From Daphnia pulex (Eukaryota > Arthropoda > Branchiopoda > Diplostraca > Daphniidae): a stretch of 64,000 nucleotides of DNA. The translations under genes and the position numbers were made by a program. Below, piece after piece: positions 1 to 64,000 of this stretch. Every line of letters begins with the position of its first letter. The stretch's first letter is position 1. Where the stretch lies: positions 439,001 to 503,000 of the forward strand of contig NC_060022.1 of assembly GCF_021134715.1 (NCBI RefSeq), given 5' to 3'. The notes beneath the pieces are model-generated. The model worked only from the letters and a program-made list of their open reading frames with translations. It searched no databases and was not told the origin of the DNA.

Positions 1-3000
1 CGAATCAGTAATAATTAACCCGGCAGCGGGTGAGCATATAAAAGAGGCAGCAGCAGCAACCGATCCCGACATCTCAAATGACTTTGTCTGCTGTCTATAT
101 ATGTACCGGTTTGCGTTGAATACCTTTTTGGAATGCCGCTGCTGGATAGCGATTGATGGCGTCCGAAAATACGTGGGCATGCATGCTTAACAATGTTGCT
201 GCTCTGCTATGGCCCGCAGCAGTTTCTGGTTTTTCCGTACGAAATGTCATAAGGATTGGGATTGATGTCGTCTAGTTATTTATATATACGAACGGTGAGA
301 CTGGTGTATCCTATGGTATTCACCCGCATTCATTTTGATTGTGCTAAGATTCATTCGAGATTATTCATCGACTGTACTAAATACATATTGAAAATTTCGA
401 AATGAAGCTTTAAATGTGTGAAACATGCACAGCCAAGAGTTTGGTTTGGTGCAATAAATTCCAGGTTGCCAGTCGAGGTGAGAGCGATCAAACTACTACT
501 AGGTCTATCTATCCCCTGACTGTGTAACTTCAAGTCCACGACGGACGCTAAAAACGCGGTTGTCGTGACTGCCGTTCAGCGTTCAGTTCAGCAAATTAAC
601 CACAGCGGGTATTAAAAAAAAAATTCTAATTCAATCAAATAGTCCGGAATAAAATTGATCATTTTATCGCCATCATTTTATAATGGTGACTTACATAACT
701 ATAGAAAAATCGCTTGGGTCAATAAAGTCAATATTTCTCTTCCGAGGAGATCATTATGCACTGCCGTCTAAAGAAAAAGAAAAAGGAAAAATTGCTGAGT
801 TGGCCGTCAAAAGTTTAGAGACTGATGACGCATACCTTCTTATATATATACTCAGTACCTGCTTGCTCACTTCAATAACCTCTTCTGGGCACCTGCTGTC
901 CCGCCGAAATGTTTCGCACGAAAGTGTACGTCATATAGTACTATAGCCGAGTTTCATACAAGTCTTTCCGATAACTCGGAGCTGACGAATTCAAGTGTGT
1001 CACTTATAATTGATTTTTCTACTTCTTTTTTTTCCCACCCCTATTGTAAGTCCAGTCGTGACAGTAGTTGCGCTGTTGACCTTCCCGGTAATGGCGTGAA
1101 TGCCTCTCCCTTTTTAATGCCAGCAGCAGCGAACAATGGTGCGATACTTGTCGTCTGTTTTCCATCTAGTCTCAAGTTGAGCGTGTGCACCGTCAATTCC
1201 TCTGCGCGCATCCCTTCGACCCCCTCAGGTGTGTATTATATAAGCCGGTTTCGTCTACGTCAGTCTAAGGAAATGATGAGGTCAGTTGGCGACATGGTGA
1301 ACTGATCTCTCAAGATGTCAAAGTTTGTCTAGATAGAAGGAATCATAATTATGAAAAGGGTGATGAGGGGAATTTGTAATTTCGTGCTGTTCTTGATGGC
1401 AAGCGGGAGAAAGAAAACCCCATCACCTTAATGAGAAAGGGTTTTGTGTCGAGAGGAGTGAGCGCTGCGGAATGAATAGCGCTTTGGTGCAACAAATAAA
1501 TGTATGCATATGTTATACAAGAGACTGTTAACAGTCTTTTTTCCCCAACTCATCGTTAACACTCGTCTGCTGGCTCCAGTGACGAATTTGCTTTTCCACT
1601 TTCTCCTGCGTCATCGCGATACTCGGGGCCGAATTTACAGTTGGAAGATGTCGGATCTACAAAGGGGATATGACAGTATCTTGGTTAAATATTGGCTGCG
1701 TGGCAAAAGTTCTCGGAAAAAATAATTCTTTAACGCCTGTGGAAGTCAGACTGGCGTGGAAAATAAGTTGACAATCTACTCCGACCTACGAGTTGCTGAT
1801 AAGGTTCTGAGGTCTAGCCTAACTTTGTCTGGATTTAACTACACGTCAATCGAAATTCAAAACTAAAAAATCTCTTTTAATTAAGACACTGTACTTTTCC
1901 ATAAAAGAACAAACCAATGAGATAAGTAATGTTTTTTTTAATCTAGAATTTATTGTTAACACATTATACCTTGAATTGGAGATGTACTACTTTTACATCA
2001 ACTGTCCTTTATAACCAGGGGGGGGGGGACGAAAGGAAACTTTGATTAGATCGTCAAGAGCACCTGGAGAATCATGGAAAATGTATTTATTCGTTGACGT
2101 CACAATTCGACGAAAAAGTAGCAAAGTGAGGTAGAGAGTGGGTGGAAAGATACCTTAACCGGCTTATCCTATATACAGCAGTGCGGCCGCTGGCTGATGC
2201 TGACTTCTTTGGGCTGCCGTTGACAGCGACATACACAACTGGGAGTGAACGGTTCCCGAATCGACTCTAATTGTCTTTCAACATGGAACGGAAGTGACGG
2301 TTCTCCTGATAAAAAAAAAGGGGATATGATAACGAAATAGAATACAGAGATAATGACGAAAACAACAAGAAACTAAGTTAAAAGGCTTTTCAAGCCTGTT
2401 AACAATTTGCCAGAGGTTTCTGAGTCTATAATGCATGCATACATTTCTTTTTTCATATGTAATCAAAACAATTGTAGTCGTGAATTGCATCACAATCGGG
2501 AGGGGGCCATCTTTTGAAACCCGCGCGGAAAGTGTTACGTCGTCTAAAACAGTTTCTCGTTTTACCCTTGCCTGTAACTATAAAAGTTGCCTTTTTTTCC
2601 AAACTTTTGTGAATCACTGATTACTGCTTAGAATTATTTTCGTTTAACTTTTCCCCTTTTTCTGTTATCAGAGGAAAAATTCTATTAAAAAATGATCATA
2701 TCTTCCGGAGTGAATTTCTTGATTGATTCTTTTCCGTTCCTTAAGATCTTGAAAGTTCGTCATCATCAGTTCACCTTTGTACCGTACTGAACTTACCCAA
2801 AAGGGAAAGTTCTCCGCTTGTCAAGTTTCAGACGGAATTGATCGAAGAAGACAAAAAAATTGGATGTTAAGTATACGCATCTGACACTAATGAGCTTCTG
2901 CTATACGCACGTTGAGGGCAAGTAGATTTTTCTCTACCATATATAAAAGGCTACTTTCTAATTTACTTCCCACATTAACTTGACGTCTGCCGTTTTTGTT

Positions 3001-3540
3001 GTATCAACTGTGCGCACAGCCCACATACTCGCATGACGCAGTTCGTTCTGCGTCTGTTAGAGCGGAAAACCCAAACGTCACAATCACACTATCGTCGTCA
3101 GAATATCTAATGTGCTTCCACTCGGATGGTTTAACGGGATTTTCTTTTTTCCCTTAGCTACCATTGGATTCGCTGTTACAGTATGTTGCATCATTGGTAT
3201 ATAGACTATCGACGTGGACCACTAGATAGAGTGGCCGTTAGTTGGCTCACAGGCAAGATTTGCAACATATGGCCATTTGCCATTTCGTTCACGGTCTCCC
3301 GATTTGGCTATCTTATCATTTCTTTTTTGTTATCTTACGGCCTGTTTCACTTGGAATTGACTTTTCTTTATCGACTTTGGAAAGAAATTTCGAATCTGGT
3401 TTGACCGTCACGTTATAAAATCGACCGCTAGATGGCGTGAGAGCAGACAAAAGAAAAAGGACGCCGGATGTCTCCGCCCATTCGACATTGCTTTGAGACT
3501 TTTTAATGTAAAGTCATATTTTTTCTAGAAATTAGTTGTC
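1..3540. other. intergenic, no supported gene
   Basis: About 3.5 kb without a reading frame I can assign to a family. The open frames present are short, lack protein-like composition and are not flanked by convincing splice sites. A TATA-like sequence (TATATAAAAGG) lies near 2940, with no recognisable initiator about 30 bases downstream. A run of ten Gs occurs near 2020. The end of the stretch may contain the promoter of the FNDC3 gene; a CGCTAGATGGCG motif sits at 3426-3437. Confidence 0.5.
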
Positions 3541-3814
3541 TGTGTGGAGTCTTCCCGTTCGTCCTTCGTGTTTTCGACATCACACACTCGACAGAGAATT
3601 CCACCAACTGTCAAAAAATCTTTCTCTCTCTCACCGAGTCGGCTGCGCGCGCCGAGAGATTCATTTTCGGCGTGAGTGCCAACCAAGGCAGTCGTGTTGT
3701 GTGTGTGTGTCTGTGTGTGGTGTGTCGTCCGTCGAGGGTTTTTCGTGCTGCCTTCGTGTAGAGAATTGGCATCCACAACATCGGGCCCCGTTTCCTCCGT
3801 TCACTTCAGTATCT
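3541..3814 (+). other. putative 5' noncoding exon of FNDC3
   Basis: GC-richer, CpG-containing stretch with CT and GT repeats, ending in a good splice donor (GTGAGT starting at 3815). The next convincing acceptor on this strand is TTCCAAACAG ending at 5200, just upstream of the FNDC3 start codon. I infer a noncoding first exon spliced to 5201. The 5' boundary is a guess; no TATA box or clear initiator was identified. Confidence 0.35.
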
Positions 3815-5200
3815 GTGAGTTCGTGGTCAAGACAACAAGTTAGCCTGGCCGTAGGGAAAAACGGTCATCAATACAAAGGCATCAGGTTCGTGTGTGTGTA
3901 CGTGTGGACTCCATTGTTTTGTGTGCTTGGTTATTTTGCGTCTTTGATATTTTCATGTATGCGTTTTTTTGGGAGGGAAATAGTTGACACACTTTTGTGA
4001 AGAAGAAGGGGAATTAACTGCAATAACGTTCTAATTTTTGTAAATTGCCGAGAGAGAGAGTTCTTCGACCGGGAATGAAAATGTTATTATGATATGGAGC
4101 AGGTGAAATGTCATTTCCTGACAACTGCACCCCCACCACTGGTAGTACCTAATGCCCCCATGCACATGAATAATTCTTGTGTCAGATTGTATAGTTGGGC
4201 ATATTGTACATGAAGCATGTGAAATATGTGAGAACGTGACTTTTCTCGCTTTTTTGGCATTTGCTTTTTTCTTCTCGTCAAGCTCGAGGGTTTTCTCCCA
4301 AATTCTCTTAATTTCCCCCTCGAGAAACAACATGGGAAAGAAGAAAGAAGGGAGTGTGGTGGTGGTGGCCGTTTCTTGGGGCGTTTATATTGGATTCAGG
4401 TTGCTAGGTCACTGGCCGTTAAAAGGAATAAAGTTTTTGGGTTTTATTTTTTAATGCGAAATTGTCCCCAGTGTTCCTAACCACCCACACTACCTTTCGA
4501 AATGAATTTACCTTTTTTCTTGTTTTCTTGTATTTGTGTTGTACACTTTTAGACGAGTTTCCAGGAAAGATGAAACAAAGAAACAAAAGAAAATCTGGAA
4601 AAAAATGTCAATATAGAACGGGGGCGTATTTCTGCCAGTTTTACTCGTGTCAATAATAATCCTCGTGCTGAAAACTTTTTTCTTTTTTTTACCCTTAAAA
4701 AAGAATTTCAATTATTGTTTAAGGGTTATGGAGGAGTAGATTAGACTCTGCTCCTCCATTCGTAACAACATGGGACTGATCTACTTATTTATTGACGTTT
4801 TTCAAAGCAAAAACCTCGGAAAAGTTTTAGCACTGCTGGGACTGAGAGAATTTTCGGTGGGCGGTTTCTCTGTCAAATGTTATTTTAGATTTTTCCCCCC
4901 AACAAAAATGGATGCCGGAACCGCTTATAAATTTCATTCAATCTCTCTGCGAGTCTTTCGGGATTTCCGTTAGTATTGTTGCCGATCGAAAAAAGGGGAA
5001 CCTAAATGTAGAAGCCGTTACATAATACATGGTGCTGAACAAAAGATCAAACGTCCGTATAGAAAAACACTGGGAGTTGTTGAGAGTGAATATTTTAGCG
5101 TATAAAATAGTTCCATGAATAACAAAATTCCCTAGCTTTTAAGAGTCCGCTATCAATTCTTATGTTTTCACCTTTATCTTTTATTTGTCGTTCCAAACAG
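3815..5200 (+). other. putative 5'UTR intron of FNDC3
   Basis: Bounded by GTGAGT at 3815 and CAG at 5198-5200. It is A+T-rich and has no supported gene. It contains a short imperfect hairpin at about 4730-4762 (ATGGAGGAG pairing with CTCCTCCAT). The assignment depends on the 5' exon inference above. Confidence 0.3.
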
Positions 5201-5321
5201 TTTTCGGTTCGTCGGTCGGCCAAGTGAATACCAGTCGAAAACTCCCGAGGTGAACCAAGTGACTGGCGAAGAAATGCGCTGAATAATCACGACCGGAGCA
5301 GTGCGCGAGTGTGTGTCAGCG
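5201..5321 (+). promoter_or_regulatory. FNDC3 5' leader with three-codon upstream ORF
   Basis: Leader from the likely acceptor at 5200 to the ATG at 5322. It contains ATG CGC TGA at 5274-5282, a Met-Arg-stop mini-ORF. This ORF is in the same frame as the main start, so its TGA is also the in-frame stop that fixes 5322 as the first usable ATG. Such minimal upstream ORFs can lower translation of the main frame; that role is inferred here. Confidence 0.5.
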
Positions 5322-6951
5322 ATGGCCCAAGTGAAGACGGCCAGCAACGACGATTCCAACCCATCGACGACGACGACAGGATCGACGCCAGCAGCCGAGT
5401 CGACGTTATTACATCATAACTCAAAGATGCCTGTTGCTAGCATCCCCCTGTGCAGTGAAACGGATCAAGAAAAAGAAACCAAATCAAGTCATCAACTGGT
5501 TAACGAAGAAGAAGAAGAAGAAGCCAGCGGAGGTGACGGCGGCGATGTCGTCGACTCGTGTCAACATGTCACATCATCCGCATCGTCTCTGATTCTACCA
5601 GCCAATCCGCGCGAAGATAACCTGAGCGTCGCCAGTCCCGATTCCGGTCACGGCACGACTGGCAGTCACACGGAATCGGAAGGCCAATCGGAACACGAAG
5701 TTATGATGATGGCGGCTCAACAGCAGCAAATGGAAGTGACAGCTTCTAATGTTCAGCTCCTCCAGCAGCAACAGCATCATCATCCGCAGCAGCAGCAGCT
5801 GGCGATGGCAGGGATGATGGGCGCCATCTTGGCCGAGCCGGGCATGCTTCCACTGCCTCGCGTGGATTATTCATGGATGAACGGGCAGCAGCAACAAGTT
5901 CACCATCGGCAGCATTTGCAGCAGCAGCAGCACCACGGCCCGGTAGTTCACGGTCCGAGAGTCATGGAGCCGGTGGCTATCAACACGGAAACGGGTTTCA
6001 CGACGGTCCTGGTGGACGCTTCGGCCATGGCCGGTTACCCGCACCACCAGATGCCAACGGCTCAAGCCTCGCATGGCTGGCAGCAGCCGCATCACCATCC
6101 GGGGGGACAGCAACACGGTTTCCATCCGCATCACCATCATCCGCACCCACATCATCATCATCACCATCACCACCACGTCATTGGGGGGCCCATGGGTCAT
6201 CCTCATCATTTCCAGTCGCAGCAGCAACCGCACCACCCGCATCCGCCGCCTCATTTCTTGCATCCGCACGCCTACCACGACCCTATGGCGGCCGGAATGG
6301 CCGATTACGGCGGATACATTGGCGGCGGAGGCTACGATACGGGACTTTTGGCTGCACCTCCTTACGATCCCACGTCTGGTGTCATTTACGATCATCCCAG
6401 CCTCCATCTGGGCGGAGGAGGTCCAGCAGGGGGAAATGGAGCTCCACCTCCTCCTCATTTGACGACGTTTGGCGGTTCCGGAAAAGGTGGGGGTGGTCCT
6501 GGCGGAAGGAATCACCGAGCTGGACGGGGCTCTAGCGTCAGCCCCAAACGTCCCAATCACCGATCTGTCTCGCAGAACAACAACGCCACTCAACCCAGAC
6601 GCGCTTCCGGCCAGGCCCATTCTTCTTCCGGCGGTGGCCGATACACTCCATCACCGTCTTCTGGACGTTCTCGGGGATCATCTCCCGGTGTCAACATCAC
6701 TGCAGCCACAACGCCAAGCACCACCACCACCACTACAAACAACAATAACAACAACAACAACAACAACAATCATCCCCCTCCTGCCACTACTGCCGCTTCC
6801 GGCAATCCGCCAATGGTTATCCTTCACGGAGGATCGTCATCGACTTGCCCGCCGCCACCGTCGGCTCCCGGTCAACACGTCGTTCATTTGCATGTCAATC
6901 CCGGCGAAACGGTCAGCCTCCAGATGGGCGGTCAAGTTCAAGTGATTCAAG
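5322..6951 (+). CDS. FNDC3: FNDC3 coding exon 1 (low-complexity N-terminal region)
   Basis: Starts at ATG 5322 in a good context (CAGCGATGG) after an in-frame TGA at 5280. It encodes residues 1-543 and ends at phase 1 before GTACTC. It contains Gln runs, a His tract near residues 266-286, an Asn tract near 472-484, a basic Arg/Ser-rich patch around 410-460, and ends in the conserved NPGETVSLQ block. The exon is unusually long for this gene; the tracts are encoded by impure CAG/CAA, CAT/CAC and AAC/AAT repeats. Confidence 0.9.
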
Positions 6952-7210
6952 GTACTCCATTCTTTTTTCTTTTTTGGGTTGGGTTTTTCAAATCGAACAT
7001 ATCTCCCCCGTGCGCATTGTTGCATGTTTTATAAGGGTCCCCTCTACCTCCGTGTGTCGAGTTGTTATCGTCCGCCAGACGACAACAACATGTTTGTGTG
7101 TGCTGTCTCTGACGCACATGGAAGCGGGTGGAGGGGGAAAGTGACGTTGGATTTTCAGAGTATAGTGGGGAGGAGGCCCCCACTGAGCCCACCCTCTTGT
7201 TGATTGCACG

Positions 7211-7246
<36 letters not shown>

Positions 7247-10200
7247 TGTTGGACAATGCATAGGGCGGCCGGCCGCCCGTCAACCTATTTCTGGCTGTTG
7301 CCCTTTAACAATCCATTTCCCTCCTGGCTGCTCTTCAGCGGGGGCGGCCGTTGATGATGATGATGACGACCACCAAGAGTTAAGAAGCTTTTCTGTGTGC
7401 CCGTCACGATTGGAGACTTTTTTTTTCTTCTTTTTATTTAGTCCTGCGTTTATTCGACTCCCCAATTGGCCGTTTATTCCCTTTCTATTTTCATGGACTC
7501 TCTCCCTCTGTGTGTGTGTAGCAAAGGCATTTTCGGTCACAGTCGATATCCGGTTCTGGCTATGCCAGGAAAACGAACTTGACCTCCCTTTCTCTCTTGT
7601 GTGCTTCTGGAAATGTTTGTAGCAAAACGGAAAAAAAAACATTTCATCCAAAGTTCCAAGCCACTCCCTTGTGGCTATGGCTGACTGGGCTGTCCATCTC
7701 TTCCATAAACAATTTGGGTGCCGGACCTCGGCTTTTTCTCGGAAAAACCCTGATCCCAGAAGCAGAAACACAAGTCGTTGGTTGTGGTCGACTCGTCTGT
7801 CCAGCCCCAGACACATTTCGTTTCTATGTCCGAGAGTCTCCGCCATGTAAACTGATAGAAGGCCTTTTTCTCTCTCTCTCTCTCTCGACTTTTTCTTTTC
7901 CTTTACCCATTCGGGTTGAAGACGTCCATCATTGATAACCTCTAGTTTGGTGGCCGTGCCGCCGCTGGGAAGTTTGTTATTTCATCAGTCGGCTGCTTGT
8001 TGTTTAGTGTGTATGCCTTTTTTTCTTCTTCTTCTCATCTTATCTCATCCTAGACAAGTCGTCGTCGTCGTCACAGTCTTTTTGGGTTGCTATCTAATTC
8101 ACAATCTTGCGGCCCATACAACACATACACACACCAATTCAATTATGAGACCGGGGGGTTTCTTTTTCGTCACGACGATTTACTGGCTCGACATTTCGAA
8201 AAGCAAATAAAGAAGAGAACCAGTCGATGTGCTGCTGAGAAACTCAAAAATAAAAATGGAGATGTGTGTATGAAAGAAAACAACCAGGCGCAAACGACGT
8301 TCTTATGGCTTAGACAGATGGGCCTTTCGTCTCTGGTGACGGATGTCGTCCATGTTGGTAAATCTCTTCACAGAGAGAGAGATAGAGATAGCGTGTAGCA
8401 GCCTTGTGTGTGTGTGTGTTTTGTTGGGCACTCCCCAGAAATTCTAGACTTTCTCTTGCCACCCCCGACATGTCACATTGCTGGCCGTTTATTTCCGTCT
8501 CCCTCCCCCTACCAGTTAGTTTCTTTTTTCACCCCTCCGACGAGGGAAATAAAAACTCACCATCCGCCCGTTTAAAGTTAACTTGGCGCGGCTGAGCTAT
8601 TTAAAGTTGGCGATAATCAAGTCGTTAATCTAGCGGGGGATAAACAAGTTGTTTAGCTTCACCGAAATGGTTTTTATTGGTTCTCGGGACTGATGGAATC
8701 TCTTTTGGCCGGCAGCATATCGTTTACTAATCACGTGCGAAGGGAGACAAACGACAAGATCCAGATTGGATTGGGCCAGCACTTGAACGTATTCGCCAAT
8801 CGCGTCTGTTTTATCTTTCGGAACTTGTCGGGCTTCTTCCATCTGCAACCAACGCCGAGTGGGAGAGCAAGTCAATGAAAAAAGAGAGTCTCTTGTTGTC
8901 GTCTAGAGTCTGTGTGTTTCGTGTCGGTTGTCTCGACGTTATATAAAGACGGGAGCCAAAATAAAATCAGATGAAAATTGTCGGAAAAAAAAGCTGGAAA
9001 CTCGATCGCTCGTCGTCATCCATTTTCTCTTTTTTGGTGTAAACAGAAGAAGCTCGGCAGACGAGTTGATGAATGACGATGACCGTTTGCGTATTCCGAG
9101 TAAAAGCGATGACCGATAGTTTCTCAGATCTGTCGTCGACTCTCAGATTTAATGGAAAACAAGAAGGGGAAAAAAGTATTTGAACCAACTTCGAGTTAAA
9201 AGAACCGCTGGGGTTTTTTTCATTTATTTATTCCGTCCGTGATTAGCGCGGAGCAGAGTGACGTCAATGGCAAACTTGACGTACCAGATATATTCCCGCA
9301 GCCGCCCAGAAACTTGAAACGCGGGATTCTCCCTTTGACGGTGGAAGAGAGAGAGAGAGGAAAAAGGCAGGAAACTTGGCCGATGGTGAACAATGTGACT
9401 TTGGCACATGGAAAACACACGGGCGCGTACCCTCAAGGCTATCTCTTCGCTTTTTGGGGTCCAAACGTTACAGTAGCAGGTAGAGCACGGGAAAGGTGTA
9501 TGTGAGGGACTGCTGTGTGCGTGCGGGAGGATCATGTATGCAGACGATTTTCCCCCCTTCTCCTACCTGATCATTAGCGGAGTAAATAGACACCTTTACA
9601 GGGAATTGTGTTGATTAAGGTAATTGCTGGCAAGAAATTGGATAGCAGCTGCAGCCTGCACACACACAGGAACGTGATCCTAATAACTCGATCGAAACTC
9701 GCGAGGGAGGAGAGGCAACTTTGAGTAAAGAACGATAATAATCACGGCGTTTTTTCTTTTTTCTTTGATTCAAACCCCCCCAAAAAATTGTGTCTTTTGT
9801 TTGTTTTCCATCCAAATCCGGTTCTTATCGATAGATAATGACGCAGGTGTGCGCTAAAATACCCGAAACGTGTAACCAGGATTCCCGAAAGCAAAAAAAA
9901 ATGAGATGGAATCTCGACAGGTGTTTCGTTTTCTCTGGTTTTTTTCTTTTTCTTTCTCCCCCCTCGATGGGTGGGCGAAACAACAACAATTTCCCGGTCT
10001 GCCACTCACGTACTACACTTGCCACTCTGGGTTTTTTTTTCGTGTTTGCTTCATCTCTCTCTCTTATGTCGTGTGTTACCAAGGAAGTAGGCCACAAAAA
10101 AATAAAAATAAAATTTTCACGCCGCTGGCGTAAGAAATGAGCCCGAGCAACACACGAACTTGCGTAACACAAGTATCCCGTTCGGGAGAGAGAGAGAGAA

Positions 10201-13200
10201 AAGACATTTTTTTTTTCTTGTTACCCTCTCATCTCCCGAAGCGTTACGATGACGATGACTTTTTTTTTCTTTCATTTATTTACAGTGGGGAATATCTGGG
10301 CATGCACTCTAATCCATGTTGGAAATAAATCGTTTGTTTTCTTCATATTTTGAAAGTTTAAATACAAGTCAGAATGAACCTCGTCATGGCGTTGACATAA
10401 TACAACCCGGACGAGTTGTGTGTGTGTTGGGGGGGTTTCTCTATTGAAATTGGACGGCAGAAAAGTCCAGGCACTGCCATTGGCTGTTATCTTCCTTTTA
10501 TAGCGAATTAGCACACAGTTGTGCCGTTCTCTCCTCGAAATTAAAATACTTTGCAGCTGTCGTGGACCACAAGCTGAACATCCCCCTCCTCCCGCTAAAG
10601 AAAAAAGAGGACCTCGATTGTGTCTTGTGGGGGAGCCAAGGTACATACACTACAAGTCCCTCCACCACTATTGATCCCTTTTCACAAGGGCCTTATATTC
10701 CTCCCGTTTTCCCACCTCCACCCTGTTTCTCTTAAAGAACTTGTGACGTCAGATGTACAACTACGTAGTATAGCAACAGCATAGCAAGAGGGAAGAAGAA
10801 AGGGGGCATATAGTTCTAGTCGTCGTACTATTAGGACCTTTAGTGCTGCGGTCCCCGTAGAATCGTTGCAACATTGGTGGCTCTTGAAGTCTAGAGGAGA
10901 GAGTAAAGAAATAGAGTCCATCTAGTCGGCGGTGGTGGTGACGTGGGCACGTCTGAAACTTGATCGATGAGCCCAACTGATAAGAGAGTTGGAAGATATA
11001 TAGTAAATATCACCACGTAGTATCTCTCTCACTCTCTTGTTTATTTATTTATTTATTTTGCGAAATATCGTTTGCCCATCCAGACGGAGTTGTCATTAAC
11101 ATTTCAGACCGTCCTTCCCTGGTGGTAGTTGTTGTTGTTGTTTTTTCTCGAAAGAGATTCATGAGTGACAGTGATTTACGTCTACATCCAGATGTCTGTC
11201 CACTGTTTTCCAGTCTCTCGTGAAAGCAGCTAAATATGCTAATCTCTATTCCGGAGGAACTGAAGAGTCGAGTCAAAAATAAATAAATGGAAGGAGTGTA
11301 GATGGAGTGCAAGTGATGACAGCCATGTTAAAAGTCCAAGTTGAATTCTGAGGTTGTTACTGGGATGGCCAACGAGTGTTTATGCATTCAAAGGTGAAAA
11401 CCAAAAACAAAAGCCGACTGAATGAAATTGCCAAAGTTCTTGGAAAATGGCTGGCTTTCACCGTTTGGACGTTTGCCTTCAATGAAACGGTGCGCACCCG
11501 TCTCCGGGAGTGGCAACGCAGGAAAGCACTATACCTATGGCCGTCGTGACCTTTTCTATATGCTTTCTCCCGGCGTTCGACTCTCGTCTTCCTCCTCCTC
11601 CTACTCTTCTTCTTCTTCTTCTCTTTCGCTCGGGTGTAGGAAATCGATTTGTCGTGGGAAGGATCGTCGTCCGCTGATGCTTTCCCCGTGTGTTTTTCTT
11701 TCCCTCCGTGGCGCACATCACAGACACATTCACCGGGCGTACAATGTTTCCCGTGATGAACCTCGTCCATTGGCTATCGGATCTTTTGGGTGGGGTGGCT
11801 TGGGTGGGTTATTCTGATCAAGTTGCCAATGTCCTCCTCCCCAGGTTCTCCGTGACCTGCGCCAATTCAAGACTCGCCAAAAAAGAAATATAAGAAAGAG
11901 GAGAGCTGCATTCTATTTCAGGACCTCTGGGTGGGCCAAATGAAATGCAGCATAAAAGATGCGATAAGAAAAGAGACGAGTCAATAATGTTCACATCTCC
12001 TTTTTCCCCCCGTCCATGAGGAAAGAACACATTTTTTAATGGAGAAGGTCGCCCGCTCTCGAGAGTTGCTTCTAATCCCGCCCGGGGTTTTCTGTTGCAA
12101 ACCGTTTGGATTTTTAACCAATCTCCTGGATACATTTTTTTTTTCTTATTTATTATTTAGTTTTCCTCGTTGCACGCTGTACACACACAGAGGAGATTAA
12201 GTTTTAGGACTGATATATGTGTGTGTGTATACACGACATTCATCCATCTCCAGGTGAATGACGTCACCTATTCTTTCCTCTCGCTGTTTTTAAGCCGATT
12301 GCTCTTATTCTCTCTGTGTGGTGTACGGTGTGACGATTATTTGACGGGATGTGTCTAGCTGGATTGTGCATCTGTATGTCATCGGGATTGTCCCGTAATT
12401 GAATTTCTCGTCGTATCCGTTTTCTCCCGATCCTGGAAAATGATATTCCCATGTGTTGGATTGCGTTATATAATGAATTGGTTGAATTGAATCGTCGCTT
12501 ATTTCATTTCGTCTTATCTGACACAGGTCCGGCTACCGTGCGGATGGTGTCGACCGGATCGCCGCCCGTCCCGCTACCTGTCCAAGTGCCACCTGGTCAC
12601 GTTCTCCAGCAGATAGTCGACGAGAGGGGCACATTGCGTCACGTCATCTTATCTCCGGCACCGGCTGCAACGGCTGCGGCTGTTGCGGCCGCGGTGGCGG
12701 CAGCGGCGGCTGCCACAGCCGGTCAGCACCAGCAGACGACGTCGGCGGCTGCTGGATCGGCAACAACAACAACAGCCACACCGACGACTTCGACGACGGC
12801 CGTTTCAACCCTGGCGCAACCTCCGCCACAACAACAGTCGAACAACTTGGGAGTTTTACCGCTCGCCACTCCGCCGCATCCACCTCCGCCTCCCCCGCAC
12901 TATGTAAGTATTGATTTTTATCCCCTCGCTACCCCCCTCGCCACCGAGCTTCTCCACCCACCCCCCAGTGACGTCACTGCCATGTCCTCGCCCACCCACG
13001 TTTTATTTTTTGTATTTTTCACCGGCACTGGTGTGTGCTGCAGCCCCCCCCCCCTCTAACACCCCTCATCCGCGCAACTCAATCGAATCTCATCAAAGAT
13101 TGACAGCCATGCAAAAATGGGGAGTCACACGAAATGGCTCGGCGTCAATGACACGAGGCAAATTGCCTTTTATGTGACGTCAAAAGGCCCCGACGCGATT

Positions 13201-16200
13201 GAATCAGAAAAGTTGAGTGTCTAGAAGATTAGGAGCTCACTCTTTGCCTTTTTTATTTTCTTAAATTCGTCCGCTCCGTCGAACGGCGGACATGGGTGGT
13301 GGTGTTAAATCGTTCAGAGAATTTGATTCATCTCCTTTATTACACACGCAACACGAGTGCGTCAAAGTCTATACGATGGTTGGCGAGTTATTTTGATTTG
13401 TTTCGAGTAGTTGTCGAGTGTTACACTCTTAGTTGCATCCAGCCGTGGGGGATGAATCGCAGGATGAAAATGATACAAGACAGGATCGAGTGACTCCTTG
13501 TTCCCTGCTCTCAGTCTTGGAATAGATCACTGTTGGGTCTACCAGGAACTCTTCTAAATCAACCCACCACCGTGAAATGGATCCGAGCGGGAGAAAATGA
13601 GAAAAAAAGCCCCGGCCACAAATAAGTGAGGTGCAGAGAAGAGCTAGACAGGAGAGTATCCAAGAATGTTGCCTTGATATTTATGAAGGGGAAAAAAAAA
13701 TAAGACACGTCGAGTTTATTTTTTAAAATTTATTTTTGTCGCTATCCCGCGAAAAGAAAAAAAAAAAAAGAGAATGTCATTTGTGCCTTTTATATTTAGT
13801 GGAAAGGATCGGATAACAGCCCGAGATATTTTTTATATTTGTACTCGATACTCGACTAGGTGAAACATCGTTAAAGGGGAGATAAACTGGTTTTTTCTCA
13901 TTGAAGAAACCGGTTTTGTTGTTGTTGTTGCTGGAAGGTTTAGATATCCGCATTCTTTTGTTTTTATTGTTTTTTTTCCCGATTGTTACGGGATGATGAC
14001 GAAACACATTTTCCGATTTCAAAAGGAGGGAGGGCAAGTATTTGAAATCACAAGTGCGGAATCAAAAAGTGAATTAACCCCGGGAAAAGGAAAGAAAAAA
14101 AAACATGGGCGAAATCTTCTCTTTATATTGTCAGGAGTTTAGACAGGACGAGAGATAGGAGAGACTTGCTGACGCGTTGCGCTGTCGCGCTCTGCGCCAT
14201 CTGGTCTATCCCTGACACGCGCTGGCGTTGGCTGATTGGTCAGTCGTGCCACGTTACACACACTGAAACCCCCTTTGCTAGCCTACTGCGTATGCTTAGT
14301 AAGAAAAAAAGCGATAGTCTTTTATTTTTCGGGATCTATCACGCAGTACTTGCCACACACATCCAGTTCGCCAGCCCCTTTGAATCATGTATCGCCTTGA
14401 TAAAGACGAGGTCGGCATTCAATTGAAAGTGTTTTCCGGCTTTTTCTTTGCTTCAATTGTCTTGTGTGTGTTTGTGACTAAAGACTTTTGTTTTTCGTTT
14501 GTTGTTGTTGTTGTTGTTGTTGTTGCAGGGTTCGACGCATGGCCCCCCGCCGACGACTACGACGCCACCTCTGTATTACGGCTCGAATGGAACGGGCGGA
14601 GGTGTTGTTTACGGTGGTGGACCGCCCAGTCTGATTAGCCACGGTGCTACTCGACCACCTCATTCTCACCACCATCATCATCCAGCAGCGGCGGCGGTGG
14701 CTCACGGTTACAACATGTCGTCGTCGTCGTCCTCGGCTGCTAATACCACCAAAGGTATCAACTTACATACACAAAAAACTTTGTGACTCTGAGCTCAGTC
14801 TGACGCCGCCATGATGATTGAGAATCCTACCGGGAAACGTTGCCACGTTGTGTGTGATGAACACTGCAGGCTCCACAATGTCCGCTAGGAATTTCATTTC
14901 TTTTCCCCCCTTTTTCTATTCTTCTCCTTTTGCTGCCACCTAATCCAAGCCGATAACAAACACACAAAAGAGAGAGAGGCGTTTCTCTTCTTTTTCTCTC
15001 TTTATTTTCCTGATACTTTAGAGACTGCGACGTTGCCAGATGGGCATTGTTGCATTATTATTCATAGCTCGACGTCATAATCGTCATCCTTTCAGGAGAC
15101 TGTTTATGGGTTATGAAAAAATATGTGAGATTCCAGAAGGTGGCAATTTCATTCGTTTCTTTTCTTTTATTCATCGTCTGCGCTAGGGCCATCACCTCCG
15201 TCGCCGCCGTCGCCGGTGAATTACCCCAACGAGCGACTGCAAAGGCAGTCGGCCAAACTTCGCAAGAAATTGGAGAGTAGGTCGAATAAAACGGGGAGCG
15301 CTAACGTGACCGCTAATCCGGCCGCATCTTCCTCAATCGAAACTCCGCCTTCATCTCCGAAAAAAGGTGTGTACAATTTTTCTTTTCTTTTTCTGATGAT
15401 CAGCGTCGGCTGGAAATGATTTTTCATTAATTGTCTCTAATTGTGTTTTCTTTTTCTTTTTTCACGGGGGAAATCCGAAAACAAACAGACAACAACAACA
15501 TTCGTAAGCTGAAAGATCGCAATCAGAATGGAATGCCGGAAATTGGTTTGCCTGCAGCCGGCCAAGACCATCATCACCACCACCACCAGCAAACGGAGGC
15601 AGCCAATAAGAAAAACGATCAAGAAGCAATGGCGGAACGAATAACCGAACTTGGAGCCCCTCAGGTCTGTTGCAGGAAGTCATAAAATAATAATTAAAAT
15701 CATAATGAGAGTTTAGTAGTTTTTTTCCAAGAATGAGAACATTTCGTTTATTGGTTTGTTTGTTGGGGTAAAATAGTTTCAAATTCCCGTTTTTTTGTTT
15801 TTGTTTTTTGTTTGTGTGTAGGTGGCTGATGTCGGGTCGCGATCTGCCAACGTCAGCTGGACACCCGTTGAGCCTGTGATAGTGGAATCGACTGGAATCA
15901 CGGAACCGGTCAAAGATTTGGTGCTGGACATATCGTACGAGGCTGTGATGGGACAGAAAACGGGCGCCAGCAGTAAATCCCCCTCGTTCTCTCAAGAGAA
16001 GTGCAGTTACCGTGGCAAAGAATGTCATTTCAGGTATTTCCGTCTGACTGGCCGCCCCACCATCTCATAATGGAATGGCGCTCTTATACTTTTTTGTTGG
16101 CTTGATTATTTTGTCTTATCCGATCAACCGACGACAATAACAACGTTTTTTTTTCCCGTCTAAACTCCCAAAAACAATCACAACAGGTTGATGGATCTTC

Positions 16201-19200
16201 AACCAGGCACGGATTATTGGATCCGCGTGAGTGCCTTAGTGAACGAGATGAAGGTCAAAGATGCGCCGGTCGTCGAGTTCCGCACTAATGCCTGCCGGCC
16301 CGATACGCCGCTCTTGCCCAAATTGCAGAACCGGACGAGGAATTCGCTTTTGGTGCGCTGGACGTCGCCGTCGGACAACGGGTCGACCATCGTCCACTAC
16401 ATCCTCGAGTGCGACGACGGAACGGGCGGCGACCAGTACAGCGAAGTCTACCGCAACCGCAACAAGCAGTTCACCATCGGCAAGCTGCAATCGTCCACGT
16501 GCTATGCAATTCGACTGGCGGCCTGCAACGAAATTGGGGCCAGCGACTGGAGCCCGGTCCTGAAAGCCACGACCATGGGCGCCCCGCCTCTGCCGCCTCC
16601 TCCGCCCACATTGCGCTCGGCCAGCGCCAAACAACTGAACCTCGTGTGGGGTGGTGGTCCGTCGTCGTCGTCGCCGGCCGACATGTTGTACACGCTCCAG
16701 ATGGTGGACCCTGATTCGGGTCACGGCTTCCTCAACGTCTACCACGGATCCGACAACGAATACACATGCACCGGCTTAACTCGCAGCACTGCTTATCGAT
16801 TCAGAGTAAGTTTCTCGCTCGCAAATCGACATCGTTGGACGACATGTCAACTTTAGGGGAGGGGAGGGACGGCCAGCAATCCAATCAAAACGTGATGGAT
16901 TGAATTAACCAATCCGAGTGGAAATGGGCGCCGGTCGTAACGCGTAAAATGAATTTGCTTGTTGATCTCGTTACAGTTGCAGGCGCAGAACGACGACGGC
17001 CTATCGAGGTGGTCGGAAGAGACGACCTTGTCGACGACGGCCGACCGCCCGGCCGCTCCTGCCCGCCCGAGCGTCAAGGGACGCATTCAGGCGCATAGCT
17101 TCCGCGTTCGCTGGGACCCGCCATTGGATTCGGGTGGCGCTCCCGTTAGACAGTACTCGCTGGAACTGGACTCGGCTGGCACAGGCTTTTCGCCCATCTG
17201 GAACGGGCCTGAAACGGAATTCAACTGCGACAAACTGACGCCGGGAACCACTTACCGCGTTCGGATTTCGTGCTTTAACGGCCAGGAGCACAGCGATGTT
17301 TCCGAGACGTTGATCGTCACCACCGAGCCCGTTTGCCCAGGAGCTCCGGCAGCACCGCACTTGGTGGGCAAAGTGCGGTCCACCAGTTTGCAGCTCGGAT
17401 GGGGTAAATAAATAAGGGAAAAGAAAAGAAATAACAAGGGCGACAAAATTGTTTATTATATTGCGGTTTCTGCGGTTTTTTGGTGGGGGGAGGCTTTTGC
17501 CCGCCGGCCAAACGTTGAGTGCTATTTTCTAATGTTTTCCATGGGATTCAAATAGAGCGGCCGGAATACGACGGCGGATCGATGGTAACCCAGTATGAAG
17601 TGAATATCATCAACCCGGATGGCAGCACAAGAATCGCCTTCTCCGGCTATGAGACGGAATGCCTCGTTGCGTCTCTTCTTCCCGGAAGGTGCTACGCGTT
17701 TCAAGTGCGGGCCAGCAATCGTATCGGGGTACGTTCCGCTAAATTTATAATGGATGGCCTATTCTTTTTATAACACCCGTATTCATGACGGGCTATTTTC
17801 TGCTCGTAAAGTTCTATCAATATGCAACAAGATGATAAATATCTGATCGTCTTTTTTAGTTTGGTCCCTGGTCCGAGTTGTTCGAGATCAAGAGCGGCCC
17901 AGGTGTTCCCAGTGCTCCTGTCCAGCCGTTGGTGACCAATCGATCGGCGCATTCGGTGTCGCTCGTCTGGAACGAGCCGGACAACAATGGCTCCCCTGTC
18001 CACGAATACCGTCTAGAGATGGCGCCTCACCCGCGAGTCACCAAGAGCTCGAGCGTCGGTTCGTTAACCGATTCGGCCGTCGATGTTCAAACGGCCAACA
18101 ACGCGGAAGACCCGGTCGACCCGGATCAATTAATTTTCACGCCCCACCACAGCGGGTCGGCCAAACAACTCGAAGTCAAAGGATTACACCCGTGGAACAC
18201 TTACCATTTCCGCGTCCAGGTAATGTTGGCTAATTGTTTCTAAGCAGTATTCTCTCATTCCAGTGTTCTCATGCGTGAATTTTCTTTTTCCGCCCGTTTT
18301 TTTTCTTTCCAGGCCGTCAATGCTATCGGTCTCAGTGCTTTCTCTCCAGTCTCTTCCATGACGACATTGGCTTCTTCCCCTGCGTCCGTTTCTGGTTTGC
18401 GGTGCACGTGCGTGACGGCGACCAGTCTGAGTCTTTCTTGGAACGCCCCCCATTGCAACGGCTCGTCCATCACGCACTACAACGTGGAAATCGGGGACAG
18501 AGGGACGTTCCCCACTAATGATTGTTCGACAACCTTTGACGTCAATTACCTGACTCCCGACACCACCTACAGGTTTGTTCTTTGGATCAATAAATGAGCG
18601 ACCCCTCAGAGTCGGTCCTTTTCTCTCTCTAAACTTGCATTCTCTCCTTGTGTGTGTGTTTTCAGAGTTCGCGTTCAAGCCGCCAACGCCATCGGCGTGG
18701 GTCCTTACTCGACAGCATTCAAATTCAGCACTCGACCTTTGCCGCCCGAAGCGCCGCGGCTCGAGTGCGTTCAAGCCAATCACAACAGCCTGAAGCTGCG
18801 CTGGGCCGACGGCAAGAACCTGGATTTCATCCATTATTCCGTGGAAATGCAGGAGGATGGCAGCGACAAGTATTTCATTTGGCATTGAGAAATCTATATA
18901 TTGACGTCGTCGTCGACTCACGAGTCGCTTTCAAGTGTCGTTGTCATGTAATGACATTTTTCTTCTTCTTTCTCCTTTTTTTTTATTTGATTATTCAGGT
19001 TCTATCTGGTTTATGAGGGAACCAGTCACAGCTACAGGGTGCCGAAATTGAAAGAATCGACGTCCTACACTTTTCGGATATGCGCTCGCAACGAGGTGGG
19101 CGAAGGACCTTACTCCGACGAGGTGGTGTACACGACGACCAGAGCGCCACCGCCGACGCTCAAGAGTAAATAAAAACCTATAAAATTCTTATCGAATCGT

Positions 19201-20013
19201 TGAGGCATAAATTATTGATTCGTGGGTTTCATATGTTTTTATTTGATGTTTGATACCAGAGCCGGAAGTGCTTGACTTGACGGAAACGAGCTGCCGTATC
19301 GTGTGGTCGGCATACCGATTACCCGTGTCCAGTGACAGCGTGATTTATCTGGTGGAAGTGACACGGACCAGGGAGTCGCAGGAGCCCATAGTGGTACCAC
19401 TTTTTCTCAACTTGTTTTTTATTTTAAATTTTTTGGGAAAGCACTTGGAATTAATGTTTATTTGATGGCGCACAGATGAGGAGGTGTTGGGAAAGCGAAA
19501 TAGCCGTCGACGGATTGGAATCGAGGACCGAATACTCTGTCCGCGTTTGCCCGATCCGGCTGTGCCAGGACGGCGAAATCCCGGGTGCTTATTCGCCTTT
19601 GAAAACATTCTTGACGCCATCAAATCAAGCCCAGAATCTATCGACAATCGATTCGCAACAGAATGCTTCCAGTCAGGTAAATACCGTCAAAACAATTTGA
19701 GTTTTGTTTTATTTTAAAAGGGACGGCAACAGTAGCGCTCTGGGTGGCGAAACTGTTGTAGCTCGTGCTGGAATCCTGATCCCGTCCCTTTATCGATTTC
19801 TTCTCCGCGATTGTTTTTTTCTCCTCTTTTTATTCTTCATTTTCTGGCGTGTTCCATGTGGTTTCTCATGTCGTTTTCCTTTGTCGTTTGTAGATGGCGA
19901 AGAAGACGCCGAAACCTCTGAAGGATCAGCAAGTTGTCTTCATCATCATCGCCGCTTTCATCCTCATTGCCATTATAATCGCCGTAGTGATGGATAACCT
20001 AGGTGTTAAGTGA
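5322..20013 (+). CDS. FNDC3: FNDC3-like fibronectin type III protein, tail-anchored (16 coding exons)
   Basis: Joining 5322-6951, 12527-12903, 14529-14754, 15187-15366, 15489-15664, 15822-16033, 16187-16805, 16977-17403, 17556-17728, 17860-18219, 18313-18572, 18666-18869, 18999-19165, 19260-19393, 19476-19676 and 19894-20013 gives an open frame of 5,466 nt (1,821 residues); every intron is GT-AG and all phases agree. Residues 1-540 are Ser/Gln/His/Asn/Gly/Pro-rich. Around 521-600 is the family block VHLHVNPGETVSLQ ... VPPGHVLQQIVDERGTLRHVI. Nine FN3 domains run from about 860 to 1765, each with the core Trp and a Tyr-x-Phe/Val-Arg-Val strand. Residues about 1796-1815 form one hydrophobic helix followed by six residues (DNLGVK), and there is no N-terminal signal peptide: a tail-anchored layout. 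Mammalian FNDC3A/B are about 1,200 residues with nine FN3 domains, in ER/Golgi or vesicle membranes; FNDC3A is required in spermatogenesis. This protein differs mainly in a much longer N-terminal half. The family assignment is firm; the function in this animal is inferred. Confidence 0.93.
6952..12526 (+). other. FNDC3 coding intron 1 (5.6 kb)
   Basis: Donor GTACTC at 6952 and acceptor ACACAG ending at 12526. No internal exon with matching phase and family similarity was found. It holds a (GA)n microsatellite at about 7216-7242, a 16-bp perfect palindrome of GGGCGGCC and its complement at 7263-7278, and many T-rich stretches. Being the longest intron of the gene and close to the start, it is the most likely place for intronic enhancers, but no specific site is supported. 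Confidence 0.8.
7216..7242. repeat. (GA)n microsatellite
   Basis: About 13 uninterrupted GA units in FNDC3 coding intron 1. Confidence 0.9.
12527..12903 (+). CDS. FNDC3: FNDC3 coding exon 2
   Basis: Residues about 544-669. It begins by completing a Gly codon (GPATVRMVSTGSPPVPLP), carries the FNDC3 family stretch VPPGHVLQQIVDERGTLRHVI, then Ala/Thr/Gln-rich and Pro-rich low complexity. The donor is GTAAGT at phase 0. Confidence 0.9.
14529..14754 (+). CDS. FNDC3: FNDC3 coding exon 3
   Basis: Residues about 670-744, linker rich in Gly, Pro, His and Ser with no recognised domain. The acceptor is TTGTTGCAG after a GTT repeat; the donor is GTATCA at phase 1. It is likely disordered. Confidence 0.85.
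15187..15366 (+). CDS. FNDC3: FNDC3 coding exon 4
   Basis: Residues about 745-804. It contains PSPVNYPNERLQRQSAKL and further Lys/Arg/Ser-rich sequence, resembling the short conserved basic helix found before the first FN3 domain in FNDC3 proteins. Both flanking introns are phase 1, so skipping would keep the frame. Confidence 0.85.
15489..15664 (+). CDS. FNDC3: FNDC3 coding exon 5
   Basis: Residues about 805-863. Opens DNNNIRKLKDRNQNGMPEIG, has a six-His run, and ends GAPQ just before FN3 domain 1. The donor is GTCTGT, phase 0; the acceptor is AACAG. Confidence 0.82.
15822..16033 (+). CDS. FNDC3: FNDC3 coding exon 6 (FN3 domain 1, first part)
   Basis: Residues about 864-933. VADVGSRSANVSWTPVEP is the B/C-strand start of an FN3 domain with its conserved Trp; it ends CSYRGKECHFR. 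The donor is GTATTT, phase 2. Confidence 0.88.
16187..16805 (+). CDS. FNDC3: FNDC3 coding exon 7 (FN3 domains 1-3)
   Basis: Residues about 934-1140. Finishes FN3-1 (DLQPGTDYWIRVSA), contains all of FN3-2 (LVRWTSPSDNGSTIVHYILE ... CYAIRLAACNEIG) and most of FN3-3 (LNLVWGGG ... STAYRFR). It is noticeably GC-richer than the surrounding introns. The donor is GTAAGT, phase 0. Confidence 0.92.
16977..17403 (+). CDS. FNDC3: FNDC3 coding exon 8 (FN3 domains 3-5)
   Basis: Residues about 1141-1282. Ends FN3-3 (LQAQNDDGLSRWS), contains FN3-4 (FRVRWDPPLDSGG ... TTYRVRISCFNGQ) and starts FN3-5 (LVGKVRSTSLQLGW). The donor GTAAAT is at phase 1, inside the FN3-5 core Trp strand. Confidence 0.92.
17556..17728 (+). 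CDS. FNDC3: FNDC3 coding exon 9 (FN3 domain 5)
   Basis: Residues about 1283-1340. ERPEYDGGSMVTQYEV ... GRCYAFQVRASNRIG is the remainder of FN3-5. The acceptor is AAATAG; the donor is GTACGT, phase 0. Confidence 0.9.
17860..18219 (+). CDS. FNDC3: FNDC3 coding exon 10 (FN3 domain 6 with insert)
   Basis: Residues about 1341-1460. FGPWSELFEIKSGPG closes FN3-5, then FN3-6 (SVSLVWNEPDNNGSPVHEY). About 40 Ser/Asp/Pro-rich residues are inserted in the middle of the FN3-6 fold before KQLEVKGLHPWNTYHFRVQ. The insert is unusual for an FN3 domain and presumably forms a surface loop. Confidence 0.9.
18313..18572 (+). CDS. FNDC3: FNDC3 coding exon 11 (FN3 domains 6-7)
   Basis: Residues about 1461-1546. 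AVNAIGLSAFSPVSSMTTLA finishes FN3-6; FN3-7 follows (LSLSWNAPHCNGSSITHYNV ... LTPDTTYR). The donor is GTTTGT, phase 2. Confidence 0.9.
18666..18869 (+). CDS. FNDC3: FNDC3 coding exon 12 (FN3 domains 7-8)
   Basis: Residues about 1547-1614. VRVQAANAIGVGPYST ends FN3-7; FN3-8 begins (LKLRWADGKNLDFIHYSVEM). The donor is GTATTT at 18870. Reading through it meets TGA at 18886, so splicing to 18999 is required; it restores the family pattern DKFYLVYEG. Confidence 0.87.
18999..19165 (+). CDS. FNDC3: FNDC3 coding exon 13 (FN3 domain 8)
   Basis: Residues about 1615-1670. FYLVYEGTSHSYRVPKL ... TSYTFRICARNEVGEGPYS is the second half of FN3-8. This exon's frame depends on the phase-2 intron before it. The donor is GTAAAT, phase 1. 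Confidence 0.88.
19260..19393 (+). CDS. FNDC3: FNDC3 coding exon 14 (FN3 domain 9, first part)
   Basis: Residues about 1671-1715. PEVLDLTETSCRIVWSAYRL starts FN3-9 with its core Trp. The donor is GTACCA, phase 0. A GT two codons earlier also exists but would not preserve the frame as well. Confidence 0.82.
19476..19676 (+). CDS. FNDC3: FNDC3 coding exon 15 (FN3 domain 9, end)
   Basis: Residues about 1716-1782. Contains ESRTEYSVRVCPIRLCQDGE and GAYSPLKTFLTPS, the end of FN3-9, then a polar Ser/Gln/Asn linker. The acceptor is GCACAG; the donor is GTAAAT, phase 0. Confidence 0.85.
19894..20013 (+). CDS. FNDC3: FNDC3 coding exon 16 (C-terminal membrane anchor)
   Basis: Residues about 1783-1821 and the TGA stop. 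MAKKTPKPLKDQQ is a basic juxtamembrane stretch, followed by about 20 strongly hydrophobic residues (VVFIIIAAFILIAIIIAVVM) and the tail DNLGVK. The short luminal tail is typical of a tail-anchored protein whose FN3 domains face the cytoplasm; topology is inferred. Confidence 0.9.
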   Translation: MAKKTPKPLKDQQVVFIIIAAFILIAIIIAVVMDNLGVK

Positions 20014-21700
20014 AGAGCAATCATTGAAAAGCAAAAGATATTGTGTGGCAGCCGGAAAAGGGGAGGCAAAGTAAACGAGACAAATTACGAAAAATGATGA
20101 AACGGGATTGATGATTCCCGCCGCTCGTGGGATTTCTGGGAATTTTTGGGAGGGAACGACTCCGACGGCACAAATTTACAGTTGACACAATCCGCACATC
20201 ACACCACCGCTTCCCTTCGGACCGGATTGTTTATTCCATATCAATTCTCTATTATAAGATAGTCTACGATATTTTCTCCATATTATATTGTTGTTTAGGA
20301 AAAGAGAGAAGCGAAACGACGGTGTTAAACAAGCGACTTAAATTGATCCTCTCCTTCTTTAATTGATACTCTTGCAAAGACAAACCCCCCCGTGTGTCCA
20401 CTCATACACCATGTGACCCACACCCACACACACCTTACTATCGCCCCACTGCGACAAGTTGTTCCAAGTCACTTGTTATTGGCAAAACATTCCTCATCGG
20501 CACAGCGCATGAGTTATATAATGGAAATACGTTTTTCTTTATATATATTTGTTTCGGGTTCGGATTGATCTATTTCTCCCTCTCCCTCCGCCAAGTTACG
20601 TTTATTCCTTTTTCTATATATGATTTTGTCTTTTGCACTTTATTTTTTCTTCGCCGGATTGTGTGTGTGCGTATGCTATTGCAGAGAATTATTCCAACTC
20701 CATTTTTTTGTTTGTCCTCCGTCAATGAAATGTATTGACTTTATGCGGTTTATGTTTACTTTTCGTTCTCCATTCGAGCACTTTAGTCGGAAAAACGTTC
20801 TCTCTATTATCTGTCCTTTGATTCGTTCCTCTTTCCAAGTTACCCATGGCATCATTCGCAAAAAGAAAACCAAAACGGGGGGAAAAAAACTGACGCTATT
20901 ATAAAAAAAAAAAATGAAACGAAACATTTCCGGGGAGAGAGACTTTAATGGAAGCAAGTTGAATGAAAGTTTATTGTGGTGCCAATTCATATATATTTTT
21001 TTTTTGCCTTTGGTTTGTTTGTTTATCTTTATTTTTCTATCCCATATTATATTTTTTTGGTCCTTGATATTCTCTATATGCTCTCTATCCTTCTCACACT
21101 TGATATCTCCACCTACCTTTGCCCCCTGGTTTCTTTGATTCGATGGATGCAAACGTAAATGTCTGTGACTTTATTCCCCTTTCAGAGAAACAATCGCCAC
21201 GTTATTATTATGTCTTGGGTTCAATTCTACACACTAAAACTTAAAGAAAAAAAGAAAGAAAAAAATACGCATATTTTCCAGGGTGTTTATATACGGATTC
21301 CACAGTTTATCTCCATCTATTTCTCTATCCACCACATACACACATAAATATATATATTATATATACAGTTTATATCTTATGATCCAAAACCAACCAACTA
21401 AAATAGGACATTGCTTGGCCATATGTTATAGATAAGAAGTTATTTCTCTATTTTTATATAGCCCACAAGGAGGAAAAAAAAAACAAAAAAAATATATATA
21501 TTATCCATGGTTTTCCAGGGAGTGACAGAGTTGAATGAGAGAAAAGAAGAAAACATTGAAGAAAAAGAAAAAAAAAACCAACAATCAATCAATTTTTCGA
21601 TGTAATTTGGATGTTTTCTATATTGAAGAAACGCGCCATTTGAGCTTTTTGTGTGCTGCTGGATGTATCATATTCTATTAAACACGGAAACGGAAAAGAT
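20014..21700 (+). other. FNDC3 3' untranslated region
   Basis: A+T-rich stretch after the stop codon with no other coding signal. A variant polyadenylation signal ATTAAA at 21677-21682 is followed within about 20 bases by a T/GT-rich segment, the usual layout of a cleavage site. That suggests a 3'UTR of about 1.7 kb. I saw no canonical AATAAA closer to the stop; earlier alternative ends are possible. Confidence 0.5.
21677..21682 (+). terminator. candidate polyadenylation signal ATTAAA
   Basis: ATTAAA with a T/G-rich downstream element at about 21700-21716. This is the best candidate for the end of the FNDC3 transcript. Confidence 0.4.
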
Positions 21701-22087
21701 TGTTCTTTGCCTGTGGAATTCTGGAATTTCTTGTTTTCTTTTAATTTGTCTCGCCAGGCTGGATGTCGTGTGAAATTAATTGCGTGTGCGGGATGTCAAG
21801 GAAAATAGAAAACTATAGAATCGGTTGCCATTCAATTTCAATTCAGTACAGTTAACAACAAAAAAGCATTTTTTAGTTTTTTACTCCTGAAGGATTGTCC
21901 TCTAGTCCTCTACAGGGCATTAACCCATAACTGTACTGGAAGTGGAAACGCCTGAGAGCTGCCCGAGAAAGGGAATGCCCCCTAATGCCCCCTACCTTAC
22001 GCCATCTAGCGAAGAAGGAAACAAATCCGTAATGCCATCTAGCAATTAAAAAAAAAAACATTTTATCAGTCGACCGCTTCATTCAGT
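21701..22087. other. gap between FNDC3 and palindrome
   Basis: No gene. GCCATCTAGC occurs twice, at 22001-22010 and 22034-22043. The first copy sits in CGCCATCTAGCG, the reverse complement of the motif at 3426-3437. Confidence 0.5.
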
Positions 22088-22295
22088 CGAATTTTGGTCA
22101 TTCGTTTGACGTTTCCGAGACCGAGACACAAGAGTCCGAGACACTCGGTGAAGACGTAGGCCTATTTCAATATAATGGTACTGCGGCATTTCCATTTTCC
22201 ATCATGAAAGCTAAGTTTAAAAAGATTTTGTTTCGTTACGAGACTGTATGATTGCTGAACGTAAAAAATTAAAAATTTTACATGTTTATTTACAG

Positions 22296-22427
22296 GAAAT
22301 CTAGCCTGTAATTTCAAATCTGCCAAATCACCTTGCCAGTTATCACATTCATGTGGCCTGAAAATGATGTTGCTTGCTACTTGAATTGGATGTATGTACA
22401 GCCCATGCAGAAACACTTGACAGAAAA
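22296..22427 (+). other. exon-like segment E0, left arm
   Basis: 132 bases flanked by a good acceptor (TTATTTACAG ending at 22295) and a strong donor (GTAAGT at 22428). One frame is open for about 39 codons from after an early stop to the donor, but it does not continue into the next exon-like segment without a stop. It could be a noncoding RNA exon or a decayed gene. The mirrored copy is at 30226-30357 on the minus strand. Confidence 0.35.
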
Positions 22428-22654
22428 GTAAGTGTGTTATGTCAACCAATTTTCATTCAAATTTAGTTGTTGTTGACAGGGTAGATCTAGATCCTATTTT
22501 GTTGTAGAATCGATTGTGTTGCATCTTCATTGGACATGTGGTTTTACGATTCAATTTCCATGGGGTTGAACTAGACTTACTATTGTAAGTTGGGAAGTCT
22601 TGCCAAGTGTAGATTCTATTGTAAATTTGTGATATTAGAATGGCAACATGAGCA

Positions 22655-23060
22655 CAAATTCCAAAATAGAGTATCCTTGTAGCTTCGAGGGACTGTTGAG
22701 TTAAACTTTATGCCTTTGATTATATTACATCACACGAGACATTTCCTTCTCTATATTAATTCAATATTTTTTCAATTGTTTTAACAGCAACTGAGTATGA
22801 GCTGCACCCAGATGGTGGAAGGTGTGAAAAAGTCAGCTGTTGCATTCAGTTTGTGAGATGCAGAAACCAGAAATGATTCACAGAAAGGTAACTATGTTCA
22901 TTAATTTCTCTTTTAGAAAGCTTTAGATTAAGTAATGGAAGACCAGAGAATAGATCCCTTTGCTTCAGTATTGTAACTTTCAGTGAAGTCTGTGAACGTA
23001 TGGTTTTACCATGGTTTTACATTATTTAATTTTTTATCCTTTTTATTTTTTTTTTATTAA
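22655..23060 (+). repeat. direct repeat module, copy A (left arm)
   Basis: About 400 bases repeated with roughly 80% identity at 23885-24270. It includes upstream intron-like sequence, a 100-nt exon-like core (22788-22887) between TTTTAACAG and GTAACT, and downstream intron-like sequence. The mirror is at about 29593-29998. Confidence 0.75.
22788..22887 (+). other. 100-nt exon-like segment, copy A
   Basis: Acceptor TTTTAACAG, donor GTAACT. One frame reads TEYELHPDGGRCEKVSCCIQ and stops shortly before the donor. Same length and splice sites as copy B at 24019-24118. Mirror at 29766-29865 on the minus strand. Confidence 0.35.
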
Positions 23061-23207
23061 ATTCTTTGCTATAGATTTTTCTGTACAATTTCTACTATCA
23101 AAATAATTTTGACGGATTTTGGTGATTCAACTTTACAGTCTTTACTCCTGTCAGCTTGCTTGCTAATTTTATGCTAATTTTCTGGAATATGTCGTTTGTC
23201 GAAAATT

Positions 23208-23248
23208 GTGTCCACCAGGTGGCGGAGTGTCTGTTCGTGAGTGACGAA
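23208..23248 (+). promoter_or_regulatory. 41-bp element with CTCF-like core, left arm
   Basis: Contains CCACCAGGTGGCGGAG (23212-23227), which matches the CTCF core consensus closely. About 36 of 41 bases are shared with an element at 30525-30565 that straddles the right end of the palindrome; the mirror copy is 29405-29445. It is followed immediately by GCCGCCATTTG (about 23250-23260), which resembles a YY1 site. Function is inferred from motif similarity only. Confidence 0.4.
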
Positions 23249-23249
23249 G

Positions 23250-23389
23250 CCGCCATTTGCTTTTGAGGCAGTGTACGGTGGTGTACGGGAATGGGTTGCT
23301 GCTTCATGATGGTCTTCACTTTTACATTTGAAAAAATGTTTCCACGCCATTCGACCAAGCTGAATGGAAAGTGAACAATTTTAAAGCAA
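23250..23389 (+). promoter_or_regulatory. candidate promoter/first exon in left arm
   Basis: YY1-like GCCGCCATTTG, then about 130 bases ending at a strong donor (GTAAGT at 23390). A 27-codon frame begins MGCCFMMVFTFTFEK. The antisense strand is open across 23098-23358. This might be a TATA-less, possibly bidirectional, start of transcription toward the palindrome centre. Weak evidence. Confidence 0.25.
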
Positions 23390-23884
23390 GTAAGTCAATT
23401 GTGAGAGTTTTGACTTTTTGGAAGTCCATTTTCTAATCCACTTTAATTTTTTTTTGTAAAATCATGTCGGAGATCTTGCCTTTATCCACGTGATCGCTGC
23501 CGTGTCATGAAGGTGTGTCTTTGAGAGGGTCTCTACTATATTGCAAGACAAAAATGTGATGAAAACAGGAAATCTGAAATGGTAATAATGTACTTTTAAG
23601 TTAAATCATGTAGGTTGTCACTTGTTTTTGACATCAAGAACAAAATGCTATCTTATTTCGTGCTTCCAAATAAGACAGCTTTTGTGGAAAATTTGTTGTC
23701 AGTTTCGAATCAATCATTATAGAAATTCCCCTTCAACTTGAAAAAATTTAAAGAAAATTTTCACAAAGTAATCTTTGGTTATCTTCATGATTTCTTTTTC
23801 TCTAGTAATCTAAATTTGAAGTTTATCATTGCCTCAACTACAACATGTTGCGACCTCTTATGATACAGTTGCAAGCTAAAATGA

Positions 23885-24270
23885 GCACAATTCCAAATAG
23901 TATATTCTTGTAGTTTTGAGGGACTGTTTAGTTTAACTTTATCCCTTTCATTATATTACATCCAACAAGACATTTCTTTCTCAATAGTAATTTAATATTT
24001 TTTCAATTGTTTTAACAGCATCTGAGTATGAGCTGCAGCCAGTTGGTGGAAGTTGTGAACATGTTAGCTGTTGCAATCAGTTTGTGAGGCATCTCATGCA
24101 GAAACCAGAAATGATAAGGTAACTATGTTCATTAATTTCTCTTTAAGAAAGCTTTAAATTAAGTAAAGGGAGACCAGAGAGTTGATTTCTTATATTGTAA
24201 CTTTCAGTGAAGTCTGGACGTGTGGTTTTACATGATTTGATTGTCATCCTTTGCATTTTTTATTTAAGTG
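23885..24270 (+). repeat. direct repeat module, copy B (left arm)
   Basis: Second copy of the module at 22655-23060, same orientation, about 1.2 kb further in. Its 100-nt exon-like core (24019-24118) has one frame open throughout (SEYELQPVGGSCEHVSCCNQ). The mirror is at about 28383-28768 in the right arm. Confidence 0.75.
24019..24118 (+). other. 100-nt exon-like segment, copy B
   Basis: Acceptor TTTTAACAG ending at 24018 and donor GTAACT at 24119 are conserved with copy A although surrounding sequence has diverged by about 20%. Mirror at 28535-28634 on the minus strand. I recognise no protein family. Confidence 0.38.
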
Positions 24271-25497
24271 GAAGTTTAAAGAAAATTTTCATAAAGTTAT
24301 CTTTGGTCCTCTGCATGATATCTTTTTCTCCAGTTATCTAAATTTAAAGTGTATCATTGCCTTAACTTCAACACATTGCAACCATTTATGATACATTTGC
24401 AAGCTAAAGTGAAATATCATTTGCATATATTTTTCATGTTTAGAGATGTATTTTTACTAATCTATTTTAATTTTGTGACGAGAGCATGTCGGAGATCTTG
24501 CCTTTCTCAACGCGCGGTGCCGTATCAACAAGATGTCTCTTTAATGAGGTCTCTACTATATTGCAAAACAAAAATATGAAGAAAACAGGAAATCTGGAAT
24601 GGTAATGATTTACGTGTAAGATAGATAGATCAAGCGGGTTAGCATTTTGCTTAAACTTTTGTCTACGTATTTGTGCTAGTTATGCGTGTTCTTTGTTTAG
24701 AATTTACTGAAGTTAAGAATTTGATTTAGATGAAATTTGACTACTCCTGCTTCTAAATAAGACAGCTTTTATGAAAAGAAAATCAGCTTGTGAAGAGTTG
24801 TAAATTATTTTGATCAAACAGAACAGAAATTCCCCTCATTCTTAAAAACTTGAAGTTAAATCTTCATCTTTGGTCATCTTCTTGATTTATTTTTCTCCAG
24901 TCTGATGTAAATTCGAAGAAAATCTTTGCCTTAATTACTAAGTGTTTGAAAAATTTATTTTACGATTGTAAGCTAAAGTTAAACATCAATGGCATTTGTT
25001 GTTTTGCTTTGTAAATTTTAATTTTGATTTCATATCTTTTTTTACATTTCAAAATGTTACTGGTTCATTAACGTTCTTTTGCTTTGTAGGATTCCATGGT
25101 CAGTTTGATGTTTGAGCTGTTTATGGTGTTGCTGTTTGGTGTGAAGTGGGTTTGCAGCGGTTTGCAGTAATTTTCTACTTGAGAGATGCGCTGAAATGGA
25201 GTTTCGTCAGACTTGCAGTTCAATATCATACTTCAATGTGTTATTTCCCTATGTTTGTGTCCGTCCCGTGTTTGAGGTGGTGGGCAAAACAGTCATTGTT
25301 GTCTAATGGCTGCCGAGGCATAATTTATCGACTGCATTTTGTCTATGTCTCTTGCTATCTGTACTGGCGTTGAGGTAGTGCTTGATGAACAGTATCATTT
25401 AGTTTTTCAGTCGTTATTGCAGCCTATGTTGGTAAAAGATCTATTTGCATCAAGTTAACCTGGCTGTTTTTTGTGTTGGTGCAGTGTTACGAAAGTT

Positions 25498-26228
25498 GCA
25501 TCATTATTTTGTTGAATTGTCATTGTGTCTGCAGTTTATCGTTTATATGTTAGGAAGGAAAAAAAAAACATATGGGGAATTCATGTCAAAAAATTAATAA
25601 ACATGCTTTCGGGATTGGGAAAGGAATGTGGAGGTTGTCAGGTGGGAGGGTAGTGACTTGAATTTTCATATCTCAAAATATAATGAGGTATGTTAATATG
25701 TTCTGATGTGAAAAACGTGGATAAAAACTTTATAAATCCACAACAACTCCTATAATGTTACAACCTATTACCTAATTAATCTAAAATCATACAACACTTA
25801 TAATCCTCTAACCTTATACCTAATTAATCTGTAATCCCATAACTCATGACCAATTTTCAATTTACCTGACTAAACCATATCCCTACAACATTCACATCCC
25901 TACAACCAATTACCTGATACACCTGTCAACACAACTGTTGTATGATTTTAGATTAGTTGGATAATATATTGTATCATTAAGAAGTTTTGTAGATCTATAA
26001 TGTATTATTTCACATTAATCACTTCAGTACATTTAACATACTACATTATATTTTGAAATATGAAAATTAAAGTCACCACTCTTCCACCTGACAACCACCA
26101 CATTCCATTCCCAATCCCGAAAACATGTTTATTAATTTTTTTACATAAATTCCCCATAACTCGTTTTTTTCCCTTCCTAACATATAAAAGATAAACTGCA
26201 GATACAATGACAATGCAACAAAATGATA
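25498..26228. mobile_element. foldback-type element in left arm
   Basis: About 730 bp whose two halves (about 25498-25810 and 25920-26228) are inverted copies, around 85% identical. Both ends carry TTGTCATTGTG/ATCTGCAG, TATGTTAGGAAGG, a purine run, and TTCGGGATTGGGAA. No transposase is encoded and target-site duplications are not evident. The structure fits a foldback or long-TIR non-autonomous DNA element. Confidence 0.6.
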
Positions 26229-26424
26229 CTATTAAATTTGTACTGTAAAAAATTTTAATTTTAAATTTATATTCTCAAACATGTAATCTTACTAATTAAA
26301 AAATTTTTTGTCATTAAAATAAACAATGTTATTATGCAATGATGAGAAAATAAGAATTTATAAATTTGATTTAGATGTTTTTAATGTAAATTATTTAATT
26401 ACAGTTATTTAACAGTTTTATTAT
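26229..26424. other. palindrome spacer
   Basis: About 196 bases, very A+T-rich, separating the arms. The exact symmetry point (26326/26327) is not symmetrical in sequence beyond scattered A/T matches, so the arms do not form a perfect hairpin tip. Confidence 0.7.
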
Positions 26425-27155
26425 TTTGTTATATTGTCATTGTGTTTTTTTGTTTAGTTTATCTTTTATATGTTAGGAAGGGAAAAAAACGAGTTATGGG
26501 GAATTTATGTAAAAAAATTAATAAACATGTTTTCGGGATTGGGAATGGAATGTGGTGGTTGTCAGGTGGAAGAGTGGTGACTTTAATTTTCATATTTCAA
26601 AATATAATGTAGTATGTTAAATGTACTGAAGTGATTAATGTGAAATAATACATTATAGATCTACAAAACTTCTTAATGATACAATATATTATCCAACTAA
26701 TCTAAAATCATACAACAGTTGTGTTGACAGGTGTATCAGGTAATTGGTTGTAGGGATGTGAATGTTGTAGGGATATGGTTTAGTCAGGTAAATTGAAAAT
26801 TGGTCATGAGTTATGGGATTACAGATTAATTAGGTATAAGGTTAGAGGATTATAAGTGTTGTATGATTTTAGATTAATTAGGTAATAGGTTGTAACATTA
26901 TAGGAGTTGTTGTGGATTTATAAAGTTTTTATCCACGTTTTTCACATCAGAACATATTAACATACCTCATTATATTTTGAGATATGAAAATTCAAGTCAC
27001 TACCCTCCCACCTGACAACCTCCACATTCCTTTCCCAATCCCGAAAGCATGTTTATTAATTTTTTGACATGAATTCCCCATATGTTTTTTTTTTCCTTCC
27101 TAACATATAAACGATAAACTGCAGACACAATGACAATTCAACAAAATAATGATGC
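26425..27155. mobile_element. foldback-type element in right arm
   Basis: Mirror copy of the element at 25498-26228, in inverted orientation. The two copies face each other across the 196-bp spacer, giving four related 300-bp inverted segments at the palindrome core. Confidence 0.6.
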
Positions 27156-29404
27156 AACTTTCGTAACACTGCACCAACACAAAAAACAGCCAGGTTAACT
27201 TGATGCAAATAGATCTTTTACCAACATAGGCTGCAATAACGACTGAAAAACTAAATGATACTGTTCATCAAGCACTACCTCAACGCCAGTACAGATAGCA
27301 AGAGACATAGACAAAATGCAGTCGATAAATTATGCCTCGGCAGCCATTAGACAACAATGACTGTTTTGCCCACCACCTCAAACACGGGACGGACACAAAC
27401 ATAGGGAAATAACACATTGAAGTATGATATTGAACTGCAAGTCTGACGAAACTCCATTTCAGCGCATCTCTCAAGTAGAAAATTACTGCAAACCGCTGCA
27501 AACCCACTTCACACCAAACAGCAACACCATAAACAGCTCAAACATCAAACTGACCATGGAATCCTACAAAGCAAAAGAACGTTAATGAACCAGTAACATT
27601 TTGAAATGTAAAAAAAGATATGAAATCAAAATTAAAATTTACAAAGCAAAACAACAAATGCCATTGATGTTTAACTTTAGCTTACAATCGTAAAATAAAT
27701 TTTTCAAACACTTAGTAATTAAGGCAAAGATTTTCTTCGAATTTACATCAGACTGGAGAAAAATAAATCAAGAAGATGACCAAAGATGAAGATTTAACTT
27801 CAAGTTTTTAAGAATGAGGGGAATTTCTGTTCTGTTTGATCAAAATAATTTACAACTCTTCACAAGCTGATTTTCTTTTCATAAAAGCTGTCTTATTTAG
27901 AAGCAGGAGTAGTCAAATTTCATCTAAATCAAATTCTTAACTTCAGTAAATTCTAAACAAAGAACACGCATAACTAGCACAAATACGTAGACAAAAGTTT
28001 AAGCAAAATGCTAACCCGCTTGATCTATCTATCTTACACGTAAATCATTACCATTCCAGATTTCCTGTTTTCTTCATATTTTTGTTTTGCAATATAGTAG
28101 AGACCTCATTAAAGAGACATCTTGTTGATACGGCACCGCGCGTTGAGAAAGGCAAGATCTCCGACATGCTCTCGTCACAAAATTAAAATAGATTAGTAAA
28201 AATACATCTCTAAACATGAAAAATATATGCAAATGATATTTCACTTTAGCTTGCAAATGTATCATAAATGGTTGCAATGTGTTGAAGTTAAGGCAATGAT
28301 ACACTTTAAATTTAGATAACTGGAGAAAAAGATATCATGCAGAGGACCAAAGATAACTTTATGAAAATTTTCTTTAAACTTCCACTTAAATAAAAAATGC
28401 AAAGGATGACAATCAAATCATGTAAAACCACACGTCCAGACTTCACTGAAAGTTACAATATAAGAAATCAACTCTCTGGTCTCCCTTTACTTAATTTAAA
28501 GCTTTCTTAAAGAGAAATTAATGAACATAGTTACCTTATCATTTCTGGTTTCTGCATGAGATGCCTCACAAACTGATTGCAACAGCTAACATGTTCACAA
28601 CTTCCACCAACTGGCTGCAGCTCATACTCAGATGCTGTTAAAACAATTGAAAAAATATTAAATTACTATTGAGAAAGAAATGTCTTGTTGGATGTAATAT
28701 AATGAAAGGGATAAAGTTAAACTAAACAGTCCCTCAAAACTACAAGAATATACTATTTGGAATTGTGCTCATTTTAGCTTGCAACTGTATCATAAGAGGT
28801 CGCAACATGTTGTAGTTGAGGCAATGATAAACTTCAAATTTAGATTACTAGAGAAAAAGAAATCATGAAGATAACCAAAGATTACTTTGTGAAAATTTTC
28901 TTTAAATTTTTTCAAGTTGAAGGGGAATTTCTATAATGATTGATTCGAAACTGACAACAAATTTTCCACAAAAGCTGTCTTATTTGGAAGCACGAAATAA
29001 GATAGCATTTTGTTCTTGATGTCAAAAACAAGTGACAACCTACATGATTTAACTTAAAAGTACATTATTACCATTTCAGATTTCCTGTTTTCATCACATT
29101 TTTGTCTTGCAATATAGTAGAGACCCTCTCAAAGACACACCTTCATGACACGGCAGCGATCACGTGGATAAAGGCAAGATCTCCGACATGATTTTACAAA
29201 AAAAAATTAAAGTGGATTAGAAAATGGACTTCCAAAAAGTCAAAACTCTCACAATTGACTTACTTGCTTTAAAATTGTTCACTTTCCATTCAGCTTGGTC
29301 GAATGGCGTGGAAACATTTTTTCAAATGTAAAAGTGAAGACCATCATGAAGCAGCAACCCATTCCCGTACACCACCGTACACTGCCTCAAAAGCAAATGG
29401 CGGC

Positions 29405-29445
29405 TTCGTCACTCACGAACAGACACTCCGCCACCTGGTGGACAC
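29405..29445 (-). promoter_or_regulatory. 41-bp CTCF-like element, right arm
   Basis: Exact mirror of 23208-23248: CTCCGCCACCTGGTGG on the plus strand, beside AAATGGCGGC (YY1-like). Confidence 0.4.
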
Positions 29446-30225
29446 AATTTTCGACAAACGACATATTCCAGAAAATTAGCATAAAATTAGCAAGCAAGCT
29501 GACAGGAGTAAAGACTGTAAAGTTGAATCACCAAAATCCGTCAAAATTATTTTGATAGTAGAAATTGTACAGAAAAATCTATAGCAAAGAATTTAATAAA
29601 AAAAAAAATAAAAAGGATAAAAAATTAAATAATGTAAAACCATGGTAAAACCACACGTTCACAGACTTCACTGAAAGTTACAATACTGAAGCAAAGGGAT
29701 CTATTCTCTGGTCTTCCATTACTTAATCTAAAGCTTTCTAAAAGAGAAATTAATGAACATAGTTACCTTTCTGTGAATCATTTCTGGTTTCTGCATCTCA
29801 CAAACTGAATGCAACAGCTGACTTTTTCACACCTTCCACCATCTGGGTGCAGCTCATACTCAGTTGCTGTTAAAACAATTGAAAAAATATTGAATTAATA
29901 TAGAGAAGGAAATGTCTCGTGTGATGTAATATAATCAAAGGCATAAAGTTTAACTCAACAGTCCCTCGAAGCTACAAGGATACTCTATTTTGGAATTTGT
30001 GCTCATGTTGCCATTCTAATATCACAAATTTACAATAGAATCTACACTTGGCAAGACTTCCAACTTACAATAGTAAGTCTAGTTCAACCCCATGGAAATT
30101 GAATCGTAAAACCACATGTCCAATGAAGATGCAACACAATCGATTCTACAACAAAATAAGATCTAGATCTACTCTGTCAACAACAAATAAATTTGAATGA
30201 AAATCGGTTGACATAACACACTTAC

Positions 30226-30357
30226 TTTTCTGTCAAGTGTTTCTGCATGGGCTGTACATACATCCGATTCAAGTAGCAAGCAACATCATTTTCAGGCCAC
30301 ATGAATGTGACAACTGGCAAGGTGATTTGGCAGATTTGAAATTACAGGTTAGATTTC
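30226..30357 (-). other. exon-like segment E0, right arm
   Basis: Mirror of 22296-22427. It differs at several positions, but the acceptor CAG and donor GTAAGT are both kept on the minus strand. Antisense to it the plus strand is also open (65 codons, 30237-30434). Confidence 0.33.
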
Positions 30358-30524
30358 CTGTAAATAAACATGTAAAATTTTTAATTTTACGTTCAGCAAT
30401 CATACAGTCTCGTAACGAAACAAAATCTTTTTAAACTTAACTTTCATGATGGAAATGCCGCAGTACCAATACATTGTAATAGGCCTTCGTCCTCACTGAG
30501 TGTCTCGGAAACGAATGACCAAAA

Positions 30525-30565
30525 TTCGTCACTCGCGAATAGACAATCCGCCACCTGGCGGACAT
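30525..30565 (-). promoter_or_regulatory. 41-bp CTCF-like element at right palindrome boundary
   Basis: Third copy of the element, with TCCGCCACCTGGCGGA at its core. Only its first four bases lie inside the palindrome (end at 30528); no equivalent is present at the left end, where the flank has unrelated sequence. Confidence 0.4.
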
Positions 30566-33500
30566 TTAGTTTAGTCACCTAGTGATAACTGATAAGCGAC
30601 AGATGGCGACAAGAGATGAATAAAAAAGTTGATTCAAAATACCTGAGATGATTATAGGGCTCGCGTTGCAAGCGTTGGCCTTCGGCTAAGTCACCGAGCT
30701 ACCTTGTAAGAATTACGGGAAAATTAGCTTTTTACGAGTTTCAAAGCGCATTTTGATCGATAAAAATCCCTCCTCGATCAAGATAAATCCGCTTTGGAGG
30801 ATGCGTACCTAGGTGAAAAGCATTGCGGATTGCGGGGTTTCAATTCCATGTTCCGCAATCAATAATGCTTTTAACCTAGGTAACGATTGCCGCTGGCAGC
30901 TGAGGTTGGGTGTGTGGCTCGACTCACTTTAGGACACAGAGCCACAGAGGGAATCTGTGCTCCTATCCGTCCGTGGCCGTAACTGAAGTAGGCTATGGTA
31001 AAAACGCGGAATTCGCGGTAGACAAATGGCACGATTCTTTATATTCGAATTTAACATTTTTTTTTAAACATCAGATAACTTCGATTTTCTCTCTTCCCTA
31101 ATAATGATGCATAATACGAATAATAAATTTGTGGGGGGAGGGGGGTTGTGGGTGAACAAATTGACAGGATGAAAAAGCAAAAGAAGGAAAGAAATAAGGA
31201 AAAAGTCAAAAAGCTCTTTAATGATGGCCATGTTTGTGTGTCAAATAGAAAACTTGCTGTCGTTCTAAATTGGTGGCTGCTCCCGAATGGGGCGGAGAAA
31301 CCAACGTGGAATAAAGGCGAAACTTTTTCCTGAGTCATTAATCTGTGTAAAGAAGAAGAACAAAACATTGGCACATCCCAGTGACTTTATTGGAACGGCC
31401 GCGTATATCGTACGTTTCCGACACCCTATGTAAAAGTCTATATAGCTAATTATTGGTGACACTGGCACATCTTGAATGAATCCTTCTAAAGCCCGAAAGT
31501 AAACTTTTTCGAGGTCAAGTTCTAGCGATCAAAGCAAATACATCATAGTTAATCAAATGTGCTATGCTGTATTCCATTGATAGGCTACAACGATTTGGGT
31601 ATCCACGACAACGGCGACGATGAAACATGAGCGATTAAAAATGTGTAGAATTCTTGGTTATTCTTATTGAGTAGACGCCCCACAGATTGTGCAGTTGCGT
31701 AATAACGTAATTTGAGATCACTGCCGGACGGGTAGTCGCAAGCGGGGACTTTCGATCCGTTTCCCAGCCGGTAGGGGTGGCTATTATTTGGTAAACAACT
31801 TCAGCGAAGGTAGTAGCTACAAGAACGTATTGCGCATGCTATAAACACCAATCACGCCGTAATAATACATCACTTACCAGATCCCCAGCTGAATCACGAA
31901 AACAGATTCGTATAATAAAGTTTCAAAGAGTCGAGAAAAATTATTGGTTTGGACCTAAGGCAACTTTCTTGTGCAGGATAACTTGCATAGTGCTCTTCAT
32001 TTCATTAAAATTTCAGACTTGATCAAAGTATTACAAGACATCGAGAAGCAACGCAAAGAAAAGTAAAAGTTTCGAACTTTAAAAGAAATTCAAAAGGATA
32101 TATAGTCGGGAATGATTTGACGGCGTTGAAGAAGGAAGTAAAAACATTTTACCCAAGGCGAAATGCCTTTCAAGGTATAGTGAAGCAGTGCAGCAATAAA
32201 GTGAAAAATATTGCCAAGCTCTTTTTCGCTGAGTGGGTTGAGTGCCGGTATGAGGAACCGTCATTGTTGCACCGCAATTCCACTAATGATCAATTCAATC
32301 ATGACGGCCAATAGTTTACGGGTATATATACGTATACCCAACGCTCCCTCTTTGTTGTCCCCATTTCGGCTGAATTATGAAAATGCTGTGGCGGCGCCTT
32401 CTATTTCTCTCAGGATTCGCATGACAACCGTCGGCACGCTCGGATTGCGGCCACGGCTTTTCTGTTTTGCCTGTTAAGTTGTTTTTTGTTGTTGTTGTTT
32501 TTTTACGGCAAGTCGGCAAACTATTTCAGATTTTCAAAGAATTTTATCGACTCACGTAAGCGCAGTGCAATTACCAAACTTAAATCCGAATAAAAGGTAA
32601 CAATTAGATTGCATTTATTTTTGTATTTCATCCGCGACGCTTGTCAAAATAGCGAGGCAACTACACTTGTTTGTAATGACAATACACGAAATTTTCCATC
32701 GACTTTCCGCGTGCATCAGTAGGCAATCGCATCCGATGACCTGCTGACAGAACGGTGAGTAGATTATCCAAGTTTGCCGGGGCTTGTCAAGTCATCTAGC
32801 TCCTAGCTACGGATCAATACTAGTATCACTTCACACATGCATGAAAGATTGTATGGCAGGCAAAGGTATAAGCTACTCTCTCTGCTCTGCCTCGTATATC
32901 GCATATATCCTAGGTTGCAGACATGAGAGAGAGAGAGAGAGAGTGAAGCCGGGCCGAATATTCTATCCGGATTTGGCTGTTGCTTCTGTCAAGTCAACGT
33001 CAACTATTATAACTATTTCTTTCAGTTTGGCTAGGCAAGACGAGGGGTGGGGATGCGCTCGATGAAGCCTGAAGAGTCGCATGAATTGAGAATTACGCCA
33101 AAGCGAATCCAACCATGATTGTCAAATAACCAAGACGAATAGACTCTCAAGCTCGCGTCATCATCGCTTTCGTCACGTAGAGATTCACGATTTTCCGCAA
33201 CGACGACATTTGTCACCGCAGAAAAGTTTGCCGGACGTCACCACGCAACGTGTTGCAAAGCGTCGTTCTTAATGCGTCTCCGCATCTGTCTGTGACCTTT
33301 ACATATTAAAAAAAAAAAAAAAAAAAAACATTATAAAATATCAAGTGCTAATAGTGTGCTACTACGTGCTGGAATAATTATTCAACCGCATTTGTGGTTA
33401 TTTTTACCAAGTTTTGTTCGTTTCTTTTTTTCTTTTTTTGTTTTTTTTTTTTTTTTTAGAAAATTATCCGGACTGATTTATCTTTATACGAATGGCGGTG

Positions 33501-36500
33501 ATTCTTCGTCCGGAATACCAAATGGATCGGGCCTGGAACGAGACAAGAGGAAAAAGTGAGGAAGAATATAACAGCATAGCCGAGCGAAAAGGAAATCCGT
33601 TTTTACGTATGTGCCGCATCATCGGGCGCGCTGGCGATGCTGGAGAGACACGACGACGACGACGACGACGGAAGATTGACGGACGAAAGAATCCTACTCT
33701 TTTGCCTTTGCTTGCTACTCTTTTTGTTTGTTTTTTTTGCTTTCGGTGTATATGTATACATGTAATATAGTTCCTGTGTACAGTGTACATCCGTTTGTCT
33801 TTCCTTCGACTTCCATAGATTCCGGCAATTTTTGTTTCTATTATCTCCTGGGTTCGGCGTGATGCTGCGCACGGCTTTGAGCGCGGGTTCAATCCGGTGA
33901 ACCGCGTGATTCCTGTCTCCCCCCCCCCTCTCGTTCGTTCGGTTTTTTGTTTGTTTTCGGCTCCCGATGACGGAAGAATTGAATGCGAGCCAATTCCTCG
34001 TGTCTATCTACCCTCGTCGTTGATGTTTTTTTAGGTTGGGTTGGGTTTCGGTGTTTTCTGCTGTGCATGGCAATGGCACGCTCGTCCTGATTTTTTTGTT
34101 TCCAGCTCAGCAACTGGATCATGGCAAGCTCAAACAGCGCCCATCTCTCTCTCTCTCTCCATTACTAATTGTTCTTTTCGTTAATGTTTCCTCATTCGGA
34201 ACTATTAGAAGATCTTATCCGTTAGCGGATCAACAACGTCATTATACAAAGCCGGAGAATGTAACTAATAAATTCTACGATGCGCGGACTCTGTCGGCTA
34301 CTGATCACCCGGGGCCCTCCTTCTATAATACGGTTGCTTTCCCCTTTTTTATTCTGCCAATTTTTGCTTTACATAAATGTATCCTGTCTCTTGTTTATTT
34401 TCGTTCGATTTTTTCCCCGACTTTTTGTTGACTGGTGGGTCGGCGGGTGGGTGGGTGGATGGGTTTGTTTTTTCTTGGCTATTGCACTCGGCCTGTCATT
34501 CTTTCACTTGGCAACGATTTCCGCTGAGACTTCGCGTATATTCTTCTCTTACATCCCTTCGATTCTTTAACAAACAAAATTCTATTTGATTTTGCTCGTC
34601 CGTGTGTGTTGGAGTAGATTCGCTCGGATCAGTTGTATAGACGCACGTGCCGCCCTGCCAGAATTTGCTTCACCAAGATAAAAAGTCAATAGAAAGAAAG
34701 AAGAAAATGCCGGAGAAAAATAAAAATAAAAAAAAAAAAACTGGGAAAAGAGCAGAGCAAATAATCAACGACTGTGGAACGGTCTTGTAACTCGAGTCAT
34801 AGAAAATGTATCCCTTCTCGGCTATAGGTATATATATACGTATTGGTTATATTGCTTTATTTTTCTTGGAATTTGAAATGTATACGATAGAACAGTAGTA
34901 GACTCTGCTTCCCTGCTATACTAGAGAGAAATCAATAACATCATACGATCTTCCGCCAGACCGATTTTTCCTTATCGCTTCTCTTGCGTCTTTGATTTGT
35001 TCAAACAGTTGTCGGTATAATTTCTGTAACGTTGTTAAGATGCGGGATCATTACAGTGGCGGACGTGGTCTCTAATATTGTCGTATTCCCCCCAACCCCT
35101 CAGTATTGTCCAACAGACCAAAACTAAGTGAGTAAATCAACGCAATTGTTTCATTTTCGTCCGTGATTGCCTTTCAATCCGATTGTCCTATTATATTATA
35201 TAGCATCACTGATATTGCTGGATGATTAACTGTCACCTCAATGACGTTATTACATAAATTTGTGCCAAGATATAGCGTCCCGCTACACTACACTGCGGGA
35301 ATTGTGGGCGCTGACGAAACAATGCGCAAATCGATGGACTCGATTTACCAAAAGAAAAAAGTGGGAAAAGATTCCAGAATTCTCTCTCAATGTTTCATAT
35401 TATTTAACGTCGATTCTAAAAACTGAATTTGGGCCAAAGAACGATGCAATATCGGCATGTAATGCAGCGATAACACGAAGCCAACACAACCGACTAAAAG
35501 GTCTCCCCCCAACACGCGAGTGTGATAACTGCGGAGCGAATCTTTCCGGCTGGATAAAAAACAAAACCAAAAACAAAATAAAATTGCTGCTCATCGCAAG
35601 GACATGGCGGCAATGGTCCGACAGAATCAAGTGCCGCACGCGACCTGACCTCTCGTCGCGTAGCCTGTCAGCACCAATTTTTGTTAACTACGTAGGAGAG
35701 GCGTGATGGCTGAGACACCAGCACCACAGGACAGGAGGCCAAAAGGACCCAGCACATCTACTGTCGGCTGATTGCGGGTCCTTCTCATCTTATTTGTAGC
35801 CATATTCACGGAATCGCTACTTCTTCTTCTTCTTACTTCTAGCTAGAGCACTTGGCTGACTCTCCCTTCATTCTTGATTCGGAACGAAGGAGACGACAAC
35901 CCAGAAAAAAGAAAAAGTCCTTGACTTTCTTCCTTTTTTTATTGACGCCCGGGCAACTAATGAATTGCAAACCAAGAAAACCGGAGGACTCTCTTTTCTC
36001 TAGCTCTTTCTCTCTCGTCTCGCCGACGCGCAAAAGGAAATATACGCCGGATAAAACTTGGCCATAAAAAGAAGAAAAGAAAAAGAGAGATGAAAGAGAC
36101 TGAAGAAGAAGAAGAAGAAGAGAGAACGCCAGCGTCCACTTAACTTGGGCATAATTGCAAGTGTCCAACGCACGCACCGAGCGCTGGCTCCGAACGTCGT
36201 CGTACCACACAGCTCCAACGGAATATAAGAAGATAAAGGGGGGAGCCAAGGGTGGAACAAGACTTAAAAAAAAAAAAACTATATAGTGCGCAATAAACTC
36301 GCCCAGCAGTAGTATATATATCCTGCTGTGCTGCTCAGGGTATATAGTCGGTAGATATGGGGGAGTAGTAAAGTTAGACGAGTTAGACGAGTTCTACGGT
36401 CTTGTGCCGTGTGTGTAGTGCACGTCTATACACTAGAAAGGAGAGAGCAGATACAGGAAAACAATCGAGTGCCAGTCATATTATTGTCTTGTTTTTCGGC

Positions 36501-38380
36501 TAATGGCAAATCGTCTTCGGTATATTTCCTATAGTAAATAGCGAGGTAAAAAAAATGCGCAGTCTATTATTAGCCAAATGTGTACGCACACGGTCGCTAG
36601 ATAATGGACCGACCAAACGACACACAACATCTTCCGCTTTTTTTCGTATATAGACGTTTTGTCTGCAATAAATAGCGGATTGTGGTCCCTAGTTTGGCTC
36701 GTGGTCCCTATAGGATGATGAGATATCAAAGAGACACAAGGCCGATGATATGTGCTGTATCGGCCATTATAGACCAACAGTATTAGAAAGAATAAAAGCC
36801 CTACCCCCGCACACACACCCTCAAAAAAAAGGCGAGTTCTCTACATGTAGACGGACAGAAAAGGGAGAATAACACAAGGATTGCGCTGGCCCGGACTGAT
36901 CCTTTCGATTGGTTCCAGCGACGGGGAAATCGAAATACACGTCAGAGGATAACACACACACACACACACAAATATCTCTTTACGGAATAAAGAAATAAAA
37001 AAAAGCCTAACCGAAAAATAAAAAGGATCTAATATAAGAAAGAGAAACGATATGACGATAGCAATCGGTCAGCTGGCACCAACAGCTTTGTCTGTCTGTG
37101 TGTGTGTGTATATATGGACTCATCGTCCGTCCTCTGCGTGTCTCCTGCCGCTGCCGATGGCTCGTGAACTGCGCAAGGTCAGAGTCGCCGGCAGCAGGAG
37201 CAGGAGCAGGAGCCCAGTGTGTTTGTTATACAGCCGGTTGGAAGGCGGCGACTGCAGCAGTGTGTCTACATCCACCGGTGCAGCCAAACAGACACGTCCA
37301 CCGCGTCCACTGTGCGTAGTCTTTTCACGCAGCGGCGGCGAAATACGAGACAATCTTCCCCTTCTCTGATGTCAGCCCGTCTCGGGTGTCCAGCATCTCT
37401 CCAGTCTCCGCTCGAGTAGGTGCTTCAACTCTCTCCTCGCGCATCACCTTCACCTCTGTTGTTGTTGTTGTTACTGTTACGCATCTCCCACGGATTGGCG
37501 ATCGCGTTGGTTGTTGCTATATCTCTCGGCTTTCATCCGGCAGAGTTCTTAAAATACATCATCTGGACTTGCAATCGACGGCCTGTCAGTCGCTCCTGTA
37601 CACATCCGCCAGCCGTGAGTCCATTGTGATTGACTATCGATTTCGGCTACACACACAGACGCGCCGTGTATGGGTGCTCAATTCGGCCTACAGCAAACGG
37701 CTGACGTATAGGTGACGTGGTGGTGGTGGTGGTTTTAAGTGAGCGATTTATAGTGTCGTTTTCGCCTACTTTTCTTGCGAAACTGATTCGGTGAATTTCC
37801 CTACGTAAATTATTCGCCCCCTCTGGCGCTATCTCTACGCCATTTTGTCTTCAACTCGACATAGGATTATTTCTCGGATCCAATTTCCAAGTCTTTTAAG
37901 GACGATCTGTAAGCGCCGAACAGGAAAAATGAAATAAAAAAACAAACAAACAAAATCAAAGAATCGAATCACCCAGAAAGGAAACAAATGATGGCTCTAG
38001 ACTAGTAGGGAAAAAAGAAAGAAAAAAAAACAAAAGGCACAATGGAGTTGCTGGTCGTTAGATAGATACGGCGGATCGGGTTAATATAACGAAGCCACCC
38101 GGCGTTGCTGAGCCCACTCGCTCGCAGCAGCAGCAGCAGCTCTCATCGTCGTCCCTGCATCTGCTGCGTGACTGGTGTAGTCAGGGTGAACGCTTGATAG
38201 TGCAAGTGCAGTGGTAAGCAATTACGCAAAAGGAAGGCGGGTTGGAGCATCAGTGTAGCGTGTAGCATTAAACCATATCCAAACTTTGTTAAACGAAATA
38301 AAGGGGAGGATCCACAAATAACAAAAAAATACGCACAACCCCACCCTCCCAAAAACAGGAAAAAAGGCGAAGGGGGGAAT
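30529..38380. other. intergenic between palindrome and neuroligin
   Basis: No gene supported apart from the hairpin listed separately. Contains a poly-A run at about 33308-33328, an interrupted poly-T run ending at 33458, a (GA)n run at about 32926-32943, a (CA)n run at 36953-36970, and CAG repeats near 38131. Open frames here are short, repeat-driven and lack splice or family support. Confidence 0.5.
30806..30882. other. 77-nt pre-miRNA-like hairpin
   Basis: Left arm 30806-30835 and right arm 30853-30882 are 30-nt inverted copies with 26 matching positions (one single mismatch and one 3-nt internal mismatch). The loop is 17 nt (30836-30852). The size and mismatch pattern resemble a microRNA precursor. 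It could equally be a short inverted-repeat element; the ends carry TACCTAGGT. Neither strand matches a microRNA I recognise. Confidence 0.5.
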
Positions 38381-38389
38381 TATATAAGG
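38381..38389 (+). promoter_or_regulatory. TATA-like box upstream of neuroligin
   Basis: TATATAAGG, about 340 bases before the start codon, followed by CT-rich sequence. If used, transcription would start near 38410. No clear initiator was found and another promoter further upstream is possible. Confidence 0.25.
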
Positions 38390-38410
38390 AGTCATTATCT
38401 CTCTCTCTTT

Positions 38411-38718
38411 TGGGGTTCTTAAGCGCCGTCGACTAATAATGGAATTGACCGCTAGCCCTGGAGCCGAGATGCAGTTGCCTCTATTAGTGTTTCGCCGGTG
38501 CTGCTACTACTACCCCCTTGCGGTGAACGAAAGTGAAGTGTGTATAGCCTAAGCTGAACAACTAAGGAGATTATACATACAGCAGCAGCAGTAGGGTCTC
38601 TCTTTCTCTCGACAAAGTTGGCCGTTGCTCCTACCACGGCTCCTTGCCAATCGAATCTCAAAAAGTCTTAAGCTCAAAGCAGTGCAAGCAAGCAGGCGGG
38701 CGAGTTGCTGGGAATCTA
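38411..38718 (+). other. putative neuroligin 5' leader
   Basis: Sequence between the TATA-like box and the start codon. The reading frame is open without a stop back to at least 38644, but the first in-frame ATG is at 38719. It contains CAGCAGCAGCAG near 38580. Confidence 0.3.
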
Positions 38719-39199
38719 ATGAAAATGGCCGCAGCGTGTCAATCAGCAATTGTCGTGTCGTGCTGGCTGGTGCTGACGCTGATAGTGGCGGCGGCATTAG
38801 CCATCGGTGATTGGCCAGCCAACCAGGAAGGTGGCAAGACCCAAGTGTCCAGCTCGCGGGTGGTCAACACTCGCAAAGGATCGCTGCGCGGACTCTACCA
38901 GGCCTTTGATGACAAATCGCTGGCGGCAGTTGAGCTCTTCCTCGGGGTGCCGTACGCTTCGCCGCCGCTCGGCTCGCTCCGCTTCATGCCGCCCGTCACC
39001 GTGTCGCCGTGGCGGGGCATTCGCCAGGCCGACCGCTACAGCCCAGTCTGCCCGCAGCGATTCCCGGATCTCAGCAACGAAACCGAGGCGCTCAAGAGGA
39101 TGCCGCGCGGGCGGCTAGAGACTCTCAAGAAACTGGCGCCCATGTTGACCAACCAGAGCGAGGACTGTCTCTACCTCAACATTTTCACGCCCTACTCAA
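38719..39199 (+). CDS. Nlg: neuroligin, first coding exon (partial gene)
   Basis: 160 residues. Begins MKMAAACQSAIVVSCWLVLT with a hydrophobic core to about residue 29: a signal peptide. ATG 38725 (AAAATGG) has the better context and would drop two residues. Then come the neuroligin/carboxylesterase landmarks in order: RVVNTRKGSLRG, ELFLGVPYASPPLGSLRFMP, RYSPVCPQRFPD, NETEALKRMPRGRLETLKKL and NQSEDCLYLNIFTPYS. The Cys in PVCPQ and the Cys in EDCLYLN are the pair that forms the first disulfide of the alpha/beta-hydrolase fold; NETEALKRMPRGRLE is specific to neuroligins among esterase-like proteins. The exon ends at phase 1 before GTAAGA (39200). Neuroligins are postsynaptic type I membrane proteins that bind neurexin; most lack a catalytic serine. 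That residue, the membrane segment and the cytoplasmic tail lie in exons outside this window. The paralogue cannot be told from this part. Confidence 0.92.
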
Positions 39200-42100
39200 G
39201 TAAGAACCCGAATATGAATCGATCCTTCTCCTTCGCAGATTTACCAGTACCCAACAAGACGGCGAGCTTTAATTGCCCCAACCCCCACTGCGTTTGTTGT
39301 GGTTCTTTTTTTCAAACGCCTGTTCAACGCCATAAAACAGCTGGTCATGATTCTTGTTGGGTTTAAGACTCCCATACACGACACCAACAGTCAGAATTGT
39401 AAAAAAAAGGAAGGAACCGGCATATTTTAAAAGAGAAAAAAAAGGGCGAAAATGTTGGATGTTCTTATAGTAGAAGACTAGGCCATGGGAATGCATCATA
39501 AAGTATGGATAGTTTATCATGTGTACTCTACATAATGTATGGGCCGTGGGTGGCTGTGTCTGAAGGACTTGTTTTTCTTCCTCGCTATATAGCAGACCCG
39601 TGTAGTCTGGCAGAAGGGAAAAGGAAAATAAATACAAGAGAGAGAGAGAGATGAGTCCGGGGTGTGCACACTTGTTATATTGCACCAGACATTCACGAAA
39701 GGAGAAGGGGGGGGGGACCAGCTGGCGATTCCCAGTCGCCCGATTGAATTGGATCGTTAGAATCATCCAAGAAAGGGACGGAAAACGGAGAGAGAAAATA
39801 ATAAAGAACCCGCACTGTCTCTCATTCGTTGTTGCCCGCGCATAATATAAGAAATAAAACAAATCAGTGAGATTAGATGGATAAAGGCCTACCATTTGCA
39901 TTGGGTGACGGACTGCTTGTTGCCAAAGGGTCCAGCAGGTCCAGCCAAAGGGGCGAGGCACCAAGGAAAAAAAGAAAATCTGAGCTGACCGCACGTGAAT
40001 GTTACAGCTCCCACAGAAATAAGCAGCACCAGAAAAATGGCAGCACGAACCCAAAAAAGTTGTCTAGTGTCACCGCGACCACTGCCGGCCGGTTGTAAAA
40101 ATACGCCTACTCTCTTCCCTCTCCGTCTTGCCGCATGTTGCCACATTTCACTTGCTGCAAAATAATACCACTTTTAAATATTCTGTATAATATTTCTTCA
40201 TCTCTTTTTCTATGTTATACAAAGGGAATAAGGAAAGAAGAAGATATATTTTTTTGTCTTTTGGGCTGTGAAGGATTTTTACCGAGATAAACGATTTATT
40301 TTATCAAGCCTATTTTATACACACACGCCCCTCATCATCTGATTTCGTGTTATTTCGTGTGATTGCCCAAGGACAAAGAAACGAAGCTTTCGTATTTTCT
40401 CTCTCCTCCTCGTCTTCGTCGTCTATATAAATTCGTCGCTCTTGTGTAATGATTTTGATTTTTTCCCCACATCTTTTTCCCTCTCGTTTCTTTTCTGCTG
40501 CTGTTGCTCTCCCCCTCCTCTCTCCTCCTACATGTATATATATTTATTCCGCAGCGAGTCCTTATCAGGAGTCTTCCGGTCCGTTCGTTTGATGATGCAC
40601 GCTTTGCTCTTAACGTGCCCATCTCTCCCCGCGGCCCACAGAGTTTCGCCAGCTGGCTGCTTTTCACGTCACAATAAATCGTCGTGATTGAGTTCGTGAT
40701 TTGTTTGCTTCCCTCTTTGGCGCATCGGCGAATATTATATACATATTATAATACACATGTACTACGCATTTCGATATTATATGGGCGTATCGCAATTCCG
40801 GCTATGACGGGAGTAGAAATTTACGCATACAACCGGCCAAAGCTTCCTCTCCTTCCGTAGAAAGAGGAATGTGTGCATCATGCAGTCGGCATTCTTAACC
40901 TTCCCCGCGCAATCCACCCAGCAGCAAGGCTTTTATCATCATTAAAAATTCGCTAGACTATTCTTGAGTTACTTGTTAAATTCACTTAACTAAAGTCCGG
41001 CAGCCGTGTGCATACCTTTGATAGATGCGTAATAAAACAGGAACTCGGAGCATCTAGAACACTTTTGCTCCGTTGTCCCAAAAGACGCGGAGAAATGTAT
41101 AGTAGGGTTTCACTCTGTCCAGAGCCAACGCCTTACCTATTGCATTCAAAATGAATGGGGACAAATATATAACGGAACAGGATCCAAGGGTATAGCCGGG
41201 TAAAAGATTAGACATTCATTTCATTTCCTTTCTTGACATTGCCCATTCAAGATTGTAACCTCCGGACTTAATATGCGGGAATTTGAAAGTCTATAGTAAT
41301 CAAAGCCTTTCTTAATGAAATTCTGTGACAGTCTAAAGGACCGCTGTGTATGGTCCAGGCGAAATGCCAAATTTTGAAACATTTGTGAATTTCTGCCTCG
41401 CCCTATGTTCCGCTTATATATGACGTCTATACGCTAGTTTTCAAAAAGCATAGAGCGGACTCATTCAAGACCTAGTCGTAATATGACCTGAAAACCTCTC
41501 GATGACTTTGCAAGGATGCTGAAATGTCTAAATTCTATTGATGTAAACGGCAGCATGAAGGTATATGTACATTTGGAGCGCATAGCTTTTACCCAGACTA
41601 TCTGCTTTATTCTGCTCTCTCTGCCATGTGTCTGTCTCTTTCATCTTGTAGGAACGTAGTATACTGGCGACTAATCACGACCCTATCAACTAATTCAGTT
41701 TTGGGTGATACAACGCAAGATGGGCGACCATCATCGATGATGTGTACCCACCATGGGCACGTCATCGAATCAATTGCCATTCTTTTTCAACTTGATCGTC
41801 GATAGAAATGCGCAGGGGATGTACAGCTGGAGTCTAGCTTTCTACAAAAAGGGGTCCCTGATTTATAAATGGCCAAGAACTTGTTTGCCAAACGTCTGAG
41901 TTTATTGACCCCGAACCTTGTCTCCAATTTTTATAGATGGAAAGGATCAGGCCATTGAACTCGATGTATTCCGTCTGTTTGAGTGTCACAGTGGCCAATG
42001 ATATGAAGTGCTGGATATACTTGTATAGCAGCAGAGACTATCCATTCTGTTCTGCGCTCCGTTTTTTTCTGTGTACATAGACACCCACGCATATCTTATA

Positions 42101-45100
42101 CCATCCGCACCCTTTATGCTCCTTTTTTACTTCTACTTAGGCAGCTCCTGTCTATTGAAATCGTGAGTTATACTTGTGACGTCTATTTCTCCATCATCAG
42201 CCTGAAAGCCAATGGCATTTTTTTTTTACACTTCTTGAATTGTGCATTCAATTTTCTGCTGTATGTAATTTGCCCCTGCTGCAGCTTTCTTCCACATGGA
42301 AGTTCGATCTGGCCGGATCATCCGCTGACTGCTGCGGTCTGAAATGTGTCGACACAGTTGGCCCCCCTGCTACTGCTGCTGCTTATAATTCTGATTTTTC
42401 TCCTTGTTCTCCTTCCGCGTCTTTTCTCGCTCGCTCAGACTCCATCGTGATTGCTCTTACGTATTCAAGCGACTTCTATCTACTTCTCCGCTACAGTCGA
42501 GAGCGAGAGGAAGAAAGCTAACTGGCCCACTAAGTTGATTACTATCCCACCGACGAGCTCAGTTCTCCCCACAGTTTTTACAGTTTCTCCTTGCGCTCTC
42601 GCAATCTGAGAGACGACGATGCTGTGCATACCCCTTTCCTAGTGTCTCTTTCTCCTTCATTCGCTTTGATGCTGTTGCCGGCTCGCTCCCTCCAGCATAT
42701 CATCAGCAGCAATGGCTGAGAAAAGAAAATCAAGTTAAAAAAAATTCAGTTGAAGACTCTACGCTATAGATGTCTGGGAAAGAAAAGAAAATCTCAGCGA
42801 GTGGAAACGGCAGTCTAAATACTACTCGTCTCTCTGGCGTATAACTTTGCGCTGATTTCGTTTATTTTACTTCCCCCCCCCCTCCCTCCCTGCTTTTCCA
42901 AGTTTATTGATGATACGTCTCAAAAGATTTATGTTGACCGGATCTTTGCGGTATTGAATCGTTTATTTTTGGTGGTCTGACCATTATGTAACATGCGGTC
43001 GCTGAAAGCGACTGATGATGTATGTTGTCCAGTGCAGCACTTTTGACTCTCCACCGCCGCGTTTCCCCTTTAGCCGGAAAAAAAAGAAAGGGAATCTCGT
43101 TCTTATAATGCCAGGGCCGGTCTATCCTGGAGCCAAAGATGAATCGTTTATTGACTCCCATATAAAACGTGAACGCCTTTATAGCTGAGCACACACATAT
43201 CGGACCGCGCGGAACATTTAAAGCTGCAGCACCATTCACGAGAGCCAAAAGAGTTGTGATTTCGGTTGATGCAATCACAGTTTTTCTGATTAATAGCCGC
43301 CGCGCATATAGCATTTGCTGATCATAACAACAGCATCCAACCGAGGGTGTACATTATCTGATTCGTTTTATCTTCCGACTCTCCATTTTCTTATACCCAA
43401 ACGGCATCACACAAGGATGTAGATAGGCGCTGCTCGTACGGATTAGCATTCCACGCCTATCCATCGCATATTGGAACAAAAAATAAAGGGGGATCCGCGT
43501 GCACATATATTCCGGTCCCGCGGTCTGTGTGCGGTGAAGGCCGAAAGACATTGAGAGAAAAAAAAAGAAAGTATCAAGCGTATTGTGCGGTATAGCCTTT
43601 CTTCCTCCCTATAAGAGAATAAGAAAAGAACGGCGGAGAAGAAGAAGAAGATGGAGCATCAGCTACACGTTCCAGACACAGCACACAGCAGCAGCAGCAC
43701 ACACACAAAAAAAGACAAATGATGGCAAATGTCTTTTCTTGGTCGGCGGGATACATGTTCGATCGGATGTTGTAGAGGACAAGCTCGCATCCGCCGACCA
43801 AAAGCGGATCGTTCATCAATCTCGATTGTTTCTCTCTCTCTGCCCTTAGATTTATTCGCTCTCTCTCTCTGTGTGTACATATAAAAGGCTTGGGGCGGCG
43901 TAGACACACACACAAAATGCATACATAGACGTGCACTCTAGTGGCCTAGATATTCTTCCGTTTCCTATCGGCCCCCCCACTTTTTATTTCTCGGTTTGGC
44001 GTTGGTGATTCCTGGGAGTTGCGTGATGCGTCCGTTTATTCTGAGGAGTTTGGTCCCCCTATATGGGAACGTGGCTGCGTGGCCCATCCATCTGAAATAT
44101 ACATTCCGTATCATAAGCCCTGTCTATAAATGTCTAGAGAGACTGCTGCCGCTCTAGTCGGCCACGCCCTTCGACGTCGGCTGCCGCCGGGAGGGGGGGG
44201 GGAGATTCCAATAAGAAAACATCAATACGGATATGTATCCGGCACAGGACACTTGCTTTGTTATATCCCGCTCACCTCTTGTGCTGTGTATCGGGGGGTT
44301 TGCTGCAGAGTTGCCGCGTTCGTTCCACCTCCCGTTTTCGCGATAAGCCTCTTATATATACTCTTATACATGTTGCTCTCTATACGGTCTAGATATATAG
44401 ACCGGCAGCTATCAAACAGAGAGTCGGCAGAGTGGATCTACTGCTGCTGCTCCTGCCCACCGTGTCATTTCTAAGTGGTCGGATGGAAACCCAAGTTGAA
44501 AACGATATCCGCCGCGGTGTCGGGACGCCCACGTCAGTTGTGCTCGAGGAATTCCGCAGATATCATCCATCTTTCCAAGAAGCAATTAGAGATTAATTAT
44601 GACGTATAGAATACTACATCCCCGTGTTATTTATAGACATCTCTCCTCCTGCTTGGCTGGCATCGGACACATCGAAATACCCAGCACCGCAACCATCTCC
44701 CGGGGCGATGTTTCCGCTCTTGCGTGCTGGCGTCTTAGATATTCACACCTCGGTGGCACATGACTCTTGTACATGCTGGTGATTACACGAAAGATGATTA
44801 GAGACATCGATTGATGTTACAACTCGAAGACCCCCTCCCTCCACCACTTGTGTTTACGGCAAAACAGCAGCTCCCCCCCTCCTCCTTCTAGCTTCACTTA
44901 TAGTCACTAGGGTATTCAGAATTTCAGGTCATTAGATTATCATCTCTGTCTCTCCCCCCTCCTTCTGTTTTAATCGTTCTCCTTGGTCTCCCGGCGCGTG
45001 TGTAGTATAATACATTAATACGTCATGTTCATTACTACATGGATGACGCCCGACGGTGTGCCTGACAGCTCTATACGCGGCGAGCCCAACCCATCCAAAC

Positions 45101-48100
45101 TCCATTTAAAACCCCCCCAGAAAATATGCGGTAATCACGTCTATATTACATAGAACTCAAATCCTTCCTATAAATATGCATTGAAATGTCAAAATTATTG
45201 ATTGCCGAGAGTTCTTCATCGAAATCCACTTTATTTCTGTTGCTATCTAGTAAATATTTCGTTTGATGCGAGTGCAGAGAGCTGGCTGTTGCCAGCCTTT
45301 TAAAGAGTCAAATCGAATCTCCCTTTTGGCGTGGACTAATCAGCAGAGACCGAGAACTCGACCCGTTACTTTTAGATTTGCACTCAAGACTTTCTTATAG
45401 ATCCGAAAGAACCGCCAATCAAAAGAAATCCCCGTCCAAGGACGCCGTTCGCCAAAAATCCTTCAGATTTTATTTTTATTAAAAAAAAAAAAAAACTCTC
45501 TCCCGCGCTCTTCAACAGACTTGCGTATGTACATATATATCCTCCTTTCGTGCATAGTCTACAATATTCAAAAGAAATACGTCAGCACGAAAGGGAATGG
45601 GCTCTGTACTGGGGATGGCGGCGGCCGTCTACGTGTCGAAGACACTGCGGCACAATTTATAGCGTCCATTAAAACACGGTCGCTATACACAACGTCCTTA
45701 TGCGCAACCAACCGAGCAAAGGAGAGAGGGGGGGTGGTTATATTATCCATTCTGTATTGTATGAATCCCGCGTCGCTTCCTCTCTTAACTCGCCCGATAA
45801 ATATGCGCCACACCACAGTAGTTCCGAGTTGAATGCTGGGAAACATTACAATCCGCGTCTCGGCCCTTCTCTATATTTCTTGTTCCGTCCCGGCGCTCAA
45901 TTTGAAATTGCCGATAAACGCAGATCTTTGCCAATGTGTCGCTCTCTCTCTCTCCCTCCTAGAAGTCCGCCTTGTTTCTCGGCCAAAAACTTCTTTTGGC
46001 TCTCATGACCGTTTCATGTATAGCTCCATATCGGCTCGGCGATATTGCTTTCCCAGCGGGTGGGGAGAGTCCATTTGAACAGTCGTATTAGCATCCCCCT
46101 CCCCCCCACAGTCTGTACACATAACATTATACAGCCAGTTATAGAAATGGACTGTTAAATTTCACGATTTCATTCGGAGAAATCAAATGTCCAAAACAAA
46201 AAAAACCACGACCCAATGTTCTTGTGCGGCTGCGCTGCTGTTATCCACGATCGAGATAGAACAGTTGGTCGTCGTGTGTACCGATCCGGGCCTGTATACC
46301 CCCCGCCGGTCGTGCATAATAGACTTTGTTTGCTGGGCGCTGTTGAAATTGAAGAATACCCCTTTTTGCACGATATTGACATGCACACACAAATGGCGAA
46401 ACGAAAAAGGACAGAGAAGCTAAGATCTAAGACGATGGCCACACATAAACGACTAATAAATAGGGCTGACCTGGCTGCAGAATATGGATGGGTGGGTTTA
46501 CACATTCTCCTGCTGAACTCAACGCTCTGCGCTGTCTATTTCGTCTTTCTCTAGCGATCCGATTTTCGGCCGACTGCCGGATTCTATGCACGTTGAAAGG
46601 TCAAGCCCTTTATTGTCAGACGTGATACTCTGCTGGCGCTGCTGAGCTGCGAAGGGAGAAGAGAGAAAAAGTGTGCGTCCTCGTGCAGAGTATTATAAGA
46701 AGAAGAAGAGATCTACGACCGTATACCCACCAGGGAGAAGGGGGGCAAAAAAATAAAATTGGAGTGAGCCAAAACTGCTGGTGACATTGATGGGACAGGA
46801 GCGTGATCGATTAGAAGGAGAGAGGCAGCAGCTATATGGTCGTGCTGAAGGACACACATAGTCTCGACTGACTGACTAGTGACTGTAATATAGTATATAG
46901 ATCGCGGCGGTTATATTCCCTGCGCACATAGAAAAGAGAAAAGAAAGAAATATAAAAAGAAGCTAGACAGCAGCATGGCCAGTCAGTTCATTACGGGCCG
47001 GCCGGCGATGGATGCGAGTCGCATTGATCAATGCCAATGTCGCTTGTATGCATACACACACACACACACTGTGCTGTGCTCCGTCACATTCAATATAGCC
47101 GGCTAAAACACACAGCAGCAGCAAACCCACCCGGTCGTATAAATGTACACACATATACTATACTATATGGTATATATGTGTGTGTAACCGCGGCAAAAGT
47201 TCCGCCTCTCTCGTGATGTGTATATAAAGTACACGCAGAGCAATGATGACTGGCACGCGCCCGCGTCTTATTTAATCACTGCGCGTCTATTTTATTTGCT
47301 TTTCTTCACTTCCTTCCTTTCAGCTGCCCACCCAGCACCAATCCTAACTGGTTAATAATGACATAAGCTCCTCTCTCTCCCTGTCTCTCTCGCAAAAGAA
47401 GAAGAAACATAGTTATTATGTTGAATATATATGAGTGCGTGTGTGTGTATAATCGCGGTTCTTTCCCTCTGATGCGCAATGAAAATAGAATTGTGGCGTG
47501 GGCGACCACAGCAGCGCGCGGTCGCTCGTTTGTTATTTCATCCGCCCGCACGCTCCGAGAGCGTTGTCAAGATATTTTACAACTTTGAAAAGAGACATCA
47601 CCTGTGTGCTGGTCTAAAATTGCGCTCAAAAAATCGATCGGCTGATGAAATAAAAGAAAAAAAAAACTTGAGCATCGTCGTCTCCGAAAAAAAGAAAAGA
47701 AATGCGATTTCGTTTCTCTTTTGATCCAATTTTCGCCACCGTTTGCTCGGTACGTGAATGACCTGGCCATTGGCAGGACGGTGTCACGCACAGCAGCACC
47801 AGCAACTTCAATATCTTGGCTCCCGCTATAGAATAGTGACGCGAGTCCTTCTTGTTCTTGTATAATCAAATATCCTTTGATATTCTCGCACGGCTGAATC
47901 CCCACAGGCATCTCTCTCACGCTTACCTGAAGAAAAATCCCCTCGTATTCTCCCTAGCACAGTGCATAATAGACGACGAGGGCAAATAATATCACCGTAG
48001 CCCTATTCTTATTTTTTGAAAAGCAATTTTTCATATTACCCAAAGTTAAAAAAAAAAAAAAAATGAAAAAGTGAAATTTTTTTTTTTTAAGTTTTCGTTC

Positions 48101-51100
48101 GGGAGTTGAACGAAGTTGAACGTGTTGGGCGGTTGGTTGATCATCGCCTCATTATAGCGTCCGTCGGAGCAAACAGTGATCTATCCAACACACGGGGATT
48201 CATCGTGATTCCCTCTGCTGCTGCCGTGTAACATCTCTCCGCATTTCTATCTATATCAGCACGACGGTCGGGCGGGCGTCTACTAAATGAAATTGGAAAT
48301 ACATCTTCGCCTTTTTTTATTATTATTATTTTCTTCTTCGCCGAATGAAATTAGACGATGCGCCAAGGCGGAATTTTAACCAACGGGTTTTTTTTTCCTT
48401 ACACAGCAGCAGCAGCAGCAACATTTCACGCTGTGTAGTCTGTTTAGATTAAAATAGATTAGATATGGCGCTCGCAGCTCGTTTGCACGCCGTAAACACA
48501 CACAAAAACCCCGGCGCGTGTGTGCATTATATGGGCCTATACAATCAAGTACGTACTAGTAGATATATATAACACGCCTTCCGCGTATAATATAATATCT
48601 AAATGTATCTATATTTAGGCGAACCTAACGAGATTCCTGTTATATGGCCATTGATCCATTTTGCACAGCATCTCGTTAGTGCTGCCTCCGACGATCGACC
48701 TCCTGCCTCTCAGGCCTGGCCCCCCTCTTTTGCCTGACTATAGAAACCATCAAAATGAGGCCGATAGGGAACGCATTTGCCGTGGGCTTTGGACTTTTGG
48801 AGGAAGGAAGGATATATTTTCTGCAGGGGCGAGAGTGTAGACGAGCTATACGGGTATATATCGCCTTTATTGACTTGGCGGCACGTTCATTTCATACAAT
48901 AACACTTCAAGGAAAAAGAAGAAGAAGAAGAAGAACACACACAAACACCGTCGCATCTATATAGGCGATTGCTGATGATGTCGAAGCCGAAGCTGGAGAT
49001 GAGAATGTGAGAAAGAGATTGAAGAGGAAATCAAATAAAGAAACAGAAAAAAATTGGGGACGAACGAACGAACGAAAAAAAAAAAACGAAGATGAAAAGA
49101 AAGAAGGAAGAACAGGCCAACGGGAAACCAGCACACATTTTCTATTAGGTTTCGGTAAACACTCTTATATATATAGTAGAGACTGATGGAAGTGAGTGTG
49201 ACCGAATTTCTCTATAGATTTAGACAGAGCGGAGAAGAGCCAAGTTTCTTTTTTTTTTTCGCGTCTAGCTAGAAAAAAAGAAGAAAATCTATAGTGGATT
49301 TCGGGAGTGATGTGATCAAAATGTACACTATACAAGTTTCAAATTATTACATCTGCGCGTTTTTCCTGCGAAACGAGCGGGAGAAGAAAAAAAAAAGGGG
49401 GAAATCGATTTGATATCCAAGCGAATTCGCCGCGTTCTATATATATATGAGCTGGCCCTTGATGATCATTACTGCGCGATGCCTTTTGATTGCGTCGTCA
49501 AAGACATCACGGAGATGGGACGCCGTCACGCATGACGAATGAACAAAGTTGGGTCGTCCAGAACCGAGAAAGTTTATAAGAGAAAAGAAAACCGCGGGGG
49601 AACTTTGCTGGGCATCATGCGACACGGATAGACGAACCTGGCGTCGAATCGGATAGGAATTCTTATTGGATATTATGGACTGTCTATATAAGAAAGTCGA
49701 TTTACTCCAACGGCGGCACAGACATTCAAAACCCCAGCAGAAATCTTCCACCCTTCCAATTTCTGCCGTTCACGACTCTTCTCTAACCTCTCTGACTGAC
49801 CCTGGTTCCATCCGCACCATCGTGATGGATACAAGAGGCGTGACCGAAAAAAAGGGGAAGGATTCAATCAAAGCTAATGAAATGAGAGAACGGGTGAACG
49901 ACTATGTGCGACGGGCGGATAGGTGGGGAGGAGGAAGTCGTGGGGGGTAAATCAGAAAAGAAACGACGACAAAATATCAACAGAAAATATGCATCAGAAA
50001 ATGGGGTGACACGATTTTGGTGTCTGTGTGTTACGGAAGACGAGATTTTCCAATTTCCCCCTGGCGCTGGTGCATAGCCTCCATTTTCCCGTCACTTGTC
50101 GTTTCTCCGCGTGTCGTTTATAAATACTTCCCACACTTTTCTTTTTGCCGATAGATCCATCTCCATTACACGTTTCGTCCTCAAAAGAAGACACGTCCAC
50201 GCGCGAGCTCGATTCATTTATTCAATATCTACTATAGTCGCTCAAAGATCTCTATATGCATTCCCGCTCTGAATTCGTGTTCGACGACCTTATAAAATCC
50301 TTCGTAAAAAGCTCCTCAACTGGATGTGTTTGGCCTATTTACAATCTGTAGGAGTATCGAGTGAATGATTTATAGCGCCCAGGTTTTAGCACTCGTACTC
50401 ATCGCAGCAGACGATACCAGCGACGCCTACGTATTCGCTGTGGCAAATGGAATTTGTCGAACAATACCCACTGGTATGCAGAGACATACGAGAGAATCGG
50501 CACAAGTGTCAATGTACAATATGACACAACATAAACATTAACAGAACGAGGGGAGTAACTGGAGGGTAAGATAACAATTCAACTTGGAGGAGGAGCCAAG
50601 CTACAAGACGTCATATGTATCTGATGATAGTAAAGGAGGGCGTGTATAAGATCTCCGTGTCAAAATAAGGCGAAAGATAAGGAGCATTAAGTGCATTTCA
50701 TAGGAAATCGACTACAGCACCACTCGTAGCTGCTAGCTGGCACTTGTGGATGAGAGCCAACGGCAAACCACCGCGAATGGAATCGTTGCGTCGCGATGGC
50801 ATGGGTTTTTTGGTTTCCCTTTATTGCTCCTTTTACATCATCATCCCCAAGTTACCAACAAAAATGGGCCAGCCGAATAAATGCGGACCAACTGTCTGTC
50901 ATTCTGCCCGGCCTTGTCCGTCTTCTTCTCGTTTTCTTTTTTTGGGGGGGCTCGGCGGGCCAGAGTTGTCTGTCTGCTGTCTGGTTGTGCCACACAAGGG
51001 AGTCGTCAGCGCAGGCCGTCGACGATAAATCATCCGTGGCAACATTTACTCTCTATATATAATACAGAACAGAATGGAGTCTATTTCATCACACCGCCAA

Positions 51101-52716
51101 ATAAGTGAAGAAGAAGAAGAAGCAGCAGATAGACGTTATGCGCTGTATAATGCACAGCCTAGAGGAGGGAGAGGCATAGACAGTTGACAAGAATTGAGTA
51201 GGCGCATATAGGTCTCAACCTAAAAAAAAAAAAAAAACCGCCGCCACCCACAAAAGACGGAACTGGTGCGGATAGAAAAAGAAAAAAAACCTCCTCCTAC
51301 AAAACACATTAAGGGCGTTGATGTGTTGTTTTGGACGTCTTTCCTCGTTTATTTCCCGTTATATTTATATTTCTTTTTCTTCTTCATTCTTTTTCTTATA
51401 TAAAATAAGAAGAAGAATCCACGAAGCATCCGAGTGTCAGCGCCCAGGGTCTTTATAGTGTACGGGTGCACTTTCTGGTTGGGCGCCTTTCGCCACCCGT
51501 CACCACTGCTGCTGCGTTCACGCTACCGCTGCCTTCAGGCTGCTGCTGCATTTATATCGAAAAGAAACAAAAAAATAGAGTTTCTCTTTTCTTTTTAGAC
51601 TGTAAATGTCTCTAATATCGACACTCGGAGTGCTGCTGAAATCTATCTATAAAAGACTGGAGGTTTCTTTTTTATCTCCCCTCGAGGTTGCAACGTGCCG
51701 CGCCATGTTATACACAATGTGCACTTCACAATTGATTTTGATAGACAGTTTGATGAATCAATTGGAGCCAGACCCTCCCACACACAGACAGTGCGCTGTT
51801 ATACCACAAATAGGCTATTGATGGGCCAGCAAACCCCGTCTTTGGATTGCCATTGTGTTGCACGTAAGAATGGACTACATAGGAGATGTATCACGCCAGT
51901 GCATATATACGAGACAAGATGTAAATGCATCACAGTGAAAAGGAGACGAGAGAAAATTTGTTGAGCCCCCAATCCTTAATATTATAGAGGGACATTTCTT
52001 TTGATTGCGATAACAATGCGCTTTGTAGAACCGTCTAGCGTGCGCGGGACACTGATGAGTACTGGAGTACATCACACACAAGTGTATCTGGTAGGTATAC
52101 TGCATAATAACTCGTTTGTTCTGTTCAGTTACAAGAAGTAGAGAGAAAGAGACGAGAAAGAGAGAAAATAAAGAATGAAATTTCGGCTGGTCCTTGAAAT
52201 CTTAATTGCGAATTCATCGTAGAAACCCGAGCACCCGTTCACTCTTATCTTTTCTCTCTTCAATAAGAAAACTGAAGTTTGATGGTCTCCCACTCTTCTT
52301 CTTCTTCTTTTTTCTTGATCCTTTTTTTCTCTCCTACTACCCCCGCGTAATATAACATGATAGATGGGATCTCCTTCAACTTATAGCCAGAAAGAGAGAG
52401 AGTATATATAGTGGTGAGCCTGTTTGAAGGACCGATCTCATCACACTCTATATAGCCAACGCGTTGGCCGGGAGGAAGCCGGAGCACTCGAGATCCCAAG
52501 CTCGTTAGGATTTTTCTTTTTCTTTTTTTTTACAATATACTTTTGCCGACAGCGAGAAGAGCCCGACGTATAACGCAGCCCAGTGAAGTGAACCTTCTTC
52601 TTTTTTTTTTCTCTCCCCATAGTCCCTGAGCTGCTGCACAGTAGCGAGTCCTTCTCACTCTTCCACTCTACAGCTCTTTCTCTCCATCCTACATATACCA
52701 GCACCACCATCACCCA
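39200..52716 (+). other. probable first coding intron of neuroligin, proximal part
   Basis: Starts with donor GTAAGA. By eye I found no segment encoding the expected continuation of the esterase domain (VMVYIHG-type strand and oxyanion Gly motif). Rich in TATATA-type sequence, CAG and GA/CA repeats, e.g. CAG at 43688 and CT at about 43830-43870. No gene on either strand is supported. Confidence 0.55.
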
Positions 52717-53103
52717 ATGGCATCGAGGAGTTTTCTCACTCGTCCCTCCTTTAATGATCCGAGTCGCATTCGCTTTTTTCTTCTTCTTCTTCTTTCCGTC
52801 ATCGCCTTTCACTGGGGCCCATCCAGGCCGCTTCTATATGCGCAGACAATGTGGCCGCCACGGATGGATCGAGAAGCGAATGAGGCAAAAGGCAACAAGA
52901 TTCAAAGTGAGGGCCTCGTCTATTTACAGAGAATTACAAAAGATGTAAGCCCATTTAGAATTATGGAGGATGCACAACAACGAGTGGTGTGGCGTCAGTT
53001 TAAAGTTCAAATATTTTCGAATTCAATTGTTTTACTCACAGACAAAGTTGTGAAGTACAAAACAAACCTGATCTGCAGTCGTTCGACAAATGACTTATTT
53101 TAA
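52717..53103 (+). CDS. weak candidate: 128-residue small protein
   Basis: Open frame with ATG in a good context (ACCCAATGG). An N-terminal basic stretch is followed by FFLLLLLSVIAFHWG, which would read as a signal peptide or anchor, then a mixed polar region (GLVYLQRITKDVSPFRIMED). No family is recognised. The hydrophobic run comes from a TTC/CTT repeat, a warning sign for chance. Lies in the presumed neuroligin intron. Confidence 0.2.
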   Translation: MASRSFLTRPSFNDPSRIRFFLLLLLSVIAFHWGPSRPLLYAQTMWPPRMDREANEAKGNKIQSEGLVYLQRITKDVSPFRIMEDAQQRVVWRQFKVQIFSNSIVLLTDKVVKYKTNLICSRSTNDLF

Positions 53104-53264
53104 AATAAACCCTTGCTGAGTCAACAAAATCGGCAAGAGAAAACAGTCGCAGTCAATTCGCCTAAGCTCAGGAATAATAATACTCTTGACTATATGAAAC
53201 GATTTATAGTCAAATCCCCCAAATAGTCGAAAAAAAATGAAGAATAGAGATAAATTTGGCCTAC

Positions 53265-53980
53265 CTTTAAGCCTGGGAAAAACGGCCAGGCATCCACATC
53301 CACAAGTGCGTCATCCGCAGAAAAGTTGAAGGACGGAAAAAGGATGTCCTCGTGAATACACCCACACTCACATGGGCATACACGAGAACAGAGTTTCCCC
53401 ATTCAAACTGGATGATGCTGTTTACCTGAACAAAAAATAAAAAATGGGTTTACGAAATAATATTGACAGAGATAACATGTGAGAAAAAGTTGAAAATGAG
53501 ACAGTGGGTGAACCCTAGTTGTTAATAAATGGGAGAATTAACAGTTTTCCATGCATAATCCACTGTGATTATGTAAGTCATGTCATTACAATATGTAGCA
53601 GGTCACAGGAATAAAAGTTACACACACAATTACCCAAGTGATGATGGTGAGATTGTTGCCGATGACAGGTCCATACCAGCAGCACAAGCACAAGTTGCAT
53701 AATTTGTTGTTACGATGACATCAGGCCACAAATCTGCACAAAGGACAAGGTTCCAATACAAACAAACAGCCATATTTTGACAAAGGTTTTACGTGGTCTT
53801 AAATGCTAGTCAGAAACTAACATTTCAGAAATTTAGAACAGATTTTTCTTCTGTTTAAGCTCCCAAAATCATTGTTTGTACTAATCTTAGTTCTATTTAC
53901 CCGCCAAACAGCATAGAGAGTTGGACTGTTGGAGAGCATGCAGGACTGCGACACCAGAGTTGACACACATGACGATCACA
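53265..53980 (-). other. candidate minus-strand spliced transcript
   Basis: Three exon-like segments in order on the minus strand: from about 53980 to 53901 (donor GTAAAT), 53733-53634 (acceptor TTTGTGCAG, donor GTAATT) and 53425-53265 (acceptor TTTTTTGTTCAG, donor GTAGGC). From an ATG at about 53968, preceded by an in-frame TAA, the first two join in phase: MCVNSGVAVLHALQQSNSLC ... DLWPDVIVTTNYATCACAAG. The frame stops right at the start of the third. The third also holds MGKLCSRVCPCECGCIHEDI, open to its donor. This suggests a long noncoding or short-peptide RNA, antisense inside the neuroligin intron. Not recognised. Confidence 0.3.
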
Positions 53981-54004
53981 TTTTTGTAATGTTATTCGTA
54001 CACT

Positions 54005-54018
54005 AACGTACGTACGTT
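54005..54018. promoter_or_regulatory. 14-bp palindrome near start of minus-strand transcript
   Basis: AACGTACGTACGTT, perfectly self-complementary, about 40 bases upstream of the first exon-like ATG on the minus strand. Together with TAATTAATTA-type homeodomain-like sites near 54162-54172 it could be part of a regulatory region; inference only. Confidence 0.2.
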
Positions 54019-54181
54019 TTTGAAAAAAGTCATCGTTCACTTTTCTTTATTCATCTTCAAACTTCGTCTCTTTTTCGCAACTTTCAAAAAGTTTCTAACA
54101 AAGCGAACAAAGCTCATGAACGCAGACGACACTAATCGAATCGTCGAGCATAAGATATCGATTAATTAATTATCAATAATC

Positions 54182-57100
54182 GACCCTCCCCCCCCGCTAA
54201 ATCCAAACCGCTCAAAAACAATCAAAGCGGTTTTCTCATCCACTCTCGACATCTGCTGAACGAATCGGGATTATTTTAGTATCTAATAGTTCGTCTCATA
54301 AGTTCTATTAGACTGAGCCCCCCTACCACAGTCGAGTAAAAATTGAAACGGCCACAATACGACCCACTAAGATATTCTTGGAAGCCAAGAGGGAATAAGG
54401 ATCAACTAAATCAACCCGTCGTTATGATTTTGTCTTGTTTTCGAGTAAAAACTCAAAATGAAAACGAGCGCCAAACAAAAGAAAAAAAACAGCAGTCGGC
54501 CTTTTGGCGCGTACTTTGAATCGTCAAACGACAAACTATAAGACAGACCGGCCTTATTGTATTGACGCTCTTTTCTTGCGTTGCTTTCTATTGTAGTTAC
54601 ATCAGACACATTGTCAACCAAACAGGGAACGCCCTGCATGTTGATATGGAACACAAATTCTCTTCATTATACAGTTTTCTCTTATATATAGTATAGACTA
54701 CAATGTATACGAAAAGCATGTCGACATTTTCCTAATTTATATTTTTCGTACTAAAAAGCCACGGAGTGCGCTCTATAAAAGCATCCTGTTAGCATTCTAT
54801 TCGTTTATTAGATAATATATTCAGCGCATAGATACTATATGCACACACACACACACACTTTTGTATAATAATTTTTCTCTGTAAATGGTTCCGATCTTAT
54901 TAGCCTACTGGTTCATGAAATTATACCCCGGGGGACGAAAGAATATTTCTATTTGTGTTTATTTGTCATCTTTTTTTCCGATCGAGTGCGACTGGTTGGG
55001 AAACTTTGCCAGTCGGAAAGATTTGGCTGCCAGGTATATAATACTTTGACAAGGTTTTTGACGAATCCATGGCTATAGGGGGTGTTTGACTGTTGCCGAG
55101 ACACCGGTATATAACAAACGCAACACGTTCGAAGCGCTTTGCCTTTTGTCACGCTTGAAAAGCGCCCGTGAATTCAAGTTAATGGCTTCAGAGTGTACAC
55201 GGTGCGATTTGATCCCAAAAAAAGAGAGAAAATAAAAACCCTCCGCTCAATACGACGAGGTTTGAATTTATATTTGACGTTGAAAAAAGATTCGCCGCCG
55301 AACGGCATTGATGACACGATGGAAAAAAACCTGCGTGAATCGCGCGCAGCAGCAGCAACCGTATTTCAAGGCTAGCACAATAGACGTCAGTCAAAGTGCT
55401 GGTCTGCTGCTATATGTATATCTATCCTTCAAATGCGGACAAAAGGAAATCGATGCCAAAGTGGACGTCCAGCCTATCTAATAATATATTCCACGCACAA
55501 AATGGCGAATAAAACCCACATCGAAATCATACATCAGCAATCTCGACAAAGCCATGTGTATCCAATACATCAGATTGGCGAATTCAATCGCCGCTCTAAA
55601 TCGCCCCCCAATTAATCCCCTACATGTAGAATTTCACTTTTGATTGAAAAGGTGATTTGCCTATTTCGGCGGAAGCATTTCTCCGAGCGCAGTCGGAATC
55701 AATCTGAGCCAGCGCAGTTTGATTTATGCAACGGTACTCAAAGTAATAAATGCCCATATTTCAGGGTCTGTGGACTGGTATGTATAATACACGCACAAAA
55801 TGTCATATCCTATATGTAATACAAGAATATCCAGCACGTTGTATGACAACTATTTACGTATGCCCATCTGTACATATATGTAATCTGGACTATTATACGT
55901 TTTCCGTCTCATTCATCACGCAGGATGTATTAGAGCCCGTTTTCAATCTCAATACACCCACCATCAAACTTGCTTTTGGGCCGACGCTGGTTGACGTAAG
56001 ACCCTCGGCTGAATTACAGAAAACAATCAGACGAAATAACGGCAAACTTCCGGTGACTGTATATATACCTATAGTGCAGTCTACCAGTTTATTTCCCCAT
56101 GTTACGTGTGTATATGCATGTTTTGATTATTAAAACATGCGCTACATCTCTCTCAGGCAATTGGCTTTTTTTCTTTGAGTAGGGGGGAGGAAGAAAAAAG
56201 AAATGGAGGGTCCATTCGTCTGCTAGGTCCCGCGGTCCCAAGTGTGGGCGTCTGTCAATCGTGTTTAAGAGCCGATCCTAACTTTTCCGTCTATTACATT
56301 ATTAGGGGCGTATAGTATAGATGCGCACAGTACAGTCGTCTTTATAGAATGCTGGACGCTCTAGCTCTATAAGTTGATGCCAAGCACTCTGAGGAATTCA
56401 CGACCCCACACGCGCGGAGCTGTCCCATTAAAAAATAAATAAAAAAAAAGGTCCGACGACGACGACGACGACACTGGTTCATTCAATCGTTCCCAATTTT
56501 GGTTTTGAATTTTCCGCGCTGGCTCTTCTCTTCAATTGCCTGTGATGCCATTGGGCGTCTTTGACCCGCCTACATATCGAAGCCGGCCGAAGAGAAGAGT
56601 GAATATGAATGGCCCATCTATTTATTTGCCCCACTCTCTATAGAGACGCGCGTGTGTGTGTGTGTGTCTATAGGCCTCTCTCTCAAAATATATGTGTTTT
56701 GCATAAATCAAATTATGCATTCATCAGAGCCGAAAGCCCTCGAGATGTTTGGACTGTAAACTGCGTACACACTAAACAGAGGGCGGCGCGTCGCGTCGCC
56801 ATTTGCCCCGTTTGTCGGTTGGGTCCCGCGCGGCCGGGAGCTTATACACAGAGCACAGCAGCGCCAGACGCAATGTGGATAATGTTTATGTATAGCCCCC
56901 TGCCAGCCTAGCCCAGCCCACTATACACTAGATAGACTGCTGGGAGAGGCGAGAGATGCATAACCCAGCAGGCGTCTCTATAGCGACAGAGGAGGCAATA
57001 TCCAAAGCACCAGACATTTTTTATCATCTTCTTCTTTTCGGGATACATAAATGGCCTGGCGCACACTTCGCACGGGTGATGTTGTCCAGGGCGCGCGCTC

Positions 57101-60100
57101 CCGCGTTCGCATGCAAATTCCCCCCCCCCCCTTCCCCGGTTAAATTGCATTTTTCTCTCCCCTGGGGAATATTTTTCGAATTGATTTGACTTGGGCCGAC
57201 TGCAACTGCTGGTGTACATATCAACCAGTATATATGTAACATCTCTCTCTCTCTCTCTAGTCCCGCACGCAACATCTACACACAGTTGGCGGGACTGGGC
57301 CAGCAGCAGTAGCCAAAAGTTGAACTGGAAACCAACGGAGGTGATATGCCAGGGCCCATTTGAGAATATCGTACTACTGCTGCTGCTGTTCCGCTCCTAA
57401 CTGTCTTTAGACATAATAAATAGGTCTATATAGCTATACGACGTATAATAGCATGGCGAGTTGAGTGTAGGGAAACTTGGATGATTGCTGCTCGGCTGTT
57501 CCCGTTCACATCCAATTATGCAAACGCAACTCGTCGGTCGGGACCCCCCAAACCAACCAACCAGTCGATCCATCTCGTTCTGGCCAAAACTTATTCGAGC
57601 CCTCGAGCGCCACTTCGGGAGACCGACAGGCTCATCTCTCTCTCTCTCTATAGTCTACTGTGGATGCCCGGCCATAGCAGCCCAGTCAACGGATTAATGT
57701 TGTTGTACTAATACTATCTGCTTGTTGATGTCTGTGCGGGAAGAGCAGCAGCAGGAGTTAGAGATATCTCTGATGCTGGGCGTCAGTTGTCTGACCTTGC
57801 GGTCTTAGATATCGACTGACGTGTGCTGGGCAAAACAGTATACAGTGCTGCTGCTGCTAGTCTTATTGTATGGCCAGCAGTGGGACGATGATGCTCAGTG
57901 AGGCGCCTCGGTTGCTGGTTGCTGACTAGCCGCCCAGCGCAGGAAAGCCAAACGGAAAGCGAATCGTGGAAGATGTATAGACGGAAATGGGGGGTATCTA
58001 AAGAAACAAACCAAACAGCAGCAGCAGCAGCTACAACTGAGTCGGAGGGATGACGACACAGAAAGAGAATCCCAAGAAAAGAAGAAGAAGAAAAACAAGA
58101 ATCTGACAACAAGAAGCGAAAGATGTGATGATAAAAGACGAGCCGAGCCAAGCCACGATCGATACCAACAGCATCGTCCAGCTTAGACGTATAGGATCTA
58201 AGGAGCGCCAGGCAGGCAAGCTCCCCCTTCTGGATATATAGCCCCAAACTCTATAGATCCCAACCCTTAAGAAAGATCTATACTCCCCCCTGCTCCATGT
58301 TTGGACCAACGGTCCTATATGTTACATTGTACGGATGTAGGGGCGTAGTAGGTTAAGCGCGTCGGTACACCTTCAGGGTTGGCCGGTTGTAATTCATACG
58401 GGAGTGAAAAAAAAAAGGAAACGGGAAAAAGTCAACTGGGCGCCGGGTAGGAAATGGCCGCCGGGGTCGCAATATACTCTTCTATAATTATGTGAAATGC
58501 GCACAGGGACGAGGTGGGCGGAGTGTCGTGTACTCTACGGCCTGTAGAGTTGGTCAAGCCAAGAAAAAGAAAAAAAAAAAAGAAAGAATTTTCCTGTGAA
58601 ACTACTTATTATATAGCGCTGGGCTTGTAAATACTAAATAACTAGCGAGTGGCGCATAATAGATACATAATTTATTCCTTTGGTTCATTTCCTGACCCTC
58701 ATCTCTCGGCGCGGAATGAAAAAAAAAAGGTCTGTGCACAGGCCGAATCTATAAGGAACCGGCCACTGTATATAGTCTCTATGTACTCTATACAGCAGAC
58801 CAGCGTGCGATTCTGGTTGAGCTGTATATCTACTCTTATATTCCTGGGAATCGAAGAAGAAAATGGACTGGCAAAAGGCAATCAAAGTGATTCAATTTGC
58901 CAGCATCCTCCACCCCACACACAAAAACCCCTCCATCCCTGTAATACATGTCTAACGAAGCGGAATGGAGATCCAGGGCGGATGGGACTCTCTCTCTCTC
59001 TCTAGTATCCACTATACTACCACCAACCCGATGCTACCGGATTGCCAAGCGTAGTCTCGTCGCCCATACGAATTTCACAATGACGTAAAAAGAACAAGAA
59101 GAACAAGAGAGAAAAAAAAAGGCAAGATGGTTGACAACAGTCTTTAGACACAGAACCTATTCTATTCTGTTTGGGCTTTTCTTCTTTCCTTTTGGCTATT
59201 ATATGGGTCCCTATGTACCAATGGAAAAGCATCATCTATATAGACCCCCTCCTGGCCAGCATCATCAGACTTTTTTTCTTTCTTCCCCGGCTGCTTCTTT
59301 AGTCGGAGAACATCACATGGCCCAGGCACGGGGTGGGGTGGAAAATATAGATGACTGGAAGCGCGTTGGCTTGAAAGAAGAAAAAAGAAGGAATAAGAAG
59401 GATTGTGTGAGTGAGAGAATAAAAGGATCGAGGGCGCAAAGGACAAGAAGAAGGAAAAGTATCGAGAGAGAGAACACAGAGCAGAAGCAAAGATGCTAAA
59501 GAGTTGAGACTATGCCAGAAACAGAGAGAGAGAAGAGAGTCTTAATGGTTAGTTGCTTTCGTTCTCTATGTACAGCGTATGTATATATATGTATATATAT
59601 ACACTATACAGACTAGCATTCCGTCTCCCTATACTGCTGGAATATGCTAAGGACACACAACACACTCTAGTCGATATAATGGATGAGAGAGACTCTTGCA
59701 TTGACAGTGTGTGTGTATAGAAGATGTAACGGGGGCCGGAGAGCAGAGAGAAGAAAAAACAAACCAAAAGAAAACTGGAAGAAGAAGAAGCTCACTGGGT
59801 TATATGTGTGTGTACATTCACTTTGAAGGGCGATGACCTTCTCTTACAAGACATGTCTTGAGATGATGGTGTCCTCCGCAAGAAGATATAAGCCATAAGA
59901 GGAGGAGGTCCTTTTTATGTCTATACAGAGCTCTGTTTTTCTATGTAGATATAGTTGACGCGCGTTGTGTTTGGGATAGAGAAGGTACATATACTTTAGA
60001 CGTATAGGTAGTAGATGTATAGCTATCCAACTCGGCCAGTGTTTGCTGGCCCTTGTCGAATCAAGTAAAAGAACCTTTTTCACTCGAGACTAAGAGCAAT

Positions 60101-63100
60101 CACTCGGATGGGCTCCTAATAATAAAGTAAGAACGGGCTCAGCTGAATATTTTATTCATAGCCGTGTCTTTATAACCACACGCAATCCATTCAACATCAG
60201 TGGACACCGGTGACCACTTGATTTCTCTGGTAGCTATTTAGAGGAGAAGAACGACAAAGTCATGAGAAATGATAGACTGTCATCGCCGTAGGTCAAAACT
60301 GCCGTGAATTTTGATACAATTAAGCGGCCAATATAGACATGTACAAGAAAAAAGAAAAAGAAGGCGGTAGGAGCTGCTGGCCAAAAGCTTTGGGCATCCC
60401 ATTTGTCGTGGCTCGTTTATATCGGTTGGAACGGGGGCGTAACAGCTGGAAACTTCCGATCGCAACTTTTGGGCGTTTCAGTATTTCATTTCCAGCAGTG
60501 AAATGACGGGGAACAGAAAAGAAAATCAGAAAGAAGGACCACCAGAAAGCCATTTGATATTTCCCTCACGATGGCCAACAAAAATGAAAGGAGAAAAATT
60601 TTGAAAAACCATATTGCCGATTTTTCTTTCTTTCGTACGTGTCTGTTTTGTTAGTCACTTTTTAAAAATAAAATCGAGAATCAAAAAAAAAAGAGAAAAG
60701 GAAAGGGGGAACCGGGAAAATGGGCGGGTCCATCGAACAAGATGAAGGAATAGTTTAGATATGTAATAACATACCAGTATGATGTAACCCAACAAAAAAA
60801 TAATGCTTTGATATTTGTTGTGGTTTCCGCTTTGTGTGTGACATTCTCATCCATCATCTTTGTTTTGCGGTGATTTCCCCTTTTTACGTCACATTTCTTA
60901 TTCGCCCCCTACCCGCGTTACGTCACATTTTTTGCCTTTGGCTTATTCGTTCCCGTCTGAACTCATCCGCGTTTCCTTCCATCACCAAGTAGCACAACTT
61001 GGCCCGCTCAATTGCCCAGAGGAAAGAATTGGAAGAATTCACAAGTGGGAAATCGAAAAAAAGGGGGACGACATTTATAAATCGGGCGATAAATCACAGA
61101 ATCGAAAAATGCTATAAATAATAATTGGCAGCACAGTAGTACACGCCGCGACGACAGCAAGGACGTGTAATCTATATTAAATGGTATAGCTCTTTATTCC
61201 CGGTCTACTTATTTTCTTTCTCTTAAAATGGCGATTCATCTCGGCTCTCTATCATCATAGAAAATTCACTTATATATAACCTGGCTGGAAAAAGTAAAAT
61301 TCTATATTGAATCAAATATAATCCTCCCAGAGCGCAATTTTTTTTTTAAATATTTTAGGTTTTCTCATATAAATCCTTTTATACTTTTTACTTAAGTTCA
61401 GTATATTATATAAATATTTCCCGCTTTAAATGAGCAATCCGCTTTTGATTCCGACTCGACCCAAGTTGCGTAATGCATGTGTACACCCACCCAGGATTTA
61501 CATTAAGACAGCAGCATCAAATATATATATCATGGCGAACGAGTTGCAGAAAAAAGCTACTAATTAGATTCTTGCCAAGCCGAGGAAAATGTCACACCAA
61601 AGTAATTAGTATAATTATAGCTACCATGAGGAATAATTGAATCAAAAGAGTTTCCCCTCTTTTTTCGCAATGCATTCCGGGTCACACACACAAAAAAAAG
61701 AAGAATAAAATTGTAACGGAATTGTACAGACGAAAGAAAGAGTCACGAACATCAGAGGATGAATCATGTGTGCCAAGCAGATCAATGAGAAAAATCGACA
61801 TTCACTTTCCCCTATAGTACTTGAATCTTTTTTTCTTTCCCCTTGGTATATGATGGGAAACCCTTGACAAGGTTTCTTGTGATCATCGAGCGATCAGCAG
61901 TGCTCGACTACTACACCCTTTATCTCTTTGCTCTTCAACTCTCTCTTGAGAAGAAGAAGAGAGTGAAAGAAACAAAAGAATCAAGCAGCAGCTAGCAGCC
62001 GCCATTTCATGTATAACGAGCCGATATCTGATTGATTTCTTTTTCAATTTTTAGTGGGCCGGAACATTTCGGGTTCCCCGGGTTATTCGAACCGGAATCG
62101 GAGGCCAATCAAGATAGAAACGAGTGAGAGTGGTGGGATGGTGATTTATTATTATGCAAAGCTACGGCGCAAATGCACGTCACCCAATTAGCGTCTATAC
62201 TACGCAAGACGACACATCTCTGACTGTACACGAATTGATATTTTCAGCATAAAATTTTGTGTCGAGGGCATCAATATAATATAAGTTGCAGCATTGTGTC
62301 GACTGCTGCCTGACTAGGATTATTGGCTGGCCTGTTCGACTTCTAAGAGTCTTTGCTGCCGTCATTCGATTCAAGCTGCCCTCGATACATGTATAGGGGG
62401 GACACCGGGAGAGAGTATATAGAGGACCAATTATCACGCTCAGTTTGAGCGGCAGCGGTTCTGGCTGCTGGCTGCCATTGACGACCTTTGGCAGCGCTGC
62501 TGTGTATTACGTCGTCGGTCGCCTTTGATTTGGAGGAATGCTGCCGAGCCATGCTGATGGCGAGACGACCAGCTTCCCCCCCGCTCTGACGTCAGAAAAT
62601 GACAAGGTCCATTTCTGTCTTTGTCATCGCTTTAATCTTCTTCTCCTTCTTCTATTCGTTTCCGGTTTTTTGACCGTCAAAAAAAAAAAAAAAAAAAGCC
62701 CAGCACGCTCATCCACAGTTCTGAGCAGCAGATGAACTTACAATCACAGAGTCTCACGATATATCTGCGGGCCGCGCGGCTAGTCATAAGATTTTTAATT
62801 TCCGTTGGGAGGAAGTCGAAGGAAAATAAAGCTACTAAGATGACCGCCCGCGTGACTGATATGTATCTATTATTTCGAGCCGGTGAACTGCTGGTGGAAA
62901 ACTGCGCGCGATGTCATTATACAACTCTCGTTCATTATACACACACATACTGTATAAGCGCAGCACATTATTATTTAGAGTCGGGAGTTTCCGCCGCCCA
63001 AAAAAGAATGAAAAAGACATGGATGGCTCAATTTCCCTGTCGGTTTTTCACCGGATTTCACATCAGAGATCGGACGTTTTGATTGGCTCAATTCGCCTCA

Positions 63101-64000
63101 TCATTCCCCATCACACGCCAACTGATCCAACATCCTAAATGACATCAGCGGAAATAACACGTGCATACATTGAAACGAGAGTCGGTATAGATCATAATAA
63201 TAATGGAGATGATTTGGCTATTCTCTCTCTGCTCTCAAAAAAGTGTGTATCCAACACAGGAAGACAAACGAAATCACTCGACTCGATCCACGATGTCGAA
63301 TAAAAGAAGACGGAAGGAAATCGAATGAGGCCGGTCGAATAATCAAGAGAGACGGCGGCCGCGGGATGAGGCCAGCAGCCAAAAAAAAAAAAAGGAGAAA
63401 AGCCAAAACTGCGTGGGCTGATGCTGTTGTAACGTGTCGAGAGAGAAGAGGAGAGAGACAGATCCAAGTGTATACATACGTTAAGGGCTTGTCTCTCAAG
63501 AGTATTCTCTTGGCGTATGTAGGATATTGTGATGGGCATATATAGCTGCTGCTCTCGCCACCGTCTCTTATATAACGGGGGGTGATGGGGCTGAAGCGCC
63601 GGTCGATGATACGCGCCCGTCTTATTCTTTTATATATAAGAACAACATCAGCAGAAGCAGCCTCCTTTATTTTCCCTATAACACACTAGATTCTATTGCG
63701 CTCTTCTATTTCTTGTTGCCGGTCGTCTGCCACCCAAGAGTCAAGACACTGGGGAGAGCGAGAAGAGAGGCGAAAATGTGTGCAAAGACCAAAAGAAGCG
63801 AGAGGGGAAAAAGTGACGAACTCACACAGCAGCACACGGAAAAACTTCTTTCTCCTATACACAAGGTCTCCTATTTTCTCTCTCGCTTCCCTGCCGAATA
63901 TCAATAAGGGGGGAAAAGTGAGCAAAATGGAATAAAGGAGTTGAGTTTATTCGGGCGCGACGACGACATACTGCGAATGAATAGTCGGAGCAGCAGAGGA
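54182..64000 (+). other. probable neuroligin intron, distal part
   Basis: No coding exon recognised. Contains simple repeats: (CA)n at about 54842-54858, (GAC)n at 56456-56471, (CT)n at 57242-57259 and 58988-59003, TATATATG repeats at 59581-59602, and a poly-A run at 62680-62697. The numerous short open frames are repeat-rich and differ in frame from any neuroligin sequence I know. Confidence 0.5.

Follow-up and report, generated by a model that had tools for sequence, protein, structure and literature searches.

Gene conversion between the arms of palindromes is best known from sex chromosomes, where it is often explained as gene rescue. Daphnia pulex has environmental sex determination and alternates clonal and sexual reproduction. 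Mammalian X and Y palindromes have long inverted arms near 99% alike that evolve in concert, unstable spacers that are often unalignable between species, and arms that match spacer or flank sequence elsewhere (PMC8981503). The D. pulex palindromes described here resemble them in all these respects, but have arms of ~2–10 kb against a mammalian median of 37 kb, and are apparently noncoding, AT-rich and dispersed over many loci, on no known sex chromosome (PMC8981503). Similarly, palindromic repeats on a willow sex chromosome provide a case of gene conversion outside mammals, as is proposed here, but a sex-linked one (PMC7023750). Gene palindromes are also described in two small parthenogenetic invertebrates, Folsomia candida and Adineta vaga; these are collinear gene blocks, and for F. 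candida wide Ks ranges are reported and concerted evolution is argued against (PMC5490193, PMC7953838). The palindrome screen of PMC7953838 left out D. pulex for want of annotation. Palindromes of a comparable kind thus occur on sex chromosomes of mammals and willow; an apparently noncoding family in a crustacean, dispersed but clustered by chromosome, is a new form of them. Searches of open-licence PMC papers listed no description of this family among titles and opening lines of abstracts.

The window, a stretch of 64,000 nucleotides of D. pulex (contig NC_060022.1, positions 439,001 to 503,000), contains a real, confirmed palindrome, here called W. Comparison of the window with itself by BLASTN returned W as one inverted match (22135–30509; 98.0% over 8419 columns), which bears out the ~4.1-kb arms of the initial annotation. 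The outer coordinates proposed there, 22088 and 30528, are also right: the outermost 20 bp on each side pair across a 28-bp indel. The features of the region are as follows.

16164–18240, plus strand: fn3-domain exons of the upstream, FNDC3-like neighbour (domain and protein matches)
22088–22107, plus strand: outermost paired tip, left
22135–26241, plus strand: left arm (self-comparison)
22645–23017, plus strand: internal direct duplicate, 83% identical to 23878–24238
23046–26197, plus strand: identical core of 3152 bp, left, letter-identical to 26456–29607
23878–24238, plus strand: internal direct duplicate, partner of 22645–23017 (self-comparison)
25040–25420, plus strand: block with good conservation across loci (60-bp windows reach 97%); dispersed copies at 72–77%
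25503–25799, plus strand: inner fold-back repeat A of the left arm, adjoining the axis, 85% identical to the reverse complement of 25933–26227
25933–26227, plus strand: inner fold-back repeat A′ of the left arm, its end being the site where arm pairing breaks down at seven of seven loci
26242–26411, no strand: unpaired spacer at the axis, 170 bp, AT-rich (14% GC), unalignable to the spacers of paralogous palindromes
26412–30509, minus strand: right arm, the reverse complement of the left (self-comparison)
26420–27150, minus strand: right-arm counterpart, in mirror form, of the inner fold-back element (26420–26720 and 26854–27150; self-comparison)
26456–29607, minus strand: mirror copy of the identical core (coordinates via the mirror sum 52653)
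30509–30528, minus strand: outermost paired tip, right
30529–30656, no strand: right flank, with homology to the outer arms of E2, a palindrome at C6:4682000–4696506

A repeat search delimited the core of W as 23025–26241 and 26412–29628, 99% identical and 170 nt apart, rather than separated by the 196-bp spacer first reported. The mirror relation given with that spacer, in which position x pairs with 52653 − x, holds for 23025–26241 and 22265–22593 but is off by one in the block between them. The left copy of the 3152-bp run ends at C6:465197, and pairing towards the axis starts to decay at ~26198. If the 29 difference events between the arms were placed randomly, a gap of 3152 bp or more would have P ~1e-17, and the run is likely to be the latest conversion tract.

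Searches of the genome (133.19 Mb, 13 contigs) covered the best 40 of 435 candidate matches to the W arm, the best 37 of 1020 to the E2 arm, the best 40 of 1010 to a C8 copy and the best 40 of 157 in one further family search; the numbers of family members given for C6, C8 and other contigs are minimum values. The best 20 arm matches belong to nine loci, and every one of these has copies on the two strands. The same arm recurs in mirror form at seven loci, namely W and the W-type loci P1–P6 on C6 and C1, and a related type makes further palindromes (E1, E2 and E3). Arm pairing fails between window-equivalent positions ~26167 and 26239 in all seven W-type palindromes, and their spacers are unrelated. 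On C6 there are at least 27 family loci, with a median spacing of 135 kb over 5 Mb. Both arms are among the matches listed at 15 of these, in one polarity without exception, and only one arm at the other 12; a single E-type copy on C3 also looks solitary within the 7 kb examined. The palindromic form is thus not obligatory. Paired copies are also among the matches listed for C1, C4 and C8, and the rarity expected of such structures finds no support, at least in this genome. Close relatives are chromosome-specific: among the matches listed, a C8 copy has 13, counting itself, of at least 91% identity and more than 1.9 kb, all on C8, and the E2 arm has 13, again counting itself, of at least 92% identity and more than 3 kb, all on C6.

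Arms evolve in concert at six of the seven W-type loci. A maximum-likelihood tree placed the two arms as sisters within these loci, paralogues being more distant, with support of 100/100 for W, P1, P2, P5 and P6 and 90/93 for P3. Arm-to-arm identity is 98.3–99.1% in W, P1, P2, P3 and P5, against 76–97% (median 86%) for 84 between-locus pairs. High identity within loci and lower identity between them is the pattern that gene conversion between the arms of an old palindrome leaves. Letter-identical runs span 3152 bp in W, 2625 bp in P1, 3582 bp in P2 and 2177 bp in P3, and divergence is concentrated towards the outer and inner arm ends around these identical cores, with scattered differences in the inner third of P1 and P3. 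The differences are strongly clustered at W, P2, P3, P5, E2 and E3 (P from 0.002 to 2e-21, P1 being left out), and not significantly so at E1 (P ~0.11). Mirrored partners also score alike against an outer-arm probe, as at P1 (550/550 bits) and E1 (504/504 bits), with 20 of 20 candidates scored. The exception is P4, whose arms are 90% alike and whose left arm is placed with P3 (96.6%), and because of this it appears that conversion can stop or that loci can exchange sequence. The arms of P6 are 88% alike. Raised arm GC, as would follow from GC-biased conversion, was not seen, the arms having 33% GC against 42–44% in the 5-kb flanks; such a rise is reported for primate X palindromes but the human Y result is mixed (PMC8981503), so that it does not strictly define gene-converting palindromes.

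It is proposed, with good confidence, that W belongs to a dispersed, apparently noncoding palindrome family of one ancestral origin, copied whole and kept alike between arms by gene conversion. The ancestral palindrome would have formed once, presumably by fold-back priming, with its axis just inside the fold-back repeat; the axis and polarity are shared between loci. The whole palindrome would then have been copied, mostly within chromosomes, where its close relatives lie, the copying agent probably being recombination or repair (duplication or break-induced copying) rather than a transposase. After copying, arm-to-arm conversion would have homogenised each locus, at which sister arms and identical cores with diverged ends are observed. 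For the most part the family is probably selfish DNA, rather than kept for the sake of a product.

Outer ends bear on how the copies spread. In W, homology of the right flank to E2 stops at the exact base where the E2 palindrome ends, and 30529–30656 is probably a former part of the arm, without a counterpart on the left side of W. P1, P5 and E1 begin to match W at one same base in both arms and share further sequence outside this point, which marks it as an old junction rather than an insertion end. At E1, both arms hold the 3′ part of a flanking ENPP-type phosphodiesterase gene; in the sequence examined, the 5′ exons of this gene occur only outside the right boundary. Palindromes can therefore grow outwards.

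It is unlikely that the family is a DNA transposon of fold-back or Galileo-like type, with terminal inverted repeats of great length, that inserts as a palindrome. Galileo comprises dispersed elements with long inverted repeats, a likeness to this family. Inverted ends on dispersed copies and a fold-back repeat within each arm would suit such an element, local hopping would fit the clustering by chromosome, and the two recurring outer junctions (W with E2; P1 with P5 and E1) make it slightly more likely. However, at least two junctions replace a single common terminus, sequence is shared beyond one of them, and the E1 arms continue into host gene sequence; Galileo-type transposons (PMC4168063) differ from this family, which has no single precise end and in which no transposase was found among 48 open frames of at least 85 aa from 12 stretches. 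A search with the tip gave at least 16 matches with differing outer flanks, and an element with fixed ends was rejected. Inspection by eye of the palindrome boundaries at nine loci, which may not be true element ends, showed no target-site duplication.

About equally unlikely is independent formation at each locus, after single arms had spread, with the fold-back repeat as a hot spot for inverted duplication and arms alike because they are young. Pairing breaks down where the fold-back repeat ends at all seven loci, as a hot spot would predict, and the unrelated spacers agree with this. Short inverted sequences bracket the spacer as in fold-back-primed inverted duplications, of which they are a signature, but the cases described are new rearrangements in patients, whereas this family looks old and under conversion (PMC3907307). 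Against this reading, outer arm ends are more diverged than cores, contrary to what recent duplication predicts, polarity is equal in 15 of 15 C6 loci with both arms listed, and no solitary long W-type arm occurs among the best 20 matches.

Somewhat less probable again is that the family gives rise to long hairpin RNA, or consists of genes of noncoding or small-protein type, with the palindrome selected for double-stranded RNA or dosage; this would be compatible with arm-to-arm conversion. It draws on the conserved, exon-like block at 25040–25420, whose start resembles a 3′ splice site by eye. The D. pulex gene model DAPPUDRAFT_311218 covers this block, as do two short ENA contigs. A frame through the block is open for 100–151 aa at P1–P4 and 136 aa at E3, and a frame of a sister locus matches DAPPUDRAFT_311218 at 94% over one third of its length. 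The arms are for this reason called only apparently noncoding, and some family copies may code for protein. Yet the same frame spans 26 aa in both W arms and 57–64 aa at P5 and P6, it has no Pfam match, and conversion alone explains the identity of the arms. Indel events in multiples of three are few between W and P1, P2, P3 and P5 (10/63, 12/69, 8/62 and 11/68, respectively), and the best period-three windows differ in place between loci (chi-square ≤10.8, uncorrected for many windows), although the close relatives P2 and P3 both have one near 23018–23031. No consistent codon signal between loci was found, and coding arms appear disfavoured, the open frame at P1–P4 and E3 apart. Pfam recognised two families, MRP-S28 and FANCL_d3 (7e-4), among the 48 open frames.

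There is a small chance that the C6 series acts chromosome-wide, for instance by providing cruciform or hairpin-RNA sites for homologue pairing or the marking of chromatin domains, with the chromosome-specific subfamilies as an address code. Least credible is an assembly artefact, in which a missed adapter, a chimeric read or an inverted haplotype joining made the mirror: polishing of a false (or true) palindrome would give a 100% identical core, and part of that identity in W could indeed be polishing, but the flanks are not the same, differences between the arms persist inside them at P1, P3 and P5, and, decisively, an artefact should not reproduce one axis at seven old paralogous loci with a median of 14% divergence between them. 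The initial annotation had likewise argued against a simple chimeric read; the differing flanks, the outer divergence and the axis common to six paralogous loci uphold that view, whereas its premise, symmetry of an artefact up to the very centre, is weak alone.

The palindromes thus carry the same conversion signature as their sex-chromosomal counterparts in an apparently noncoding family, on crustacean contigs without known sex linkage. The seven W-type loci are replicates at different stages, W being intact while P4 and P6 decay; together with the growing E1 they form a natural series that would serve for measuring conversion, spacer turnover and outward growth. D. pulex is also available as mutation-accumulation lines (PMC6325897). 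Variants called here from short reads would confound one arm with the other and one locus with another.

No Rfam family reaches the gathering score in the window, and a snoRNA host gene reading was dropped; three weak Rfam matches in 22000–26400 (E 0.39–4.8) are at chance level, and no tRNA or tmRNA genes were found in the window. A segmental duplication was rejected for both flanks: 20000–22087 on the left matches itself and short dispersed repeats only, and the right flank itself, short repeats and 77–150 bp at E2 and P2 only. Upstream, the first stretch of the fn3-domain neighbour matches titin best (1e-37), followed by FNDC3A chains (2e-21); taken with the gene layout, this makes the neighbour a putative FNDC3, in line with the initial annotation.

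W, the palindrome under study, is real and is probably one of a family of Daphnia palindromes that cluster by chromosome, appear to be noncoding and undergo gene conversion. The initial annotation had placed an 8.4-kb palindrome at window positions 22088–30528; BLASTN bears this out with an inverted repeat of 98.0% identity, and the proposed tips, 22088 and 30528, form a paired 20-bp stretch set off from the arms by a 28-bp indel. The arms enclose a 170-bp spacer, and GC content is 14% in the spacer, 33% in the arms and 42–44% in the 5-kb flanks. Differences between the arms fall in the outer 1 kb and at the inner ends, and one run of 3152 bp is letter-identical; if the 29 difference events were scattered uniformly, a gap of this length would have a probability of ~1e-17. 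W lies between an upstream fn3-domain gene, whose first tested stretch was best matched by titin and then by FNDC3A chains, and a downstream carboxylesterase-family gene (Pfam PF00135), a neuroligin as judged by eye. A short dispersed repeat, with many copies elsewhere at 93–99%, occupies 30644–30729, just beyond the right end.

Palindrome W and related loci (C1 and C6 are contigs; identities are arm-to-arm)
W, left arm: window 22135–26241; inverted repeat with 26412–30509; 98.0% (BLASTN)
W, right arm: window 26412–30509; inverted repeat with 22135–26241; 98.0% (BLASTN)
P1, paralogous locus: C6:4.25 Mb; 98.6%
P2, paralogous locus: C6:4.58 Mb; 99.1%
P3, paralogous locus: C6:5.13 Mb; 98.3%
P4, paralogous locus: C6:5.26 Mb; 90.0%
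P5, paralogous locus: C1:3.37 Mb; 98.5%
P6, paralogous locus: C1:3.97 Mb; 88.2%
E1, related palindrome: C6:2.95 Mb; arms C6:2944583–2952327 and C6:2955445–2963189; 99.7%
E2, related palindrome: C6:4.69 Mb

The genome searched comprises 133,188,837 bases in 13 contigs, with the window at C6:439001–503000. The best 20 matches to the left arm of W (40 of 435 candidates scored) fall at nine loci, every one with copies on both strands, and mirrored copies of most of the arm occur at six loci besides W (P1–P6). What E1 and E2 have in common with W is ~660 bp of the outer arm plus a portion of the fold-back repeat next to the axis, with other sequence in between; the 22-kb palindrome E3 (C2:1.46–1.48 Mb; C2:1462086–1484430) has only weaker blocks in common with the family. 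An outer-arm probe (20/20 candidates scored) gave 14 matches that reach 260 bp and 82% identity, of which 12 form six mirrored pairs and the other two are single arms, one from P4 and one from P6. Six further matches were shorter or weaker, and unpaired. Many more copies were found with an E2 arm as the query, and 35 of the 41 matches of at least 1300 bits, among those listed, lie on C6. Merging the stronger C6 matches of three genome searches yields at least 27 family loci at a median spacing of 135 kb, with both arms, all of one polarity, at 15 or more and a single arm at 12 among the matches listed; these counts are lower bounds, and the listed matches favour close relatives of the query. 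The nearest relatives of a C8 copy are on C8 (at least 13 listed matches with at least 91% identity over >1.9 kb, itself included).

In a maximum-likelihood tree of 14 arms from seven loci (W, P1–P6), left and right arms are sisters at six loci, with support of 100/100 for W, P1, P2, P5 and P6 and 90/93 for P3. The exception is P4, whose left arm groups with P3 and takes part in all six between-locus pairs above 91.5%. Arm-to-arm identity in W is 98.5% in this comparison, and identity between loci is 76–97% (median 86%, 84 pairs). All seven loci share one axis, arm pairing failing between window-equivalent positions ~26167 and ~26239, and their spacers are not alignable between loci. The mirror structure thus appears to predate the dispersal of the copies, with the arms kept alike ever since. 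Arm-to-arm gene conversion, the known mechanism for keeping palindrome arms alike (PMC8981503), would homogenise the arms within each locus. Differences cluster strongly at W, P2, P3, P5, E2 and E3 (P1 was left out), and show no clustering at E1 (P 0.11).

The palindromes also appear to grow and decay. E1 arms reach outwards into an ENPP-like phosphodiesterase gene, whose 5′ exons lie past the right boundary (Pfam PF01663, C6:2963911–2964198) and have no mirror in the 0.9 kb beyond the left boundary; the gene copy in the left arm therefore seems to be truncated and derived from the right side. Positions 30529–30656, right of W, match the outer arms of E2 and the left side has no such match, which suggests that the outermost part of the left arm of W has been lost. 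Decaying palindromes are seen at P4 and P6.

The arms of the W family look noncoding, with a reservation for an open frame at some loci. This frame runs through block 25040–25420, which has dispersed copies at 72–77% and starts, by eye, with a splice-like acceptor. It spans 26 aa in W, where both arms carry a 10-bp insertion that cuts it short, 57–64 aa at P5 and P6, 100–151 aa (open) at P1–P4 and 136 aa at E3. The P3 frame has a 94% match, across one third of its length, to a Daphnia pulex gene model, and two ENA contigs covering the conserved frame (758 and 1075 bases) might be transcripts. Among 48 open frames of at least 85 aa, drawn from 12 stretches, Pfam recognised just two families, MRP-S28 and, weakly, FANCL_d3, and no Rfam family exceeded its threshold in the window. 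An MRP-S28-type mitochondrial ribosomal protein fragment lies in the E1 spacer (C6:2953453–2953734; E 3.9e-7). The E3 arms (99.3% identical) carry tyrosine-threonine-rich frames resembling, by eye, cuticle proteins. A frame in the E3 spacer looks, by eye, like part of a non-LTR retrotransposon, with no more than a weak match to zf-RVT (E 0.03).

Repeated formation of palindromes at a fold-back hot spot is a possible but improbable alternative. It would leave long arms without a partner, and palindromes of both polarities; neither was observed among the W-type matches listed, although an E-type copy on C3 seems to stand alone in the 7 kb examined around it. Dispersal as a DNA transposon is improbable: local hopping would suit the clustering by chromosome, but outer ends are unequal between loci and no transposase occurs among the 48 frames. 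Two outer junctions do recur, one common to W and E2 and another to P1, P5 and E1, which made a transposon marginally less improbable and gene-converting palindromes marginally less secure; the second junction is not a terminus, because P1, P5 and E1 have further common sequence outside it. An assembly artefact would not be expected to give W the same axis as its diverged paralogues.

Elsewhere in the genome, two unrelated probes match C12 ~1148700–1190509 in inverted pairs about nearly one mirror axis (coordinate sums 2339209 and 2339226), as expected of a palindrome whose arms measure at least 20 kb. The inner fold-back segment forms more inverted pairs tens of kb apart (C9 9352041–9391723, C9 9092952–9185642 and C6 305605–369560), suggesting more large inverted repeats. 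Copies of segment 23374–23689 lie less than ~70 kb from contig ends (both ends of C7 and C9, and the start of C12), as if it were part of a subtelomeric repeat.
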